From Gilvimarinus polysaccharolyticus (GTDB lineage Bacteria > Pseudomonadota > Gammaproteobacteria > Pseudomonadales > Cellvibrionaceae), in assembly GCF_001187555.1 (NCBI RefSeq), contig NZ_LFIJ01000001.1, forward strand, positions 62,001 to 126,000: a stretch of DNA of 64,000 bases, given 5' to 3'. This document shows, in pieces, positions 1 to 64,000 of the stretch. The notes below the pieces were generated by a model. That model ran no database searches, was not told the origin of the DNA, and was given only the letters and a program-made list of their open reading frames with translations. The translations under genes and the position numbers were made by a program. The first letter of the stretch is position 1, and each line of letters opens with the position of its first letter.

Positions 1-429
1 AGATACACTTTCGGCGGCAATCTCTTTAAAGTTAAAGCTGCGGTTAACGCCTTCGGAATTAAGTGCCGCAGAGGTAGGCATGTGTCGCCCGTTTAAGGTC
101 ACTAGATTGAAGGTGGGGCCAAAGCCTCGAACGGTAATTTGCTTGCCTTCATTGTTTGAGCGGTCGATGGATACGCCGGTTAAGCGCTGCATCGATTCGG
201 CCAGATTGGTATCAGGGAGTTTACCAATATCTTCAGCCGAGATGGCCTCTACGACACCATTTGAGTCGCGTTTAATATCCATAGATTCGGTCAAAGCGCT
301 GCGGATACCCACAACGATAACTTCGTCAAGTAGGGCTGGGTTGTCTTGCTGTGCCCAGCCATTATTTGCGGTCATAGTCATAAGCGCTGCGAACAGCGCT
401 GTTAATTTAAAGCGTACGGATGTATCCAT
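1..429 (-). CDS. TonB-dependent receptor, N-terminal part (cut by window edge)
   Basis: Only the first 143 residues are present; the gene runs off the left edge. The protein starts at the ATG at 427-429 with a signal peptide ending near WAQQ, followed by a TonB-box-like stretch (DEVIVVGIRSAL) and a plug domain with the usual motifs (LPDTNLAESMQRLTGVSI, then TVRGFGP and VTLNGR). These are typical of the long outer-membrane receptors that import oligosaccharides in Caulobacter- and Cellvibrio-type bacteria. Two copies of the 12-bp palindrome at 520-552 sit about 90-120 bp upstream, so it probably belongs to the same regulon as the neighbouring sugar-acid operon. Substrate is inferred from context (agar-derived oligomers). 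Family assignment is firm; ligand is not. Confidence 0.9.
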   Translation of the reverse strand, partial: MDTSVRFKLTALFAALMTMTANNGWAQQDNPALLDEVIVVGIRSALTESMDIKRDSNGVVEAISAEDIGKLPDTNLAESMQRLTGVSIDRSNNEGKQITVRGFGPTFNLVTLNGRHMPTSAALNSEGVNRSFNFKEIAAESVS

Positions 430-519
430 TTACAGCTCTCCTCTATTTGCTGATATGGTTCTTAACAATCGGGGGTGTCAAAACAGTATTGTTTTTATAG
501 GGGGGTAGTTTTCGGGCGC

Positions 520-552
520 ATTGTATACAATAAACTATTTATTGTATACGCC
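520..552. promoter_or_regulatory. Tandem GntR-type operator upstream of the TonB receptor
   Basis: A perfect palindrome ATTGTATACAAT at 520-531 is followed 21 bp later by a second, partly matching copy (ATTGTATAC) at 541. They lie between the 3' end of the GH50 gene and the start of the TonB receptor, in its promoter region. The same word recurs at six other promoters in the window. Binding by the GntR regulator encoded at 6979-7626 is inference. Confidence 0.7.
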
Positions 553-573
553 GCAAAGTGGATATTAAGAGGA

Positions 574-2877
574 TTATTTAAAACGTAAAGTGTATAGCTT
601 GTTGTTGATTCTTTTTGCGGCATTGACTAACGGGCTGTACGGTACATCCGCGACTGAAACAAAGCCTACGTTATAATTTTCGCCATCGTAGGCGCGACCA
701 GTGATGGGGGAGTCTAGGTATTGAAACCAGTGCGTGCCAACGAGGTAGGGGTTTTCTATTGCGCTTGTCACATAGTTGGTGTACATCTCACCGCGATCGG
801 TTTGCGATTCTGAATGAATCAGGCCGGGGTTAAAAACGCCAGAGTCGGCGGCACCGTTGTGAAACTCGCCAATAATCGAAGGTTTATCCAGCTCGGCCAA
901 GAAGTCAAAATAAGGCTGGTTAATGCCTTCTTTGTAATAATTGTAACTCACCACGTCGGCATATTTGGCTGCGGCTCGGCGTATTTCAGGAGTCATACCC
1001 CAGTCGGCAAAGCGCGCTCCCATATAAAGATGGTCCGGCATATAGCGTTCTAGGGTGTTGTGTACCACCTTGAAATATTGCTCGGCGTACAGCTGTAATA
1101 GTTGAGAAAAATCGGCCAGTTGTGCCGGTGAATAAACGTTTATTGTTATGCCGTTATGTAGTGCTTGCCAGTCGGTTAAGTTTGTCCCCCAGGCTCGATT
1201 AAACGCTTCGATATCGTTGTATTGCTGTTGTAGCCACTGACTAAAGGCGGCCTTGGTGGGGCTGTCGGTGTCGGCACGACTTAACGTGTTGAGTACTATG
1301 CCGTATTGGGACTCGATCGATCCCATTGCGCCCCAGCTTTTTTCGTTATCGATAAAAACCCCGACACACCATCGGTTGTTGTCGACCTCCTGAGCGATAC
1401 GCTCAATGGTAGCGGCAGCACGTTCTGCAAATATCGGGTCAAAAGGGTCGGGTAGAGGGCTCCAGTAATCATTGCCACTTGATACGGTGTTAAAGTCACC
1501 GATAATCCAGCCGTTGGCAAAGTAGGGGATACGATCCATCTGATAAAACTCTGGATCAATCCAGTTGCCAAATGAGGTAAAGCCCCATTGCAGCATGCGG
1601 TCTACGGTGACTTCTCGCCAAGTGGCCATATAGTCGGGAGCGGTGTCGGTTTGGTATTTTCGTTCGAGGTTGGCGCGATAAAAGCTGTATGTTTCACCGC
1701 GCGCCACAGGTCCAGAGTGTACAGAGCGACGGTAGCCAAAATGTGCGCCCAGAGGGTCGTTGTATTTCGGTAGTGAGGTAAACATTCCTGCACGTAGAGG
1801 CGATACTACTTGGCGTGAGGGTAGCGCATTATCGCTTACCCGGTTAAGGCCTTTGGAGTCTTCTGGCGTTAAGTCATTACCCGCGCGCTCATCTAGTAGT
1901 GTGTGATCAAAATCGTAACCGGTTAGGGTGCTGGTGTTTGACATGCGTACATTGGCAATACCATTGGAGTAAAACAGGTAGCCGTCTGGATCTACCAAGC
2001 TCCATTTTCCTTGATATTTTGTGGTGCGAAAATACCCAGTTGCTTCGAGTTTGGGACCGTTTAGCCAGCCACCAAAAAGCGAGCGATCAGCCGGCGCACC
2101 TTGAGATAGCTCTTTGGCTTCGGCTTGTGCTTGATCGCGCATTTGCACGAGCGTTTTTACTTTATAAGGAGTGTCGATTTTATCGTTCTGACCAAACTCA
2201 TCCAGTAACCCTGTTAAGTACTCAGGGTCGAGCGCTTTAGGTGTTACCAGTCTGACATTGTCGAGATGAATGGTTTTATCTTCTAGTAGACCACGTACGG
2301 TAAACGATACGCTGCTGATCTGGCTGACATCAATGACTTTATCAGCATGGCGCCAAATCATCGGTTCGGCATCGGTAATCCATTCTTTAGGGTTGGCGCG
2401 CAGTCCTGTGTCTGTGGTTAAGTCTGATCCTCGCAGCTCCATATAGTAGGTATTACGAGATTGGGCTGGCACGACAAAGCTGCGGTTATGTTGCTTGCCG
2501 GAGCTGTCTTTGGCTTTAGCGTATAAGTGGGCAGAGTTCTCGGATGGATTTTCAATGTCTATTGCAAACGCAAATCTCGGGTATTTATGCCACTGCCAAG
2601 GTTTTTCGGGGGCAAAGTCGATGCTGGCTTCGTGATGATCATGGGATAAAAATGTCACTTTAAGTTGCTGCCCATCGGGGCCGGGTATCAGCGCCAGCTG
2701 CGCGTTGTTGGTGGATAGCGCCAGCGGTGGTGTACTGTGCTCAAAGTCGTATAAGTGATTGATCGTATTGAGCGAATCATCGCTTGAGGCTTGCGAAAAG
2801 GCTGTGTGTGTCACTTGTGGCGAACAGGCGCTCAAGATGATTAGGCTGAGAATGGCGGGGAGCGATTTTATTTTCAT
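574..2877 (-). CDS. GH50 exo-beta-agarase-type lipoprotein
   Basis: 767 residues. An N-terminal lipoprotein signal has lipobox LSAC (Cys18), so the enzyme is probably membrane-anchored. Residues about 40-215 form a beta-sandwich carbohydrate-binding-like domain and residues about 260-765 the GH50 (beta/alpha)8 barrel. The expected acid/base Glu is E512 in FIDNEKSWG and the nucleophile E671 in IIGEFHNGA, 159 residues apart, close to the spacing known for Saccharophagus Aga50D. GH50 enzymes cleave beta-1,4 bonds of agarose, often exo-wise to neoagarobiose. It is the last gene of the GntR/dehydratase/MFS/KDG kinase/aldolase operon, its start overlapping the aldolase stop by 4 bp, so hydrolysis and sugar-acid catabolism are co-expressed. 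Two paralogues lie at 29723 and 61942. Exact product (neoagarobiose or tetraose) is not shown. Confidence 0.93.
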   Translation of the reverse strand: MKIKSLPAILSLIILSACSPQVTHTAFSQASSDDSLNTINHLYDFEHSTPPLALSTNNAQLALIPGPDGQQLKVTFLSHDHHEASIDFAPEKPWQWHKYPRFAFAIDIENPSENSAHLYAKAKDSSGKQHNRSFVVPAQSRNTYYMELRGSDLTTDTGLRANPKEWITDAEPMIWRHADKVIDVSQISSVSFTVRGLLEDKTIHLDNVRLVTPKALDPEYLTGLLDEFGQNDKIDTPYKVKTLVQMRDQAQAEAKELSQGAPADRSLFGGWLNGPKLEATGYFRTTKYQGKWSLVDPDGYLFYSNGIANVRMSNTSTLTGYDFDHTLLDERAGNDLTPEDSKGLNRVSDNALPSRQVVSPLRAGMFTSLPKYNDPLGAHFGYRRSVHSGPVARGETYSFYRANLERKYQTDTAPDYMATWREVTVDRMLQWGFTSFGNWIDPEFYQMDRIPYFANGWIIGDFNTVSSGNDYWSPLPDPFDPIFAERAAATIERIAQEVDNNRWCVGVFIDNEKSWGAMGSIESQYGIVLNTLSRADTDSPTKAAFSQWLQQQYNDIEAFNRAWGTNLTDWQALHNGITINVYSPAQLADFSQLLQLYAEQYFKVVHNTLERYMPDHLYMGARFADWGMTPEIRRAAAKYADVVSYNYYKEGINQPYFDFLAELDKPSIIGEFHNGAADSGVFNPGLIHSESQTDRGEMYTNYVTSAIENPYLVGTHWFQYLDSPITGRAYDGENYNVGFVSVADVPYSPLVNAAKRINNKLYTLRFK

Positions 2878-3530
2878 GAGGTCACTTTGAAGGTTGGGTA
2901 GTGTTTTAAGTCCGCGATAATTCCAGCGGCTTTTTGTGTAAGTGCATCAGCTTCGGCGGGGTTGGTAACTGGAGTGGCTAGTCGCCCACCCACGCCCACG
3001 CCACAGGCGCCGGCATCCATCCATTGGCGAATATTGTGTTCGTCGACGCTGCCTACCGGGAAAAACGGTGTGTGCAAAAATGGCCCGTGTGCTAGTGATT
3101 TTAGATAAGCGGGGCCAAGTTCTCCCGATGGGAAGAGTTTGATGATGTCGGCGCCGGCGTTGCTGGCTTGTACCACGTCGGTAGGCGTCATAGCTCCCAT
3201 AACAACGGGCACATCCAGTTGGTGTGCACGCTTTACGGTTTGGCTGCAAGTGTTGGGTGTGACCAAAAACTGAGCGCCGGCGGTTACGGCTTCATCGGCT
3301 AAAGCCTCGCTGGTGATAGTTCCGGCACCGATCAATAAGTCAGGGTGGTCGGCTCGCAGTTGCGAGATTTTTTTTGCGTACCCTGGCGTATTACTGGTGA
3401 TTTCAATGGCTTTAACGCCTCCAGCGATTAGGGCGGTGACGATGGCGTCGGCGTCCTCTGGGTCGGTAAGGCGGATAATCACCACTAATTTTTCACGTAA
3501 TAAAATAGATAATACTTTCGCTCGATTCAT
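2874..3530 (-). CDS. eda: KDPG/KDPGal aldolase (Eda family)
   Basis: 218 residues with the ATG at 3530, preferred over an upstream ATG at 3554 that would overlap the kinase gene by 20 bp; the sequence GATAGGTAACC just upstream supplies a ribosome site inside the kinase stop region. The protein cleaves 2-keto-3-deoxy-6-phospho-gluconate or -galactonate to pyruvate and glyceraldehyde-3-phosphate in the cytosol. Visible family motifs are AIEITSNTPG (catalytic Glu region), GAGTITS and the Schiff-base lysine in IIKLFPSGELGP. It sits 4 bp after the KDG kinase gene and overlaps the GH50 start, completing the classical kinase-aldolase pair for anhydro-galactonate or galactonate breakdown. Which epimer is used cannot be told from sequence. 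Confidence 0.93.
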   Translation of the reverse strand: MNRAKVLSILLREKLVVIIRLTDPEDADAIVTALIAGGVKAIEITSNTPGYAKKISQLRADHPDLLIGAGTITSEALADEAVTAGAQFLVTPNTCSQTVKRAHQLDVPVVMGAMTPTDVVQASNAGADIIKLFPSGELGPAYLKSLAHGPFLHTPFFPVGSVDEHNIRQWMDAGACGVGVGGRLATPVTNPAEADALTQKAAGIIADLKHYPTFKVTS

Positions 3531-3534
3531 AAGG

Positions 3535-4539
3535 TTACCTATCAATATAGCCACAGGTGTGTCCTGCAGCTATTGCTTCAATTTGTTCCTGTGACGACAA
3601 ATGGGGGTCGCCGTAAGTGGTATGAGAGAGCGCAAACGCCGCAGTGGCAAAATTAATGATCTTTTGTTGTGGCCAATGATGGATTAGGCCATGTAGGCAA
3701 GCTGCGGCAAATGCATCACCTGTGCCTAGACGATCGAGAATGTTTACTTTGATAGAGTGGCTTTGATATATGTGTTGTTGATCGGCAATGACGGCGCTTA
3801 AGGTGTTTTCATCGGCGCTGTGATGAATGCGACAAGTGGTTGCCGCGAGTACGCCGTAGTTGTCAGATAGGTCACGCGCAGCTTGTATATTAGATTTTTC
3901 AGGGCTTAATCCATCATAGTGTTGATCAAACACATCACCCATGACGCCCGGGTTACCAAAAACTATATTGGCGTAATTTAACAGCTCTACAAATACCTCC
4001 TTTGCTCGCGCTTTGTTCTCCCACAGGCGGCGGCGAAAATTCATGTCAAAACTTACGATGACTCCCATTTGTTGGGCCACTTTTGCGGCGTTGAGGGTTA
4101 TCTCAATACAGTTATCGGACAGCGCCGGTGTGATACCGCTGAGGTGTAAGCACTCAACATCTTGCAGCAGATGTTGCCAGTTAAACTCATCGGGTCGGGC
4201 CTGACTGATCGCCGAGTGATGGCGATCGTAAATAACCCGTGAGGGGCGTATCGAATGACCCAGTTCAATAAAATAAGCCCCGATTCGTTCGCCGCCTTTG
4301 ACAACTAAACTACAGTCAACTCCGAGCCGATGAAGGCTTGAGGCGGCGCGCTCACCGATAGCGTTATTCGGAAGTTTTGATAAAAACTTCACTTGATTGC
4401 CAAGTTTACTTAAACCTATTGCGACATTACCTTCGGCACCTGCAAACTCCATTTTAAGGTTGTCGGTGTCGTGTAGTGTTTGCCCCGGAAGCGTTGGCGT
4501 TAGGCGAAGCATTAACTCTCCAAAACAGGCGATGGTCAT
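3535..4539 (-). CDS. kdgK: 2-keto-3-deoxy-gluconate kinase, PfkB family
   Basis: 334 residues from the ATG at 4539, which overlaps the stop of the upstream MFS gene (ATGA). An in-frame ATG 22 codons earlier would lie within the transporter gene and is rejected. The fold is PfkB/ribokinase: N-terminal ACFGELMLRL, a substrate-binding GAEGNVAIGLSKLG segment, and the C-terminal signature DRLGTGDAFAAAC with the catalytic Asp. It phosphorylates 2-keto-3-deoxy-sugar acids with ATP for cleavage by the following aldolase. Its place after the dehydratase and transporter fits the galactonate / anhydrogalactonate route of agarolytic bacteria. Confidence 0.93.
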   Translation of the reverse strand: MTIACFGELMLRLTPTLPGQTLHDTDNLKMEFAGAEGNVAIGLSKLGNQVKFLSKLPNNAIGERAASSLHRLGVDCSLVVKGGERIGAYFIELGHSIRPSRVIYDRHHSAISQARPDEFNWQHLLQDVECLHLSGITPALSDNCIEITLNAAKVAQQMGVIVSFDMNFRRRLWENKARAKEVFVELLNYANIVFGNPGVMGDVFDQHYDGLSPEKSNIQAARDLSDNYGVLAATTCRIHHSADENTLSAVIADQQHIYQSHSIKVNILDRLGTGDAFAAACLHGLIHHWPQQKIINFATAAFALSHTTYGDPHLSSQEQIEAIAAGHTCGYIDR

Positions 4540-5807
4540 TGAGTGTTCTCCGGATTGTCCAGCTGAATGGTTTCTACTTTTCCTACCAAAAATAAATAAG
4601 AACAAAGACCAATAAACGCCAATGCGCCAATCAGCAATAAGGCTGGGCGAAAATCGCCGCCTTCGGTTAAATAGCCAATAGCGATGGGGACTGTTACTGC
4701 CGACAAGCCGCCGATAAAGTTAAAACAACCTCCAACCAAGCCCACCATATGTTTGGGTGATAAAAGTGATACAAACACCCAGTTAATAGACGCTAAACCG
4801 TTGCCAAAGAAAGTGATGGAGAGACAGACGGTGACCCAGAAGGTGCTGTCAACATAGTTTGCAGCTATGACGGTACTGGATAGGAATAGCCCGAGAATAA
4901 TCGGTGTTTTTCTCGCGATCTCGTTGGATACGCCACGGCGAACTAAAAAGTCTGAGAAAAAACCCGATAATAAAACGCCAAAAAAAGCGGCAATAAACGG
5001 CACTGATGCTAGAAACCCGCTGTTTAAGCTTGTTAATCCACGATCCTCTTCTAGATAGGTGGGAAACCAAGTGAGAAAGAAAATTAGGGTACCGCCAAGG
5101 CAAAATTGACCGATATACACCCCCCAGAGCTTGCGGCTGGAAAACGCTATCCCGAGGTTTCGCCAGCTTACTTTAGCTTGTATAACATCGGGTATTTGCG
5201 GGGCGTCTTCGGAGTCTGTTGCCTCATCGGGTTCGCGATACAGTAAGTACCAAATCACCGCCCAGACAATGCCGATAAGGCCGGAGATGATAAATAAACC
5301 GCGCCAGCTAAAATATTCTTGAATCATTGCTAACACAGGCATTAAAAATGCCAGGCCAATAAATTGTCCCGATGTATACACAGCAATAGCGCTGGCACGC
5401 TCTTCGGGTGGAAACCACTGCGTGACAATTTTATTGTTTGCTGGGTAAGACGGCGCCTCGAAGACGCCGATGGCCATGCGGCAGCCGACCATAGCCACGA
5501 GCGAGCTAACCAGGCCTTGTACCAGTGTGGCTAATGACCAAGCAATTAAAATAAAAGGGTAGAGGACTCGTACTCTAACTATATCAACGACCATGCCTCC
5601 GGGGATTTGCATGATCGAATAGGTCCACGCGAAGGCTGAAAATAAAATACCGATTTGGACTCGGGATAATTCCAGGTCCTCACTAATAGCACTAGCGGCG
5701 ACTGAGATATTAGTGCGATCCATATAGTTGATTACAACGCTGATAAATATCAATGTTAAAACCGAAGCTTTTGCCCGTAAACGCTTGGGCGAAACTGCCT
5801 TGTTCAT
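4536..5807 (-). CDS. MFS transporter, anion:cation symporter (hexuronate/sugar-acid) family
   Basis: 423 residues with about 12 predicted membrane segments. The N-terminus (NYMDRTNISVAASAI) and the segment GVFEAPSYPANNKIVTQWF match the ACS subfamily of MFS permeases, which includes ExuT, GudP and DgoT and moves sugar acids with protons across the inner membrane. It begins 15 bp after the dehydratase gene and overlaps the KDG kinase by 4 bp. In context it likely imports galactonate, anhydrogalactonate or a small neoagaro-derivative; the actual substrate is inference. No oddities in length or motifs. Confidence 0.9.
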   Translation of the reverse strand: MNKAVSPKRLRAKASVLTLIFISVVINYMDRTNISVAASAISEDLELSRVQIGILFSAFAWTYSIMQIPGGMVVDIVRVRVLYPFILIAWSLATLVQGLVSSLVAMVGCRMAIGVFEAPSYPANNKIVTQWFPPEERASAIAVYTSGQFIGLAFLMPVLAMIQEYFSWRGLFIISGLIGIVWAVIWYLLYREPDEATDSEDAPQIPDVIQAKVSWRNLGIAFSSRKLWGVYIGQFCLGGTLIFFLTWFPTYLEEDRGLTSLNSGFLASVPFIAAFFGVLLSGFFSDFLVRRGVSNEIARKTPIILGLFLSSTVIAANYVDSTFWVTVCLSITFFGNGLASINWVFVSLLSPKHMVGLVGGCFNFIGGLSAVTVPIAIGYLTEGGDFRPALLLIGALAFIGLCSYLFLVGKVETIQLDNPENTQ

Positions 5808-5822
5808 TTTTTATTCTCGCTT

Positions 5823-6977
5823 TTACCAGTTGGTGTAGCTGTTGTCGGGTTTGATGAGACGCGGTGGCTCCCAGAATTTAAATGTTTTTCCTTGTAGCGC
5901 TTCTTCGTTGACATCGATACCAAGGCCCGGTGCGCCTGAGACAATAAAGTGGTTATCGATAACTTCTGGACGGTTGATAAAGTAACGATCGTAATCGCTT
6001 AAATCGCCGTCGTAAGGGGCGAGTTCTAACCAGGCTAAGTTGTTAATGGCAGCACAATAGTGGATTGATGCTGCGGTACATAATGGGCTTAGGGGGTTAT
6101 GCGGCATCATATCGATGTAAGCTGTTTCGCATTGTGCGGCAATTTTTAACGCCTCGGTAAAGCCCCCTGCATTGCAAATGTCCACTCGGCCAAAATTGGT
6201 CAGAGCGCTGTGTACATAAGGAGCGAAATCCCACTTGCTGGTAAATTCTTCACCAATAGCAAAAGGAATGTCGACCATAGTGCGCAGATTTTGATAAGCG
6301 GCTGGAGTTTCATCGCGAATTGGCTCTTCTAAAAAATCCAGAGTGCCAGCTGGAAGGCGCGCACAAAACGAAACGGTTTCGGCAACGTTAAGGCGGTGGT
6401 GATAATCGATGCCCAGCACGATGCTGCTACCTAATGCTTCTCGAGCAAGAGTTAACCAGTGGGCACTTTTAGCAATGGAGTCACGCGGGTCAAATATCGT
6501 GCTCTGTTGGGGGTGACCGTGTTCACCTGTAGTGGCACGAATGACATTCCAGCCTTCATCTTTAAGGCGTAACACATCATCGATAAACCCTTCATTAAAA
6601 GCTGCCGTACTGGTGGCAAACAGCGGAATGCGTTCACGCTGTTTGCCCCCCAATAATTGATAAACGGGTACCCCGAGTGCCTTGCCTTTGATGTCATGTA
6701 AGGCCACATCAATGGCGGCGATGGCCGCGGCCAATACCCGCCCGCCTTCAAAATAAGCACCGCGGTACATTTGTTGCCACAGAGCGCTAATGTCGCAAGG
6801 GTCTTGGCCCTTTAAGAACTGCTCAAAATGCGCCACTGCCCCCATGACGGCTTGTTCACGTCCCGATAAGCCGGCCTCACCCCAGCCATAGATGCCCGCA
6901 TCGGTTTCTACTTTGACCAGACAAACGTTACGAAAGCCGACCCAAGCGCTATAACTTTTTATTTTTTTGATTTTCAT
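5823..6977 (-). CDS. Enolase-superfamily sugar-acid dehydratase (galactonate dehydratase/anhydrogalactonate cycloisomerase-like)
   Basis: 384 residues, collinear with E. coli galactonate dehydratase DgoD. Metal-ligand and catalytic positions are visible: D191 and H193 in GIDYHHR, E217 in DFLEEP, E243 in AIGEEF and H293 in MMPHNPLSP; the capping domain carries VETDAGIYGWGEAG. Such enzymes abstract the alpha-proton of a sugar acid and yield a 2-keto-3-deoxy product. The following KDG kinase and aldolase would use that product. In agar degraders the corresponding step is the cycloisomerase acting on 3,6-anhydro-L-galactonate; this protein resembles DgoD more than the mandelate-racemase-type cycloisomerase I recall, so the substrate may be D-galactonate or the anhydro acid. 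It starts 1 bp after the GntR stop. Confidence 0.85.
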   Translation of the reverse strand: MKIKKIKSYSAWVGFRNVCLVKVETDAGIYGWGEAGLSGREQAVMGAVAHFEQFLKGQDPCDISALWQQMYRGAYFEGGRVLAAAIAAIDVALHDIKGKALGVPVYQLLGGKQRERIPLFATSTAAFNEGFIDDVLRLKDEGWNVIRATTGEHGHPQQSTIFDPRDSIAKSAHWLTLAREALGSSIVLGIDYHHRLNVAETVSFCARLPAGTLDFLEEPIRDETPAAYQNLRTMVDIPFAIGEEFTSKWDFAPYVHSALTNFGRVDICNAGGFTEALKIAAQCETAYIDMMPHNPLSPLCTAASIHYCAAINNLAWLELAPYDGDLSDYDRYFINRPEVIDNHFIVSGAPGLGIDVNEEALQGKTFKFWEPPRLIKPDNSYTNW

Positions 6978-6978
6978 A

Positions 6979-7626
6979 TCACTGCCGAATTAAGCGCGAC
7001 CAATATTCGCCGCTGGTTTTAATGTGGTGCGCTAGTTGGCGTTGTAGTTGCTCGCCATCTTCATTTTTTAACGACTCGAGCATTTGTTGGTGCTCATTAA
7101 TGGTGCTTTGTAGTTTGGTTTTGCTGATGGGCAGTTTGGCGTGTAGTGCCTGTAACATGATTTTCTTTTGGCGCCACATGGCCACCGCCATGCGGTTGTA
7201 ATGATGGCGGTACATTTCCCAGTGAAAACTTGTGTCCAATTCACGAAAAAGACCATATTGATCGGATTCTAATGCCTGCATCTGATCAATGGTTTGTTGC
7301 AGCGTGTTTAGGTTTTCGCGGGTGTGGTGCTCGATAAACCAATCCAAAAGATAGGGCTCTAATGTTTGTAAAATCTCAAACACGTTGCGCATGGTCTCAA
7401 ACTCAAAGCGGGCAACTCGAGCACCGCTGTTACGCTGAAATGTGACAAACCCTTCTCCCTCTAACTGCCTGAGAGCTTCGCGTACTGGATTTACGCTGGT
7501 GTCATAACGTTTAGCCAGTGTGGTTGTAACCAGTCGATCGCCACTTACGTAGTTGCCGTGGGCAATATCCTTTAGGAGTAGGCTGTATACGTCTGAGTCC
7601 GGCGACAGCAAGCTGGTTATGCTCAT
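6979..7626 (-). CDS. GntR-family transcriptional regulator (FCD type)
   Basis: 215 residues from the ATG at 7626, with GGAAAC seven bases upstream; an earlier ATG at 7656 lies inside the operator and is rejected. Residues about 5-65 form the winged helix (VYSLLLKDIAHGNY, TSVNPVREALRQLEGEGFVTF) and the rest an all-helical FCD ligand domain with acidic/His metal-type positions (DTSFHWEMYRHHYNR). FCD regulators usually repress sugar-acid operons until bound by the acid. It is the first gene of its own operon and two palindromes at 7646-7679 lie immediately upstream, suggesting autoregulation. The same palindrome elsewhere in the window makes it the best candidate for a locus-wide repressor. Confidence 0.9.
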   Translation of the reverse strand: MSITSLLSPDSDVYSLLLKDIAHGNYVSGDRLVTTTLAKRYDTSVNPVREALRQLEGEGFVTFQRNSGARVARFEFETMRNVFEILQTLEPYLLDWFIEHHTRENLNTLQQTIDQMQALESDQYGLFRELDTSFHWEMYRHHYNRMAVAMWRQKKIMLQALHAKLPISKTKLQSTINEHQQMLESLKNEDGEQLQRQLAHHIKTSGEYWSRLIRQ

Positions 7627-7645
7627 AATAGTTTCCGTGATTAAT

Positions 7646-7679
7646 ATTGCATACAATATACATTGCGATTGTGTGCAAT
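7646..7679. promoter_or_regulatory. Double palindromic operator before the GntR operon
   Basis: ATTGCATACAAT at 7646-7657 and ATTGTGTGCAAT at 7668-7679, start-to-start 22 bp (two helical turns), lie 20 bp upstream of the chosen GntR start. Both match the locus consensus ATTGTATRCAAT. The spacing suggests two regulator dimers on one DNA face. Binding is inferred. Confidence 0.7.
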
Positions 7680-7837
7680 TTCAATAGTGGTGCTATTAAT
7701 TATGATTGGGCCGGATCTGCTGTTTGTGCTGGGGAGTGTGAATTAGGCGGTGTGCGGCGACGGAGGGTCGAGCCCCTTTGCACACTTTTGACGAGTTGTT
7801 GAGTGTCGTGGTGAATCTTCAGGCGATATCCGTTCGG

Positions 7838-7862
7838 CTATACCCACATTGCGTGGGTATAG
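7838..7862. terminator. Stem-loop downstream of the SDR gene
   Basis: A perfect 10-bp inverted repeat (CTATACCCAC, loop ATTGC, GTGGGTATAG) lies 46 bp beyond the stop of the IclR/SDR operon and upstream of the GntR operon. There is no T-tract on either strand, so it may be a weak terminator, an RNA-stabilising hairpin or a protein site. The rest of 7680-7907 shows nothing recognisable apart from promoter-length AT-rich stretches. Confidence 0.4.
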
Positions 7863-7907
7863 TATTAACTGGGGATCGAGTGTTGTAAAAAAGAGAGGGG
7901 TTGTCTT

Positions 7908-8594
7908 CTACCAAGCGATAGGAGTTAGGTCGGCCTCTAAAAATGTACCATTGTGCTGAATAGATAGCTTGTTGATGCTCTGCAATATCTGCTGTGATAC
8001 GGCTTCTGCGCTAGTCGGGGCGTCGGGGCCGCCCATCTCGGTTTGCACCCAGCCAGGGCTTATAGCAGATACAATAATGTTCCTGCCCGCAAGTTTCATT
8101 GCTAAGCGTCGAGTCAGCATATTTAAGGCGACTTTGCTCATGGCGTACTCTTCAAAGGCGCCGGTAGGGTTGATGTTTTCGTGCAGAGAGGCCAGTCCTG
8201 AGCTTAGTTGAACAATCTTGGCGGCCTCGCACAGCTGTTGATCTAACGCTTGAATTAACAGGGCAGGACCTGCTGCATTGGTGGTGTAACTGTCGAGAAA
8301 ATGTCGCCGAGTCCACTGGCCGTATTCTACGTGATTAGTCGTGCCGGCATTATTAATCAACAGCTCGATACTGTGAGAATGTAATGCGTGGGAAAATTTG
8401 GCGATAGATTGATCGCAGGCTAAATCTAACGGGAGCAGGCTGAGTTCAGGGTGCGTTGCGCTCATCGCAGCTAACTCGGCGCTGATCGAGCCCGGCCGAT
8501 GGCTGGCCACTACGTGTTTACCGACGTTAAGATATTGGCGGACTAATTCAAGGCCAATGCCGCGGCTGGTTCCGGTAATAATAGTTGTGTTCAT
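7908..8594 (-). CDS. Short-chain dehydrogenase/reductase
   Basis: 228 residues. The N-terminal Rossmann motif TGTSRGIG, the NNAG motif (LLINNAGTTNH) and the active-site YAMSK (Tyr/Lys) with an upstream Ser in QLSSGLA identify a classical NAD(P)-dependent SDR. These oxidise or reduce a carbonyl/alcohol in the cytosol; the substrate is not predictable. It is the third gene of a coupled operon: its ATG overlaps the stop of the preceding exported-protein gene (ATGA). The neighbouring IclR regulator and the divergent CoA-transferase cassette suggest a role in the same small-molecule pathway. Confidence 0.88.
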   Translation of the reverse strand: MNTTIITGTSRGIGLELVRQYLNVGKHVVASHRPGSISAELAAMSATHPELSLLPLDLACDQSIAKFSHALHSHSIELLINNAGTTNHVEYGQWTRRHFLDSYTTNAAGPALLIQALDQQLCEAAKIVQLSSGLASLHENINPTGAFEEYAMSKVALNMLTRRLAMKLAGRNIIVSAISPGWVQTEMGGPDAPTSAEAVSQQILQSINKLSIQHNGTFLEADLTPIAW

Positions 8595-9793
8595 TGCGCT
8601 GCTCTGGTTGCTGCGAAGACTTGTTCAATGTCGCTGAGGCCTATCCCCAATACTTGTTGTGCAATCTTATCCAGCTCGGCTCGCGTCCCTTGAATATGCA
8701 CGGTGGTTTGTGTGTGCTGTAATGATTCCCCAGGTTGTAATTCACGGGTATGGGATGACGACTCTAATTCATAAAATGGTCCGAATGGCCCGAAACCATC
8801 TACGATTCCATCGTTAAAAACATTTATGACGTCACCCGCGTACGGCGCTGGATTAGGTGTCCAAACAGAGTTGACGTAAACGCCAGCTGCGGGTGTAAAG
8901 CTAAAATGAATTAATGTGAGTAGCTTGCGTTTGGCATCCCAGGCGCCCATCACAGGTTTGGTGTGGTCCGGTGGGATACCGATTTTATTCATATAATTGC
9001 CGTCGGCGTTATAAAGGACATGCTGATCGATAATTTTACTGTGACTGTTTTTGTTGGGGGAAAAGTATTCGACCAATTCGTTTAGTTGTCCGCGTAACGG
9101 TATAACGACGGTGTTGTTGTCGCTTGGTTCAAGGGCGGTTAAGTGCCACAAGCTGAGTAGGCCCGTCTCTTTATTCCAAGCGCTGTTAGCGATGTTGGTA
9201 AGCTGGGTGCTTGCGCTGAAGCCAATCAGTTTTATGTCTGCCGGTAAGCGTATATCAAATAGTTGGTTGATATCGTCATTGTCGAGCAACTTGATACTGC
9301 GGGTAACGTCAATTTCAAATAGAGTGTTGTTGTAGTTGGTTAAAGTGAACGCCCGCTTGAAAACCGCCTGTGTACTGTTGTGAGAAACAAGTGCGTAAGG
9401 TTCGATGGTCATAGCCGAGGGGTAGCTAATGTTATCGTTGGTGCGCTCAATACCGGGCTTAAACAGTAGCGAATAATCTCCTGTTTCCGGCCCAAAGCTT
9501 AAGCGATCTGCCCCGCCCATAGGGCGATTGGGCGTTAAGTCGCCGTCTTTAAGATAGTCCCGATTAACCCAGCCAATGCTCGCTCCCGCTTTGCCGGACA
9601 GGCTGGTTACCATAACCCTACCTTGCAGTTCGCCCAGTACGGCTAGTTGTTGGTTGCCGCGGCTTAATATCAGGGGCGAAAAATGCTGCTCCATTAGTGA
9701 TATATCGCTGGCAAAGGTATTGGCGTTAGCCGCGAGTGAGTTCAAGCAAAGTACTCCTGTTAGCAGCGCGAGGCGGGCTATCTTATTAATCAC
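8591..9793 (-). CDS. Exported protein of unknown function (DUF6786-like beta-sandwich)
   Basis: 400 residues beginning with GTG at 9791-9793, overlapping the IclR stop by 4 bp (GTGA). A signal peptide runs to about residue 25 (LAANANTFA), so it is probably periplasmic. The body is beta-rich with WxxG-like turns and motifs such as GGADRLSFGPETGDYSLLFKPG, PALMGAWD-like PVMGAWDAKR and YELESSSHTRELQPGESL, reminiscent of aldose-1-epimerase-like or DUF6786 sandwiches, which end with similar ELESSS / G-E-S-L-x-H-x-Q-T segments. I do not recognise a function. Presence in an operon with IclR and SDR, in a galactan locus, suggests binding or epimerising a sugar. Fold suggestion is from memory of the family pattern only. 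Confidence 0.6.
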   Translation of the reverse strand: MINKIARLALLTGVLCLNSLAANANTFASDISLMEQHFSPLILSRGNQQLAVLGELQGRVMVTSLSGKAGASIGWVNRDYLKDGDLTPNRPMGGADRLSFGPETGDYSLLFKPGIERTNDNISYPSAMTIEPYALVSHNSTQAVFKRAFTLTNYNNTLFEIDVTRSIKLLDNDDINQLFDIRLPADIKLIGFSASTQLTNIANSAWNKETGLLSLWHLTALEPSDNNTVVIPLRGQLNELVEYFSPNKNSHSKIIDQHVLYNADGNYMNKIGIPPDHTKPVMGAWDAKRKLLTLIHFSFTPAAGVYVNSVWTPNPAPYAGDVINVFNDGIVDGFGPFGPFYELESSSHTRELQPGESLQHTQTTVHIQGTRAELDKIAQQVLGIGLSDIEQVFAATRAAQ

Positions 9794-10572
9794 TTAATAC
9801 CCATGCGTTGGTTGATGTGTACGGCAGTCTTGGTAATGGCATTAAGTATGGTGCTTTGGTCATGACTTTGCCCGAGACTGGTGGTAAGCGAAGAAACTGC
9901 CAGGGCGGCCATCAAGCCTGAGGCGGCGGTGCCTACAAATGCGGCACAGTCGGTAACGCCGATGGTGATTTCGCTGGCCGCGCAGTGATGCCCTTGCTTT
10001 TTAATGGTTGTCAGTTGGGCTTTTACCGTTTGTTGCTCTTTTGCGCTTAAGCGACTAAAGCATTCGTCACCTAATAACAGGCGCTCTTGCTCTTCAGGGG
10101 CAAAATTGGCTAGGAGTACACGTCCCGAGGTGGTCGTAAGCAGCGGAAATAACGTACCTTCCGCGATCGAAAGAGATACTGGATCCGGGCTTTTAACTTG
10201 GCTTACGACCATCAATTTACCGTTGTAGGGTACGCTGAGGTGGCAAGCTTGGCCGATTGTTTCTGCCAATTCTTGCAGTGGCAGACGCGCCGCATTGGTC
10301 AATTGCTCAATCGGGGAGTGGGTGTGAGACAGCGCATATAACTTTAGCGATAGGCGGTATTTGCCCGAGCTCTCGTCGCGGTTTAAGTAGCCGCGTGCTT
10401 CTAGGTTTACCAATATTCGATAGATTTCATTGGGGCTGCGCGCTAGTCCTGCCGCTATTTCGGCTTGAGAGCGGGCGGCTGATTCGGCGGACAGGTATTC
10501 AATAATATCCAGGCCTTTATCCAGCGCAGGGGCCGAGTATTTTTTGGTTTTATCCATAAGTGTCTGGTTCAT
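9790..10572 (-). CDS. IclR-family transcriptional regulator
   Basis: 260 residues from the ATG at 10572, preceded by GGAAAAACC; a longer frame opening at 10644 would extend into the divergent promoter and has no better ribosome site. Residues about 10-70 form the winged helix (KGLDIIEYLSAE, RSQAEIAAGLARSPNEIYRILVNLEARGYL) and the C-terminal two thirds the IclR effector domain (GQACHLSVPYNG, TTSGRVLLANFAPEE). It is the first gene of the IclR/exported protein/SDR operon and divergent from the CoA-transferase cassette, so it probably controls both. IclR members commonly respond to aromatic or small carboxylic acids or sugar acids. Confidence 0.9.
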   Translation of the reverse strand: MNQTLMDKTKKYSAPALDKGLDIIEYLSAESAARSQAEIAAGLARSPNEIYRILVNLEARGYLNRDESSGKYRLSLKLYALSHTHSPIEQLTNAARLPLQELAETIGQACHLSVPYNGKLMVVSQVKSPDPVSLSIAEGTLFPLLTTTSGRVLLANFAPEEQERLLLGDECFSRLSAKEQQTVKAQLTTIKKQGHHCAASEITIGVTDCAAFVGTAASGLMAALAVSSLTTSLGQSHDQSTILNAITKTAVHINQRMGIK

Positions 10573-10680
10573 CTTTGGTTTTTCCGCCGTATGGCGGTTG
10601 CCCTCTATTATGCCTGTTATATCGAAAATCGATAGTGCTGCCATTGCGCCGCTTTTAGGCTACAGTAGCGCGTAAAGTGT

Positions 10681-10706
10681 ATTGTAGAAAGAATATTGTA
10701 TGCAAT
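10681..10706. promoter_or_regulatory. Palindromic operator in the IclR/CoA-cassette divergent promoter
   Basis: ATTGTATGCAAT at 10695-10706, with a partial ATTGTA at 10681, lies 62 bp upstream of the solute-binding-like gene and about 110 bp upstream of the IclR start. It matches the word found at the GntR operon and TonB receptors, which would place this cassette under the same control as agar catabolism. The 195-bp divergent region holds no gene. Confidence 0.65.
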
Positions 10707-10767
10707 AAGATAATAATTTATAGTGGAACTTATAATTTATATATAAATATCCCGCCATGGTGTTCTT

Positions 10768-11928
10768 ATGAGCTCAGCAATAACGGAATTAAAAGGTATT
10801 ACTTGGAATCACACGCGAGGTTTTGTGCCTATGACGGCGACGGCGCAACGATTTGAGGAGCTGAATCCAGACGTTCGTATCAGTTGGGATAAGCGTTCAC
10901 TGCAAGCTTTTGCTGATGAACCTATCGATCAGTTGGCGAAGCGTTATGATTTATTGGTCATTGACCACCCTTGGTCGGGCTTTGCCGCGCGCACGGGCGT
11001 TACAGTGGCATTGGATGATTGGTTGCCGGCGGAGTTTCTTGCGGATCAAAAAGCTAATTCTGTCGGTCGTTCCTATGAAAGTTATAGCTTCGATGGGCGC
11101 CAGTGGGCGCTGGCTATCGACGCTGCGACCCCTGTGGCTGCGGCGCGCATGGATCTCTTAGCGAATATGGGGGCAGCTGTGCCCGATACGTGGAGTGATC
11201 TGTTGGCGCTGGCCAAGCGCGGCAAGGTGGTGGTGCCCTCGATTCCGCAAGATACGTTGATGAACTTCTATATGCTGTGCTCGACCATGGGCGAAGACCC
11301 CTGTGAGCGTGCCAATGAGGTAGTTAGTCAGGATGTGGGTATAAAGGCGCTGAAGATGTTGCGTGAGCTGTCGAAATTATTGCCGAAAGGGTGTTTTGAT
11401 TGGAACCCCATTCAAGTATACGAAGCAATGACCGCAACAGATGATTTTGCCTATTGTCCCTTTGCCTATGGCTATTCGAATTATGCAAAGCCTAGATATG
11501 GCAAAGGTCTGCTAAAGTTTAGCGATATGGTGTCGCTGCCAGACACAGGTCGTTGTCGCACTACACTAGGTGGCACCGGATTGGCTATTTCAGCAAGTTC
11601 ACCGCATAAAGAAATAGCCGCACGTTATGCGCAGTTTGTTGCGAACGCGACTATGCAGTCGGGACAATTTGTTGAGTTTGGAGGTCAGCCGGGGCATCGT
11701 GAGGCTTGGTTGGCCGATTACCCTAATAGCACCAGTGACAATTATTTTAAAGATACTTTGCCAGCACTGGATCGTGCTTTTTTACGACCACGATATCACG
11801 GGCATATGTTCTTTCAGGATAATTCCGGCGCCCCAATTCGTGAGTATTTGATGAATGGCGGTGATGAAAAACAGTTGCTGGATAAACTAAATAAACTCTA
11901 CGTTCAGTCAAAGAGTGAAAATCCATGA
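10768..11928 (+). CDS. Solute-binding-protein-like protein without signal peptide
   Basis: 386 residues with the two-lobed periplasmic-binding-protein pattern of ABC sugar transporters ([72 protein letters not shown]). The N-terminus ([18 protein letters not shown]) is hydrophilic: there is no signal peptide or lipobox, and no upstream ATG would add one. No ABC permease or ATPase genes occur in the window. It is the first gene of a tightly coupled cassette, overlapping the first CoA-transferase by 4 bp. I infer a cytosolic ligand-binding or chaperone-like role for the cassette's substrate; an export route cannot be excluded. Related signal-less proteins beside CoA-transferases exist in other bacteria, to my recollection, without a known function. 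Confidence 0.75.
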
Positions 11929-13067
11929 GTCTTCCCTTAGCCGGTGTTACGGTTCTCGAGTTTAGCCAGTATTTGGCGGGCCCCTATGCGGGTCTCAGGC
12001 TGGCAGATTTGGGCGCCCGTGTCATAAAAATCGAACGTCCCGGCAAGGGTGATGCCTGCCGTCAGTTGGCCACTAAAAACTTGTGGGCCGATGGCGACAG
12101 CGTATTGTTTCATACCATTAACCGCAATAAAGAAAGCTTTTCTGCCGACCTAAAAAACCCGGCCGATGTTGTTACAGTTAAAAAGCTTATCGCTCAAGCT
12201 GATATTGTTACCCATAATTTTCGCCCTGGAATTATGCAGCGTTTGGGGCTCGACTATGAGTCGGTTAAGACGCTTAATCCAAGCTTAATTTACGGCGAGG
12301 TGAGCGGCTATGGCGATACTGGTCCATGGAAGGACAAGCCAGGTCAGGATTTACTGGCGCAGTCGGTATCGGGTTTGACCTGGGTGACGGGCAATGGCGA
12401 TCAGCCGCCCACACCTTTTGGTATTGCGGTGGCCGATATGTTGTGTGGCACCCATTTAGCCCAGGGTTTACTGGCGGCAATGGTGCGTAAAAAGCGTTTT
12501 GGTTTGGGCGGCAAGGTCAACGTCAGTTTACTAGAGTCTATTTTGGATTTTCAGTTTGAAGGTTTGACCGCCTATTTAAATTCGGATAACGAGCTGCCCC
12601 AGCGCAGTCAGGTGGCTAACGCACACCCTTATGTCGGTGCGCCTTATGGTATTTACACCACAGCTAATGGCCATATTGCGATTTCCATGGGCAATTTAAA
12701 AACGCTCTGCGACGCTATTGGCTTGCAAGGATTGGAAGATTTCTATGGCGTCGATGCGCAGTACTTTGAGCGAGATAAAATTAAAGCGGCGCTACAAAAG
12801 CACTTAAAAAATCGTACCAGCGGCGAATGGTTGCAAATGTTAGAGCAGGGCAGCTATTGGTGTTCAGAAGTTTTAGATTACGAAGCATTAACCCAGCATG
12901 AAGCTTATCAGGTGTTGCGGATGGAGCAGAATCTGCAACGTGGTGATGCCAGCTTAACAACCACTCGTTGTCCGATTCGTTACAACGGCGCGCGACTTTA
13001 CAGCAGTAAAGCCGCACCGCGTGTGGGCGCCGATAATGAAAAAATTGCACAGGAGTTTTCTCTGTGA
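11925..13067 (+). CDS. CaiB/BaiF-family CoA-transferase (class III), copy 1
   Basis: 380 residues. Class III CoA-transferases move CoA between carboxylic acids, as in formyl-CoA/oxalate and carnitine metabolism. The N-terminal motif [25 protein letters not shown] binds Co[16 protein letters not shown] and [24 protein letters not shown] are family signatures, and the catalytic Asp is D171 in IAVADML. Length is normal. The ATG overlaps the upstream stop (ATGA) and the next gene starts on its own stop (GTGA), so all three are translated together. It is about half identical by eye to copy 2, suggesting duplication or a heterodimer. Substrate unknown. Confidence 0.92.
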
Positions 13068-14200
13068 TTAAGCCTTTGCAAGATATTACGGTACTCGATT
13101 TTACTCAGTTTTTATCTGGGCCTTCGGCCAGTTTGCGCTTAAGCGATTTAGGCGCTCGGGTGATTAAGGTCGAGCACAAAGAAAAGGGCGATTTATCTCG
13201 CAGTATTTATGCGTCGCATTTAAATATTGCTGGTCAGTCGGGCTTTTATCAGGGGATTAACCGGGGCAAAGAATGTTTGGCGTTAAATTTAAAAGATGCT
13301 GATGATTTAGCCCTAGTAAAACAAATATTACCTCACGTAGATATTGTTCTGCATAACTTTCGTCCGGATGTTATGCAGCGCTTGGGATTGAGTCCGCAAG
13401 AGCTGAAAAGAATTAATCCCAAGGTTATTTACGGCGAGATTACAGGCTATGGTCACGAAGGCCCCTGGCGTGACCGTCCTGGCCAAGATCTACTACTTCA
13501 AGCGCTTTCCGGTTTGGCCGGTTTAAGTGGCGATGAGGCGTCAGGCCCAGTACCTATGGGTTTAGCTATTGTTGATAACCTTGCTGGCGCGCAGTTGGTG
13601 CAAGGGGTGTTGGCCGCTTTATACGCAGGTGAGGGCGCATTGGTGCAGGTGAGTATGTTGGAGGCTGCTCTGGATTTTCAGTTTGAGCCACTCACCCTTT
13701 ACTACCATGATGGAGAAGCGGTTAATCGCGGCACTGATAACGCCGCTCATGCCTTAGTGGGGGCGCCTTACGGTTTGTATAAAACCAGCGATGGTCACCT
13801 CGCACTGGCTATGGGCTCGATTACCTTTTTGGGCGAACTGCTGGCGTGTGCTCCATTGTTGGCGTTTGCCGATCCCGCTCGCTGGTTTGCCGAGCGCGAT
13901 GCCATCAAAGCTATATTGGCGACACATCTTGAGCAACAAAGCACTGCCCATTGGTTAAGTATTCTTGAGCCTGCAGATATTTGGTGTGCTGAGGTTTTAA
14001 ATTGGCAGCAACTGGTCGCCCATGAGGGATTTCAGCTCTTGCATATGGTGCAAGAGGTCAGCTCGGCGGGAGGATCTTATTTGACTACTCGCTGCCCGAT
14101 TCGTATCGATGATCAGTTGCTGACTCAGCCGCAAGGCGCGCCGTCTTTAGGCGAGCATAACCATTTATTACGTGCTGAATTTTTAGCGCCCAATTCGTAA
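13064..14200 (+). CDS. CaiB/BaiF-family CoA-transferase (class III), copy 2
   Basis: 378 residues, GTG start at 13064 overlapping the stop of copy 1. It is collinear with copy 1: [61 protein letters not shown] and catalytic D171 in AIVDNLAG, so both copies keep the active-site Asp. Two adjacent, coupled copies suggest subunits of one heteromeric enzyme or two enzymes that load and unload CoA on successive acids of a pathway. The neighbouring enoyl-CoA hydratase and aldehyde dehydrogenase support a route aldehyde to acid to acyl-CoA to hydration or its reverse. Confidence 0.92.
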
Positions 14201-14211
14201 CGGAAATCGCC

Positions 14212-14982
14212 ATGATTACACTGGAAAAAAACGGACGAGTTCTTGAACTTACGTTTAATCGGCCACCGGCTAATGCTTATACGCTGGAGTTTATGCAGGA
14301 CTTAGCTCGCGCACTAGATACCATTGATGCCGATACCGAGGCCAGTGTAGTGCTGTTAACCAGCGCCAGTGATAAATTCTTTTGCGCCGGCGCGGATATA
14401 AAAGAATTTTCCCGAAACAGTACTCAACACAATCAGCAGTTGGTGGCTCAGGCTCGTGCCAATACCGCGCAAATGGAGGCCAGCGACAAGCTCTTTATTG
14501 CCTGTATAAATGGTCATGTGCTAGGCGGTGGCCTAGAGCTGGCGATGGCTTGTGATCTACGCTTTGCCGCACGCGGCACATATTTATGGGGGTTGCCAGA
14601 AATAAAGCTGGGTTTGATTCCGGGTAATGGTGGTACACAGCGGCTGGCACGTTTGGTCGGAATTAGCAAAGCATTAGAGTTATTGGCAACTGGGGATAAT
14701 TTTGTCGCCCAAGACGCATTTGATTTTGGTTTAGTTAATCGCCTGCTCCATCCAGAGGAGTTACTTGAGAGTGCCCGCGCCTATGCTCTGCAGGTAGCTC
14801 AAGGGCCGGCACTGGCGTTAGCGGCCACCAAGCACGCGGTGCGTGATGGTGCTCAATTAAGCTTGGCCGATGGACTGGCGCTTGAGAAAAAGCATTGCGA
14901 TGCCTTGTATGACACCGAGGATGCCGCTGAAGGCTTTAATGCTTTTGTCGAAAAACGTGTCGCAAAATTTAACGGACGCTGA
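14212..14982 (+). CDS. Enoyl-CoA hydratase/isomerase (crotonase) family
   Basis: 256 residues, ATG 11 bp after the second CoA-transferase. Crotonase motifs are present: FCAGADIKEF for the CoA oxyanion hole, NGHVLGGGLELAMACDLRFA with the first catalytic Glu and PEIKLGLIPGNGGTQRLARLVG with the second, so a true hydratase/dehydratase activity is likely rather than a dehalogenase or decarboxylase. It would hydrate or dehydrate the CoA ester formed by the adjacent CoA-transferases in the cytosol. No fatty-acid oxidation partners (thiolase, acyl-CoA dehydrogenase) are nearby, so a sugar-acid or small branched acid is as plausible as a fatty acid. Confidence 0.9.
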   Translation: MITLEKNGRVLELTFNRPPANAYTLEFMQDLARALDTIDADTEASVVLLTSASDKFFCAGADIKEFSRNSTQHNQQLVAQARANTAQMEASDKLFIACINGHVLGGGLELAMACDLRFAARGTYLWGLPEIKLGLIPGNGGTQRLARLVGISKALELLATGDNFVAQDAFDFGLVNRLLHPEELLESARAYALQVAQGPALALAATKHAVRDGAQLSLADGLALEKKHCDALYDTEDAAEGFNAFVEKRVAKFNGR

Positions 14983-15021
14983 GGTTTACTCCCGCGACCA
15001 ACCGATCTGAGGACAATAATA

Positions 15022-16473
15022 ATGGCCACATCACTGACGCATTACCCCTGTTATATCCACGGACAATGGGTGGATGCCAGCAATTGCGCAACCTTTGAGG
15101 TGCTTAACCCCGCCAATGAAAAACCTTGGGCGACTGTGCCAGATTGTACCGATGCCGATGCAGAAAAAGCTTTGCAAAGCGCTCGTCAAGCTCAGCCTGC
15201 ATGGCAAGCGCTGCCAGCTATTCAGAGGGCTCAGTATTTATTTAAATTAGTGGATGCGCTAAAAGAAAAGCGTGATCATTTTGCCAAACTATTAGTACAG
15301 GAGCAGGGTAAAACGCTCCCTGAGGCCTATGGCGAATTTGACGATACACTTAATTACATTACCTACGGTGCCGAAGCCGCGCGCCGTATCGAAGGCAATA
15401 TTTTTCCATCGGATAACCCTAATGAGCAATTGTGGATTCAGAAAGTTCCCTATGGTGTCACATTAGGCTTATGTGCCTATAACTTTCCTCTGGCACTGAT
15501 CGGTCGAAAAATTGGACCGGCGTTGGTGACCGGTAACACCATGGTGTTAAAAGCTCACGAAGCAACACCGGTTACCGCCTCGGAGTTTTGCAAAGTGGTT
15601 GATGAGGTAGGGTTTCCACCAGGGGTTATTAATTTAGTCAGCGGTACTGGTATCAATGTCAGCTCTTATTTGGTTTCTAACCCGATTACTCGATTGGTGT
15701 CGTTAACGGGCAGCACCCGAGCTGGCCAGGCAATCTATAAATCATCATCTGAAAATGTATCCGGCTTGGTGCTTGAGTTGGGGGGTAAAGCAACTTTTAT
15801 CGTCCTAGAGGATGCCGACTTAGATCGGGCTGTAGAGGCCGCCGTGATCTCCCGTTATGCCAACTGTGGTCAAGTATGTATTTGTGCCGAGTTGGTGTTG
15901 GTGCACGAAAGTATTGCCGAGGAGTTTACTCGCCGAGTGGTGGAGAAAGTTAAACAGATTACTTACGGCGATCCGTCTACCGATGTCAATATGGGGCCCA
16001 GTGTCACCGGTTTGAGTATTGACCGGGTTGAAGCAATGGTGAATGAAAGTGTCGCTCAAGGGGCAAAAATTGAAGTTGGTGGTAAGCGCCCAAGCGGTAA
16101 AGAGTTTGAGAAAGGCTATTGGTTTGAGCCAACCGTGCTAAGCAATGTGACGGCCGATATGCCAGTGGCGGAAGAGGAAGTTTTTGGACCGGTACTGCCC
16201 ATTATTGCCGTTAAAGATTATCAAGAGGCGCTGCAGATCAGTAATACACGAGAAGAAGGTTTGTCCGCTTATATTTTTAGCAAAGATATTCCCACCGTGA
16301 TGCACGCCATTAATCATATGGAGGTGGGAACTGTATTTGTTAACCGTCAAATAGTGGGTTACATACAAGGTTATCACTCGGGTCACAAGCGTAGCGGAAC
16401 CGGTGGTGAAGATGGTGTGTACGGTATTGAAAACTACCTGCAAAAACGCGCCGTATATTTTAATTACGATTAA
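15022..16473 (+). CDS. Aldehyde dehydrogenase, AldA/lactaldehyde dehydrogenase-like
   Basis: 483 residues, close in length and pattern to E. coli AldA. The catalytic Cys is C286 in NCGQVCICAE and the general-base Glu is E252 in LELGGKA; the cofactor segment is AYNFPLALIGRKIGPALVTGNT. It oxidises an aldehyde to an acid with NAD(P). In agar degraders an enzyme of this family converts 3,6-anhydro-L-galactose to the anhydro-galactonate, so it is a candidate for that step, although it sits in the CoA-transferase cassette and not in the KDG operon. AGGACAATAAT precedes the start as ribosome site. Lactaldehyde (from the GH29 product fucose) is another possible substrate. Confidence 0.9.
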   Translation: MATSLTHYPCYIHGQWVDASNCATFEVLNPANEKPWATVPDCTDADAEKALQSARQAQPAWQALPAIQRAQYLFKLVDALKEKRDHFAKLLVQEQGKTLPEAYGEFDDTLNYITYGAEAARRIEGNIFPSDNPNEQLWIQKVPYGVTLGLCAYNFPLALIGRKIGPALVTGNTMVLKAHEATPVTASEFCKVVDEVGFPPGVINLVSGTGINVSSYLVSNPITRLVSLTGSTRAGQAIYKSSSENVSGLVLELGGKATFIVLEDADLDRAVEAAVISRYANCGQVCICAELVLVHESIAEEFTRRVVEKVKQITYGDPSTDVNMGPSVTGLSIDRVEAMVNESVAQGAKIEVGGKRPSGKEFEKGYWFEPTVLSNVTADMPVAEEEVFGPVLPIIAVKDYQEALQISNTREEGLSAYIFSKDIPTVMHAINHMEVGTVFVNRQIVGYIQGYHSGHKRSGTGGEDGVYGIENYLQKRAVYFNYD

Positions 16474-16485
16474 TCAGAGGTAACT

Positions 16486-18852
16486 ATGTCACGTATTAAT
16501 ATAGATTTAAGCGGTTACCGCTGGCAAATGGAGCGGATGCGACCGGGGCAAGGTGAGAAAGAAGGTTTACATTTATTGCCCGCCGAGTATCAGGGAACCC
16601 ACTTTAGTTGGAATTTTGCTAATGTGCCGGGCGATGTTTATACCGATTTGCATCGAGCTAATGAGATCGCGGATCCGTACTTTGGTCGTAATATGCATCG
16701 CGCTAAGTGGGCGGCAGAGTACGAGTGGTGGTACAGCCACCGCTTTGCAGTACCCAGTGAAATGCACGGAAAAAAAATACGCTTGATTTTTGATGGTGTC
16801 GATTACAGTTGTAGTGTTTGGCTAAATGGTACTTACCTTGGTCGGCATGAAGGCATGTTCTCGGCGTTTGAGTTTGATATTTCCGATGTGGTGAGCTTTG
16901 CCGATTGGCGAGACGGTTCAAACATGTTGATGGTTAAACTTGATCCGCCGCCTAAAAACTATCGTAACTGTGGTGGAAAAAAAGTAAATTTTTCGGGTGA
17001 TTATTTCTCGGGTTTAGTACCTTTTGGTATTTGGCGTCCGGTGCGTATTGAAGCTACCGAGCAAGTGCGCATCGATAGCGTACGCACCGATGTAACTGTC
17101 GCTAGTGATACTCAGGCAGAAGTGGCCTTGACGGTTGATCTTGTCAATCATACTGATGTTCCACAAGAGGTGGAGTTGACCGGTGTGTTGGCTGGTAAAA
17201 ACTGCGATACAACAACTCAGGAGTTTACTCAGCGGGTAACGGCTGCGCCAGGTAAAAGTCAGTTGAGTACCAGCGTTAAAGTCGCCGATGCTAAGCTTTG
17301 GTGGCCTTGGGATATGGGCGAACAAAATCTGTATCAGTTAGATTTGTCGTTAACTCAAGATGATAAAACCCTAGATCAGGCCTCCGAGGTTATTGGCCTG
17401 CGTGAGGTCACTATGGACTTCAATCCAGGTTACACGAGGGATGATAACGAGTTTCCTTGGACATTTTTTATTAATGGTAAGCGACACTTTTTACGCTCGG
17501 CTTGCTGGGGTGGGCAACCATCGTTTTTGTACGGTCGCAACACGCTTAAAAAGTACGAAGACCGTGTTGCCATGGTGCGCGAAGCTAACATCAACAATCT
17601 GCGAATTTTTGGCTGGCATCCGCCCGAAATTCCTGACTTTTATCGCTTGTGCGATGAGCTTGGCATCACTGTGTGGACCAACTTTACTTTGGCGACACAA
17701 GCCTATCCGAGTGATCAGGAGTTTGTGGATGGAGTGTTGCATGAATGTGTCGAGACGGTTAAACAGCGTCGCAATCATCCGTCGCAAATATTTTGGATGG
17801 GTGGTGAGGAGGTGTTTTTCTCCGGGGCTCATGAAGAAAGCGGCAATAAACAGCTTATGGAGGTGATAGGTGATGTAGTAGCTGACTACACTAATATCCC
17901 CTATGGTTTAGCCTCGCCATTAAGCTCAGAGTCAGCTCAAAATATGGGATTTAAGCCTCATGAGAGTATGCATGCTAATGAGCACTATTATCAGGGCGGC
18001 AAAGAGTTTATGGAGGAGTATTATCCATCGCTTGATTGCGCCATTATCCCAGAGCTAACGGCTGCGTCGGCGCCTAATATTGACAGCTTGAAGAAATTTA
18101 TTCCTGCGGATGAACTTTGGCCTATGGGGCCAAGCTGGGCTTATCATTGGGCCGATATCGATATTCTTAAAAATCTTAATTTTGAGGTTTTTAACGATTA
18201 CAAAATGGGGTCGTTAGAGGAGTTTGTTGAGGCTACGCAAATAGCCCAGGGTACGGTTATTCAGTTTGCTCTAGAAACTTATCGACGTCGTAAGCCCAAA
18301 ATGAGTGGTGTGGCCCTATGCCACTTTATGACGCATGTTCCCGATATTAAATGGGGTGTGGTCGATTATTATGGCGAGAAAAAACAGTCTTTCGAGTGGT
18401 TAAAGCGGACTTATCAACCATTGTTACCGAGTCTGGAGTTTACTAAGCGTCGCTGGAATTCAGGCTCCGAATTTAGCGCTGGAGTCTGGGTGGTTAATGA
18501 TTATCAAAAAGACTTTAAAGAGGTGGACCTGTCTTGGCGAGTTGTTTACCAGAGTAAAGACACAGAGGCTGCGGGCTCTAAGACGCTTGACATTGACTGT
18601 GACAGTTCGGCCCATTATTTTGATATTAATTGGCAGCTACCAGCTAATGCTGAGGGCGACTTTGAAGTGGTATTGTTAATTGCCAGCAAGCAAGGTGAGG
18701 TGCTTGCAGAAAATCGCTATACCCTGTTGGTTGGCGATCAACAAGCCGCTAAAGAACAAAGCCTTAAGTATCTAGACGAAGCGTCGGCTCGGTTGGAAAA
18801 GTGTGGCCATAGTGTTTATCGCTACTGGCCTGAAATGTGGGAAATTGAGTGA
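16486..18852 (+). CDS. Cytoplasmic GH2-family beta-glycosidase (beta-mannosidase-like)
   Basis: 788 residues with no signal peptide. Order: sugar-binding jelly roll (about 15-190, with FDGVDYSCSVWLNGTYLG), Ig-like domain (about 195-305), TIM barrel (about 325-660) and C-terminal sandwich. The acid/base Glu falls in FWMGGEE (E442 aligned to the usual GNNE) and the nucleophile is E523 in IPELTAASAPN, 81 residues on. The arrangement resembles beta-mannosidases more than LacZ. The GGEE variant is uncommon to my eye. It starts 12 bp after the aldehyde dehydrogenase and would release the monosaccharide or aldehyde that the cassette uses from an imported disaccharide. Linkage specificity is not predictable. 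Confidence 0.88.
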   Translation: MSRINIDLSGYRWQMERMRPGQGEKEGLHLLPAEYQGTHFSWNFANVPGDVYTDLHRANEIADPYFGRNMHRAKWAAEYEWWYSHRFAVPSEMHGKKIRLIFDGVDYSCSVWLNGTYLGRHEGMFSAFEFDISDVVSFADWRDGSNMLMVKLDPPPKNYRNCGGKKVNFSGDYFSGLVPFGIWRPVRIEATEQVRIDSVRTDVTVASDTQAEVALTVDLVNHTDVPQEVELTGVLAGKNCDTTTQEFTQRVTAAPGKSQLSTSVKVADAKLWWPWDMGEQNLYQLDLSLTQDDKTLDQASEVIGLREVTMDFNPGYTRDDNEFPWTFFINGKRHFLRSACWGGQPSFLYGRNTLKKYEDRVAMVREANINNLRIFGWHPPEIPDFYRLCDELGITVWTNFTLATQAYPSDQEFVDGVLHECVETVKQRRNHPSQIFWMGGEEVFFSGAHEESGNKQLMEVIGDVVADYTNIPYGLASPLSSESAQNMGFKPHESMHANEHYYQGGKEFMEEYYPSLDCAIIPELTAASAPNIDSLKKFIPADELWPMGPSWAYHWADIDILKNLNFEVFNDYKMGSLEEFVEATQIAQGTVIQFALETYRRRKPKMSGVALCHFMTHVPDIKWGVVDYYGEKKQSFEWLKRTYQPLLPSLEFTKRRWNSGSEFSAGVWVVNDYQKDFKEVDLSWRVVYQSKDTEAAGSKTLDIDCDSSAHYFDINWQLPANAEGDFEVVLLIASKQGEVLAENRYTLLVGDQQAAKEQSLKYLDEASARLEKCGHSVYRYWPEMWEIE

Positions 18853-18862
18853 TTTGATCGCG

Positions 18863-18886
18863 ATGACGGCTCTAACGAGCCGTCAT
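18863..18886. terminator. Stem-loop between GH2 and cupin genes
   Basis: A perfect 10-bp inverted repeat (ATGACGGCTC, loop TAAC, GAGCCGTCAT) lies 10 bp after the GH2 stop. No T-run follows, so it more likely attenuates or protects mRNA than ends transcription fully; the cupin gene follows 31 bp later on the same strand. Confidence 0.45.
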
Positions 18887-18917
18887 AAGGTTAAAATTAG
18901 GGCAATAAGGTATGACG

Positions 18918-19286
18918 ATGTCGTTTCATTTTTTTATGGCACAAACTGCTTCGTGCAGTCACTTGACTCGTGGTTGCTCCCCCGATCTTGCTGCGATTGA
19001 TGTTCCAGGTTGGCAGGTGCAGCTGGTAGAAGATGCGGGAGTCAGTTTGCTGGTACTAACTGCCGATACTAATGCTGAGTATTTTCCGCCACATGCGTCG
19101 CCAGATAATTGGCTGGCCTTAGTGGTTCAGGGAGAAGCGCGCTTGTTTAGCGGAGATGAAACTGAGATTGCCGATGGGGTAGATTGTAGCCCTGGTGATT
19201 TTATTAGTTTTGGAGCTAATACTTACCATAGTTGGGAGCTCTTAGAGGGCCCTTTAAAAATTGTCCTTTCTAAAGTGGCAGGTTAA
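18918..19286 (+). CDS. Small single-domain cupin protein
   Basis: 122 residues from the ATG at 18918, seven bases after AAGG; an ATG at 18912 is only one base from that site and less likely. The cupin barrel is seen in FPPHASPDNWLALVVQGEARLFSG followed by DCSPGDFISFGANTYHSWEL, giving a His pair typical of metal-binding small cupins. Such proteins bind sugars or small acids, or act as isomerases or mutarotases, but function cannot be assigned. It is the last gene of the CoA-transferase/GH2 cassette on the plus strand, separated by a hairpin. Downstream 19287-19397 contains no gene. Confidence 0.75.
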   Translation: MSFHFFMAQTASCSHLTRGCSPDLAAIDVPGWQVQLVEDAGVSLLVLTADTNAEYFPPHASPDNWLALVVQGEARLFSGDETEIADGVDCSPGDFISFGANTYHSWELLEGPLKIVLSKVAG

Positions 19287-19397
19287 AAGCTAAACCATTA
19301 AAAGGTGAAGAGTTGGTTAGGTTGTTACAGGGAGTTAAGTTTTTATTAAAATAATAATGTTTTACCGTCGTATCAATACCCTTTAAAGAGAGCTTAA

Positions 19398-19608
19398 GTG
19401 CCATTGATAGATTCTTCTGTAGCCTCAATGAGAGTGCCCCGATGGTTGCTGGGCGGCGTTATACTGCTACTCCATAGCATATGCGTTTCGGTTTCAGTGT
19501 CGGAGGATGCACTCTGTTCTGACTGTCATGTACAGCTGGAAGAAATCCCATCACTTTAATGCTATGGCGCTTGCCAGCCCAAATAGTAGCGTACTGGGTA
19601 ACTTTAAC
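19398..19608 (+). pseudogene. Fragment of a c-type multihaem cytochrome-like gene, cut by an IS
   Basis: From a GTG at 19398 a frame encodes a basic start, a hydrophobic signal segment (WLLGGVILLLHSICVSVSVS) and a haem motif CSDCH, then stops at 19557. A one-frame shift near 19548 restores SHHFNAMALASP and VLGNFN, a pattern I associate with multihaem TPR cytochromes (CxxCH, then SHH, AM, GxFN). The sequence is then broken by the left inverted repeat of the IS3 element at 19609. So it is a short frameshifted relic. No clear continuation is seen beyond the IS at 20763. Identification is tentative. Confidence 0.5.
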
Positions 19609-19626
19609 TGGACTTCCCAGGCTTCA

Positions 19627-20424
19627 CTAGACACTGGCTGACTCCAAAAAATACGTCTCTTCAAACTTAACAGGCGATACGCCGCCTGTATGAGTGTGGC
19701 GTTTTATTGGATTGTAAAGCATCTCTATAAAATTAAATATCTCAGTTTTCGCTAACCGCATTATCATGGCAGTTGCCGCGCCGGCTCATCGAAGGCATGA
19801 GGTTGTGCTCTTTCATAAAGGCCAAGTAATCCGCGCTGGTATACTGGCTTCCTTGGTTGCTGTGGACAAGTACTTCGCCTTTTGGCCGGCGCTGCCAGAT
19901 CGCCATGAGTAAAGCATTGATCACTAGGTGGCGGTCAATATGTTTATCCATCGCCCAACCTACTATGCGGCGCGAGAACAAATCTAAAACCGTGGCCACA
20001 TATAAAAATCCTTCGCAAGTTCGCACATAAGTGATGTTGCTGACTCAAGCCTGATTTGGATGCTTAGGATTGAACTGACGATCAGGCACGTTAGCGGCTG
20101 TCTTTTCTGGCTTACCACCTTTGATGTAACGGCACTTGTAGCCTATTTGCGCTTTTAAGCGGTTTTCCCGCATGATTCGAGCAACCCGGTGAACACTACA
20201 GCCTTCACCGGCCTCGCGCAGGTCGCGGTGAATCCATGGGCTACCATATCGTTGACCATATACGATTCTTTAATTAGCCTTAACAGCCGCTGATCCTCAG
20301 CCGCTCTATCCGATATGGGTTTCTGTAACCAGGCATAAAACCCACTGCGGTGCAGCTTGAGCACGCGGCACATGGCTTTAATTGAAAACTCATTCTGGTT
20401 ATCACGAATGAAGGCGTACTTTAC
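19627..20424 (-). pseudogene. IS3 OrfB transposase remnant (frameshift, stop, deletion)
   Basis: The rve-integrase part of an IS3 transposase is recognisable in pieces: [27 protein letters not shown], then after a frameshift near 20255 [14 protein letters not shown], and VATVLDLFSRRIVGWA, HSNQGSQYTSADY, MSRRGNCHDNAVSE. An in-frame TGA at 20045-20047 replaces the expected Trp of NQAW. After NAVSEN a stop follows directly, then IFNFIEMLYNP and SPVKFEETYF appear, showing loss of some 20-25 codons including the region of the last catalytic Glu neighbourhood. The enzyme is therefore inactive. Its stop at 19627-19629 lies inside the left inverted repeat, as usual. Confidence 0.88.
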
Positions 20425-20699
20425 TCGGACTGGCTTGCAAAGTACTTTGCGGCCTTTTTTAGAATGTCGCGTTCCTCCGTGACACGCATCAACTCAGCTT
20501 TAAGACGAGCGACCTCAGTCTGGTCGTCCGATGATTTGATCTGCTGGGGGCTGCCATGCATGGAGGCCTTCCAGTGGTATAAGGTTTTGGTGCAAATACC
20601 GAGTCGCTCCGCGAGCTCGGCAACAGAATAACCTCGATCGACTAGCTGCTTAACAGCCTTTTCTTTAAATTGCTGTGTGTATCGTTTTCCCTTGCTCAT
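20421..20699 (-). CDS. IS3-family OrfA (transposase helix-turn-helix subunit)
   Basis: 92 residues, apparently intact. The N-terminal helix-turn-helix ([20 protein letters not shown], then [16 protein letters not shown]) is followed by a coiled-coil leucine zipper ([26 protein letters not shown]), the standard IS3 OrfA arrangement. In living elements a -1 frameshift near its end fuses it to OrfB, and the OrfB frame indeed opens in the -1 frame around 20424. Because OrfB is broken, OrfA alone could at most bind the ends. Confidence 0.92.
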
Positions 20700-20762
20700 A
20701 TGACCCTCTCTTTGAGTTGCATTTTAACTCTTTTGGGTGTCTAGAAAAGTCTGGGAAGTTCA

Positions 20763-21003
20763 GAGGTTTTACCCAAAAGTAGGCGGTAAGCTGACAGATG
20801 ATCGGTAACCTCTACTCAGCTCAAAGAACCTATTCAGTATCATTTTCAATGAGTGGAAATGTCACGAAGCAAGGCGCTCCATAGTCTGGGCAGGATTAAG
20901 TGGATTCGTTAAAAAAATATAAATTTTATGTGTCATTCATGCTCTTCGCCAACACTTAGTGTTAGAGGCGGAAGATAGCCACCACTAACTACGGGGAGTA
21001 ATA
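20763..21003 (+). promoter_or_regulatory. Promoter region of the GH16/SSS/GH117 operon
   Basis: 241 bp between the IS right end and the GH16 start with no gene. An inverted repeat AACAC-TTA-GTGTT at 20951-20963 is followed by GGGGAG as ribosome site before the ATG at 21004. The 12-bp ATTGTATRCAAT word is absent here, unlike at the other promoters, so this operon may instead depend on its own sigma factor. Confidence 0.4.
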
Positions 21004-22212
21004 ATGAATAAAAAATGCGTATTGGCTTTGGGTTTACTGAGTGTATCGATGGCTGCCTTGGCCTCTGAGAATTCACAGAGCATTGATCTGACTGACTACC
21101 AACTGGACTGGTCGGACGAATTTAACTATCCCGATAAACAATTAGACGAGATGTGGATTAGCCAGAACGGTCCCACCGAGAACGAGTGGGTGTTAAGCAG
21201 TCGATGGCGTGATAACGCCGTGGTAAGGGACGGGGTGCTTTATTTAGAAAGTCGCAAAGAGAGCCGTGGCGGCCAAGACTGGACGACAGGTAATATCTGG
21301 AGCAAACGTACATTTGGTTACGGTTACTACGAAGCGAAAATGAAGTATGCCGGCGCCTACGGGACTAATAATTCATTTTGGCTTTGGCCCAAACAGGGAG
21401 TAGCTGAAGGTGATAAGGCGTGTGAAATTGATATTAATGAAGGGCATTACCCCAACATTATTAATACCAACATTCACAATTGGACTGATAAATATACCTT
21501 GCCAGATGGTCGTGTGTCGCACTCGGATAATCAGCTGCACCATACCTTGCATGGCTCATCGGACCATAATGTTGTTGTTGATCCACAGATAAACGCAACC
21601 AAAATTCGGTTGCGATCAAATAATCCCGCCTCTATTCATATCTCAGAGTTTAAGGTGTTGAATGCTAAAGGTGAAAACATTGTGAGCGAGGCCAATATTG
21701 CCACCAATGGAACCTTCACTAAATTACCTTCAAAAGATATTTTTGCGATAGATGAGCGTGAAGATACTCGTTGGGTGTCAGAAAAACATGGAGAAAAGTG
21801 GTTAGAACTGACTTGGAAGAAGCCGCAACAAGTGACAGCAATCGAATTGATTAATGGCTGGCTGCAGGAGGTTGGAGCTTCTGAGGGAAGGTATCGAAAT
21901 CTAATCAGCGATTACGTTATCGAGTATTTTGACGGCAGTGATTGGCTTTCTGTGGCTCAGTATGATGCTGCAACAGTGGCAGATTACTCAGAGCAATGGC
22001 ATACCTATGGTCTTGAATGGGATGAGGGCTATTTTCGTTTTTATCTTGACGGCGAGCTGTACCACGAAATGCGCAACGAAGTTTGCTTTAGTGAAACAAC
22101 AATGCTGTTTAGTTTGGCGATATTGAAAGCGGATATTTCTGGACCTGTCACGGACGCTATCGATGGAACTAGTATGAAGGTGGATTGGGTTCGTTATTAC
22201 ACCAAAAAATAA
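21004..22212 (+). CDS. Exported GH16 galactanase with an inserted discoidin-like domain
   Basis: 402 residues with a signal peptide ending near ALAS. The GH16 fold begins at LDWSDEFNYPDK and carries the active site EIDINE (E141 nucleophile, D143, E146 acid/base) after NNSFWLWP. The catalytic domain is interrupted at about residue 186 by some 140 residues with an F5/8-type C (CBM32-like) pattern (TKIRLRSNN, EREDTRWVSEKHGEKWLELTWKKPQQVTAIEL, YVIEYFDGSDW) and then resumes at about 328 with EQWHTYGLEWDEGYFRFYLDG and ends with MKVDWVRYYT. GH16 members here cut beta-agarose, porphyran or carrageenan; the exact polymer cannot be told. It is the first gene before the SSS symporter, separated by a strong terminator. 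Confidence 0.85.
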   Translation: MNKKCVLALGLLSVSMAALASENSQSIDLTDYQLDWSDEFNYPDKQLDEMWISQNGPTENEWVLSSRWRDNAVVRDGVLYLESRKESRGGQDWTTGNIWSKRTFGYGYYEAKMKYAGAYGTNNSFWLWPKQGVAEGDKACEIDINEGHYPNIINTNIHNWTDKYTLPDGRVSHSDNQLHHTLHGSSDHNVVVDPQINATKIRLRSNNPASIHISEFKVLNAKGENIVSEANIATNGTFTKLPSKDIFAIDEREDTRWVSEKHGEKWLELTWKKPQQVTAIELINGWLQEVGASEGRYRNLISDYVIEYFDGSDWLSVAQYDAATVADYSEQWHTYGLEWDEGYFRFYLDGELYHEMRNEVCFSETTMLFSLAILKADISGPVTDAIDGTSMKVDWVRYYTKK

Positions 22213-22216
22213 TTGT

Positions 22217-22256
22217 AACGCCGCTTGGGCGAGGTTCCTGTCCAAGCGGCGTTTTT
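22217..22256 (+). terminator. Rho-independent terminator after GH16
   Basis: A 12-bp perfect stem (AACGCCGCTTGG at 22217-22228 pairing with CCAAGCGGCGTT at 22242-22253) with a 13-nt loop and a run of six Ts at 22252-22257. It lies 5 bp after the GH16 stop and should end that transcript, so the SSS symporter and following genes probably have a separate start or depend on read-through. Confidence 0.85.
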
Positions 22257-22288
22257 TGAGTCATTTATAATAATAGAAGCATGACTAT

Positions 22289-23974
22289 ATGAATATTATT
22301 GATGTTGGTGTTATCGCTGTTTTTACTCTATTGGTGCTGGTTTGCGGCATGAGTTTTTCTCGCTCGGGTAAAAGTATGAACAGCTTTTACGCTGCCGGAG
22401 GTGCATTGCCTTGGTGGATGAGTGGATTGTCGCTGTTTATGAGTTTTTTCTCTTCGGGCACATTTGTCACTTGGGGGGCTATTGCTTATAGCCAGGGGTT
22501 TGTCGCCATTACCATTCAATGGACTATGGCCATATCCGGGATATTAATTGGTTTGTATATTGCGCCGCGCTGGAACCGCACTAAAGCGTTGACCGCCTCT
22601 GAATATATTCGTGATCGTTTAGGTGTTGGTGTTCAGAAAACCTACACTTATATATTGTTGTTGATAGGTAGTTTTTCTACCGGTGCTTTTTTATATCCAG
22701 TAGCTAAAATTGTTGAAGTAAGTACTGGGATTCCTTTGCATCTTAGCATTTTTATTTTGGGTGCCGTTATTTTGGCTTACACCGCGGTTGGCGGCCTGTG
22801 GGCGGTAATCGTGACCGATATTTTGCAGTTCGTGGTGTTAACCGCTGCCGTGATTATAGTGGTACCACTAGCGCTGGATAGAGTTGGGGGCTTGTCCGGC
22901 TTTATGGCGCAGGCACCCGCGGAGCTGTTTGAGCCGGTCAGTGGTGATTACACCTGGACATTCATTGTGGTATTTGGCTTGTACAACTTGTTTTTCATCG
23001 CAGGAAATTGGCCCTATATTCAACGCTATACTTCAGTGGCAACCCCTACGGATGCCAAAAAAGTCGGATTGTTATTTGGGGCTTTGTACTTTATTAGTCC
23101 GGTCATTTGGATGTTGCCACCGATGATTTATCGAGTGCTAAACCCAGACTTGACGGGATTGGCTGATGAAGGAGCCTACCTCTTGATCTGCAAAGAAATA
23201 CTCCCAGTAGGCATGTTGGGCTTAATGCTTGGAGCGATGATCTTTGCCACCTCCAGTTCAGTTAATACTGCTATTAATTTGTTCTCGGGGGTTATAGCAA
23301 ATGATGTTTATAAAAACATGAAACCGAGTGCGTCGGATCGAGATTTAGTTCGTGTCGGGCGTATAGCAACGGTTGCTTTAGGTCTAATCACGATTTTCGT
23401 TGCACTACTGATTCCGAAAATGGGTGGAATAGTTTCTTTTGTGTTTACTATTGCCGCAATGACCGGAGGTGCGTTGTTTTTGCCTCCAGTATGGGCGCTA
23501 TTTTCTAAATACCAAACGGGTTCCATTTTACTTGGAATCTCTCTTATAACCTTAGCTGTAAATCTACTGTTTAAATTCTTTGTGCCAAGTTTATGGGGGG
23601 TTAGTCTCGATCGAGAGGCCGAGACGGTTCTGGGGATCGGTTTGCCGATTGTGCTTTTGACTCTATCAGAGATTGTTGCCCGATTAAGACGCGCAGATAC
23701 GTCACAGTATGATCGTTATAAAGTGCTCGAAGTGGCTAAGGTGGAGGCAGCAAAGTCTATTTCTCAAGCGCAACACGACAGCGAGAATAAACATGGGCAA
23801 TTAGTCATCGCAGTGGGTGTAGCCGCAATAGGTAGCATCATGTTGGCGCTTTCGTTGGTAGCCGAATCAAGTCAGTTATTGGTCGCACTAATGGGCGTGG
23901 CCATGCTGTTGGTCGGTGTAACTGTCTATGTAAGGCAATCGCGACAATCGGAAACGCTTCTCTCGCGGAATTAA
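22289..23974 (+). CDS. Sodium:solute symporter (SSS family), sugar type
   Basis: 561 residues with about 13-14 membrane segments. SSS/SGLT features are visible: MNSFYAAGGALPWWMSGLSLFMSFFSSGTFVTWGAIAY near the N-terminus, APRWNRTKALTASEYIRDRLG, and GGLWAVIVTDILQFVVL, the region of the family's sugar-binding helices. It should import a monosaccharide or small glycoside with sodium across the inner membrane. The operon partner at 24029 is a GH117-like enzyme, so a neoagarobiose-like disaccharide or anhydro-galactose is a reasonable guess. The C-terminal part includes a charged stretch (about 470-505) between the last helices. Only 32 bp follow the GH16 terminator. Confidence 0.92.
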   Translation: MNIIDVGVIAVFTLLVLVCGMSFSRSGKSMNSFYAAGGALPWWMSGLSLFMSFFSSGTFVTWGAIAYSQGFVAITIQWTMAISGILIGLYIAPRWNRTKALTASEYIRDRLGVGVQKTYTYILLLIGSFSTGAFLYPVAKIVEVSTGIPLHLSIFILGAVILAYTAVGGLWAVIVTDILQFVVLTAAVIIVVPLALDRVGGLSGFMAQAPAELFEPVSGDYTWTFIVVFGLYNLFFIAGNWPYIQRYTSVATPTDAKKVGLLFGALYFISPVIWMLPPMIYRVLNPDLTGLADEGAYLLICKEILPVGMLGLMLGAMIFATSSSVNTAINLFSGVIANDVYKNMKPSASDRDLVRVGRIATVALGLITIFVALLIPKMGGIVSFVFTIAAMTGGALFLPPVWALFSKYQTGSILLGISLITLAVNLLFKFFVPSLWGVSLDREAETVLGIGLPIVLLTLSEIVARLRRADTSQYDRYKVLEVAKVEAAKSISQAQHDSENKHGQLVIAVGVAAIGSIMLALSLVAESSQLLVALMGVAMLLVGVTVYVRQSRQSETLLSRN

Positions 23975-24028
23975 TGTAGAGCTTACGTACGAATTTATCT
24001 AACGATTATATGAGTTTTGGAGTGAAGA

Positions 24029-25261
24029 ATGACAACAGGTAATGACAATAAAACTGAAGCCTTTCCATGGGATATCCCACTATCACGTCCTGATCGTGAG
24101 TTGAGTAAGGCGATGGCTAGATTGTATGAAAATTATCCCACTCCAAGGCCTGAAGATAATCCATTGTTTACCAGCTTTAAATATACACGTATTACTGGTT
24201 TTGATTACGGCGCGGAAGATGGTCGAATCTCCCGTCGAGATCCATCTAAAATAATTTGTGAAAATGGCACTTTTTATATTTGGTACACCAAGCGCGATAC
24301 TGTCTCGGCGCCACGTGGTGCCGCCGAGTGTACAGATGAAATTCCCTCGATGGATTGGGATTTAAGCGATATATGGTATGCAACGTCAGAAGATGGTTTT
24401 CATTGGCAGGAGCAAGGTTTGGCGGTAGCTAGAGCGGAAAAACCTAAGCTAGGTTGGCGTGCCGTTTGTACTCCCGACATTTTAGTCTGGAAAGGAAAAT
24501 ATTATTTGTATTATCAGGCGTTTGATGAACCCAGTGGATTAAAAGGGGATCACTGCCCAGTGAGCGTGTCGGTAGCCGACTCTCCTGATGGTCCGTGGAC
24601 GCCTTGCGGTGATTCAGTAATTCCCAATGGCGCACCAGGCGAGTGGGATCAATACTCTATTCATGGGCCTTACCCCATCGTTATCAATGAAAAAATTTAT
24701 ATCTACTATAAAGCCGCATTTGGCGACCGACCGGATTATTTGGTTGGCAATGGGGTGGCCATTGCCGACGATCCACTGGGCCCTTTTGTTAAGCATCCGC
24801 TTAATCCTGTACTCAATTCTGGTCATGAGACAACCGTGTTTCGTTTTGGCAAAGGGGTAGCTGCCTTTGCGATTCGAAATGGCATAGAAAGTAACACGAT
24901 TCAGTATTCAACTGATGGTATTAATTTTGATATTGCCGCAGTAACGGCTCTTATGCCGGTGGGAGCAGGGCCTTATATAGCAGATGTATTTACGAGTAAA
25001 GGCGAGGGGCAGGGGTTTACTTGGGGCTTGTCACATTTTTGCGATCACGATAAACCCGACACCAAGTTTAGTTTTTTGGGGCGTTTTGATTGTGATTTAC
25101 GCAATAAAATGCCGCGTTCAAAAGTGGCTAATAATACCGAGGTTAAATGGCATCCCGATGTATGTTTTTCCCAAGGGTTAACTGATGATGTAAGAGCTGA
25201 AAGAGAACAAGAGGCGCGGGAGATTGCAGCTGCATCTCTTAATATTGTATTAAAAGCCTAA
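24029..25261 (+). CDS. GH117-like alpha-1,3-(3,6-anhydro)-L-galactosidase, divergent
   Basis: 410 residues with no signal peptide, so cytosolic. The five-bladed propeller pattern of GH117 is evident: RISRRDPSKI (base D71), FYIWYTKRDT, DIWYATSEDGFHWQEQG, CTPDILVWKGKYYLYYQ, DSPDGPW, ADDPLGPFVKHPLNPVLNSGHETTVF (H266 and E267, the positions of the His/Glu of the family). One position differs from the enzymes I remember: the segment usually reading HDP is IHGPYPI here, so an Asp seems replaced by Gly. GH117 enzymes release 3,6-anhydro-L-galactose from neoagarobiose; loss of that Asp could mean altered specificity or mechanism. It follows the SSS symporter by 54 bp with GGAG before the ATG and precedes an FAD oxidoreductase. 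Confidence 0.8.
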   Translation: MTTGNDNKTEAFPWDIPLSRPDRELSKAMARLYENYPTPRPEDNPLFTSFKYTRITGFDYGAEDGRISRRDPSKIICENGTFYIWYTKRDTVSAPRGAAECTDEIPSMDWDLSDIWYATSEDGFHWQEQGLAVARAEKPKLGWRAVCTPDILVWKGKYYLYYQAFDEPSGLKGDHCPVSVSVADSPDGPWTPCGDSVIPNGAPGEWDQYSIHGPYPIVINEKIYIYYKAAFGDRPDYLVGNGVAIADDPLGPFVKHPLNPVLNSGHETTVFRFGKGVAAFAIRNGIESNTIQYSTDGINFDIAAVTALMPVGAGPYIADVFTSKGEGQGFTWGLSHFCDHDKPDTKFSFLGRFDCDLRNKMPRSKVANNTEVKWHPDVCFSQGLTDDVRAEREQEAREIAAASLNIVLKA

Positions 25262-25291
25262 TGATTATTAGCCGATTAAGAGTTTAACGTA

Positions 25292-27589
25292 ATGATTCGT
25301 ACCGAGTTTAGTAAGTCGTCCCGTTCAAACCGTTGCTGTGATATCAATGTTGATCTAGTTGTGGCAGGCGGTGGTCTATCTGGTGTTTGTGCGGCCATCA
25401 GTGCCGCTCGCTCTGGTGTTGAAGTCATCTTGGTACAAGATAGGCCGGTGCTGGGAGGTAATGCCTCTAGCGAGGTTCGTCTTTGGGCATTAGGTGCGAC
25501 TTCTCATATGGGGAACAATAATCGCTATTCTAGAGAAGGGGGGGTTATTGATGAGATCATGTTAGAAAATACCTATCGTAATCCTATGGGTAACCCTCTG
25601 ATTTTTGACGCGGTGTTGTTAGATAAAGTAGTGGCCGAAAAAAATATAACACTGCTATTAAATACTGCTGTTTATCAGGTGAATAAAAGCACGCCTTCTA
25701 AAATAGAGTCCTGTGATGCTTTTTGCAGCCAAAATAGTATTCATTATCGTTTAAATGGAAAAGTGTTTATCGATGCTACGGGCGATGGCTTGCTGGCTTT
25801 TAATGCTGGAGCGAGCTTTCGTATTGGAGCTGAAGGACGAGATGAGTTTTCTGAAGGTATGGCACCGGCTAAGCCAAACAGTGATCTATTGGGTCACTCG
25901 TTATTTTTTTACAGTAAGCGAATGAATTACCCGGTTGCCTATCAAGCCCCTGATTTTGCTTACACACAAGAGGAAATTGGATCTTTACCACGCAGTAAAG
26001 ATATTAAGAGTGGCGATTCTGGCTGTAAGTTTTGGTGGCTCGAGTACGGTGGCATTCACGATACTGTTTACGATACGGAAGACATTAAGTGGGAGCTTTG
26101 GAAAATCGTTTATGGCGTTTGGGATTATATTAAAAATAGTGGTCGTTATAGCGACGTAGAAAATTTAACCCTCGAATGGGTAGGTACTATTCCCGGTAAG
26201 CGTGAAAGTCGACGCTTTGAGGGTGAGTATATGCTTAAACAGCAGGATATTGTCGAGCAGCGTGAATTCTCTGACGTGGTATCTTATGGCGGCTGGGCAA
26301 TTGATCTGCATCCGGCTGAGGGGGTTTATAGCGATAAGCCTGCTTGCTCTCAATATCATGCGAAAGGTGTATATCAAATCCCTTTCCGCAGCTTTTTAAG
26401 CCGTGATATTGATAACCTTTTACTGTCGGGTCGTATTATCAGTGCGAGTCATATAGCGTTTGGCTCAACTCGAGTCATGCTTACCTGCGCCCACGGTGGG
26501 CAGGCTATGGGCCAAGCTGCTGCTATGTGTGTGATTAAGGACTGCGAGCCTAAATCATTATTAGAGCCGCCGGCTATGGCTCAATTACAACAAAGCTTAA
26601 ATCTTACCGGGCATGGCTTGCCTGGGATTGCTTTAAATAAGCAAGAGTGTTTAAGTCAAAGCGCCAAGATTGTTGCCAGTAGCACCTATAGCGGTAACAG
26701 CTTGGGTGCGGTAACTGGTTGGACCGAGCTTACTCAGTCGTTGGCGCAAATGCTGCCTTTAGCCAAAGGTAAGCTTCCTGTGGCGCAGATTAAAGTAAAA
26801 GCACTTCGAGCTACAACTCTGACAGTTCAGTATCGGATCAGTGAAAAAGCACAAAACTTTACACCTGAGGCAATACTGGCCTTTAAAACATTGTCACTGA
26901 TCGAGGGTGAGCAGGATATAGTTCTTGATTTACCCGGTGAGCTCGAAACTGCCCAATATGCTTTTTTGTGCTTCATGGCTAATGATGCGATTCTGTTGGC
27001 AACGACAGAGCGTCGTTTAAGCGCTATTGCCACAGTGCGGCATAAAGAACATAAAGCAGTTTCCAATACGGGTAAGCAGATTGCACCACCTGACAGTGGA
27101 ATTGATGAGTTTGAGATCTGGACCCCTGAGCGTCGTCCAGATGGGCATAACTTAGCCTTAAGTTTTTCTCTGCCAGTTTCTTTTTATACGCCAGCTAACT
27201 TAACCAATGGATTTACTCGTCCTTGGTTGGGTAGTAATGCGTGGGTTTGCTCTTCTGAAGACCCAGCTCCAGAGGTTAAGTTTTTATGGGACTCTCCAGT
27301 TCGGATTGAATCTGTACGGATTTTTTTTGATTGTGATTACGATCATGCGTTAGAAACCGTACTTATGGAACACCCAGAAAATATAATGCCATTCTGTATT
27401 CGTCGCTATCGACTTTTGGATGATCAGGGGCGTGTAGTGTATGAGAGCGAAGATAACCATCAAAGTGTTAATGTGATTAATTTCTCTCAGTTTGTGGATA
27501 CCGAAAAGTTGATTGTTCAGATGGAGCACCCTTCGCAACAAGTGCCAGCTGGATTATTTGAAGTACATATTCAGGGTAAGCATATTTAA
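25292..27589 (+). CDS. FAD-dependent oxidoreductase (PF12831-type) with C-terminal beta domains
   Basis: 765 residues, cytosolic by absence of a signal peptide. The FAD-binding Rossmann motif is VVAGGGLSGVCAAISAARSG (glycines at 26-31), followed by VLGGNASSEVRLW and FIDATGDGLLAFNAGA, typical of the FAD_oxidored family; SGRIISASHIAFGSTRVMLTCAHGGQAMGQAAAMC is the second FAD-binding signature. Residues about 460-765 form one or two beta-sandwich regions of unknown role. Members occur in many glycan-utilisation loci, especially in Planctomycetes, and their reactions are unknown; a sugar oxidation or hydroxyl modification is inference. It lies 30 bp after the GH117-like gene and 12 bp before the sigma factor. 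Confidence 0.82.
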   Translation: MIRTEFSKSSRSNRCCDINVDLVVAGGGLSGVCAAISAARSGVEVILVQDRPVLGGNASSEVRLWALGATSHMGNNNRYSREGGVIDEIMLENTYRNPMGNPLIFDAVLLDKVVAEKNITLLLNTAVYQVNKSTPSKIESCDAFCSQNSIHYRLNGKVFIDATGDGLLAFNAGASFRIGAEGRDEFSEGMAPAKPNSDLLGHSLFFYSKRMNYPVAYQAPDFAYTQEEIGSLPRSKDIKSGDSGCKFWWLEYGGIHDTVYDTEDIKWELWKIVYGVWDYIKNSGRYSDVENLTLEWVGTIPGKRESRRFEGEYMLKQQDIVEQREFSDVVSYGGWAIDLHPAEGVYSDKPACSQYHAKGVYQIPFRSFLSRDIDNLLLSGRIISASHIAFGSTRVMLTCAHGGQAMGQAAAMCVIKDCEPKSLLEPPAMAQLQQSLNLTGHGLPGIALNKQECLSQSAKIVASSTYSGNSLGAVTGWTELTQSLAQMLPLAKGKLPVAQIKVKALRATTLTVQYRISEKAQNFTPEAILAFKTLSLIEGEQDIVLDLPGELETAQYAFLCFMANDAILLATTERRLSAIATVRHKEHKAVSNTGKQIAPPDSGIDEFEIWTPERRPDGHNLALSFSLPVSFYTPANLTNGFTRPWLGSNAWVCSSEDPAPEVKFLWDSPVRIESVRIFFDCDYDHALETVLMEHPENIMPFCIRRYRLLDDQGRVVYESEDNHQSVNVINFSQFVDTEKLIVQMEHPSQQVPAGLFEVHIQGKHI

Positions 27590-27601
27590 TAGGTCGTATC
27601 G

Positions 27602-28171
27602 ATGAAGCTTGCTAATGTTACGGTTAATTCAGATTCACAACATTTGAAACATTGGGTGGAGCTAGCTCGTTCGGGTGAAATTAAGGCTTTTGAGTGGGTA
27701 GTGAAGCATCAGCAGAACAGTGTTCGTACTTATCTTGCAAAACGGACCGATTACAGTCGTGATGTCGATGATCTTACGCAAGAGACGTTCGTTTTGGCAT
27801 GGCAAAAGTTAGCAGAGTTAGAAGAGGTTGATGCTTTTAATGGCTGGTTGTTTGCAATTGCGAAAAATCTATTGCGTAACCATCATCGTAAGTTGGCGAG
27901 ACTATCACCCACCGAACCAGATTTAGTGACGCAATTACTTGATCAAGTTTCATCAGAAATGGATGATCGAGAAGAAAGCGCTGAATTAACACTGTTGCGA
28001 CAATGTTTGTTAAAGCTAGATCATCAGGCTCAACAAACACTTAGGCTATATTATCACGAGGGTTACAGCTTGCAGGAGTTACGTGAAACGACTGGCGTGG
28101 CGCACTCGACCTTAACTATGCGCCTAAGCCGCTACCGAACAAAGCTACGCGATTGTATTAATCGAGGTTAA
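27602..28171 (+). CDS. ECF RNA polymerase sigma factor, locus-encoded, copy 1
   Basis: 189 residues. Region 2 is seen in DVDDLTQETFVLAWQKLAEL and AFNGWLFAIAKNLLRNHHRK, region 4 in KLDHQAQQTLRLYYHEGYSLQELRETTGVAHSTLTMRLSRYRTKLRDCI. It would direct RNA polymerase to specific promoters and is normally held by the membrane anti-sigma factor encoded 10 bp downstream. Being embedded in the middle of a metabolic operon (GH117/FAD enzyme before, GH50 after) it probably activates this operon and itself. The type resembles the sigma factors paired with FecR-LamG proteins in Planctomycetes and Verrucomicrobia. Confidence 0.92.
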   Translation: MKLANVTVNSDSQHLKHWVELARSGEIKAFEWVVKHQQNSVRTYLAKRTDYSRDVDDLTQETFVLAWQKLAELEEVDAFNGWLFAIAKNLLRNHHRKLARLSPTEPDLVTQLLDQVSSEMDDREESAELTLLRQCLLKLDHQAQQTLRLYYHEGYSLQELRETTGVAHSTLTMRLSRYRTKLRDCINRG

Positions 28172-28181
28172 TGATACGACT

Positions 28182-29720
28182 ATGAATCCCCATGACGTCC
28201 AACTAATAGAGCGTTATCTTGTCGGTGATAAGAATTCAGAGCGAGAGCTGCTTGAGCGAATCGTAAGCGATGATGAATTTAAGGCCGAGCTAAAAAAGCA
28301 GCGACAAATGCATAGATTGCTAAAGTATTCGGTTTATTCAAAATCGAGTGAAGATTTATCATCAGCTATTATTAATAAATTACAAAATGAAAAAAAATCT
28401 GTAAAAAGTAATAAAAAACGTATTTCAGTATTAGCTGCAGCGTGTTTTTCTTTATTTATTTTTTTTATTACAAACTTTTATTGGCTTCAAACTCCGGTCA
28501 GTGTGGGCAGCATCAGTAAGCTTGCCGGAGTTGGGTCTAGTTTTGTTCTCGGGCAAAGTGTTACCGCTGGAGAGTTCTCTCTTGATGCAGGCTATGCTGA
28601 AATAACCTTAACCAACGGCGTGGTGCTGCTGTTAGAGTCTCCGGCGATACTGGACTTTAAAAATGTTGACCGCCTTGTGTTAAGTAAAGGTGCTTTAGTG
28701 GCGAAAGTTCCCCCAGAGGCAATAGGTTTTGCAGTGGATACCCCAAGCGCTAATATCGTCGATCTTGGCACGGAGTTTGGTGTGACGGTTGATACAGCCG
28801 GAAGTTCTCAGGTACATGTGCTAGATGGTGAGGTGAAGGTTAAAACACCTCAAGCAAAAGAATACGAAAACTTGTATCAGAACGATGCCCGAAGCTTTGA
28901 TCTCAATCAGCAAGTGGCTGTTATTCAGAGTCAACCGAATCGTTTTATGCGTACGTTGCCTGGGCGTCGTTATCAGCAACCGCAGTATTTACACTGGTCG
29001 TTTGATTATTTTAATGAAGAGTTTAAATGTGATGGCTCAGGGATTAAACAGCAATGTTTTCCGGCGAAATCTCGCACTTTAGAGGGCGACACTAAAGCTC
29101 CAGAGAGGATAAAAGGGGTTTTTGGTCAAGCCGTTAGCTTTGATGGGATCAGCCAATGGTTAGAAACTGAGTTTTTAGGCATTGGCGGTAATCGGCCGCG
29201 TACAGTCGCTTTTTGGGTAAAAGTGCCACAAAACTTTGATCCCCACCAAGGATTTGGGATTTTAAGCTGGGGGTTGCCGGACAAGCTTTCAGCTTGGCAG
29301 ATTTCAATTAACCCATTAGATGTTAGCGGCCCCTTAGGACGTATCCGTGTGGGCACCAATGAGGCCGAGATAGTCGGCACCACAGATTTACGGGACAACC
29401 AATGGCACCATGTTGCGGTTGTACTGTTTGGTGGCGATAAAGCCGATTTGTCTACCCATGTATTAATGTATATCGATGGCAGCTTAGAGCGAAGTTACGG
29501 AAAATCCATTGCTCGAGTTTTTACCGAATTGCATCATCCGCAATCAAAACCGTTGATGATGGGACGTAATATCGCATTTAGCGACTTAGATAACGAGCGT
29601 AAAGTGAATCGTTTTTTTCGAGGTGGTGTTGATGAGGTATACATCTTTGATACCGCTTTAACACAGCAAGATATTCATAAATTGATGCGTTATAACTCCA
29701 TTGCGCACTCTGTGAGGTAA
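28182..29720 (+). CDS. FecR-domain anti-sigma factor fused to a LamG domain, copy 1
   Basis: 512 residues. A cytosolic N-terminal segment (1-80, likely sigma-binding), a single membrane helix (about 81-101, LAAACFSLFIFFITNFYW), a periplasmic FecR domain (about 110-235, with FAVDTPSANIVDLGTEFGV and HVLDGEVKV) and a concanavalin/LamG jelly roll (about 300-505, YLHWSFDYF, VAFWVKVP, DNQWHHVAVVL, GGVDEVYIFDTAL). LamG domains often bind glycans, so the protein probably senses a polysaccharide fragment in the periplasm and releases the sigma factor encoded just upstream. Gene spacing (10 bp before, 2 bp after) shows co-expression with sigma and GH50. Confidence 0.88.
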   Translation: MNPHDVQLIERYLVGDKNSERELLERIVSDDEFKAELKKQRQMHRLLKYSVYSKSSEDLSSAIINKLQNEKKSVKSNKKRISVLAAACFSLFIFFITNFYWLQTPVSVGSISKLAGVGSSFVLGQSVTAGEFSLDAGYAEITLTNGVVLLLESPAILDFKNVDRLVLSKGALVAKVPPEAIGFAVDTPSANIVDLGTEFGVTVDTAGSSQVHVLDGEVKVKTPQAKEYENLYQNDARSFDLNQQVAVIQSQPNRFMRTLPGRRYQQPQYLHWSFDYFNEEFKCDGSGIKQQCFPAKSRTLEGDTKAPERIKGVFGQAVSFDGISQWLETEFLGIGGNRPRTVAFWVKVPQNFDPHQGFGILSWGLPDKLSAWQISINPLDVSGPLGRIRVGTNEAEIVGTTDLRDNQWHHVAVVLFGGDKADLSTHVLMYIDGSLERSYGKSIARVFTELHHPQSKPLMMGRNIAFSDLDNERKVNRFFRGGVDEVYIFDTALTQQDIHKLMRYNSIAHSVR

Positions 29721-29722
29721 GT

Positions 29723-31996
29723 ATGAAATTAACAGTTTCTCTGTGTCTTTTATTGCTCAGTAGCTTAATGCTCAGCTGTGGACAGGTAAAAAAAGATTTA
29801 CCACGAGAAAGATCACTAATGACTTTTTCTGATCCTGATAGTATTGACCAGATAGAGCCACAGCAAGCAAGCATCAGCTATTCTAGCCTTGATGGCGGTG
29901 CGGCACGTGTTGATATGCATGCTGCAAGTCATCATATATCGGGATTTACCATTAAACCTAGTGTTCCTTGGGATTTAAGTGATTTTAACAATCTAGCTTT
30001 AGTTTTTGATATTGCTAACCCTACGGATGAGTCTGTAAGTATGTATGTTAGTACCACCGACATTCATAACGATTTTCAGATGCGTAGTTTTGTCGTCCCC
30101 GCACAATCCAGTCAAACTTACTCTATAGATATAGTTGTTCCAGAGCTTAGCCAAGAAACCGGAATACGTTCAAACCCGGAGAGTTGGAATAACCCCTATC
30201 AGGCGTTGATTTGGCGTGGAGGAAAAAAACAGATAGATACCTCGGCTATTGCTGGAGTTCGTTTTGATGTGCGTGGTGCGCTAAGTGATAAAACGTTAAT
30301 TGTGGACAATGTGAGAGCTGTAGAGCCGCTAGAGTTTAATCCTGATTACTTAAAGGGGTTGGTAGATACATTTGGGCAAAGTGCGAAAGTAGAATTCTCT
30401 CATAAAATCGACTCTGTGGATGAGCTTCGTAACGTGTCCGATGCAGAGCAAAAACAATTACAACACAACACTATAACCGACCGATCCTCTTTTCATGGCT
30501 GGAGAAATGGACCTAAGTTGGCCGCGACTGGATTTTATCGCGCTGATCAATACAAGGGGAAGTGGACGTTGGTAGATCCTGAAGGATATTTATTTTTTTC
30601 CAATGGAATTGCCAATGTACGCATGGCTAATACCTCCACCATGACAGGCTACGATTTTGATCATACTCTTATCCCTGCCCGAAACCTTGGTGGTTTTACT
30701 CCTGAAGATTCTTTGGGCTTAAATCCAGCACCTAATCAGGCATTGTCTAGTCGGCAAATAAGTTCGCCTTTGCGGGCAGGCATGTTCAACTGGTTGCCTA
30801 GTTACGATGAGCCCTTAGGTGAACACTTTGGTTATCGCCGTGAGGTTCATTCAGGTGCATTAAATCGCGGGGAAACTTATAGCTTTTATCGCGCTAACCT
30901 CGCTAGGAAATACCGTACGGATGACAATCAAAAACTTATGCAAGCTTGGCGAGAAACGACTGTGAAACGCATGATCGATTGGGGTTTTACATCATTTGGA
31001 AACTGGGTTGATCCAGAGTTTTATGAGATGAAGAATTACCCTTATTTTGCGAATGGGTGGATAATTGGTGACTTTAAGACAGTTTCGAGTGGCAATGATT
31101 ATTGGGGCGCGTTGCCTGATCCATTTGATCCAAAATTTCGCGAGAGAGCTTTTGTAACAGTAAAAAAAATTAGTGATGAAGTAGCTAATAGCCCATGGTG
31201 TGTCGGTGTTTTTATCGATAATGAAAAAAGCTGGGGAATAATGGGCTCTGTGGAATCTCAATATGGAATTGTTATAAATACACTTACACGATCTGTCGAC
31301 GACAGCCCTAGTAAAGCGGCTTTTGTGGATTACTTAAAAAAGACATATTCATCGATAAACGCTTTTAATAGTGCATGGGGGACTTCTTTACGCGATTGGG
31401 AGATGTTAGAGAATGGCTTAGCGTTGACGAATTATACTGGTGCTGCGTTAAAGGATTTAGCCGCTATGCTGGAGTTGTATTCGGCCGAATACTTCCGCAT
31501 TGTTGATAGTACTATGGACGAATTGATGCCCAATCATTTGTATATGGGAGCACGTTTTGCCGATTGGGCGATGACGCCGGAAGTTCGAACAGCGGCGGCC
31601 AGATATGTTGATGTGATGAGCTATAATTATTACCGAGAAGCTGTCAGCGATGTATTTTGGGACTTTTTAGCCGATATCGATAAACCCAGTATTATCGGAG
31701 AGTTTCACAATGGCGCGCTTGATTCTGGGCTGTTAAACCCCGGTTTAATTCACGCCGAATCACAACAGGATCGTGGAGTTAAGTACCAAGAGTACGTTAA
31801 CAGCGTGATCGACAACCCCTATTTTGTCGGTGTGCACTGGTTTCAATACATCGACTCGCCGTTAACGGGGCGTGCTTATGATGGTGAAAACTATAATGTT
31901 GGCTTTGTAAGTGTTACCGATATCCCATACAAGCCATTAGTTGATTCCGCACGCTCTGTAAATAGAGCCTTATACCCGCGCCGTTACGGAAATTAA
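29723..31996 (+). CDS. GH50 exo-beta-agarase-type lipoprotein, second paralogue
   Basis: 757 residues with lipobox LSCG (Cys19). Collinear with the GH50 at 574: binding sandwich about 35-205, catalytic barrel about 250-755. Predicted acid/base E501 in FIDNEKSWG and nucleophile E660 in IIGEFHNGA, again 159 apart. It starts 2 bp after the FecR-LamG stop, so it is translated with the sensor genes, hinting that the sensor monitors the product or substrate of this enzyme. Differences between the paralogues lie mainly in the N-terminal half, which could tune oligomer length preference. Confidence 0.93.
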   Translation: MKLTVSLCLLLLSSLMLSCGQVKKDLPRERSLMTFSDPDSIDQIEPQQASISYSSLDGGAARVDMHAASHHISGFTIKPSVPWDLSDFNNLALVFDIANPTDESVSMYVSTTDIHNDFQMRSFVVPAQSSQTYSIDIVVPELSQETGIRSNPESWNNPYQALIWRGGKKQIDTSAIAGVRFDVRGALSDKTLIVDNVRAVEPLEFNPDYLKGLVDTFGQSAKVEFSHKIDSVDELRNVSDAEQKQLQHNTITDRSSFHGWRNGPKLAATGFYRADQYKGKWTLVDPEGYLFFSNGIANVRMANTSTMTGYDFDHTLIPARNLGGFTPEDSLGLNPAPNQALSSRQISSPLRAGMFNWLPSYDEPLGEHFGYRREVHSGALNRGETYSFYRANLARKYRTDDNQKLMQAWRETTVKRMIDWGFTSFGNWVDPEFYEMKNYPYFANGWIIGDFKTVSSGNDYWGALPDPFDPKFRERAFVTVKKISDEVANSPWCVGVFIDNEKSWGIMGSVESQYGIVINTLTRSVDDSPSKAAFVDYLKKTYSSINAFNSAWGTSLRDWEMLENGLALTNYTGAALKDLAAMLELYSAEYFRIVDSTMDELMPNHLYMGARFADWAMTPEVRTAAARYVDVMSYNYYREAVSDVFWDFLADIDKPSIIGEFHNGALDSGLLNPGLIHAESQQDRGVKYQEYVNSVIDNPYFVGVHWFQYIDSPLTGRAYDGENYNVGFVSVTDIPYKPLVDSARSVNRALYPRRYGN

Positions 31997-32634
31997 AATA
32001 TTTACTAGTTCATACTAGCTGTAGGTTTGTCAGTGCTAAGGAGTGTTAAGTGCTATAAAGCTAGTGCCAAGCTTCTCTTATGAATGTTGTAACCAATTAC
32101 AGAGATCGATAATGATCAACGGGTATTGTCATGAAAAAATCGCAGTGATACCACGCTGGCATCAGTAAACGCGCAACGTTAAAGACCCTGTTAGAACTTG
32201 AGCAAGTAGTATTAGCGCCATGGCTGCCTGCAAGCCTTGTAAAGGGTCGGCTGCCGAAAAATCTATGCCTTTAACTTGTGACCAAACACTTTTTTGATGG
32301 CCACTAGCACTTCTATCATCAAAAGAGCGTTTTGTATTTAAATACTCGCTAGGAACTAAGTATGCCCGATATATAGTTGGCATCTGTGGTTTTTCGCAGG
32401 TTTGTATTGGCAACGAGGTGAATGAGCGGGGCAGGATGGGGTGGCTCGAGGGAGTAAAACCCTGATCATACCTTGATCTGTGCTGTGCTTTGTGGTCGTC
32501 GCTTTATCGTTATTTTGAAATGCCTTTGATGTTTTTGAGTTATCTCTCGGCAGCTTCGTGAATGATGGCTTCTTTTTGGTACTTTGGGCTCTTCTCTGCT
32601 AGCAGAGCTTTCGGTTAGAAGACTCCGCGTGGGC
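31997..32634. other. 638-bp gene-free region between convergent genes
   Basis: This interval separates the convergent GH50 and GH43 genes. An open frame on the minus strand at 32162-32413 (83 codons) has no recognisable domain, no good ribosome site and unusual composition, so I do not call it. A 14-bp palindrome CTCTGCTAGCAGAG at 32594-32607 lies 27 bp beyond the GH43 stop without a T-tract. Repeated ACTAG words occur near 32005-32030. Possibly degraded former coding DNA; nothing else can be supported. Confidence 0.5.
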
Positions 32635-34035
32635 TTATTGGATATAAATACTCTCAATCTCCCATTTTCCGGAGTTGACATTTTTTGGGAACTCTAAACG
32701 CAGCCGCTTAAGTTTATTCGGTAGTTTGTCGACGGTGGATAAGTCTAGTGTGTAGGTGCTAAAGCTTTGGTCGTTGGGTTTGATAGCGAGTTCTGCCTGC
32801 GCGCTATTGCTCCAATTGATGTCGGAATATTTCCAAAATTCAGGACGATTAGTGGCAAATTCGGCAAGGTAAATCCTGAGGCTTTTGGCATCGCTTTGAT
32901 TTTTTAACGTGATACTTAAGTCCGTGCCCTCGAGGGAGGCCGAGGCCCAATTGGCGCTCTCGATAATGGCGGAGCCCTTATGATCACCGCTGATGGTGCC
33001 TGTTGAATTCCAATTTACCGAGGTGTTGGCTACGGCGCGCCAGCCCATTACCGATTTCTCGAACTCCCATACTCGCCCACCACCTTCGGGGTAGGAGGTG
33101 TCATTTACAAGGTTAACTGTACCATCGTCGTTAAAAATTAATGGTTTAATCATAATGCCGCGGTAGTACATGCTAATGTCGTGGTGCTCGTGTACTACGT
33201 ACCATTGTTTTTGCCAGTTAAAAATACTGCCGTGACCGCCGCCCATAAAATCGCCGGCGTATTGGTAGGGGCCCAATAATTTATCTGACATGGCGTAATC
33301 GGCACCCCATACTAAATAATAAATATCCTCGCGCTTAAACACGGTGGGTTTATCATCAGTCGGTTTTACTTTTCCATCTTTAGTTTTAATGATGATTGGG
33401 ACCGGTTCGCTAGCGAGTGAGATCATATCCTCGGCTAGCGTGGCAGCATAGTAAGCTCCGGCACCAAAGATAATTGTATAGACTCCGTTTTCTTCAAAAA
33501 CCTCTGGGTCATATGGGTGGGTTGGAGCAATGCCTTCTGGCAGTAAAGGTTTACCCAGTGCGTCTTTGTATGGACCACCGGGATGAGTGGCTACCATGAC
33601 GCCCGTGTCGATATTACGGTTGGAGAAGTACCAGTAGTACTTTCCATCTTTTTGCGCAAAATCGCCGGCCCAAGCATTGGGTTGCTGCCCAATATACGTA
33701 TCGGCGGGATACATGGTAGTTTCTTTGCGCCAGGTCGTTAAATCGTTGGTTGACCAAATTTCCCAGCGGTCCATGGTCCAGTCGGTTTCGGTATCCCAGG
33801 TTTTATCGTGGCCCATACCCATATAAAGCCGGCCATTGACTTGCATTACATGAGGATCGGTTAAACCGTGTTCAGGGAACACATTTAGGATTTGCACGGG
33901 CTGGGAAACGTTTTTGTGCTGGATGATGTCGGGGAACGCTGGTGTCGGGGAGCCTGAAAATGCGGCTGGAGTAATCAGTCCTAACGCCGTTAGTATTAAG
34001 GTGTGCCGCGTGGTAGTCATTGCGCGTATAAACAT
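32635..34035 (-). CDS. Exported GH43-type glycosidase with C-terminal beta-sandwich
   Basis: 466 residues starting at 34035, where GGAGAGGATTT provides a strong ribosome site. A signal peptide runs to about residue 27. The five-bladed GH43 propeller shows the base Asp D60 in GLTDPHVM, the second Asp D176 in HPYDPEVF, and GGGHGSIFNWQKQWYVVHEH near the last blade. The usual Glu of an E-x-P motif appears as DDKPTVFK (D228), so the acid may be an Asp or the protein may be atypical. Residues about 330-466 form a galactose-binding-like sandwich. GH43 members cleave arabinose, xylose or beta-1,3-galactose; on algae a side-chain role is possible. It is a single-gene unit. Confidence 0.8.
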   Translation of the reverse strand: MFIRAMTTTRHTLILTALGLITPAAFSGSPTPAFPDIIQHKNVSQPVQILNVFPEHGLTDPHVMQVNGRLYMGMGHDKTWDTETDWTMDRWEIWSTNDLTTWRKETTMYPADTYIGQQPNAWAGDFAQKDGKYYWYFSNRNIDTGVMVATHPGGPYKDALGKPLLPEGIAPTHPYDPEVFEENGVYTIIFGAGAYYAATLAEDMISLASEPVPIIIKTKDGKVKPTDDKPTVFKREDIYYLVWGADYAMSDKLLGPYQYAGDFMGGGHGSIFNWQKQWYVVHEHHDISMYYRGIMIKPLIFNDDGTVNLVNDTSYPEGGGRVWEFEKSVMGWRAVANTSVNWNSTGTISGDHKGSAIIESANWASASLEGTDLSITLKNQSDAKSLRIYLAEFATNRPEFWKYSDINWSNSAQAELAIKPNDQSFSTYTLDLSTVDKLPNKLKRLRLEFPKNVNSGKWEIESIYIQ

Positions 34036-34154
34036 AAATCCTCTCCATATCTTATAGTCTTTTTGATAATATGGCGATTTTAGTGCCTGGCTTGCTCATT
34101 GTCTAGTGTCGACAATCCTGAGGTCCATTGTAATGAGCCGCAGAGTTGTAAGCG

Positions 34155-34226
34155 TTAGTGAAAGTCAAACTGTTGATTTGTATTGCCGTTACACTGCCAT
34201 TGGTGGATGTCGGCGCCGTTGGCGCT
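34155..34226 (-). pseudogene. Orphan C-terminal end of a ricin-type CBM13 gene
   Basis: The minus strand encodes [19 protein letters not shown] followed by FDFH and a stop, almost identical to the last residues of the GH16-CBM13 protein at 38666-39991. Only 24 codons remain; upstream of them the sequence changes abruptly to a YeiH-like gene on the other strand. It is therefore the tail of a lost CBM13-bearing enzyme. Confidence 0.8.
34167..34224. repeat. 58-bp near-identical copy of 38678-38735
   Basis: Aligned by eye, 34167-34224 and 38678-38735 match at 54 of 58 positions, both encoding the end of a CBM13 domain on the minus strand. The two copies flank GH29 and the second sigma/FecR-LamG unit (about 4.5 kb apart, direct orientation), so recombination between such tails could have reshaped this part of the locus. 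Confidence 0.8.
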
Positions 34227-34230
34227 TTTG

Positions 34231-34785
34231 ACCAGTGTCGGCAGTGCAGTTTGTGGCGCCTCAGCCATTATGGCGGTAGAACCCGTCGTAAAGGCACGCG
34301 AGCGGGATATTAGTTTGGCAGTGGCTACCGTAGTCACCTTTGGTACTTTGGCCATGTTTGCCTACCCGGCACTGTTTCAGTTTATCGAGACCGACAGCGT
34401 AAGTTACGGTATTTATATTGGCGCCACCGTACATGAGGTGGCGCAGGCCGTGGCGGCTGGCCAGTCTATTGACCCTCAGGCATTGCAAGGGGCACTAGTG
34501 GCCAAGCTTGCCCGTGTGATGTTGCTGGCGCCGGTGGTGTTTGCGCTGGGTTTTGTCGCCGCCGCTTGCGCCCGCAGCTTTATTGCTATGCCAGATACGC
34601 TGCTAACGGTTTTGGGTTATCTCTCGCAAGTTACTCTGGCGCTGGCCATGGTGGCGCTCGGCTTAAAAACTCGCTGGGAGCTGTTGTTAAATGGCGGCTG
34701 TAAACCCTTTTTGTTGGCAGGTGTGTTGTGGGTGTTGTTACTCGGTGGCGGTTTTTTTCTGGTGCCGTGGGAGCTGGCTTGGTGA
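34231..34785 (+). pseudogene. Truncated YeiH/UPF0324 family membrane protein
   Basis: From about GSAVCGASAIMAVEPVVKA onward the plus strand matches the second half of the YeiH family (putative sulfate exporters): ISLAVATVVTFGTLAMFAYP, GIYIGATVHEVAQAVAAG, ARVMLLAPVV, LALAMVALGLKTR, KPFLLAGVLWVLLLGGG. The first half (about 150 residues) is missing, replaced by the CBM13 relic, and about 25 residues also seem lost after ARVMLLAPVVFALGFV. No plausible start codon or ribosome site fits the remaining frame. It is a gene fossil at a recombination junction near 34225-34235. Confidence 0.82.
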
Positions 34786-34790
34786 GAATA

Positions 34791-34811
34791 GCCCCGGAGG
34801 TCATCCGGGGC
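34791..34811. terminator. Stem-loop downstream of GH29
   Basis: An 8-bp GC-rich inverted repeat (GCCCCGGA, loop GGTCA, TCCGGGGC) lies 7 bp beyond the GH29 stop on the minus strand and just after the YeiH relic stop on the plus strand. Only a weak TATTC tail follows on the minus strand. Probably a modest terminator for GH29. Confidence 0.55.
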
Positions 34812-34817
34812 GTGAGA

Positions 34818-36380
34818 TTAGTTGAGTTTAAAGGCGTAAGCGATTTGTTGGGGGGCGTCTTTCTTTAGTGTGATTTTCAGTCCGTCGGAATCCTGGCTCC
34901 AAGATTCGATGTAGTCTCCGTTCAGCGCGGTCACTGTCCGGAACGTTTTAACACCTATGCTGTTGTTTTTTGCCAAGACGGCAATATTGACAGCTTTATC
35001 GGGTGTCCCCAAGGTGATGGCGTAAAGGTTATCGCCGTTCTGGGTAAAGCGTATGTCCTCTGGAGTGTAGTCTACATGTTCTGAGAAATGCCCATCGCCG
35101 GTCATTTGGGTTGGGCCCTCGCCGTAGATTTTCCAGGGGCGAGTGTTATAGATTGCTTCACCGTTAACTTTTAGCCAATCGCCAAGTGCTTTCAACACTG
35201 TGCGTTGATCCTCTGGAATACTGCCGTCTGCTTTAGGCGAAATATTCAGTAGCAACTGCCCGTTTTTAGAAACTATGTCAATAAAGTCGTGAATTACCCA
35301 GCGTGCGGGCTTAATTTCCAGCCCTTCGATATACGACCAGCTCCATTTGGAAAGGGTGTCATCGGTAAGCCAGGGGGCGCCGGTGAGCTTATCGCGTCGG
35401 CCCTGCTCAAAATCTTCCACCGAAAAAGTCTCGGGCATGTCGCGGTCTTTATGAGTCATCATAACCGGTTTGCCCCACTGGGTGCCGGCGTTTAAGTAGT
35501 AAGCGGCAAACTCATAGCGGGTACTTTCAGGAATTTGATCTAACCAAGTATCAAACCAAACGATATCGGGTTGGTACTTATCGGTGACTTCTTGTAGCGC
35601 ACCGAGCCAAAATTCTTCCAGCCACTGATCCTCCGGGAGGTTACCGTATAATAGTTTGAGCTTTGGATTTTCAGAGGTAGTGGGTAGTCCCTCAATCCAG
35701 GGATAATGAGAGTTCCAGTACGCATGATAGGGCTCTAGGTGACCATAGCGTTGCATGGCTTGCTGAATGTTCTGGCCTTTGTAGCGTTGTAGGTGGCGCG
35801 CGTGGTGGAAGGTGGCGATGGTTTTCATATCGCGCTTGCGCAGCTCCGAGAACAACTCACCCATAATATCGCGTTTAGGCCCGATGTCTGCGCTGTTCCA
35901 TGGAGTGACATTACTGTCCCACAGCGCATAGCCGTCGTGATGCATGGCAACTGGTCCGGCGAACTTAGCCCCGGTTTGTTCAAATAGCTCGGCCCACTCG
36001 GCGGCGTCAAAATTCTCGGCGGTGAATTGGGAAATCATGTCGTGGTAACCAAATTCGGACGGATGGCCGAAGTTCTCCGTGTGCCAGGGCAGGGCGTCTA
36101 TGTGGTAGCCCTTTTCGCGGCCTTTCCAGTCTGCATCAGAGAAATCAAAATGCATCCAGCGCGGATACCATTCGTTGGCGTGCGCAGCGACGGTATACGG
36201 CCCCCATGTGAAATAGATGCCAAGTTTTGCATCGCGGAACCAATCCGGGGCTGCATAGTGTTGCGCCAGAGACTTTTCGTCCGCTGTATAACTTGGCTCG
36301 CCATTGGCAATTGCCAGGTTAGTACTTAGGAGTAGGCTTACTGCCGATAAAGATGCTATTTTAATAATATTGTTCTTCAC
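34818..36380 (-). CDS. Exported GH29 alpha-L-fucosidase-type enzyme
   Basis: 520 residues with a signal peptide to about residue 25. The GH29 barrel starts at PDWFRDAKLGIYFTWGPYTV; KFAGPVAMHHDGYALWDS is the conserved substrate-binding His-His segment, and the nucleophile is D277 in PDIVWFDTWLD. IVSKNGQLLLNISPKADGSIP and a C-terminal sandwich (about 430-520) complete the family. GH29 enzymes release alpha-fucose, and some related members act on alpha-galactose. In this locus an alpha-L-galactose side unit or fucose is conceivable; substrate is inferred. Transcribed alone, upstream of a CBM13 relic. Confidence 0.9.
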   Translation of the reverse strand: MKNNIIKIASLSAVSLLLSTNLAIANGEPSYTADEKSLAQHYAAPDWFRDAKLGIYFTWGPYTVAAHANEWYPRWMHFDFSDADWKGREKGYHIDALPWHTENFGHPSEFGYHDMISQFTAENFDAAEWAELFEQTGAKFAGPVAMHHDGYALWDSNVTPWNSADIGPKRDIMGELFSELRKRDMKTIATFHHARHLQRYKGQNIQQAMQRYGHLEPYHAYWNSHYPWIEGLPTTSENPKLKLLYGNLPEDQWLEEFWLGALQEVTDKYQPDIVWFDTWLDQIPESTRYEFAAYYLNAGTQWGKPVMMTHKDRDMPETFSVEDFEQGRRDKLTGAPWLTDDTLSKWSWSYIEGLEIKPARWVIHDFIDIVSKNGQLLLNISPKADGSIPEDQRTVLKALGDWLKVNGEAIYNTRPWKIYGEGPTQMTGDGHFSEHVDYTPEDIRFTQNGDNLYAITLGTPDKAVNIAVLAKNNSIGVKTFRTVTALNGDYIESWSQDSDGLKITLKKDAPQQIAYAFKLN

Positions 36381-36483
36381 GTTAACCTCATATTTTCTTT
36401 GGCTAATTATTTTTTAAGCTAGCTCTTCTTCAAAGAAGAATAAACCTAGCCTGTCAGGTTATGTCGCGGCACCAGTATATGTT

Positions 36484-38070
36484 TCATCGATATTTAGTAA
36501 CTTGAGAAATTTTTTCAATTTCCACATCATTCAGCACTCGGGAAAAGATCATCATCTCGGCCATGGCCCCATTCATTACTCGCAGCGGATTCATTTCGCG
36601 CTGGCTACTCCAGTTACCGATTGTGGCCTTGCCAATACTCCAGTAGCTTGAGGAATGCTTAAGATTCTGTTCGCTAAGTTTTGTACCGTTTACGTAGAAT
36701 CGGAGCGTTTGAGTTTTCTGGTCTAAGCTGACGGCTAGGTGAAACCACCGTCCCGAATCGCGTTTACTTAAGAAAGGCTGATAGTTATAATCTTTTTCGT
36801 CGCCAGATAAAGATTTAAGTCCCACGATGATAGCGCCGTGGTCTAGGCTCAGTTGTCCTAGCTGCCAGTGAATATCGCTGGGCTTATAACCGTCGGTTAA
36901 CAGTAATGCGCTAAACATTCGGTCCAAGCTGTCTATTGTGACCCAGGTGACCAGACTAAAGCTTTGTAGTTTCTCGGGTATGTCTATCCGAACTCTATCT
37001 CCGGGGCGTTTAAAGCTCAAGGCGTGTTTGCCGGGCCAGGGGCCATCTACCCAGCGGGCGCCCACAACCGCCCCATCACTGGATTGCGTTTTGGCGATGT
37101 TTGGCAAGACCCTACTATTATCCGCTGTCGGTTGGAAATCGTAGTAAGCGAGTAGGGAGGGGTCATTTATCCAGAAGTCGCGATCTTTTTCCCAGCGCCG
37201 ATGACGCTCTTCATCCGCTTTTTGAATTAAGGTATCCAGCTTATCAAACTCTTTAAAAGTAGCTGCATTAGAGGTTTGTTTACGTGTGACCTCGCCTTTT
37301 AAGGTTGTTGATTGACCCGCGGTGTTTTTAACAAATTTTTGGCTGCTGCCATTGTTTCCTACCATTTCCACCTCGCCCTCGAAGACCTGAATATTGGCAT
37401 CGCCTTGTGCGTTGACGTGTATGCCGACAGAGGTGCCCAAATCTATTACCCGCGAACTGGGCGTGTTAACCGTAAATCCTATAGCGACTTCAGGAACATC
37501 GGTTTTCGCTTTGCCCTGATGCAATGTCACATTTTGTGCATCAAAAATGTCAAAGCGAGCCGGCCCCTGTAGTGTAAGTTTGGCGCCTTGGTAGAACTCA
37601 AGCTCAACAAATCCTGTTGTTAGCTCGTAGCGGCCGGGTTGGATTGATTCTCCAGTCTGCCAGGGCTGAGATGAACTATTCAGCGCGACACGGCTAACGA
37701 TGGCGACCCCTCGGTCGACTAGGAGTGGGGAACTATCTGTGCCCAAGTCGTCACTGATAAACACAGCAAGCAATAGTAGCGCGGCTAAGGTGCTGCCCCA
37801 GCTAAGCCAATAACGCCGGGTGTTGTTCGTCCTTTTCTTGGACGACAGCCGGTTTAGAATGGAAAGACGAAACGTGCGCTTTTGTTTTTCAGAGACAAGT
37901 TGTGTTTCAATTAACGCGTAGCGTCGAAGAGTGCTCGAAAACTGATCACTAAGATCGGGGTAGCGCTTTAATAGTAACTTGATGGTGCGATGATCTTCCG
38001 CGGAAGCTTCTCCTTGCGCGATTTTCGCAGCTATTCGCTCTAGTGTATTGTCCACGTTTGAGTCACTCAT
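36484..38070 (-). CDS. FecR-domain anti-sigma factor fused to a LamG domain, copy 2
   Basis: 528 residues. Cytosolic N-terminus (1-86), one membrane helix (about 87-105, YWLSWGSTLAALLLLAVFI), FecR domain (about 120-250, FTVNTPSSRVIDLGTSVGI, IQVFEGEVEM), a charged linker (about 285-305, KADEERHRRWEKDRDFW) and a LamG jelly roll (about 310-525, LLAYYDFQPTAD, FSLVTWVTIDSL, GRWFHLAVSLDQ, MAEMMIFSRVLND). It overlaps the preceding sigma gene by 8 bp. The plan equals the pair at 27602-29720, but sequence is clearly divergent, so each probably senses a different glycan and controls different promoters. Confidence 0.88.
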   Translation of the reverse strand: MSDSNVDNTLERIAAKIAQGEASAEDHRTIKLLLKRYPDLSDQFSSTLRRYALIETQLVSEKQKRTFRLSILNRLSSKKRTNNTRRYWLSWGSTLAALLLLAVFISDDLGTDSSPLLVDRGVAIVSRVALNSSSQPWQTGESIQPGRYELTTGFVELEFYQGAKLTLQGPARFDIFDAQNVTLHQGKAKTDVPEVAIGFTVNTPSSRVIDLGTSVGIHVNAQGDANIQVFEGEVEMVGNNGSSQKFVKNTAGQSTTLKGEVTRKQTSNAATFKEFDKLDTLIQKADEERHRRWEKDRDFWINDPSLLAYYDFQPTADNSRVLPNIAKTQSSDGAVVGARWVDGPWPGKHALSFKRPGDRVRIDIPEKLQSFSLVTWVTIDSLDRMFSALLLTDGYKPSDIHWQLGQLSLDHGAIIVGLKSLSGDEKDYNYQPFLSKRDSGRWFHLAVSLDQKTQTLRFYVNGTKLSEQNLKHSSSYWSIGKATIGNWSSQREMNPLRVMNGAMAEMMIFSRVLNDVEIEKISQVTKYR

Positions 38071-38587
38071 CAGACACCTCTTTGGTAATACATTCTTTCA
38101 AGGTTTTCCGTATTCGACTTAAAGCAATTCGTACGGCATTGGCGCTAAGCCCCATTGCTTGAGCTACCGTTTGTGAGTTGTTGTTATCCAAGTAATAGAG
38201 CTTTAATAATTGGCGGCTTTTAGAGGGAAGGTTATGCATACATTGCTGCAATGCCTGCTCTTCCTCGCTAAGGCGTTGTAAGCTCAACTCGGGCGGAGGG
38301 CTGTGCTGATCAATCAGCCAATGAAGCTCACGCTCCATCAGTTTGGTCCGGCGCCATCGTTTACGTGTCTCGTTGCGTACTAGGTTTTTAGCAATGGCAC
38401 ACACCCAAGGCAAAAATTCCGATTCATGCTCAAGTTGGCCGATCTTATCTAGTGCTACAACAAAGGCGTCTTGAGCGATATCCTCAGCGAGTGAGCGATC
38501 GGCCCCTAAACTGCAGGTATACGCAAGCACCCTTGAGCGATAGGTGTCGATAAGATAGGAAAATCGGTTATGAAGAGGCATAGTCAT
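38063..38587 (-). CDS. ECF RNA polymerase sigma factor, copy 2
   Basis: 174 residues. Region 2: SLAEDIAQDAFVVALDKIGQL and FLPWVCAIAKNLVRNETRK; region 4: NLPSKSRQLLKLYYLDNNNSQTVAQAMGLSANAVRIALSRIRKTLKECI. Coupled by 8-bp overlap to the FecR-LamG gene. A sigma factor gene divided from the CBM13-bearing GH16 gene at 38666 by only 78 bp, on the same strand, suggests that the GH16, sigma and sensor genes are co-transcribed, in the order enzyme, sigma, anti-sigma, similar to the first pair where an enzyme gene follows. Confidence 0.92.
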   Translation of the reverse strand: MTMPLHNRFSYLIDTYRSRVLAYTCSLGADRSLAEDIAQDAFVVALDKIGQLEHESEFLPWVCAIAKNLVRNETRKRWRRTKLMERELHWLIDQHSPPPELSLQRLSEEEQALQQCMHNLPSKSRQLLKLYYLDNNNSQTVAQAMGLSANAVRIALSRIRKTLKECITKEVSDE

Positions 38588-38665
38588 CGCACTCTCGCGG
38601 CGGTCATACTAGAGTATGTCGCCGCGCAGTGCATTGTTTCATCTATGTGCAAAAAAGAAGGTTAA

Positions 38666-39991
38666 TTAATTAAAACTAAACTGCTGGTTAGTATTGCCGT
38701 TACACTGCCATTGGCGGATGTCGGCGCCGTTGGCGATGGAGGCGTTGGCAACATCCAGGCACTTATCGCTATGGCGAGCCCGCATTTCGACATAGCCATT
38801 CCCTAGGTCCACGGGCTTAAAGTGTAGATTTTGGCCGTTAAAGCAATCCCATTGAATCACCACCGCGCCGTTGACGGTCGAGTTGCCACCCACACCGACA
38901 CACTTGTTGTGCTTCGTGCGCAACTCGTACCAACCGCTGTCTACCGGCACGAATGTGAATGTTTGGTTGGCGTTGTTGGCACCACAAGTCCATTGCTGGA
39001 TGTTGGCGCCATTGGCGAACGAGCCCGATGCTAAATCAATACACTTACCACTTTGGCGACCTTCGATAGCGATTGCGCTTGAGGGTACATTGGTATTTGC
39101 GCCGCTATTATTGCCATCGACAGGTTTGTACACGCGGACCCAGTCGACCCAGTAAACGCTTTTATTAGTGTCGGCCAGTTCCGCGTCGGTTGGAGTAGTG
39201 CCGTTGTCGGAGCGCCAATTTTGATCTTCGGTATTAATAATCAGGTGCATAGGCTTACTTAACCCAGTGCCGTTGGTAAAACCGTTGGGATCGATAATAT
39301 TAGGCCCGGACACACTCCGTACTAACTGTCCATCGATGTAGTAATCGAGATTCCACGGGTCTTTCCAGTGCACGCCAATACGGTGAAAGTCATCGCTCCA
39401 GACGGTGCCTTGCCCATCGCTATACCAGCTGCCCGCGTCGGTGGGTTGGTAATCCTGAAAGGGGTCGCGCACAAATACGTGGTGACTCAGATGAATGCGC
39501 TCAGCGAACCATTCCTCGCCTGCTCGGTCGCTGCCATAGGCTTCAAGAATATCAATCTCTTGAGTGGAGTCGGCGCTTAACAGCCATACATCTGAGGCCA
39601 GCACCAACTTGCTGATTTTGGCCTTGGTTTCTACGTACAGAGGGTAGGTAAAAGTATCGTGGGAGGTGATAGAGCCCGCGCGAACTTTATTGGTGCCTTG
39701 CTTGCGGGTGGCAGCAATACCTAAATTGCCACCGGTTACGTAGGCGTGGCCGTCGGTCCACTCGGTCAGCCCGGGGCCAGTCCAAGGGTTAATAAAACCC
39801 TCATGCCAGCGGTTGGTAAATTCGTTATGGTAGTTGTTGAGTGACGAGGAGTAATTAAAATCATCGGAAACCGTTTGCAGCTCCCACACTTTGCCGTTGC
39901 CGGCATTGGCGGGTACCGGGGGGTTATCCCAGTCGGCAGCAAGGGCATGGGTGAAGCTTAGACCGAGAACGGCCGCAAGTAATGCTCTCAT
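38666..39991 (-). CDS. Exported GH16 beta-agarase with CBM13 ricin-type domain
   Basis: 441 residues, signal peptide to about ALAA (19). GH16 domain about 20-295: [12 protein letters not shown] at the start, [19 protein letters not shown], and the active site [10 protein letters not shown] with E145 (nucleophile), D147 and E150 (acid/base), a pattern typical of classical endo-beta-agarases. After [12 protein letters not shown] a short Ser/Asn linker leads to a three-fold CBM13 lectin (about 307-441) with QQW/QWD/RQWQC repeats. It would cut agarose to neoagaro-oligosaccharides outside the cell. A 58-bp copy of its 3' end occurs at 34167-34224. Confidence 0.93.
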
Positions 39992-40034
39992 GTTGGTGCC
40001 TCTCTATGGTTATTATCTGTGAGTTACGCCTAAG

Positions 40035-40145
40035 GCGCACTGTGATACTAGGCACTATAGAGGTGTAAAACTATAATAAAACCTTGCAAAAATATGAGGC
40101 TTATGTGGTATATCGAATATTTTGATGATGTTTATCACAGTGCGC
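40035..40145. repeat. 13-bp perfect inverted repeats 85 bp apart before GH16-CBM13
   Basis: GCGCACTGTGATA at 40035-40047 is the exact reverse complement of TATCACAGTGCGC at 40133-40145. The pair lies in the 250-bp promoter region of the GH16-CBM13/sigma unit, with AT-rich DNA between. It may be two inversely oriented sites for a looping regulator or the ends of a 111-bp miniature element. A further small hairpin (AACCATT-TTC-AATGGTT, 40206-40222) follows the FG-GAP gene. Confidence 0.6.
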
Positions 40146-40241
40146 GGAATATACTTTTTCACGGCTCTTACCAGAATGAGTGCTCAATCTTTATGGCCGA
40201 TGAATAACCATTTTCAATGGTTGTTAGATAGTTATCTAGAC

Positions 40242-43200
40242 TCATTCTTTTTTAGGTACTAATGTTATTTCATCTATCGTCGCATCATAGTTTTGACCAT
40301 CGCTAGCAGTAAATGACACTCTAAGTTGGTAAAAGTGACCGGCTGGGAGGTCGGAGGTTGGTGTTAATACATCGGTGTTGAAGCTCGCTTTCGATACGCC
40401 AGACTGGGTCTGTAAGACGTTAGTGTCGATCTTGGTGATGTCTTTGACTGGAATCCAGCGGGATTTAAAGTGACGCAGCCAAAAGCGCAGGCCGCCTTCA
40501 TCAGAGGCAATAACCTGATTGCCCGAACCGGCATCGTAGCTTACTTGTAGTTCAATCGGCTGCCCGATGACAATGGGCTGACTGGCCCAGCGTTCGCGGT
40601 TTTGAATGGTTAGGTGACCTTCGTGATAGTCATCCACTTGCAGCGAAAAGCTGTTATTCACTGTGTCAGATTGTTCGGCTTTGGCGATGATTGTGGTGCG
40701 CCCAGACTTGAGTGCGGTCACTACGCCTTGTGGGTTAACGCTCGCCACTTGTGGATTGGTGCTGGCCCATTGCACGCGCGGGTTATCGGCATGGGGCGGT
40801 TGCACTATGGCCTTTAAGTGGCGTTTCTGTCCGGTGTAGAGTGGGGCAGGATTGTTGCCAATAGTGACCGACTCTACCGCCACGGGGTACCAATCGACAA
40901 TGGTAATGTCTACCGAGTCGTTCAGGTTGTTAGCCGGGCTTTGGGCAGTAATGGTGGCATACTCGCCTGCGTCGCCGACGGCTTTGATCACCCCTTGTTG
41001 GTTTACACTGACATTAGCGGGGTTATCTGAGTGCCATTTTAAGCGGGTATCGGCGTGTTCAGGTGAAAAGCTTGCCTGTAGCGGGTAGCTGGTTTGTGTT
41101 CTAAGTTGTAGCGTTTCGTGCCCCAGATTAATATCGGTGGGTGGAAGTCGATTAGAAGAAAGACGTGTGTTAATTTTGGGGGTCGAAAATTCGACGGTCT
41201 CGCCGTTGCGCCATGCAATGGTTACTTTCTCTATGGTGCTCTGTGAGCCCAGACCAAAATGCACAATATTAAGCAAGCTTTGCGAGAAAATTTCTCCGGC
41301 CGAGCCGACCCGTTGACGATAACGGTGATCTTTCGTGTGCAGGGTTACATAGGCGCCCATCGGATCGATGTGATGCTCGGGGGAGTAACCTACCTCAACT
41401 AAGCTGTAGTTGCCGGCGTTTGTGGCCGTGTTTTGGTATAGGTACCACTGTCCGCCTTCATTACCGAGTAAAAGGTCCAGGCTGCCGTCTAGGTTAAAGT
41501 CAAATGCCTGGCCCATGTCGCCATTGCCGGGCCCGCCAATATCGTTAGCGCCGTGCATAGTCACGGTGTCGAAGCTGCCTTGGCCTGTGTTCAACAATAG
41601 GTAGTCGGAGGTTTTTCCATAGACTTTGCCCCAGCGACTCACAAAAATATCCTGGTGGCCGTCGTTGTTAAAGTCACCCCGGGTTACGCCTAAAGAATTG
41701 GTGCCCGGCGGGATTTTCCATTCGGTGGAAACATTCACAAAACGGTCGCCATCGTTGCGCAGTAAAATATCGGCCTCGTTACGGTTTTGCGGGGTAAAGT
41801 CGGTCGCTACGTCCGTTACGCCCGTAAGGGTAAATTTAAACCCCCAAAAATCATCCCTATTGCGGACCAGTGCGGCTTTCCATTGGCCATTGCCCATATA
41901 GCCAAAGTACATGCCGTTTTCTGAAATATCACCGGGCCAGCCTTCGGCTTGATTTGGGTTTAGTGTCCAATTTTGTCCTATTTTCAGTACAGTGGATTGT
42001 TTGTCACGCCCCAGGAACATGGGGTAGTCTTTACCGCGCTGTAGACCTTGCGCTAAAAAGTAGTAGTCGGATAGCTCTATCGGACCATCCGCTGAAAAGG
42101 AAAATGTGTCTACGCCTTTAAATCCGCGCGGCTTAATGGCAAACACTTTTTGCGCGGGGTCAAAGTCAACGGAGGGTGATTCACCTCTACCTCCTTCAAA
42201 TGCTTTGCCGCGCGCCAGGTATAGGTCCAGGTCCCCGTCGTTATCTATATCAACATCGGTTACGGCCATAATGCCCGTTAAGTTAGCGACTGCCTCAGGG
42301 GCTTTAGCAGTGACATCGGTAAAAGTAAAATCGCCATTGCCTTGCCACAGGCTTAGCGGCCCGTAGAATACAAAATCGTCAATGCCATCGTTATTAAAGT
42401 CGGTTAACAGTACCCGCGATTGATGCACATTTTGAATGCCGGGAACGGTTTTTCGTTCAAAGCGACCATTACCCAAATTCTCGTAAAAGAAATGTTGGGG
42501 TTTATCGCCGTATAAGCTGGTCTCGTTAAACAGCAGTAAGTCCAGGTCGCCGTCTAAATCCATATCGGACCAGCGGGCGCCGCGGCCGCGGCCGCCTTTG
42601 TCTATACCTACATCTCCGGTGTATAGCACTAAATTCCCGCTGTTGTTGCGATAAAAATTCGCCTTAGAGGGATTAATGCCATTACCCCCGCCTTGGGTGA
42701 CGATTATGTCTAAATCGCCATCGTTGTCGTAGTCGCCAGGTGAGGTGCCGTGTAAATCGTGCATAAACCAGCGGGCTAAATTTGTATCGTGTTTGGTCAC
42801 GGTGCCGTCGCCGTTGTTCCAGTACAACTTGCTGGACGCATCATTGTGATTGTTCACAATAAAATCGTAATCGCCATCGGTATCCATATCGGCAATGGTG
42901 GGGCCGCCATATTTGAGCGAGTTTACCTGGTCCATTCCCGATTTCGCAGTTATGTCGTTAAATCTAGGTATCGTTAAATCTTTGACCGGTTCAAGGGTGA
43001 GACTATTGATAGTCAATGCAGCATGGTTGGCTTTTACAGTTATCTTTGCAGTCCCTAACGTTTCAAACTCTACCAATGTGCGTAGCGTTTGCTCGCCGGC
43101 AGTGGGGATATCTAAGCTATTTGCTATCTGTTGGTTGTTGGCATAGATGCTAATGCTGGCGTAATTGGCGGGATTATTCAATTGTAAGGTTAAGCGCTGG

Positions 43201-43370
43201 AGAACATTGTCGCTAATGTTGCGCGTTAATTGATAAGGCGTTGATGGGTGAACCTCAAAGGCGGTTGGTGATGCCATAGCCAAATCGCTGCAAACGGTCA
43301 AAAAGCAGACCGATAACGCAAAGATGCCAGCCTTTTTCCACGGTTTGGTATTGCAGTCACGCAGAGTCAT
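40242..43370 (-). CDS. Large exported FG-GAP/ASPIC-UnbV/Big-2 repeat protein
   Basis: 1042 residues from the ATG at 43370, preceded by GGCGG; an earlier ATG at 43406 lies inside the 12-bp operator and is rejected. Signal peptide to about residue 33. Then a beta-sandwich (about 36-130), a long FG-GAP/VCBS seven-bladed propeller (about 135-670, many DxDxDGD calcium motifs such as DMDTDGDYDF, DYDNDGDLDI, DVDIDNDGDLDL), an ASPIC/UnbV segment (about 670-730, QRVGSAGEIFSQSLLNIVHFGLG), two bacterial Ig-like Big-2 domains (about 735-915) and a C-terminal sandwich. No catalytic motif is visible; probably a surface glycan-binding protein. The operator upstream links it to the GntR regulon. Confidence 0.85.
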   Translation of the reverse strand: MTLRDCNTKPWKKAGIFALSVCFLTVCSDLAMASPTAFEVHPSTPYQLTRNISDNVLQRLTLQLNNPANYASISIYANNQQIANSLDIPTAGEQTLRTLVEFETLGTAKITVKANHAALTINSLTLEPVKDLTIPRFNDITAKSGMDQVNSLKYGGPTIADMDTDGDYDFIVNNHNDASSKLYWNNGDGTVTKHDTNLARWFMHDLHGTSPGDYDNDGDLDIIVTQGGGNGINPSKANFYRNNSGNLVLYTGDVGIDKGGRGRGARWSDMDLDGDLDLLLFNETSLYGDKPQHFFYENLGNGRFERKTVPGIQNVHQSRVLLTDFNNDGIDDFVFYGPLSLWQGNGDFTFTDVTAKAPEAVANLTGIMAVTDVDIDNDGDLDLYLARGKAFEGGRGESPSVDFDPAQKVFAIKPRGFKGVDTFSFSADGPIELSDYYFLAQGLQRGKDYPMFLGRDKQSTVLKIGQNWTLNPNQAEGWPGDISENGMYFGYMGNGQWKAALVRNRDDFWGFKFTLTGVTDVATDFTPQNRNEADILLRNDGDRFVNVSTEWKIPPGTNSLGVTRGDFNNDGHQDIFVSRWGKVYGKTSDYLLLNTGQGSFDTVTMHGANDIGGPGNGDMGQAFDFNLDGSLDLLLGNEGGQWYLYQNTATNAGNYSLVEVGYSPEHHIDPMGAYVTLHTKDHRYRQRVGSAGEIFSQSLLNIVHFGLGSQSTIEKVTIAWRNGETVEFSTPKINTRLSSNRLPPTDINLGHETLQLRTQTSYPLQASFSPEHADTRLKWHSDNPANVSVNQQGVIKAVGDAGEYATITAQSPANNLNDSVDITIVDWYPVAVESVTIGNNPAPLYTGQKRHLKAIVQPPHADNPRVQWASTNPQVASVNPQGVVTALKSGRTTIIAKAEQSDTVNNSFSLQVDDYHEGHLTIQNRERWASQPIVIGQPIELQVSYDAGSGNQVIASDEGGLRFWLRHFKSRWIPVKDITKIDTNVLQTQSGVSKASFNTDVLTPTSDLPAGHFYQLRVSFTASDGQNYDATIDEITLVPKKE

Positions 43371-43395
43371 AAAATTACCGCCAGCCTTATTGTGA

Positions 43396-43407
43396 ATTGT
43401 ATGCAAT
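43396..43407. promoter_or_regulatory. Palindromic operator before the FG-GAP protein gene
   Basis: ATTGTATGCAAT, identical to the word at 10695-10706, lies 26 bp upstream of the chosen ATG at 43370. Its position over the likely promoter or start fits repression. Confidence 0.65.
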
Positions 43408-43591
43408 GCTAAATGAGGTTTACCTCTGAATGCAAGGCCTTTGGTGAGGTTAAGGGCGCTGAATAATCTGTAATGCGGCTGATCGCCTCCAGTTGTTGTT
43501 AATGGGCGTTAGGGTCGGTCACGGTAAGTAGGCTCTAGGCTAAGAATGTTATTATTTTTAGATTGTGTGGGTTGAATGTAGCAGCACGAAA

Positions 43592-43615
43592 GACTCCGCG
43601 GAACACCGCGGAGTC
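43592..43615 (-). terminator. Terminator downstream of the CBM6 protein gene
   Basis: A 10-bp GC-rich perfect stem (GACTCCGCGG, loop AACA, CCGCGGAGTC) lies 7 bp after the stop of the gene at 43622 and is followed on the minus strand by TTTCG. The stem is strong but the T-tract short. Confidence 0.7.
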
Positions 43616-43621
43616 ACTTTC

Positions 43622-45061
43622 TTATAAAAACTCGTCAAAAAAATCGACGTGATTGTTTAAGTGATTAAAGCCAAAAATCCAAGTGCCTTCAACGGTATCT
43701 GAAAAGTCCATACCACCACTTTGAATTTGGGGGTTTTTCCATCCCGGATGGTGCTCGATACTGTAATCGGCCACACGCTTAGCCTCGGTCCAAATGGCAC
43801 CTACGCGAGAGTGGTTTAACACCCGGCTCCACTGGCTGGTGTCCGAGCTATTAAAGCCAGGGGTACCGTTGCCGCGCGAGTTGCCATCGCTGATTTTTTG
43901 GTAATCGGTATTGTTGCGCACGTAGGTCAAATCGGCGGGGGTGGTTTGATCCTGGTTCCACTCGCTGTGCTGGATAATATGAATGCGGGTATTGGTATTA
44001 ATTCCACCCATGTTTTGTTTTACTCGGCGTACTAAATCAGCACTAAAGTCGGACTGTCCAGCTTCCTGAATCCAGATGTCGCCACCGCTGTTTAAGACCG
44101 TAGCCACTTTGTCATAGGTAGTGTTTAATGCGCCCGAGTAGTTGGTGTGTGCATCAGACCAACGGTCTGAACCAAAGGTAATATTAAAGAGGTGGTCTGC
44201 TTCGATAAATGTACCACCTTGAATGCCATAAGCACCTGCGACAGCGTGATAATTGACGCCACTAAAGCGTGAGTCGCTTAAGATGGTGCCCACAGCTGCG
44301 ACAGTGTGAATGTCATCTGGGTCTGGGCGGCTGTCAAAGTTTGCTAACAGTAAATCCTTGGCTGGGTTAAAACGGCCGATCATGGGCGTTGCAGTAGAAT
44401 CTTCCTCTGTAGCTAATTCAATCCAGTTGATGTTGAAGTTGCCTGCCTGAATTTGGATACGTAACGTGTGTGCCCCAGCCGTTAATGTACCCAGCGCGAC
44501 TTCTTGGGTTTGCCAGTTCTGCCAGCCGCCGGTGGAGGCAACAGTTGTCCCATTGCTGCGTTGTTGAGCATCGATCTCTAGCGTATATAAACCGCCTCCA
44601 GATTGAGACGCGACACGAACTTTAGCAATGTAACTCCCTGCATTTTGTACATTAATATCGTACTCGAGCCACTCGTTGGCGGCAGTCCAGCCAACGTTGT
44701 ATTGTCCGCCGTTATCCGATGTAATTTGAATATCAACGCCATCGTTACGGTATTGGCCACCTAAGTTTTGCGCGGTGGTGTCTGAGTAACGCTGGTAATC
44801 TTGCGCTTGAATAATACCCGGTACCGGTTGGCTGTTATCGGGTGTCGGGTCGATAGGGGTGTCTTGGCCGCAGGGTTGATTGCCGCACATGCAAACACTA
44901 AACAGCGATTGGCTGTTGGCGCAGTCAGTTGCCTCTGGGCCAAAATCATTTTTACATTGGGCGGTGTAGTTACATTGGTCTTCTGCCAAGACACTGGTGC
45001 TAAAACTGCTGCATAGCGTGGCGATAGCTGCCGCCCGAGTTAGATAACCTGTCATCGTCAT
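43622..45061 (-). CDS. Exported Cys-rich/CBM6 protein with nucleoside-hydrolase-like C-terminal domain
   Basis: 479 residues from the ATG at 45061, eight bases after CGGAG; an earlier ATG at 45085 lacks such a site. Signal peptide to about SVLAED. A cysteine-rich region (about 28-66; CNYTAQCKNDF, FSVCMCGNQPCG) precedes a CBM6 beta-sandwich (about 80-215; PGIIQAQDYQRYSD, NVGWTAANEWLEYDINV, FNINWIELA). The C-terminal about 250 residues begin LLLANFDSRPDPDDIHTVAAVGTIL, echoing the D-x-x-P-D-D-x-x-A calcium site of nucleoside hydrolases, and contain IHIIQHSEWNQDQT. I do not know a characterised enzyme with this plan; it may be a glycoside or acyl hydrolase. Function is open. Confidence 0.75.
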   Translation of the reverse strand: MTMTGYLTRAAAIATLCSSFSTSVLAEDQCNYTAQCKNDFGPEATDCANSQSLFSVCMCGNQPCGQDTPIDPTPDNSQPVPGIIQAQDYQRYSDTTAQNLGGQYRNDGVDIQITSDNGGQYNVGWTAANEWLEYDINVQNAGSYIAKVRVASQSGGGLYTLEIDAQQRSNGTTVASTGGWQNWQTQEVALGTLTAGAHTLRIQIQAGNFNINWIELATEEDSTATPMIGRFNPAKDLLLANFDSRPDPDDIHTVAAVGTILSDSRFSGVNYHAVAGAYGIQGGTFIEADHLFNITFGSDRWSDAHTNYSGALNTTYDKVATVLNSGGDIWIQEAGQSDFSADLVRRVKQNMGGINTNTRIHIIQHSEWNQDQTTPADLTYVRNNTDYQKISDGNSRGNGTPGFNSSDTSQWSRVLNHSRVGAIWTEAKRVADYSIEHHPGWKNPQIQSGGMDFSDTVEGTWIFGFNHLNNHVDFFDEFL

Positions 45062-45172
45062 AAGTGGCTCCGTTAAAACATTCAAATGATTTGATGTTGC
45101 TAATATGTGTTTGCTTGGCAGGAAGCGCCAAACATGAGCATAGTAGTTTTAACCGTATTACCTAGCTGTCTA

Positions 45173-45184
45173 ATTGTTCACAAT
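45173..45184. promoter_or_regulatory. Variant palindrome upstream of the CBM6 protein gene
   Basis: ATTGTTCACAAT keeps the ATTGT and ACAAT arms of the locus operator but has a different centre. It is 112 bp before the chosen start of the gene at 43622-45061. A weaker candidate than the perfect copies. The rest of 45062-45335 shows no gene. Confidence 0.4.
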
Positions 45185-45335
45185 TGACAAGTATTGATAA
45201 AAGTTTGACGCAATAATAAACAAATGGGCGGATGACTCTTCGTCTAAGTGGTGAGGAGTTTGGTTTTTAAGGTCAATACTCTAGTCGCTGATGGGACTAA
45301 ACGTGTTGGATATAGCGATGAGTTCGGGCTGAGTT

Positions 45336-45364
45336 ACGCCAAAAAATATTGTACTTTTTGGCGT
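45336..45364 (-). terminator. AT-rich stem-loop downstream of the sulfatase
   Basis: A perfect 10-bp inverted repeat (ACGCCAAAAA at 45336-45345 and TTTTTGGCGT at 45355-45364, nine-base loop) lies 10 bp beyond the sulfatase stop. On the minus strand the second arm is rich in T. A plausible terminator for the halogenase/sulfatase unit. Confidence 0.5.
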
Positions 45365-45373
45365 TGAGGTCAC

Positions 45374-46761
45374 TTAATCTATTGGCTTGCGATAGGTGTC
45401 CATTCGTTTCATGGCGTCGCCTTCGTACTGTCTTTTTAATTGCCAGAGCGGACGATCTAAGGTTGGCTCCCAAGCAAACAGTTTTTGGAGCAACTCTCGA
45501 ACTTTTTCGGGTTTTTTATACGCAAGATTATTTTGCTCACTAATGTCGTTGTTTAATAAATAAAGCTCTGCTGGTCGGTCGGGAAAGCGCAATAACTTCC
45601 AGTCGCCATCTCGGATAGCTGCGCGATTTTCTTTTTTCCAACAAAGAGTCTGGTGAGGGCGATCATTGTTGTCGCCTTTGATGTAGGGCAGCAAGCTCAC
45701 GCCATCGATGTGGTTGACTGTCTCGATATTGCCGCCGGCTACTTGATAAAAGGTGGGCAGTAAATCGAGTGTGCTAATGGGGTGGGGATAATGGCTGCCA
45801 GCTTTAATAATACCTGGCCAGCGAGCGATAAAAGGTACGCGAATACCTCCCTCTAGATGGTTGGCTTTGGTGCCGCGCAAGCGGCGTGTTGCCCGAGCCG
45901 TTATCGTCGCTGGGGCCGCCATTATCGTTGCTGTAAATAACCCGTGTTGAATCGCTTAAGCCGGTATTATCCAGAGCGCTGAGTACGCGGCCAATGGCTC
46001 GGTCCATAGCTAGGTTCATGGCTGCTAGGGTACGGCGTTTACCTTGTAGGTTTGGGAGCGCGGCGAGATCTTCTTTGCGTGCCTCCATCGGCGAGTGTAC
46101 CGCATTAAATGATAGAAAAAGAAAAAACGGTGCTTTGTTCTCGCGATGAATGAAATCAATTGCGTCGTTAGCAAGGGCATCGGTTAGGTACAAAGGTGAT
46201 TCTTCAAATTTTCCAAAACCGCGCTCTAAATTATCTTCGGGTCGATAATTGGGGTTTTCATCTGAAAATGCAAAGTAACTTCGAGCACCTCCGCGAAAAC
46301 CGTAAAAATAATCAAAGCCGCGTTTGGTGGGATGGTATTGATCTGCGTTGCCCTGGTGCCATTTTCCGATAATGCCCGTAGTGTAGCCTTGCTCTTGTAG
46401 GTAATTACCTACAGTTCTTTCGCTTAAAGGTAGCCCCATTTCATCATCGGCTAAGCTGCCTTTGGCCATATAACCGGGCACGTTATTTTCTTCATAACCA
46501 ATTTTTTTGCTGATATCGCCCAGTTAAAATACCTGCGCGAGAAGGGCCGCAGGTGGCAGCGCTGACGTAGGCTTGGTTAAACACCATGCCTTCACTTGCG
46601 AGTTGATCGATATTTGGTGTTTGCATGACTTTACTGCCTTGAAAGCCAAAGTCAGCATAACCGGCATCATCGGACAAAATAAATAAAATGTTGGGCTTTT
46701 GGATTTCTGCCAAAGAGGCCGGACTAAGTACGAAAAGTAGTAATAAAATTATAAAACGCAT
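45374..46761 (-). pseudogene. Type I sulfatase gene with two frameshifts
   Basis: Three frames together encode a complete S1 arylsulfatase-type protein of about 460 residues. Piece 1 (46761-46492) has a signal peptide, [20 protein letters not shown] and the formylglycine site TCGPSRAG (C71). A one-base excess in a run of seven A (46502-46508) breaks the frame at RYQQK. Piece 2 runs [36 protein letters not shown]; one extra base near 45875-45882 then shifts into piece 3, [23 protein letters not shown] to the end. All catalytic motifs are conserved, so decay is very recent, or the indels are sequencing errors. Would remove sulfate from galactan oligomers in the periplasm. Lies 34 bp after the halogenase gene. 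Confidence 0.85.
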
Positions 46762-46795
46762 GGTACTACTCGATAAATAGATGGGATCTTTAGCG

Positions 46796-48328
46796 TTAAA
46801 CGCGCAGATGGTTTAAGTATTCTCTATTGCTGGACAGTTGTTGGGTTAATTGTCGGCTCGCTTCAATATTTTTCCGCAGGGCAGTATCAGCTAATTGTTG
46901 TTTGGCTTTCTCTGGAGGTATGGGCATCTTGGTCTCGAAGCCCATGCCATAAAGTACATATTGGTAGCTTAACGCCTGAAATATCTCTCCGGTACGATCA
47001 AAGTCGTGAGGCCAGGGAGGTGTATGCTGCCAAAGCTGTAACAGCTCAGTAAGAGAATCCGGAATTGAGTTTGATACTTTATTGTCGCGCCAGAAAGCAT
47101 CTTGTTGCCGGTCAGATAAAATGTAGTGAAGCTTTAAAAAATCGACTAGCCGCCCCCAGCGATATAAAAAGCGCTCGTTAAAAATATTGCTTAAAGGTGC
47201 GATCTGAGAATATGTTTGAGGCAGTTTTTCGGCAATAAACTGGGCCGATAACTCAACCATTAATAGCGCCGATGCCTCTAAGGGTTCGACAAAACCCGCA
47301 GATAAGCCGATGGCAATACAGTTTTTATGCCAAAATTTTTCTCGGTGCCCTGGGGTAAACGCAATAGATTTAACCTCTAGCAAGTCACTGGAGCTTTGGG
47401 TGTAAGCCGCCAGTGTCTGTAGCGCTTGATCTTCTGTGGCGTGTTGGCTGGAGTATACATAGCCAATACCTCGCCGGCTTTGTAATCCTATGTCCCAAAT
47501 CCAGCCGGCCTGCTGCGCGGTAGATAATGTACACGAAGCAATGGCCGTAGAGTGTTCTGGGTAGGCTTGACGTGTTGCCAGCGCGCGATCACAAAATAAC
47601 ACTGAATTTAAAGGTTTAAACGGAATGCCAAGAGCTGTGCCTAGCAGGGTTGCTTTAAGGCCAGTGCAGTCGATATACAAGTCGGCAGTTAATGAATCAC
47701 CAGTGGTGGTGTGCAGCTTGGCAATTGCTCCGTCATCATCCAGTTGCACACCGGAAACTTCGCACTGCTGGTGTTCTACTTGCAGTGCTTCTGTGCAGTG
47801 TGTTTGCAGCAGTTGGGTAAACTTACCCGCGTCTAGGTGGTAGCCGTAGTTTAATAGCGATTGCTGCTCTCCCTGTTGCATAGTTTTGGGTGCCAAAAAA
47901 GCTTCACATACGGCCTCTTGAGGGCTGTAACAACGTGAGAAACTAGCGGTGTGTTGATGTTGGCTAAGCCAGTGTTCGGCCATGTTTAATTGGTGTTGGT
48001 AGCCTGCGGGGACCGAAAAGGGATGATGGTAACTATGAGGGTGTTGGTCAAACCGCCAATTAATAAATTTAGAACCCTGTTTGAATGAGGCATCGCACTC
48101 GGTTAAGAATTTTGACTCGCTAATCCCCAAGGTTTGCAATGTTTGGCGCATGGTAGGCCAAGTACCTTCGCCTACACCAATAGTGGGTATCTTGTCTGAC
48201 TCGTATAGGGTAATGCGTAAACTGCCTTTACGCAGTCGTGCCTGATGCCGGCTGGCAATAATTCCGGCGGTTAACCAACCGGCGGTGCCACCGCCTAGAA
48301 TCGCAATATGCTTAATCATTTCACTCAT
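46796..48328 (-). CDS. Flavin-dependent tryptophan-halogenase-family protein
   Basis: 510 residues, cytosolic. The FAD motif GGGTAGW (12-18), the segment [14 protein letters not shown] carrying the probable catalytic Lys (K83), AGWIWDIGL (the WxWxI halogenase signature, W276/W278) and [13 protein letters not shown] identify the family. Such proteins are often encoded next to TonB-dependent receptors in Caulobacter- and Cellvibrio-type genomes, where the substrate is unknown; true tryptophan halogenation is not implied. Start at 48328 with GGACG upstream. The perfect operator ATTGTATACAAT lies 18 bp upstream, so it is tied to the agar regulon. The sulfatase follows. Confidence 0.9.
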
Positions 48329-48345
48329 CAGACGTCCAACTTATT

Positions 48346-48357
48346 ATTGTATACAAT
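48346..48357. promoter_or_regulatory. Perfect palindromic operator before the halogenase gene
   Basis: ATTGTATACAAT, identical to copies at 520 and 54375, placed 18 bp before the halogenase start, where a repressor would block RNA polymerase. Binding inferred. Confidence 0.68.
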
Positions 48358-48414
48358 CAACTATTGCTTAGGGGGGAGATAAAGTCAACTCTCTTGTAAG
48401 AGTTTATCGAGTAC

Positions 48415-48438
48415 AAAAAAGCCCGCACTAAGGCGGGC
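48415..48438 (-). terminator. Rho-independent terminator of the receptor/lipoprotein operon
   Basis: A GC-rich hairpin (GCCCGC-ACTAAG-GCGGGC, 48421-48438) followed on the minus strand by six T (AAAAAA at 48415-48420), 23 bp beyond the lipoprotein stop. A textbook terminator separating this operon from the halogenase unit. Confidence 0.9.
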
Positions 48439-48460
48439 TAAGGACTTGCTCATGGAGAAC

Positions 48461-50449
48461 TTACGGTAGCTGAATTAAGCGAACGTTATCGATACGGAAG
48501 TTCATCCCGCCGCTCCAGACATTAACGCCTAATTGAAGCTGTAATTCACGGGATCCCCAGTCGGTAACATTGGAGTAGAGGTCTGGGTCAAAGATCATGG
48601 CCATTTTGTTCATGTTTTGACGTACTTCGTAAACCCCCTGATACGCGCCACCTTGTACGGTATCGCTGGTGAGAGGATCGAGAATAGACGCTCGGATCTT
48701 TTTAACGCCAGCGGCCGGTAGGCCATCGGCAATGATATCGTAGGTAAGTAAATATCGATGCCCATTTTTTATAGTGCCAGCGGGCAAAGACAATGTGCTA
48801 ACTAAATCTTGTGCTGTTCCAGTGTTTAAGCTGGCGTTACCAGAAATAGCCCCGTCGGTTGAGATACTGCCTCCTGCCTGAATCGTCCAATCGCCGGCAC
48901 CATTTTCAAAGGTGGCGTTGTCTTGGCTAATCAGGTTGTTGCCCGGGTCAGTTGAGTACTTGTACAGCATAAAGGCGTCGTACTCAGCGGCCCCGACATC
49001 AGCGGGTGCGGTGACCGTGATCTTAGTGTTTGCGGCTCCTTCGAAGCGCGTGGCAAATGTACGCGGGTTGGCTCCGTGGGCAAACCAAGCTTGTGAGTTG
49101 ATGACTTGGCCAACTTCTTCGCCTATGTCACCGGTAACCCACATAGGGTAAACACCCCAAGAGTTACCGTGAGCGCCGCGGGTCTCAACGATATAACCGG
49201 CTCCTTCTTCCAGGGCGTTGCCCGGTAAGACAGGGCTCAGTTCGTCGCCGGCTAGCATCGAGGCAAAAGCGCTGCCGTCTATATTTAACCCAAGCGCCGA
49301 AGCCGTTGCGGCCATTACGCCCTCGGTGGCATTCCAGCCTTCCAGATCATTCTCAAAACTGCCGTTTGGTAGCTTCTGAGTAATGGCTTCGCCCATGACG
49401 GTAATTTCGACGGTGTTAGTCACAGTGTGATCGGCGGTGCCGTCGCTTAAATCGTACGAGTAGGTAAAGGTTTTACTTTCGCCCTCGGCGACAAAGGCGC
49501 CAAAGTCGATACCGTCCACCGCCAGCATGGTGCCCTCTGAGCGGTTAAAGTGTAGTGCTGGGCCGCCGTCAACCGGTGCTAGGCTACTCCAGTCGATCTC
49601 GATGGCATCGCCGTTGGGCTCGAGTACCGCGCCCGGGCTTGCAAGGTTAACCATTTTAAGCGCGCCATTGGTGCTTACATCGGTCATGGCGGAGCCCAGC
49701 ACTACAGGTGGTGCTGGCTCTTCGCTGGTTTTGGCCACTACGATAGTCGCCATACGTGACATGCTGTGGTTGTGGTCTTCTACGTTGTAGCTGTTATCGC
49801 GGAAGATCGCTACTTCACCGGGGGTTAGCGTATCCAAAATGGCTTGAGTGTCCAGAGTCAGCATGGCGTTTTCAGCATCTAGGGTGTAGAGGCTGGCATC
49901 CAAGTCTGGTGAGGCAACAAAGCTAGATATCTGTAGTGGTTCGTTGTCGGGGTCATTTACGCCTTCAACCAAATCCACTTCGTTAGTTGGGTTCTTGTCG
50001 TCGATCAGAGTAAATAAATCTTCGAACTCTGGTGCAAAGTCTTCACCCTCGACGGTTACTGTGAGTTTGCGATCTACACTGGCTTGCCCGTCGGATATCG
50101 TGTAGGTAAAACTAACGGTTTTGGTTTCGCCGTTGTCCAGCTCTAATGCTAAATCAGCTGGGCGAATGCCAACACGGGCTTCGTTAAATTCAAAACCGGT
50201 TAAGTTTTCGGTATCGGGAGTTACGTTTTGTACGTATAGAATATCGCCGTCGGGATCGTAGGCGCCTTGCAATAAGTATTGGGTAAAAAAGGCGTTTTTT
50301 TCGTGAAAATTAAGCACGATGTCGCCGCCGGCCACGGGGGCTGTGTTGGAGCCTTTATCGGCATTGCGGTTGTAATCGTCACTGCCGCAACCACTTATGA
50401 CAGCGACAATAGCAGTGGTGAGTAACGTTTTTTTATTAATTAGTTTCAT
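48461..50449 (-). CDS. Lipoprotein with cadherin/Ig-like and carbohydrate-binding-like domains
   Basis: 662 residues. Lipobox VISGC (Cys21) marks a lipoprotein, probably in the outer membrane. Residues about 35-355 hold three Ig/cadherin-like repeats (APVAGGDIVLNF, DPDGDILYVQNV, VSFTYTISDGQASVDRKLTVTV; then DPDNEPLQISSF; then FTYSYDLSDGTADHTVTNTVEITV). Residues about 365-662 contain two CBM-like jelly rolls (LPNGSFENDLEGWNA, then NATFENGAGDWTIQAGGSI, ending MNFRIDNVRL). It follows the TonB receptor by 73 bp and shares its terminator, so it may act as a surface glycan-binding partner, playing the role SusD has in Bacteroidetes. No known family name fits the whole protein. Confidence 0.8.
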   Translation of the reverse strand: MKLINKKTLLTTAIVAVISGCGSDDYNRNADKGSNTAPVAGGDIVLNFHEKNAFFTQYLLQGAYDPDGDILYVQNVTPDTENLTGFEFNEARVGIRPADLALELDNGETKTVSFTYTISDGQASVDRKLTVTVEGEDFAPEFEDLFTLIDDKNPTNEVDLVEGVNDPDNEPLQISSFVASPDLDASLYTLDAENAMLTLDTQAILDTLTPGEVAIFRDNSYNVEDHNHSMSRMATIVVAKTSEEPAPPVVLGSAMTDVSTNGALKMVNLASPGAVLEPNGDAIEIDWSSLAPVDGGPALHFNRSEGTMLAVDGIDFGAFVAEGESKTFTYSYDLSDGTADHTVTNTVEITVMGEAITQKLPNGSFENDLEGWNATEGVMAATASALGLNIDGSAFASMLAGDELSPVLPGNALEEGAGYIVETRGAHGNSWGVYPMWVTGDIGEEVGQVINSQAWFAHGANPRTFATRFEGAANTKITVTAPADVGAAEYDAFMLYKYSTDPGNNLISQDNATFENGAGDWTIQAGGSISTDGAISGNASLNTGTAQDLVSTLSLPAGTIKNGHRYLLTYDIIADGLPAAGVKKIRASILDPLTSDTVQGGAYQGVYEVRQNMNKMAMIFDPDLYSNVTDWGSRELQLQLGVNVWSGGMNFRIDNVRLIQLP

Positions 50450-50522
50450 AGTTTTACACCGTATTTTTTAAAGATGTAGATGCAGGCAGAGCCTGCATCG
50501 TTCTCTATTGTTTTAGTTATTG

Positions 50523-53500
50523 TTAGAAGACCATGCGCAGGCCAAGGCGGAAAGTAGCGCCCACTTTGTATGCGCTTACGGTACGGTCGGTTGGCGCATC
50601 GCCGTCCAGCGGGTTGCCTTCTTCCATAGCTACATAGCTAATACTGCCATCTTCACCCACCTGCTGTTGTACTGGCAATTCGCGGTTGGTGTAGTAGGTC
50701 CGATACAACGCATCGGTCAAGTTAATCGCTTGAAAGGTTAGGTCCATACTGTCGTTAATTGCGTAGGTCGCAGATAGGTCCACGGTGTCTCGGCCTTCAT
50801 TCCATAGAGAGCCCTGATACCAAGTCCGGCCGCTTTGTCCGGTATTCCAATCGTTGCCGACCAGCGAGTCCGATGAGCCGCGATAGCTCAAACGTACTTG
50901 GTGACCATCTTGCTCCCAGAATGCAGTCAGGTTGTAAGTGTGCTCTGGTGTATCTGCGACTGGGTAAGTAGGCAGTAGACGATCTGGGTCGATAGAGGAG
51001 AAGTCAGCTTCGTATTCACTGTCTTGATAAGTGTAGTTAGCTTGAACCCCTAAACCACTCAAAAAGTAACCGGGTAAGAAATCGTAGGTTTGTGAGTAAC
51101 CTAATTCTATCCCGCGGATCTCTGCGCCTTTACCATTGATGATTTTATTGATGTTGTAAGTGTTGCACAGCTGCTCATAGTCGTCGGAGTGTGCCAGCGG
51201 ACCGCCAAAACCAGACTGAGTGGTAAAGCGGATTGGCATACAGCTATCTAAGCCACTGTTAGCTTGTGATTCATCTGCTAATAAAACGAGATCGTCTGCA
51301 TTGAAGGTGCCTTCAACCTCGCGGACATCGGTTATATAGGTTTGTGCGGTTTCCGTGTCGGTGAAGTTTTTCATGTCTTTGTAGAACAAAGCCATGCTAA
51401 CCATAGAGGTATCATTAAAGTACCACTCTAAAGATAAATCTAGGTTCTGAGACTCCAACGGCTCTAGTTTGGTGTTGTACATCGTCACGTTACCTGGATT
51501 GGACGGTAATGTACCCCAATAAGTAGCCCAAAGTTCGTTGATGCGAAAGCCCGGACGTAACTCATCGATCTCTGGACGCGTCATGGTTTTAGATACGGCC
51601 ATACGACCGATAATATCATCGGTAAACGCGTAGTTAAGATTTAAGCTAGGCAGTATGTTTTCATAGCTGTGGCTGTTCTCGGTGGCAAACGAACCAATAG
51701 ATTTATTTTGCTGATTAAGTACGGTGTATTGGTCGATACTAGATGCATCAATGGTGCCATTCCACTCGATATTGGGAGAGGTCAGTGATGAATCCCAGCC
51801 GTTGTTGCGACTCGTGCTTACGTCGGCATAACGCCACAGGTTGTTCCAAGTGGGGCGGTAAGGGTATGTGTTTTGATCAAACCCTGGTTGCTGCGAATCA
51901 ATCGACCACTGGGCGTAGACTGGATCGTGACAGGCGTCTTGTACCCCATCACCATTTGGGTCAAACATTGGCATGCGAGTCCAGGTGCTTGGGTCTGGGC
52001 CAGCGGATGTATCCCAACCTGTACCGTCAATACGAGAAAATTTGTTCTCATATGCGGGGATCTGGTCAAAGCGTTCTGCTGGATCATTGCTCCAGTTTGA
52101 TGGGGTGGGGCATTCGGGTAGCGATGTGTCACGTAACTGTCTTAAGGTCAGAGATGAAAACTCTGATTCGTCAGCGTTATCAGGGAAGTCGTGATAGACC
52201 GCGCCCGAAGCTCCAATCGCCTCAACTTTTGTTTTGACATATCGAACCCCAATGTCACCTGTTAAGCGGTCATCAAGATAAGAGAAGTTAAATTTCAAAT
52301 AGGCGGCCGATGAATCAAGAGTGGTTTCCCGGGTATTGCTTGGATCAACCGTGCGATATAGCTCTGGATCCGAGACAACCATGTTGTAGGCTTGCTCAAC
52401 ATCTATCGTCGCCCAGTTTAAACTGGCAAGTCCAAGGGAGCTTAAGAAGTCGTCGTAGGCCAAAGACTCACCACGCTGAATATCCACAGCGCGAATGTCA
52501 GATAAAGGCCCGCCAGGTATAGCGACTGGATTACCTTCTGAATCGTAAATAATTTCAGAGGTGGTGTTGGAGTTGTAGGTATAATTTTGCTGATCAACTA
52601 GCTTCTTACGCTGGCTAATCTTTCCACCAAATTCAATAGTGGTGATGCCCGCAAAGTCTAGGTCGTAGTCAAAGTCTAACTGAAAGTTGCTAATGGTATC
52701 TTCAACACTAACATCGGCTTCTGAGATATTACCTAAATGAAAGCTGTTTAAATCGGTGGGATTGAAGCCGGTGTAAACAATGTTGTCCTCACCGCCGTTC
52801 ATCGGGTCTCCGGTTTCGGGGTCAGTATAGTTGAATAGGTTATCACCTAGATCAACATAGCTGCCACCATAAATGGGAGCACACAAATCGCCATTACAGT
52901 CAAAGCCTACGGGCTCAATGTCAGCACCTGTATTAAACAGTAAGTGAGTAGGTACTTGACGCCAGTTTTGCATATTGGTGTAGCGGCTGGGAAGGCTTTC
53001 AGATGTACTAGATGAGTAGCCAGCCATAGCGCTCATGCGGAAGTTATCACTAATATCTTGCTCTAACTTTAACGTTGCGCTGGCGTTTTCTTGTTCATTT
53101 CCGCCCACAGAACGACTAATATCACCTACGTTAAAGCGACCCAGTTGTTTTGTGAAGGTTAGGTTGTTTGTATCAACAGTCCACCAGTCTTCTTGAGGGT
53201 CAGTGAATGAGGCGACTTGATCAGCGTAATCATTATTCCAAGTCTCCCCTTCTATCAGGTTCGGGAAATCTGAGTTTCGGATTAGGAAGCTGTCTCGACT
53301 GGTTTCTGTGGTTTGATTTGCGTAAGTGGCATCAAACATTAATTCGGTAGAATCGGTCGGTGCCCATTGTAAGCCAAGTGTTGCACCATATCGCTCGCTT
53401 GAGTTGTCAAACAGTTCGTAGTTGATACCCGCTTGTTCGATGGCTCGAATACCAGAGATGATATTGCCGTTTTGATCACGTGCAATATTGACATCTTTTG

Positions 53501-54215
53501 CCTCGAAGTTTTGTACTCGATATTGATCTTTACGGTAGTCGTTAGTCTCGGTGTAAGCCGTTAATGCTAGCCCTAAGGTGTCGTCTAGAAACTTTTTGGT
53601 GCCCGCAAGTTGTAGCTTGTAGTTGTCTTTTTCGCTGAAGTCATTGTAGCGACCTTGGATGGTCGCGCTGAACTCATCAGTGGGTTTATCTAAGGGGCGC
53701 ACAGTTACCAGATTAATGGTGGCACCCAAAGAGCCTTCGTCTTGATCGGCGCTAGGCGTTTTAATAACTTCCAGTTTCGATAATATGTCCGATGAATAAG
53801 CGCTCAAGTCAACGGCTTGGCTGAAGTCAGTAGAGGTGAGCTGCTGACCGTTTAAAGTGATGTTGTTTTGGTTTGCGCCGGCACCACGTACGGTGATTGT
53901 AGAGCCTTCACCATCTCGACTGACTACCGATACGCCAGTAACTCGACCCAGAGCATCCGCGATATTCTGATCGGTGTTTTTACCCATATCCTCCGCGTTG
54001 ATGGTGTCCATGATTTGCTGGGAATCACGTTTGTTCTCTAGCGACCTTTGTAGTGCCCCGCGAATACCGGTTACAACAATCTCTTCTAGCATGTCGGGGC
54101 TAACTGAATCTGGATCGACATCGGTTGATTGCTGCGCAAATGAGCTCATGCCCTGCGTCGCGAGTATCGCGGCGGTTAAGGCAGTTAACTTAAAGCGAGT
54201 ATTGGTTCTCGACAT
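50523..54215 (-). CDS. TonB-dependent receptor, full length
   Basis: 1230 residues. Signal peptide to about SSFAQ, TonB-box-like EEIVVTGIRGALQRSLENKRDS, plug domain (about 55-190; NIADALGRVTGVSV, TVRGAGANQNNITLNGQQL) and a large 22-strand barrel ending in Phe (GATFRLGLRMVF), as required for outer-membrane assembly. The length and motifs match the Caulobacter-type receptors for oligosaccharides. Its promoter region holds the perfect operator at 54375-54386. First gene of a two-gene operon with the cadherin-like lipoprotein. Substrate is inferred from the locus to be a galactan oligomer. Confidence 0.95.
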   Translation of the reverse strand: MSRTNTRFKLTALTAAILATQGMSSFAQQSTDVDPDSVSPDMLEEIVVTGIRGALQRSLENKRDSQQIMDTINAEDMGKNTDQNIADALGRVTGVSVVSRDGEGSTITVRGAGANQNNITLNGQQLTSTDFSQAVDLSAYSSDILSKLEVIKTPSADQDEGSLGATINLVTVRPLDKPTDEFSATIQGRYNDFSEKDNYKLQLAGTKKFLDDTLGLALTAYTETNDYRKDQYRVQNFEAKDVNIARDQNGNIISGIRAIEQAGINYELFDNSSERYGATLGLQWAPTDSTELMFDATYANQTTETSRDSFLIRNSDFPNLIEGETWNNDYADQVASFTDPQEDWWTVDTNNLTFTKQLGRFNVGDISRSVGGNEQENASATLKLEQDISDNFRMSAMAGYSSSTSESLPSRYTNMQNWRQVPTHLLFNTGADIEPVGFDCNGDLCAPIYGGSYVDLGDNLFNYTDPETGDPMNGGEDNIVYTGFNPTDLNSFHLGNISEADVSVEDTISNFQLDFDYDLDFAGITTIEFGGKISQRKKLVDQQNYTYNSNTTSEIIYDSEGNPVAIPGGPLSDIRAVDIQRGESLAYDDFLSSLGLASLNWATIDVEQAYNMVVSDPELYRTVDPSNTRETTLDSSAAYLKFNFSYLDDRLTGDIGVRYVKTKVEAIGASGAVYHDFPDNADESEFSSLTLRQLRDTSLPECPTPSNWSNDPAERFDQIPAYENKFSRIDGTGWDTSAGPDPSTWTRMPMFDPNGDGVQDACHDPVYAQWSIDSQQPGFDQNTYPYRPTWNNLWRYADVSTSRNNGWDSSLTSPNIEWNGTIDASSIDQYTVLNQQNKSIGSFATENSHSYENILPSLNLNYAFTDDIIGRMAVSKTMTRPEIDELRPGFRINELWATYWGTLPSNPGNVTMYNTKLEPLESQNLDLSLEWYFNDTSMVSMALFYKDMKNFTDTETAQTYITDVREVEGTFNADDLVLLADESQANSGLDSCMPIRFTTQSGFGGPLAHSDDYEQLCNTYNINKIINGKGAEIRGIELGYSQTYDFLPGYFLSGLGVQANYTYQDSEYEADFSSIDPDRLLPTYPVADTPEHTYNLTAFWEQDGHQVRLSYRGSSDSLVGNDWNTGQSGRTWYQGSLWNEGRDTVDLSATYAINDSMDLTFQAINLTDALYRTYYTNRELPVQQQVGEDGSISYVAMEEGNPLDGDAPTDRTVSAYKVGATFRLGLRMVF

Positions 54216-54374
54216 TGTGAACTTCTCCGTATTTGTAAATATTATTTTTATCTCTTCCGGCGCTAGAGCGGCGACCGGCTGCTTGAAACAAGAAGGTCGA
54301 AACTGAGCGAAGGCCCTACTTCAATATCCTCTTAGCCTAATATTCGTGCAAACATCATTCATTGTCAATAGAAA

Positions 54375-54386
54375 ATTGTATACAAT
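54375..54386. promoter_or_regulatory. Operator in the receptor/dehydrogenase divergent region
   Basis: ATTGTATACAAT, perfect, lies 160 bp before the TonB receptor start and 280 bp before the divergent dehydrogenase start. A related palindrome ATTGTTGACAAT follows at 54485-54496, nearer the plus-strand gene. The remaining part of the 450-bp interval (54216-54665) is AT-rich with no gene. Confidence 0.68.
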
Positions 54387-54665
54387 ACAGGGGGTCGAAA
54401 CCCTTGTTTTTTGCCAATAGATCGGTCAATTACAAAGCCAAATAAGAATATGCTTGGATATGATTTTCTTTTCTTAAATTGATGATTGTTGACAATTGTG
54501 TGGCTGTGTGCAAATGTGGATGGGAGAGAGTTGTCGCTTAAAAACGGTCTGGTGTTGCTGGGCTTGAGCTTACCCATAAAGTCCTGTCGACTATTCAATC
54601 CTTGATTAAAAATATAACTATATAAGCACTTGCACTAAATCGAGAATAATAAAGAGATAAGTATT

Positions 54666-57600
54666 ATGAATTTACCCTTAGTGCGGATCCCCCCGTCGCT
54701 ATTATCATTGCTGGTTATTGGCGCTTTAGCCGGTTGCGCTGATGATGAGCCGTTAAGCTCAGAGCCTAGTGCAGTCGTATTGCCAGCGGTTCAGCCCGAA
54801 GTTAAACAATTGGTGGTAAGTTCAGCTCAAGCTGATGCGCGGGCTAGCCAGCTGGAGCGTGACCTTGCGCCTAAGTTGGCCGATGGTATTGGCATTCGCC
54901 TGTGGGCAAGTGAGGCCTTGTTAGAAGACCCGGTGGCGCTCAGTATGGATAATCAGGGTAATGCATGGGTGGCCGTTACCAATCGAAGTAATAACTCTGA
55001 GTTTGATATTCGCGGTTGGCCACATTGGCATAGCGACACGTTGTCTTTTACCAGTGTAGATGATCGACGCACTTTTTTGCGGGATTATTTTGCCACCGAG
55101 AAAAATCTTGATGCGGAGTCGATGCCGGACCGGAATGGTGATGGCAAGCATGACTGGCGCGACCTGACGGTTGCCAAAGAGGCGATATTTAAAGTCTTTG
55201 ATGGCGACGGCGATGGGCTGGCGGATACTTCACAGGTAGTGCTAGAAGATTTCTCATCCCTTGTCAGTGATGTCCTAGGTGGCGTTTATTACGATAATAC
55301 CAGCGACTCCGTGTACTTAACGGTGGCCCCGAACGCTTGGCATGCCCAAGATACCAGTGGCGATGGCTACCTAGATGAAAAAACCTCGTTAGCAGAAGGC
55401 TTTGGGGTGCATATCGGCTTTAGCGGCCACAATATGTCTGGCGTGACCAAAGGTCCAGATGGGCGTCTTTATTACGGTGTTGGCGATATAGGAGCAACCA
55501 TTACCGACGCGGCCGGCAAGCAATACAATCATGCTCATGAAGGCGTGATTGTGCGCAGCGAGCCAGACGGCAGTAATTTTGAGATATTTGCGACCGGTCT
55601 GCGCAATACCCACGAGTTTACTTTTGATAAGTACGGCAACTTGATTAGCTCGGATAACGACGGTGACCACGCCGGTGAGTTTGAGCGCTTGGTGTATTTG
55701 ATTGATGGTTCAGATACCGGCTGGCGAACCCACTGGCAGTTTGGCAAATACACCGATCCGCAAAATAACACTTACAAAGTTTGGACGGACGAGGGCTATC
55801 ATAAAGCTCGTTTTGCCGAGCAATCGGCGCTGATATTGCCGCCGATCAAACCCTTTTATAGTGGCCCTACCGGTATGGTCTACAACCCCGGCACGGCCCT
55901 CAATGAAGCCTGGCAGGATTATTTCTTTCTCGTGCAGTTTACCGGTACGCCAGGTAACTCGGGCATTAACGCATTTACTCTTGAGCCAGATGGTGCCGGC
56001 TTTAAGCTGGGGCAGGACAAACCCTTTATGCGTGGCATTCAAGGTACGGGGCTGGATGTGGGCCCAGATGGTGCGCTCTATACCGCCGATTGGGTTGATG
56101 GTTGGCAAATTAACGATACGGGGCGTATCTGGAGGCTGGATACTGACTCGCCTCATGCCAAGCGAGCGGAAACCCAACAGTTATTGCAGCAATCATTTAA
56201 TCGTTTGTCGGCCGAACAATTGCTTACCTTTTTATCTCATGCCGATCAGCGCGTGCGCACAAAGGCGCAGTTTGAGCTGGTAGCGCAAGGCGACAGCCAA
56301 AGCTTAATAACCGCGCTGAGCAGCAAGCATCAGTTGGGCCGCATCCACGGGGTTTGGGGGCTGGGACAATTGGCTCGACAGCGGCCGGAGGTTGCGGAGC
56401 ATTTATTGCCTTTGCTGCAAGACGTTGATGCAGAGGTTCGGGTGCAGGCCGCTAAAGTGCTGGGTGATACTCCATACCCAGCAGCAGAGCGTGCCCTACG
56501 CAGTAACCTAAAGCATCCCAATGCGCGAGTGCAGATGTTTGCCGCGCAGGCGTTAGGGCGTATTGGCGCAGTTGAATCGTTTAGTGCGATCGTGGCGATG
56601 CTGCAGGAAAATAATGATAGGGATGTATATCTGCGTCAGGCTGGAGCCATAGCTCTGGCGCGTTTAGGGCAAGAGCAAAAATTGATCGAGCTGGCCGGTC
56701 ATCCGTCGGTGGCGGTCCGAGTAGCCGCCGTTATTGCATTAAATCGGTTGGCAAGCCCTGGCCTTGCGACATTTTTGCAAGATAACAATGAGTACGTGGT
56801 AACCAACGCAGCTCGTGCTATTAATGACGATGCGCTGATCCTGCCAGCGTTGCCCGCTTTAGCCGGCTTACTGTCTAGCCCGCCATTTACTAACGAGCCA
56901 TTACTGCGCAGAGCCATAAACGCTAATGCGTTTATGGCCGATACGCAAAGTGCCCAGCGTCTGGTGGCGTTTGCGGCCGATGTCAGTTACCCCGCGGTTG
57001 TACGCGCCGAAGCACTCAATGCGTTAAGCGTTTGGCAAGCACCCTCGGTGTACGATCGGGTCAGTGGTATTTATCGGGGCGAGCGCAGCTCAGATACGGC
57101 CGAGGCGATACAGGCACTGCGACCGGAATATGCCGCGCTGCTTGCGGCACAAGAGCCCCAAGTTCGTGAGGCAGCCGCCAACGCTGTGGGCCGCTTAGGG
57201 ATCCGCGATGCAGGTCAAGCATTGAGCGTATTGATGCAGTCAGACAGTCAGGCCAGTGTGCGTCGCGCGGCACTTGAAAGCTTACACCGTTTAACGTTCG
57301 AAAAGTTAACGGCTGCGGTATTTTTAGCGTTAAAGGATGATGCGGAGATCGTGCGACGCGCGGCATTAGGGTTGATTCCCGAGCTGACAATTGCAGTATC
57401 CGAGAAGGTACAAATGTACAAAATGCTACTGCAAAAAGGCACCTTTGGTGAGCGACAAGAAACTTATAGCTCGTTGGCCAAAATACAGGCCCCCGAGGCT
57501 GATGAGTTGATTGTGCAACGATTGCAGTTGTTGCTGGCAGGGGATATTGATCCAGAAGTGCAGTTAGAGTTGGTACAAGCGGCAAGTATTAGTCAAAGCG

Positions 57601-58124
57601 CGCAGGTGCAAACACTGTTGCAAACGTATCAGCAAAGTAAACCCGCTGGTGATACAACGGCGCAGTATATTGAAACCCTAAAAGGCGGCGATGCTCATAT
57701 GGGCCGACTGTTTTTCTTTTATAACACCACAGCTCAGTGTGTTCGCTGCCATGTGTTGGGTGAATCTGGTTCGCCGGTGGGCCCCGAGTTAACCGATATC
57801 GGCAGTCGTTTAACCCGTTACCAATTACTAGAGGCAATGGTAGCTCCAGGGGCTCGGGTTGCCCCAGGCTTTGGTCGTACTACCGTCACACTCAAAAATG
57901 GTGCGGTAATTGAAGGGCACTTTAGTGCCGAGGCTCACGCCACTGTAAGTGTGACTACCGATACCGGCCAAAAGAAAATTATTCCACGCGAGGATATTGC
58001 AACGCAAAGCTTTTCTGGCTCTGGCATGCCGCCCATGGGGCTAATGTTAGAGAAAGAGAATGTTAGGGATATCGTCGAGTTTTTGGCGAGTCAAAAAGGA
58101 CAAGCAAAGACGGTAGGTCATTAA
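54666..58124 (+). CDS. Large lipoprotein: propeller dehydrogenase-like, HEAT repeats, cytochrome c
   Basis: 1152 residues. Lipobox LAGC (Cys24). Residues about 70-490 match the propeller of PVC-type putative membrane-bound dehydrogenases (LWASEALLEDPVALSMDNQGNAWVAV, NMSGVTKGPDGRLYYGVGD, ATGLRNTHEFTFDKYGNLISSDNDGDH, GLDVGPDGALYTADWVDGW). About 500-990 are HEAT-like helical repeats, and the C-terminus holds a haem-c domain with CVRCH (1025-1029) and GSPVGPELTDIG. Such proteins oxidise sugars or alcohols in the periplasm and pass electrons to haem. They abound in Planctomycetes and are unusual in a gammaproteobacterium. It is the first gene of a plus-strand cassette with a DUF1080 protein and a second dehydrogenase. 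Confidence 0.87.
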   Translation: MNLPLVRIPPSLLSLLVIGALAGCADDEPLSSEPSAVVLPAVQPEVKQLVVSSAQADARASQLERDLAPKLADGIGIRLWASEALLEDPVALSMDNQGNAWVAVTNRSNNSEFDIRGWPHWHSDTLSFTSVDDRRTFLRDYFATEKNLDAESMPDRNGDGKHDWRDLTVAKEAIFKVFDGDGDGLADTSQVVLEDFSSLVSDVLGGVYYDNTSDSVYLTVAPNAWHAQDTSGDGYLDEKTSLAEGFGVHIGFSGHNMSGVTKGPDGRLYYGVGDIGATITDAAGKQYNHAHEGVIVRSEPDGSNFEIFATGLRNTHEFTFDKYGNLISSDNDGDHAGEFERLVYLIDGSDTGWRTHWQFGKYTDPQNNTYKVWTDEGYHKARFAEQSALILPPIKPFYSGPTGMVYNPGTALNEAWQDYFFLVQFTGTPGNSGINAFTLEPDGAGFKLGQDKPFMRGIQGTGLDVGPDGALYTADWVDGWQINDTGRIWRLDTDSPHAKRAETQQLLQQSFNRLSAEQLLTFLSHADQRVRTKAQFELVAQGDSQSLITALSSKHQLGRIHGVWGLGQLARQRPEVAEHLLPLLQDVDAEVRVQAAKVLGDTPYPAAERALRSNLKHPNARVQMFAAQALGRIGAVESFSAIVAMLQENNDRDVYLRQAGAIALARLGQEQKLIELAGHPSVAVRVAAVIALNRLASPGLATFLQDNNEYVVTNAARAINDDALILPALPALAGLLSSPPFTNEPLLRRAINANAFMADTQSAQRLVAFAADVSYPAVVRAEALNALSVWQAPSVYDRVSGIYRGERSSDTAEAIQALRPEYAALLAAQEPQVREAAANAVGRLGIRDAGQALSVLMQSDSQASVRRAALESLHRLTFEKLTAAVFLALKDDAEIVRRAALGLIPELTIAVSEKVQMYKMLLQKGTFGERQETYSSLAKIQAPEADELIVQRLQLLLAGDIDPEVQLELVQAASISQSAQVQTLLQTYQQSKPAGDTTAQYIETLKGGDAHMGRLFFFYNTTAQCVRCHVLGESGSPVGPELTDIGSRLTRYQLLEAMVAPGARVAPGFGRTTVTLKNGAVIEGHFSAEAHATVSVTTDTGQKKIIPREDIATQSFSGSGMPPMGLMLEKENVRDIVEFLASQKGQAKTVGH

Positions 58125-58141
58125 CTAACAGGGGGTGCACC

Positions 58142-58799
58142 ATGAAAAACATAAAGCTACGGATGATTGCACTGGGGGTGCTCTGTTTTGCGCTAAACGC
58201 TTCTGGCAATGAGCCGCTTAGCCCTAATATTTTTTATGTCGATCAGGGGGGAGGGCGTTGCTCCCTGGGAATTGAGCTTACAGTATGGTCAGGTGGTGCT
58301 TGAAAACAAAGCCGGCGCAACGGTTAAAAATAGTTTGGTGGCGGAGCCTGCCACGCGGGATAAAGAAGGTGATGCCGTACGCTTTACTTGGAATAAGAAA
58401 AAGGTGCTAACGGAGTGGGGCAGCCAGAATGAAGCGGTGTCTACCGTCACTGTGATTAATAAGGCGGGTGCCATTGATTTGTCCGATGTTAAAAATCAGG
58501 TTGCACTGGTTGTTGACTTAAGGGTACTTAAGCGTCCCAAGGACCATGTAACGCTGTCGCTGGAAAGCAACTGGGATTGGGAAAGCCGGGCTTCTATAGC
58601 GTTAAAAAATGTTTTGCGTAAACTCCCTAAAAAACAATGGGTGAGCCTACCTCTACCTTTACAATGCTTTAAAGATGGGGATATTGACTTCACCCGTTTG
58701 ACCTCTATGATGTTGTTGCATACAGACGGTAATCTTGAGTTGGAAATATCCGGCGCTAGACTTGCCGTTTTTCCTCCCGAGCAGGTTACTTGTAACTAA
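58142..58799 (+). pseudogene. Exported galactose-binding-like domain protein, frameshifted
   Basis: The frame from the ATG at 58142 (GGGGG ribosome site) encodes a signal peptide (MKNIKLRMIALGVLCFALNA) and SGNEPLSPNIFYVDQ but stops soon after a run of six G (around 58246-58251). Skipping one base restores EGVAPWELSLQYGQVVLENK and a 180-residue beta-sandwich (NQVALVVDLRVLKRP, LPKKQWVSLPLPLQCF, MMLLHTDGNLELEISGARLAVF) like the C-terminal galactose-binding domain of ExoP-type beta-glucosidases. Restored length is about 218 residues. Either a recent single-base insertion or a sequence error; there is also an in-frame ATG at 58209 but it would lack the signal peptide. Probably a sugar-binding accessory protein. 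Confidence 0.75.
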
Positions 58800-58828
58800 A
58801 TCGGCAAGCACAATAATAAGGGTCAACT

Positions 58829-59527
58829 ATGCGCTACACGCTACTCGCCACCGCACTGATGGGGGTGGCTGTAAGCCTACCTGTATCGGCAGAACCTATC
58901 GATATCACGCACGATCAAAACCTCTGGATGAATGTTTCGTCTTTTGGTGAGGCTCACTGGCTGGGCAATGAAATCCATTTGTTATCTTCGGACAATTGGT
59001 TTTTGTTAACCAAAAAACGCTATGGAGATTTCTCTCTGGAGCTGGAGGTTATCGTGCCAGAGGTCGATGGCGAGTTTATTAACTCGGGTATTATCTTTCG
59101 TGCACAAACCGAGTATTTGGCCGATATTGACAGTCAATTTGCCTATGGTTATCAGGCCGAGGTAGACCCCTCGGAACGCCGCTGGAGCGGCGGGCTGTAT
59201 GAACAGGCCACGCCCAGACAGTGGTTGTTTCCGGTGCATCCAGAGCGATCGGCTCCCGGCGAACACTTAAAAGAAAACTACTCCCCCGAGTGGAGCGAAG
59301 AAAAAGCTGCGGCTTTTAAGGCAGGGCAATGGAACCACTACAAAATTAGCGCTCATGGTTCAGAGATAAAAATATGGGTTAACGAGGTGTTAACTACCCA
59401 CGTGAAAGATACGCACCTTAGTGAGGGTTTTATCGGTATCCAGCACCATGGTAGTAAAGGCTTCGAGCAATCCGGTGATACGGCCTACACGGTTAAATTT
59501 CGCAATATTACCATCGATGAGCAGTAA
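58829..59527 (+). CDS. Exported DUF1080-family protein (3-keto-glycoside hydrolase/lyase-like)
   Basis: 232 residues, signal peptide to about SAEP (22). The jelly roll of PF06439 (3-keto-disaccharide hydrolase) is recognisable: LWMNVSSFGEAHWLGNEIHLLSSDNWFLLTKKRYGDFSLELEVIVPE, NSGIIFRAQ, GYQAEVDPSERRWSGGLYEQ, QWNHYKISAHGSEIKIWVNEVLTTHV, GFIGIQHHG. Proteins of this family cleave glycosides that have been oxidised to 3-keto sugars. It lies between two dehydrogenase/cytochrome genes, which could do that oxidation, and its stop is 1 bp before the next start. Substrate unknown. Confidence 0.88.
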   Translation: MRYTLLATALMGVAVSLPVSAEPIDITHDQNLWMNVSSFGEAHWLGNEIHLLSSDNWFLLTKKRYGDFSLELEVIVPEVDGEFINSGIIFRAQTEYLADIDSQFAYGYQAEVDPSERRWSGGLYEQATPRQWLFPVHPERSAPGEHLKENYSPEWSEEKAAAFKAGQWNHYKISAHGSEIKIWVNEVLTTHVKDTHLSEGFIGIQHHGSKGFEQSGDTAYTVKFRNITIDEQ

Positions 59528-59528
59528 T

Positions 59529-61895
59529 ATGAGCAAGGTATATGTGTTCGCATTGAGCTTAGCGTGGTTGGGGGCTTTACCCGCGTGGGCCGAAGACACC
59601 GATGCAAGTTTTAGTGGCGATCGTGATGGCCATGAAATGCGAGATGTGATTCCCAAACACGAGATCCCCGAAGCACCGATTCTAACGGTTAAGCAAGCTT
59701 TAAAAGGTTTTAGTGTGCAGCCCGGCTTTGTGGTCGAGCCGGTAGTGGTCGAGCCTAACGTGTTTAACCCTGTTGCCATGAGCTTTGATGCCAAAGGCCG
59801 CATGTGGGTAGCGGAGATGACCACTTACATGCCCGATGTGCACGGTAATGGAGAGCTAAAACCCGAAGGCAATATTGTTGTGTTGGAAGATGCCGATGGC
59901 GATGGCGCGGTAGATAAACGCACGATTTTTCTAAGCGATATCATCTTGCCGCGTACGATATCCCAAGTTAAAGGTGGAATTTTTTACGCCGATCAAAACT
60001 CGCTTTATTTTACCGAAGTGTTAGAGCGCGATGGTGAGCTGACACCTGGTACCCGCGAAGTTGTGGACGCTGATTACGCTGAAGGCGGAAACGTAGAACA
60101 CAAGCCGAACACTATGCTTTATGGCATGGATGGCTGGTACTACAACGCTAAGAGTAACCGTAAATACCAAATCTTAGCGCTAGCGGCGAAGCTTCCGCTC
60201 GGTAGTGAAGAGATTTACCGCAATCGATACTGGAAGTTAGTGCGCGCCATTACTGACTATCGCGGTCAGTGGGGGCTGAGCATGGACGATTATGGGCGGC
60301 TGTATCACAACGGAAATAGCTCACCCATTCACGGTGAGTACCTATTGCCCGGATCATTACTTAAAAACCCGGGCTTCTGGCCCAATATGCCGGCTCACTC
60401 TATAGGTGATATTTATGTCTACCCAAGCCGCATGAATCCTGGTGTAAACCGCGGCTATATGGACGGAATGCTGGTAGCGGATGGGCCGAATCGTGGCAAG
60501 TTGGTGGGTTTTACTGCCGCCAGTGGTAGTTTGGTGTATCGCGGGAGTAATTTTCCTCAAAAGTTTTACGGTATGGGGCTAACGCCCGAGCCTGCGGCTA
60601 ACTTAATTAGTGCGCGTTACATTGTGGAAGGTGAGGGTGAGTTAACTGGAAAGCCGGTATATCCCCAGCAAGAATTGTTGACTTCGCAAGATGAGCGTTT
60701 TCGTCCTGTTAATTTGTACAATGCTCCCGATGGCACCGTATATCTATTGGATATGTATCACGGTATTTTGCAGCATAAAGATTTTTTAACCAGTTATTTG
60801 GCCTCGCAGATTAAAGATCGTGAGCTAGATAAAAACAACAATACGATGGGCCGTATTTATCGCTTGCGCTGGCAAGAAAATGCGGCGGCTAAAGTGCCGG
60901 ATTTAAACGGTTTAACAAATGCTGATTTACTACCGCTGCTTGCTCACCCTAATGCTTGGCAGCGCGATACTGCACGCCGATTACTCATTGAGCGCGGTGC
61001 GCAATCCAGTGCCCCGGATATTCGCTCTCTCATTAAGCAGTCGAAAAACCCGGTAGCGATAATTAATGGATTATGGACACTGTATGGTTTGGGCCAAGTG
61101 GATTTGGCTACAGTGAAAGCGTTCATTCCTGATAGTAATGACCAGGTCGCTATGGCGGCTGCCGCTGTTGGTGAGGTTTTGCCGGAAAAAGATCATAAGG
61201 CTTACCATGGACTATTGATGCAGCTAGCGCAATCTGGGTATCCCCGTGCATTGCAGGCGGCTATTTCGGTGTCGGCCATTGAGGGCGGTACAGATGTATC
61301 TAAGTTTGTACTAGAAACCTACCTCGACAAACCCTATATCCGCGAAGCTGTGATCAGTGGCTTGGGGCGCGATGCGAATGAATTTATAGCGCGGATTAAT
61401 GGTGATTACCCAGATGCCGATGTGATGTATGCTTTAAATAATTTGGGGAAAAAGCGTCAAGATGCTACTAACTTTGAGCAGCTCTCAGAGACGGGTAAAG
61501 CTTTGTATAGCATTGGCAAAAAACTTTACAATGGCCGTACCGCCTGTGCCGGCTGCCACGGTGAACACGGCAATGGCGTACCTGGTCTTGGGCCCACTTT
61601 TTGGGATAGTCAGTGGCTAAATAACAAAGAGACTTTGGCCAAAGTATTGCTACATGGTCTAAGTGGATCAATTTGGGTTGGGCCGCATTATTGGAATACT
61701 CAGGCAGTAATGCCGGGCTTTGCTGCCCGCGCGGATATTAGCGATAAGGATTTGGCAGCGGTCGCCACCTATATTCGCAACAGTTGGGGTAATACTCTCG
61801 ACTCCGAAGGAGCTTACACCGAAGAAGAGTTTGCTAAAATTCGGGCAAAAACTGCAGGACGGGCTACTCCGTATAAAGCAGAAAATTTTGAATAA
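59529..61895 (+). CDS. Periplasmic propeller dehydrogenase-like protein with HEAT repeats and cytochrome c
   Basis: 788 residues from the ATG at 59529, 1 bp after the DUF1080 stop; frames opening earlier would overlap that gene. Signal peptide to about PAWAED. Propeller about 50-450 (GFVVEPVVVEPNVFNPVAMSFDAKGRMWVAEM, NIVVLEDADGDGAVDKRTIF, YLLDMYHGILQHKDFLTSYL, MGRIYRLRW), HEAT-like region about 460-640, and a class I cytochrome c domain with CAGCH (673-677) and a likely Met ligand in AVMPGFAA. Related to the protein at 54666 but with a different haem domain. Likely oxidises a sugar in the periplasm and feeds electrons to the respiratory chain. Last gene of the cassette. Confidence 0.87.
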   Translation: MSKVYVFALSLAWLGALPAWAEDTDASFSGDRDGHEMRDVIPKHEIPEAPILTVKQALKGFSVQPGFVVEPVVVEPNVFNPVAMSFDAKGRMWVAEMTTYMPDVHGNGELKPEGNIVVLEDADGDGAVDKRTIFLSDIILPRTISQVKGGIFYADQNSLYFTEVLERDGELTPGTREVVDADYAEGGNVEHKPNTMLYGMDGWYYNAKSNRKYQILALAAKLPLGSEEIYRNRYWKLVRAITDYRGQWGLSMDDYGRLYHNGNSSPIHGEYLLPGSLLKNPGFWPNMPAHSIGDIYVYPSRMNPGVNRGYMDGMLVADGPNRGKLVGFTAASGSLVYRGSNFPQKFYGMGLTPEPAANLISARYIVEGEGELTGKPVYPQQELLTSQDERFRPVNLYNAPDGTVYLLDMYHGILQHKDFLTSYLASQIKDRELDKNNNTMGRIYRLRWQENAAAKVPDLNGLTNADLLPLLAHPNAWQRDTARRLLIERGAQSSAPDIRSLIKQSKNPVAIINGLWTLYGLGQVDLATVKAFIPDSNDQVAMAAAAVGEVLPEKDHKAYHGLLMQLAQSGYPRALQAAISVSAIEGGTDVSKFVLETYLDKPYIREAVISGLGRDANEFIARINGDYPDADVMYALNNLGKKRQDATNFEQLSETGKALYSIGKKLYNGRTACAGCHGEHGNGVPGLGPTFWDSQWLNNKETLAKVLLHGLSGSIWVGPHYWNTQAVMPGFAARADISDKDLAAVATYIRNSWGNTLDSEGAYTEEEFAKIRAKTAGRATPYKAENFE

Positions 61896-61900
61896 GAGAT

Positions 61901-61926
61901 AAAAAGACCCCGCTCGAAGGCGGGGT
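61901..61926 (-). terminator. Terminator between convergent dehydrogenase and GH50 genes
   Basis: A 7-bp stem (ACCCCGC, loop TCGAAG, GCGGGGT at 61907-61926) followed on the minus strand by CTTTTT. It lies 15 bp after the GH50 stop (61942, minus strand) and 12 bp after the plus-strand dehydrogenase stop, so it mainly serves GH50. Confidence 0.85.
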
Positions 61927-61941
61927 AAAGGCTGCTTATAG

Positions 61942-64000
61942 TTACTGGCCGTAGCGCTGCGGATAAAGGTTGTAGTTCACCTCTTTGGCGGCTTTAATCA
62001 TCTCGGGGTAGGGGATGTCGGTTACCGTGACAAAACCAATGTTGGCATTTTCGCCATCAAAGGCGCGTCCGGTCACTGGCTCGTCTACGTACTGAAACCA
62101 ATGTGCTCCCACCATATAGTCTTTCTCTAAAACGCTTTGCATATAATCTTTGTACATCCTAGCGCGATCTTTTTGACTGGCGGCGCTGACGATTCCCGGG
62201 TGATAATTGTCGGAGTCGGTGGTGGCGCCAATATGAAACTCACCAATCACTACCGGCAAATCGACTTCGGTTAAAAAGTCCCACTGGTGAGTTTGCATAC
62301 CCTCTTCGTAAATATTAAAGCTGAGTACGTCACTGTATTTAACGGATGCTTTAATTATCTCGTCGGGCATCCCCCAGTTGGCCATACGTGCGCCCATGTA
62401 CAGGTGATGCGGTAAGTATTCTTTAAGGGTTCCGTGCACCACTTTAAAGTACTGCTCACCGAGCGCCTCTAACAACTTTGATAAGTCGACCACTTGCGCA
62501 TCCGAGTGCTGCTCTGTGCTGGCATTTTCGGCAAACTCGCTCCAGCTACTAAAGTCGGTATTCCAGGCGCGGTTTAACGCTTTAATGCTGGAGTATTGCG
62601 CTTGTAAACGCTCGGTAAACGCTTGCTTGGCTGGGCTTTGGTTTGCATTTTTACTCAGAGCATTGAGAATCACCCCATAGCGCTGCTCGACGCTGCCTTC
62701 GCGCTCGCCCCAGCTTTTTTCATTGTCGATAAAAATACCCACACACCAGGGCGATGCCTGTACGTCTTTGGCGATCACTTCTATAGTGGCACGGGCGCGC
62801 TCGGCAAAGACAGGGTCAAAAAAGTCGGGCATTAAGCCCCAGTGGTTGGTATGGCCCGACAGTGTCTGGTAGTCGCCAATAATCCAGCCGTTGGCAAAGT
62901 AGGGCACCTGTTGGTTGGGGTAAAACGCCGGGTCCACCCAGTTGCCAAAAGAAGTAAAGCCCCAGCTATTCATGCGGTCCAGTGTGACTTCTTCCCACTT
63001 GCGAACATAAGACTCGGGCTCGGTTTCGCCATAGCGGCGCTCTAGGTTGGCACGGTAAAAGCTGTAGGTTTCACCGTGAGGCACAGGCCCTTTATGGGTC
63101 GAGCGGCGGTAGCTGTAGTGATCGGCCAGCGAGTCGTCGTAGCTGGGTAGCCATTCAAACATATCGTGGCGGGTTTCGTTAATCACGTAGCGGGTCTCGC
63201 GTACCTCATCCGAAACTGTAACAATGCCCATAGAGTCTTCCGGCGTGACTTCATCGGCCTGAACCACACGCACGGATGGGTCTTTAAAATCCACCCCGGT
63301 GAGAGTCGTGAGGTTAGACATGCGCACATTGGCCGGGCCATGGGAGAAAAATAAATAACCTTCTGGGTCTACCATCCACCATTTTCCGTCGACTTTTTCG
63401 GTGCGGAAATAACCGGTGGCCTCAAGTTTGGGGCCGTCTTTGTAACCGCCAAAGCGCGATCGATCGCTGGGCCCCGGCTGCTCGGTCAGCTGTTGTAATT
63501 CGCGTTCGGCAATCGCTTTTAATTCGGCCTCGGATAATACTTTTAACGGTGAGTTCTTTTTGGCCGCCTGGCCGAAGCGATCCACCAGATTGCTCGCCCA
63601 CTCGGCGCCGGCATCCGGGTTGGGGCGCAGAACAATATCGCCGATTTCCAGCGTACGGTCTTGCAATACGCCAATGGTGTAAAAAGAGATCTTGGTGATT
63701 TGGCTCATGTCCAGAGTTTGGTGCCAGGAGCGCCACACCATCTTCATTTCGTCGGTAGGCCAGGGCATGGGGTTGGCCCACATACCTTTATCAGTGGCGG
63801 CTTTTTCCCCCGTCAGCGGGAAAAACACCTTGCCTTGATAACCTTTGGGAATGCTTAATTCGCGCGACTGACTGGTGCCGTTTGCGTCGAACAGTTCGAC
63901 GTAAAAGTGCGTGGATACCGGCGACAGGTTGTTAACCTCAAAGGCCAGATTGTAATTATCGAGCCCAGATAAGTCCCAGGGGGTGTTCGGCTCAATATTA
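61942..64000 (-). CDS. GH50 exo-beta-agarase-type enzyme, third paralogue (N-terminus outside window)
   Basis: 686 residues are visible; the open frame continues without a stop to the right edge, so a GTG-initiated frame at 63828 is not the true start. The visible N-terminal part (TPWDLSGLDNYNLAFEVNN) is the same binding sandwich as in the other two GH50s. The barrel follows with acid/base Glu in FIDNEKSWG and nucleophile in VVIGEFHIGA. GRAFDGENANIGFVTVTDIPY closes the protein. It has IGA where the others have NGA after the nucleophile, and a divergent DFKDP region, pointing to a distinct specificity. Signal type cannot be seen. Confidence 0.93.
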   Translation of the reverse strand, partial: NIEPNTPWDLSGLDNYNLAFEVNNLSPVSTHFYVELFDANGTSQSRELSIPKGYQGKVFFPLTGEKAATDKGMWANPMPWPTDEMKMVWRSWHQTLDMSQITKISFYTIGVLQDRTLEIGDIVLRPNPDAGAEWASNLVDRFGQAAKKNSPLKVLSEAELKAIAERELQQLTEQPGPSDRSRFGGYKDGPKLEATGYFRTEKVDGKWWMVDPEGYLFFSHGPANVRMSNLTTLTGVDFKDPSVRVVQADEVTPEDSMGIVTVSDEVRETRYVINETRHDMFEWLPSYDDSLADHYSYRRSTHKGPVPHGETYSFYRANLERRYGETEPESYVRKWEEVTLDRMNSWGFTSFGNWVDPAFYPNQQVPYFANGWIIGDYQTLSGHTNHWGLMPDFFDPVFAERARATIEVIAKDVQASPWCVGIFIDNEKSWGEREGSVEQRYGVILNALSKNANQSPAKQAFTERLQAQYSSIKALNRAWNTDFSSWSEFAENASTEQHSDAQVVDLSKLLEALGEQYFKVVHGTLKEYLPHHLYMGARMANWGMPDEIIKASVKYSDVLSFNIYEEGMQTHQWDFLTEVDLPVVIGEFHIGATTDSDNYHPGIVSAASQKDRARMYKDYMQSVLEKDYMVGAHWFQYVDEPVTGRAFDGENANIGFVTVTDIPYPEMIKAAKEVNYNLYPQRYGQ

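Follow-up and report, generated by a model that had tools for sequence, protein, structure and literature searches.

The CaiB/CaiD system of carnitine metabolism couples a CoA-transferase to a crotonase and recycles CoA between substrate and product. Class III CoA-transferases can also be heterodimeric, as in benzylsuccinate CoA-transferase and SmtAB. For the rhizobial-type oxidative L-fucose pathway, which comprises L-fuconate dehydratase, a lactonase, an SDR and an FAA hydrolase, we know of no textbook role for CoA; genes for a CoA-transferase, a cytosolic solute-binding protein (SBP), MaoC and a Gfo/Idh/MocA enzyme are found in or beside its operons. The canonical pathway for 3,6-anhydro-L-galactose (AHG), as outlined in two reports (PMC11219438, PMC9706016), proceeds through AHG dehydrogenase, anhydro-galactonate cycloisomerase and the KDGal branch.

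The locus described here, which adjoins agar genes of a marine bacterium, resembles each of these systems in part. In the window, by which we mean the whole stretch of 64,000 nucleotides analyzed, ORF calls place a cassette of six ORFs at 10768-18852, all on the plus strand, whose Pfam content in order is SBP_bac_1, CoA_transf_3 twice, ECH_1, Aldedh and Glyco_hydro_2. Like CaiB/CaiD, it pairs a class III CoA-transferase with a crotonase, for a proposed activation of a hydroxy acid for water elimination, but it has two CoA-transferases, an SBP-like protein, an aldehyde dehydrogenase (ALDH), a GH2 and a sugar context, and it scores far below the carnitine models. Its ALDH belongs to the same broad family and occurs in the same genomes as that of the canonical AHG pathway, and its operator is shared with agar genes of the window; yet the canonical pathway involves no CoA, the cassette ALDH forms a separate clade, and genes of canonical type lie elsewhere in the genome. 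The L-fucose operons differ from it in having MaoC instead of a crotonase and a single CoA-transferase next to the SBP. As in benzylsuccinate CoA-transferase and SmtAB, the two CoA-transferases (CoAT1, CoAT2) are paralogous and in tandem, with natural fusions in relatives of the cassette; unlike there, Asp171 is conserved in both subunits. A search of open-access PubMed Central text, names of aldonic-acid CoA esters included, found no description of such CoA-dependent handling of sugar acids.

Gene content of the cassette

The original prediction had described a tightly overlapping plus-strand operon near agar genes, with a GH2, an AldA-like dehydrogenase, two class III CoA-transferases and an enoyl-CoA hydratase. 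ORFs and Pfam matches bear out the five families and their common strand, but the first gene, an SBP homologue, had been missed and, since the gaps after the third ORF are 11, 39 and 12 bp, overlap (4 bp at each junction) is a property of the first three genes only. Thiolase and acyl-CoA dehydrogenase, said to be missing nearby, did not turn up in a Pfam scan of 34 window ORFs, a set that leaves out the ORFs at 27602-28171, 28182-29720, 34183-34785, 38063-38587, 38666-39991, 45374-45922 and 58209-58799, among others. A strongly hydrophobic N-terminal segment is absent from the SBP homologue, CoAT1, the crotonase, the ALDH and the GH2, the five products assessed, as judged by hydropathy, which is a proxy and not a signal-peptide predictor.

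The SBP homologue (10768-11928, plus strand) is a core member of the cassette and matches SBP_bac_1 with 51 bits (cut-off 26). We looked for the marks of an ABC importer and found neither a signal peptide or lipobox, the N-terminus not being hydrophobic by the same proxy, nor, within the cassette, a gene for a permease or an ATPase; at some other loci, ABC importers lie near cassette-type genes. Residues T12, W13, H15, R17, D66, H67, P68, D118, R127 and R340 are conserved in at least 93% of 40 aligned rows, at identities down to 32%; the alignment used every sixth of the SBPs from 80 related loci and 26 distant ones, less L122, which was dropped for an internal stop. The SBP homologue is the steadiest partner of the CoA-transferases: in 78 of the 80 loci (the best 80 of 220), its gene is followed within 1.5 kb by the start of a CoA-transferase gene; in Microvirga, the SBP is present with no CoA-transferase in view. 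Within the module, it may serve as a subunit that binds the substrate or takes part in catalysis.

CoAT1 (11925-13067) and CoAT2 (13064-14200), both on the plus strand, match CoA_transf_3 over their full length with 333 and 301 bits (cut-off 23.3), which places them in class III (CaiB/BaiF). Asp171, presumably equivalent to the catalytic Asp169 of formyl-CoA transferase, is conserved in at least 97% of 71 CoAT1 and 68 CoAT2 rows, and that of CoAT2 aligns with an Asp of YfdE and others; on these grounds both enzymes are intact, as had been claimed. Natural CoAT1-CoAT2 fusions occur in 10 of the best 80 of 220 loci, and in all ten the N-terminal half is nearest to CoAT1 and the C-terminal half to CoAT2. 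The NCBIfam equivalog for carnitine CoA-transferase gave 78 and 55.5 bits (cut-off 413), and the formyl-CoA/oxalate CoA-transferase models 205 and 154 bits for CoAT1 (cut-offs 522 and 504) and 167 and 137 bits for CoAT2, all below the cut-offs, so that we reject carnitine or oxalate metabolism.

The crotonase-family hydratase (14212-14982, plus strand) matches ECH_1 with 204 bits and has Glu109 and Glu130, which we take to be the two catalytic positions of crotonases, conserved in at least 97% of 37 rows, in agreement with the predicted enoyl-CoA hydratase. Against the crotonobetainyl-CoA hydratase equivalog it scored 153 bits (cut-off 500), and it passed no cut-off among the 25 NCBIfam families shown of 72.

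The AldA-type ALDH (15022-16473, plus strand) exceeds the cut-off of NF007497, which we take to represent AldA, lactaldehyde dehydrogenase, by a narrow margin (503.8 against 500 bits). It is related to AHG dehydrogenases at 45% identity. In a tree, 33 cassette ALDHs group together in a separate clade (support 0.88), which lies beside, and not within, the canonical-type clade of PDB 6j75, presumably an AHG dehydrogenase, 3k2w and the cycloisomerase-linked ALDHs (0.992) and is set apart from it by fixed differences. We reject a main role as the AHG dehydrogenase of this genome because a closer relative of these structures (69% to 3k2w, 60% to 6j75) is encoded next to the cycloisomerase.

The last gene (16486-18852, plus strand) encodes a glycosidase without signal segment, in which Glyco_hydro_2 and its _N, _N2 and _C domains are all above cut-off and which is closest in sequence to β-mannosidases of known structure. 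GH2 enzymes usually have an Asn before the acid/base Glu; this Asn is missing here, Asn-Glu being replaced by Gly-Gly-Glu-Glu, and GGEE or GSEE is found in 26 of 26 rows.

Operators and neighboring genes

That the cassette stands under the same operator as agar catabolism is supported by ATTGTATRCAAT, exact copies of which lie at 520, 7646, 10695, 43396, 48346 and 54375 of the window. With up to one mismatch there are 13 matches, compared to 0.82 expected, and this number was reached in none of 100 shuffles (palindromes counted on both strands). The exact site before the cassette, ATTGTATGCAAT (10695-10706), is common to agar genes and lies in the intergenic region between the SBP gene and that of a divergent IclR-family regulator. 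With start codons taken as called, a ATTGTATGCAAT-type palindrome is present at the same place in L027, L028, Hirschia (L031) and G. agarilyticus (L029) and was not found in the other 15 of the 19 loci compared. The copy at 7646 overlaps the start codon as called for the minus-strand genes at 2874-7656, whose actual start probably lies further inside; by Pfam, these genes encode a KDPG aldolase, a PfkB kinase, an MFS protein, an enolase-superfamily enzyme and a GntR/FCD regulator, which may be the protein that binds the ATTGTATGCAAT operator.

The IclR-family regulator (9790-10644, minus strand) matches IclR_C and HTH_IclR, and none of its eight NCBIfam matches reaches the cut-off; its cluster is represented in 43 of the best 80 of 220 related loci. 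A candidate operator for it is a ATTTATATATAAA-type palindrome at 10735-10748, the only window site with at most one mismatch, yet 9 of 100 shuffles give as many matches. Similar palindromes occur in L027, L028, L036, L046 and L029.

Distribution and connection to AHG catabolism

The cassette is not peculiar to this genus, an idea we reject since SBP relatives are encoded at 220 loci in named genomes and 145 plasmid records match. The 80 related loci are the best of these 220, and the sample thus leans towards close relatives; of 20 matches outside Gilvimarinus, 19 were read in context, L166 among them, which is the Vibrio locus L035. SBP-CoAT1-CoAT2-ECH-ALDH is a recurrent unit, found in Gammaproteobacteria, Hirschia and Bacteroidota and tied to AHG catabolism. 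We call this ALDH/crotonase form variant A; variant B has MaoC with a Gfo/Idh/MocA enzyme.

In a set of 97 genomes, the SBP homologue and the cassette are encoded in seven, the source genome included, and all seven have a GH50-type agarase, which occurs in ten overall. Occurrence mainly in genomes without galactan enzymes had been named as evidence against the prediction; for variant A, the reverse was found. The AHG-acid cycloisomerase is present in all 33 variant-A genomes tested (L028, L029, L032, L043, L044 and L045 left out), compared to one close match among 8 of the other form. A protein that we take to be of GH117 type is present in 32 of 39 variant-A genomes, 22 at ≥53% identity and 10 only at 33-41%, compared to one of 11 (41%) of the other form. 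Canonical-type AHG dehydrogenase is found in 37 of the 39, and a 38th (G523) has partial copies. The variant-A set behind the last two counts lacks L076 and includes L059, added on a blast match, and L040, added on suspicion, whose ALDH (67%) was then found in the same stretch; neither of these two is listed as variant A among the 80 loci. The 11 and 8 genomes of the other form are drawn from 39 B-only loci. In the Zobellia family (397 genomes, at most four candidates scored per genome), all seven genomes with a cassette ALDH fall within the 29 with an ALDH of AHG-dehydrogenase type.

In the source genome, an AHG operon of the canonical kind lies about 40 kb away, with cycloisomerase, Zn-ADH, SDR and the ALDH 69% identical to 3k2w, and the cassette is therefore accessory. 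Completion or replacement of the agar pathway by the cassette is not supported, given this arrangement and the three relatives that have agarase and cycloisomerase and lack the cassette (G012, G038, G039). Since canonical-type dehydrogenase and cycloisomerase accompany the cassette, no known agar step is missing, and the cycloisomerase found in all 33 variant-A genomes tested disfavors the cassette as its replacement.

The core of SBP, CoA-transferase and hydratase extends far beyond galactan, and the module is met in several combinations of interchangeable parts: a crotonase and an ALDH; MaoC and a Gfo/Idh/MocA enzyme, in sister cassettes that adjoin rhamnosidases, fucosidases and L-fucose operons; and a crotonase, an SDR and an aldose epimerase. 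For one Persicobacter operon (L131), the PLSDB annotation, which is incomplete, lists no dehydratase besides MaoC. An AHG locus of an alphaproteobacterium (G439) has the SBP, one CoA-transferase, a crotonase and a cassette-like ALDH (50%), all as distant copies. Beside the cassettes of L033, L072 and L085, no sugar genes are recognizable, and the rhizobial-type L-fucose operons with CoA-transferase, SBP and MaoC also hold L-fuconate dehydratase; both observations count against the pathway proposed below, as do the three relatives without a cassette, the canonical-type AHG genes that accompany it and the Microvirga SBP with no CoA-transferase in view.

Proposed pathway and alternatives

From the genes, their conservation and active-site residues, the shared operator and the genomic link to AHG catabolism, all observed directly, we infer, at a probability of about 0.5, a cytosolic CoA-dependent branch for a galactan sugar that proceeds by oxidation, activation and β-elimination and would be co-regulated, and thus induced, with agar catabolism. 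The closeness of CoA-transferase and SBP genes, the natural CoAT1-CoAT2 fusions, the recurrence of the module in several forms, the Persicobacter operon and the G439 locus speak for it as well. The original prediction had proposed the same order, which the genes and the shared operator support as the likeliest logic. A sugar or sugar fragment would be freed from red-algal galactan, possibly by the GH2, and its aldehyde oxidized to the acid by the ALDH. A putative CoAT1/CoAT2 heterodimer would move CoA onto this acid, and the crotonase-family enzyme would eliminate the C3 oxygen from the CoA ester. The resulting product of 2-keto-3-deoxy type would then be processed by the KDG-type kinase and the KDPG aldolase of the neighboring genes, while the transferase would recycle CoA to the next acid, as CaiB/CaiD does with carnitine. 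By this analogy, CoA activation and β-elimination of L-sugar acids appears to be the best reading, with an acid of the L-galactose type as the probable substrate, be it L-galactonate, anhydro-L-galactonate or a substituted form. The usual substrates of crotonases are 3S, whereas L-galacto acids are 3R; the stereochemistry of the hydratase thus favors neither AHG acid nor L-galactonate where that enzyme is a crotonase.

If this is true, sugar acids can be dehydrated after activation as CoA esters, whereas textbooks assign their dehydration to CoA-independent dehydratases, and roughly one in four of the Zobellia-family genomes sampled that have an AHG-dehydrogenase-type ALDH (7/29) would have an added branch for red-seaweed sugars. 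The cassette may thus hint at an as yet undescribed branch in the metabolism of seaweed sugars; it would suggest a function for genes annotated merely as CoA transferase or extracellular solute-binding protein, and would make the cytosolic solute-binding-protein family directly testable. More tentatively, and at less than even odds, the module could serve a general breakdown of L-sugars via sugar-acid CoA thioesters, with oxidation at C1, CoA transfer by a heterodimeric class III enzyme, β-elimination by crotonase (AHG/galactan) or MaoC (rhamnose/fucose), and a formerly periplasmic SBP that is now a cytosolic enzyme or substrate-presenting subunit.

The relatedness of the cassette ALDH to AHG dehydrogenases would also suit a parallel AHG route, in which the ALDH oxidizes AHG, the CoA-transferases form anhydro-galactonyl-CoA and the anhydro ring is opened through β-elimination by the crotonase, not by the cycloisomerase. 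Low identity does not exclude AHG activity, because a proven AHG dehydrogenase of Streptomyces shares only 40% identity with the Vibrio enzyme (PMC9706016), and in Demequina (G499, 46%) and G439 (44%) no closer relative of the canonical enzyme than the cassette-type ALDH was found. We nevertheless consider this route unlikely, given the cycloisomerase in every variant-A genome tested, the near-constant canonical dehydrogenase and the separate ALDH clade with its fixed differences. The marginal NF007497 match would suit another possibility, in which the cassette salvages a small aldehyde, L-glyceraldehyde, from L-2-keto-3-deoxygalactonate, with the ALDH yielding L-glycerate, which would pass through glyceryl-CoA and, by the crotonase, pyruvyl-CoA to pyruvate. 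An SDR/FAA-hydrolase pair by the AHG genes of Hirschia and G439 could yield L-glycerate, and PMC11219438 calls the entry of L-KDGal into E. coli metabolism unresolved; this hypothetical route leaves the variant-B cassettes and the GH2 unexplained, and is quite improbable.

That the cassette degrades a non-sugar acid, such as carnitine, oxalate, lactate or an acyl group carried by the polysaccharide, and merely travels with agar genes, is likewise improbable, if anything slightly more so. Family III CoA-transferases accept a wide range of small acids, which favors this explanation, as do the spread of the core beyond galactan and the loci without recognizable sugar genes; yet the matching NCBIfam models (oxalate, carnitine, mesaconate and glutarate transferases) score far under their cut-offs, and most readable neighborhoods are sugar loci.

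Behind the cassette, at 18912-19286 on the plus strand, lies a gene for a small cupin-like protein, relatives of which occur in 7 of the best 80 of 220 related loci. The window copy has no Pfam match; its relative in L041 matches Cupin_2.

Genes, neighbours and candidate operators of the cassette

The plus-strand operon at 10768–18852 holds six genes, which encode a solute-binding-protein homologue (SBP), two class III CoA-transferases (CoAT1 and CoAT2), a crotonase (ECH), an AldA-type aldehyde dehydrogenase (ALDH) and a GH2 protein. The original prediction had named the last five correctly and left out the SBP gene. An IclR gene is divergent from the operon. Its surroundings further include a PfkB kinase, a KDPG aldolase, an enolase-superfamily enzyme, proteins with an Agarase_CBM domain, which we take to be GH50-type agarases, and a GH43-type propeller protein (GH43 only in Pfam), presumably a GH117.

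At the acid/base site, where GH2 proteins usually have Asn-Glu, the GH2 protein (16486–18852) and its 25 relatives carry GGEE or GSEE (26 of 26 rows), a replacement suggesting that the substrate of this subfamily is probably unusual. The copies of some Bacteroidota have signal-like N-termini.

The palindrome ATTGTATRCAAT has six exact copies in the window and, with up to one mismatch, 13 matches against 0.82 expected. The exact sites lie at 10695 (cassette), 7646 (GntR/kinase/aldolase operon), 520, 43396, 48346 and 54375, which bears out the operator predicted to be common to the cassette and the agar genes. Of 19 other loci tested, three from Gilvimarinus and one from Hirschia likewise have such a site upstream of SBP; in the remaining 15 none was found. 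A second palindrome, ATTTATATATAAA, may be an IclR site; it is weak as a motif, with an equal number of matches in 9 of 100 shuffles.

Several further features of the region were recorded. The copy of ATTGTATRCAAT at 48346 adjoins the gene of a tryptophan-halogenase family protein (46796–48328), and an ORF of similar appearance occurs beyond the window, near TonB receptors (locus L110, 12869–14416). The minus-strand sulfatase at 45374–46750 (Pfam Sulfatase on 45807–46481) looks frame-shifted or mis-assembled, since its parts are spread over different reading frames. Two separate minus-strand ORFs between the cupin and GH16 genes (19742–20699) resemble an IS3-type transposase, and a plus-strand ORF at 34183–34785 resembles part of a YeiH-type transporter. 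On the plus strand at 54666–61895, a 3-keto-disaccharide-hydrolase family protein is flanked by a pair of DUF7133/HEAT proteins, one of which carries cytochrome c.

Distribution and variants

Among 97 related genomes, including that of G. polysaccharolyticus itself, SBP occurs in seven, each time with both CoA-transferases, and GH50-type agarase in ten, which include all seven (hypergeometric 9e-9, kinship ignored). At genus level, SBP and agarase are both present in four of eight genomes and both absent from the other four. Three genomes (G012, G038 and G039) have agarase and the anhydrogalactose-acid cycloisomerase without the cassette.

A scan of named genomes yielded 220 loci encoding SBP relatives, of which we read the best 80. 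In these 80, a CoA-transferase starts at most 1.5 kb behind SBP in 78 and a CoAT1–CoAT2 pair or fusion follows it in 77; the order SBP-CoAT1-CoAT2-ECH-ALDH recurs in 21. The fusions, ten single proteins from nine Hymenobacter loci and one Hymenobacteraceae bin, all have an N-terminal half nearest to CoAT1 and a C-terminal half nearest to CoAT2. By content, 38 of the 80 loci belong to variant A (ECH or ALDH) and 45 to variant B (a second SBP, SBP2, or a Gfo/Idh/MocA enzyme), with six in both and three in neither. Variant B also adds MaoC and an MFS transporter, either RhaT or another. GH78 or GH106 rhamnosidases accompany 20 of 39 B-only loci, in contrast to none of the 38 variant-A loci. Beside three cassettes (loci L033, L072 and L085), a search for sugar genes found none that was recognisable.

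The wider family includes 145 matching plasmid records. Martelella, Ensifer, Nitratireductor and Roseibium have a cytosolic SBP and one CoA-transferase, accompanied by MaoC and Gfo/Idh/MocA, within or next to L-fucose operons that include an L-fuconate dehydratase. Sinorhizobium medicae and Streptomyces combine the SBP/CoA-transferase set with aldose epimerase, SDR and crotonase; on one Sinorhizobium meliloti pSymB, some 10 kb separate SBP and CoA-transferase from a pair of IclR and amidohydrolase genes, and no annotated hydratase adjoins them. In whole-genome contexts, a CoA-transferase lies within the same 20 kb as SBP in 19 of 19 cases (one being the Vibrio of locus L035), and a crotonase or MaoC, not always adjacent, in 16. 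Microvirga, where two mannonate dehydratases accompany SBP and a CoA-transferase is not in view, counts against a strict tie between the two. At three loci (L162, L163, L164), a cytosolic SBP accompanies UxuA-like dehydratases, with CoA-transferase and crotonase some genes off.

Relationship to anhydrogalactose catabolism

About 40 kb before the cassette, the same genome encodes a sugar transporter, an enolase-superfamily enzyme, a Zn-ADH, an SDR and an ALDH, followed by a GH50-type agarase. We take the enolase-superfamily enzyme and this ALDH for the canonical cycloisomerase and dehydrogenase of 3,6-anhydro-L-galactose (AHG). The latter is 69% identical to PDB 3k2w and 60% to 6j75, presumably an AHG dehydrogenase; the cassette ALDH has 45% identity to both. 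Near this operon, ferredoxin-like and P450-like ORFs (locus L109, 330–1820, outside the window) may represent a demethylase for porphyran 6-O-methyl-galactose.

In a tree rooted on E. coli AldA, the 33 cassette ALDHs form a single clade (support 0.88) and the AHG-dehydrogenase type a separate one (0.992), with consistent differences at 20 positions. The cassette ALDH may still act on AHG, because a proven AHG dehydrogenase can share as little as 40% identity with another (PMC9706016). In Demequina and an alphaproteobacterium (G439), the closest relative found for the canonical AHG dehydrogenase is the cassette-type ALDH.

A second ALDH, of AHG-dehydrogenase type, occurs in 37 of 39 variant-A genomes, a 38th (G523) having partial copies, and in several Bacteroidota it adjoins the cycloisomerase. 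The latter was present in all 33 variant-A genomes tested, and a GH117-type protein in 32 of 39 (22 by matches of at least 53%, ten only by 33–41%); the variant-A cassette is thus not found mainly in genomes without galactan enzymes, which would have spoken against the original prediction. B-only genomes have the AHG-dehydrogenase type in one of 11, the same genome having a GH117-type match (41%), and a close cycloisomerase in one of eight (any match at 1e-50 in three). Among 397 genomes sampled within the Zobellia barbeyronii family, the seven with a cassette-type ALDH (58–61%) all fall within the 29 with an AHG-dehydrogenase type (at least 486 bits; 5e-9, kinship ignored). Because of these counts and the cassette-free AHG genomes, we conclude that the cassette accompanies AHG catabolism, yet AHG catabolism does not require the cassette.

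A possible CoA-dependent route

In the readable variants three functions recur: an oxidoreductase that might turn a sugar into an acid, a CoA-transferase and a hydratase for acyl-CoA. Most simply, this suggests CoA activation followed by β-elimination: the oxidoreductase would convert the sugar to its acid, the CoA-transferase would activate this as a CoA ester, and loss of the C3 oxygen would give a 2-keto-3-deoxy product. Candidates for the variant-A substrate are AHG acid, L-galactonate, a form bearing a methyl or other substituent, and L-glycerate. By the usual stereochemical rules, 3R L-sugar acids suit MaoC better than crotonase. The Persicobacter operon (L131) has no annotated dehydratase besides MaoC; an alcohol dehydrogenase and SDR pair follows. 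Relatives of the variant-B Zn-ADH/SDR pair occur in eight of 45 variant-B loci and look, by eye, similar to the pair in the AHG operon; the variant-B pair would suit conversion of L-galactonate via L-KDGal to KDG.

We found no description of this module in open-access PubMed Central text. PMC11219438 treats the entry of L-KDGal into central metabolism of E. coli as unsettled; PMC11378808 describes an L-fucose transporter and does not contain the word CoA-transferase.

The SBP protein lacks a hydrophobic signal segment, and its residues His15, Arg17, Asp66, His67, Asp118, Arg127 and Arg340 are kept across phyla down to 32% identity; judging from its sequence, we infer that it is more enzyme- or subunit-like than a transport protein.
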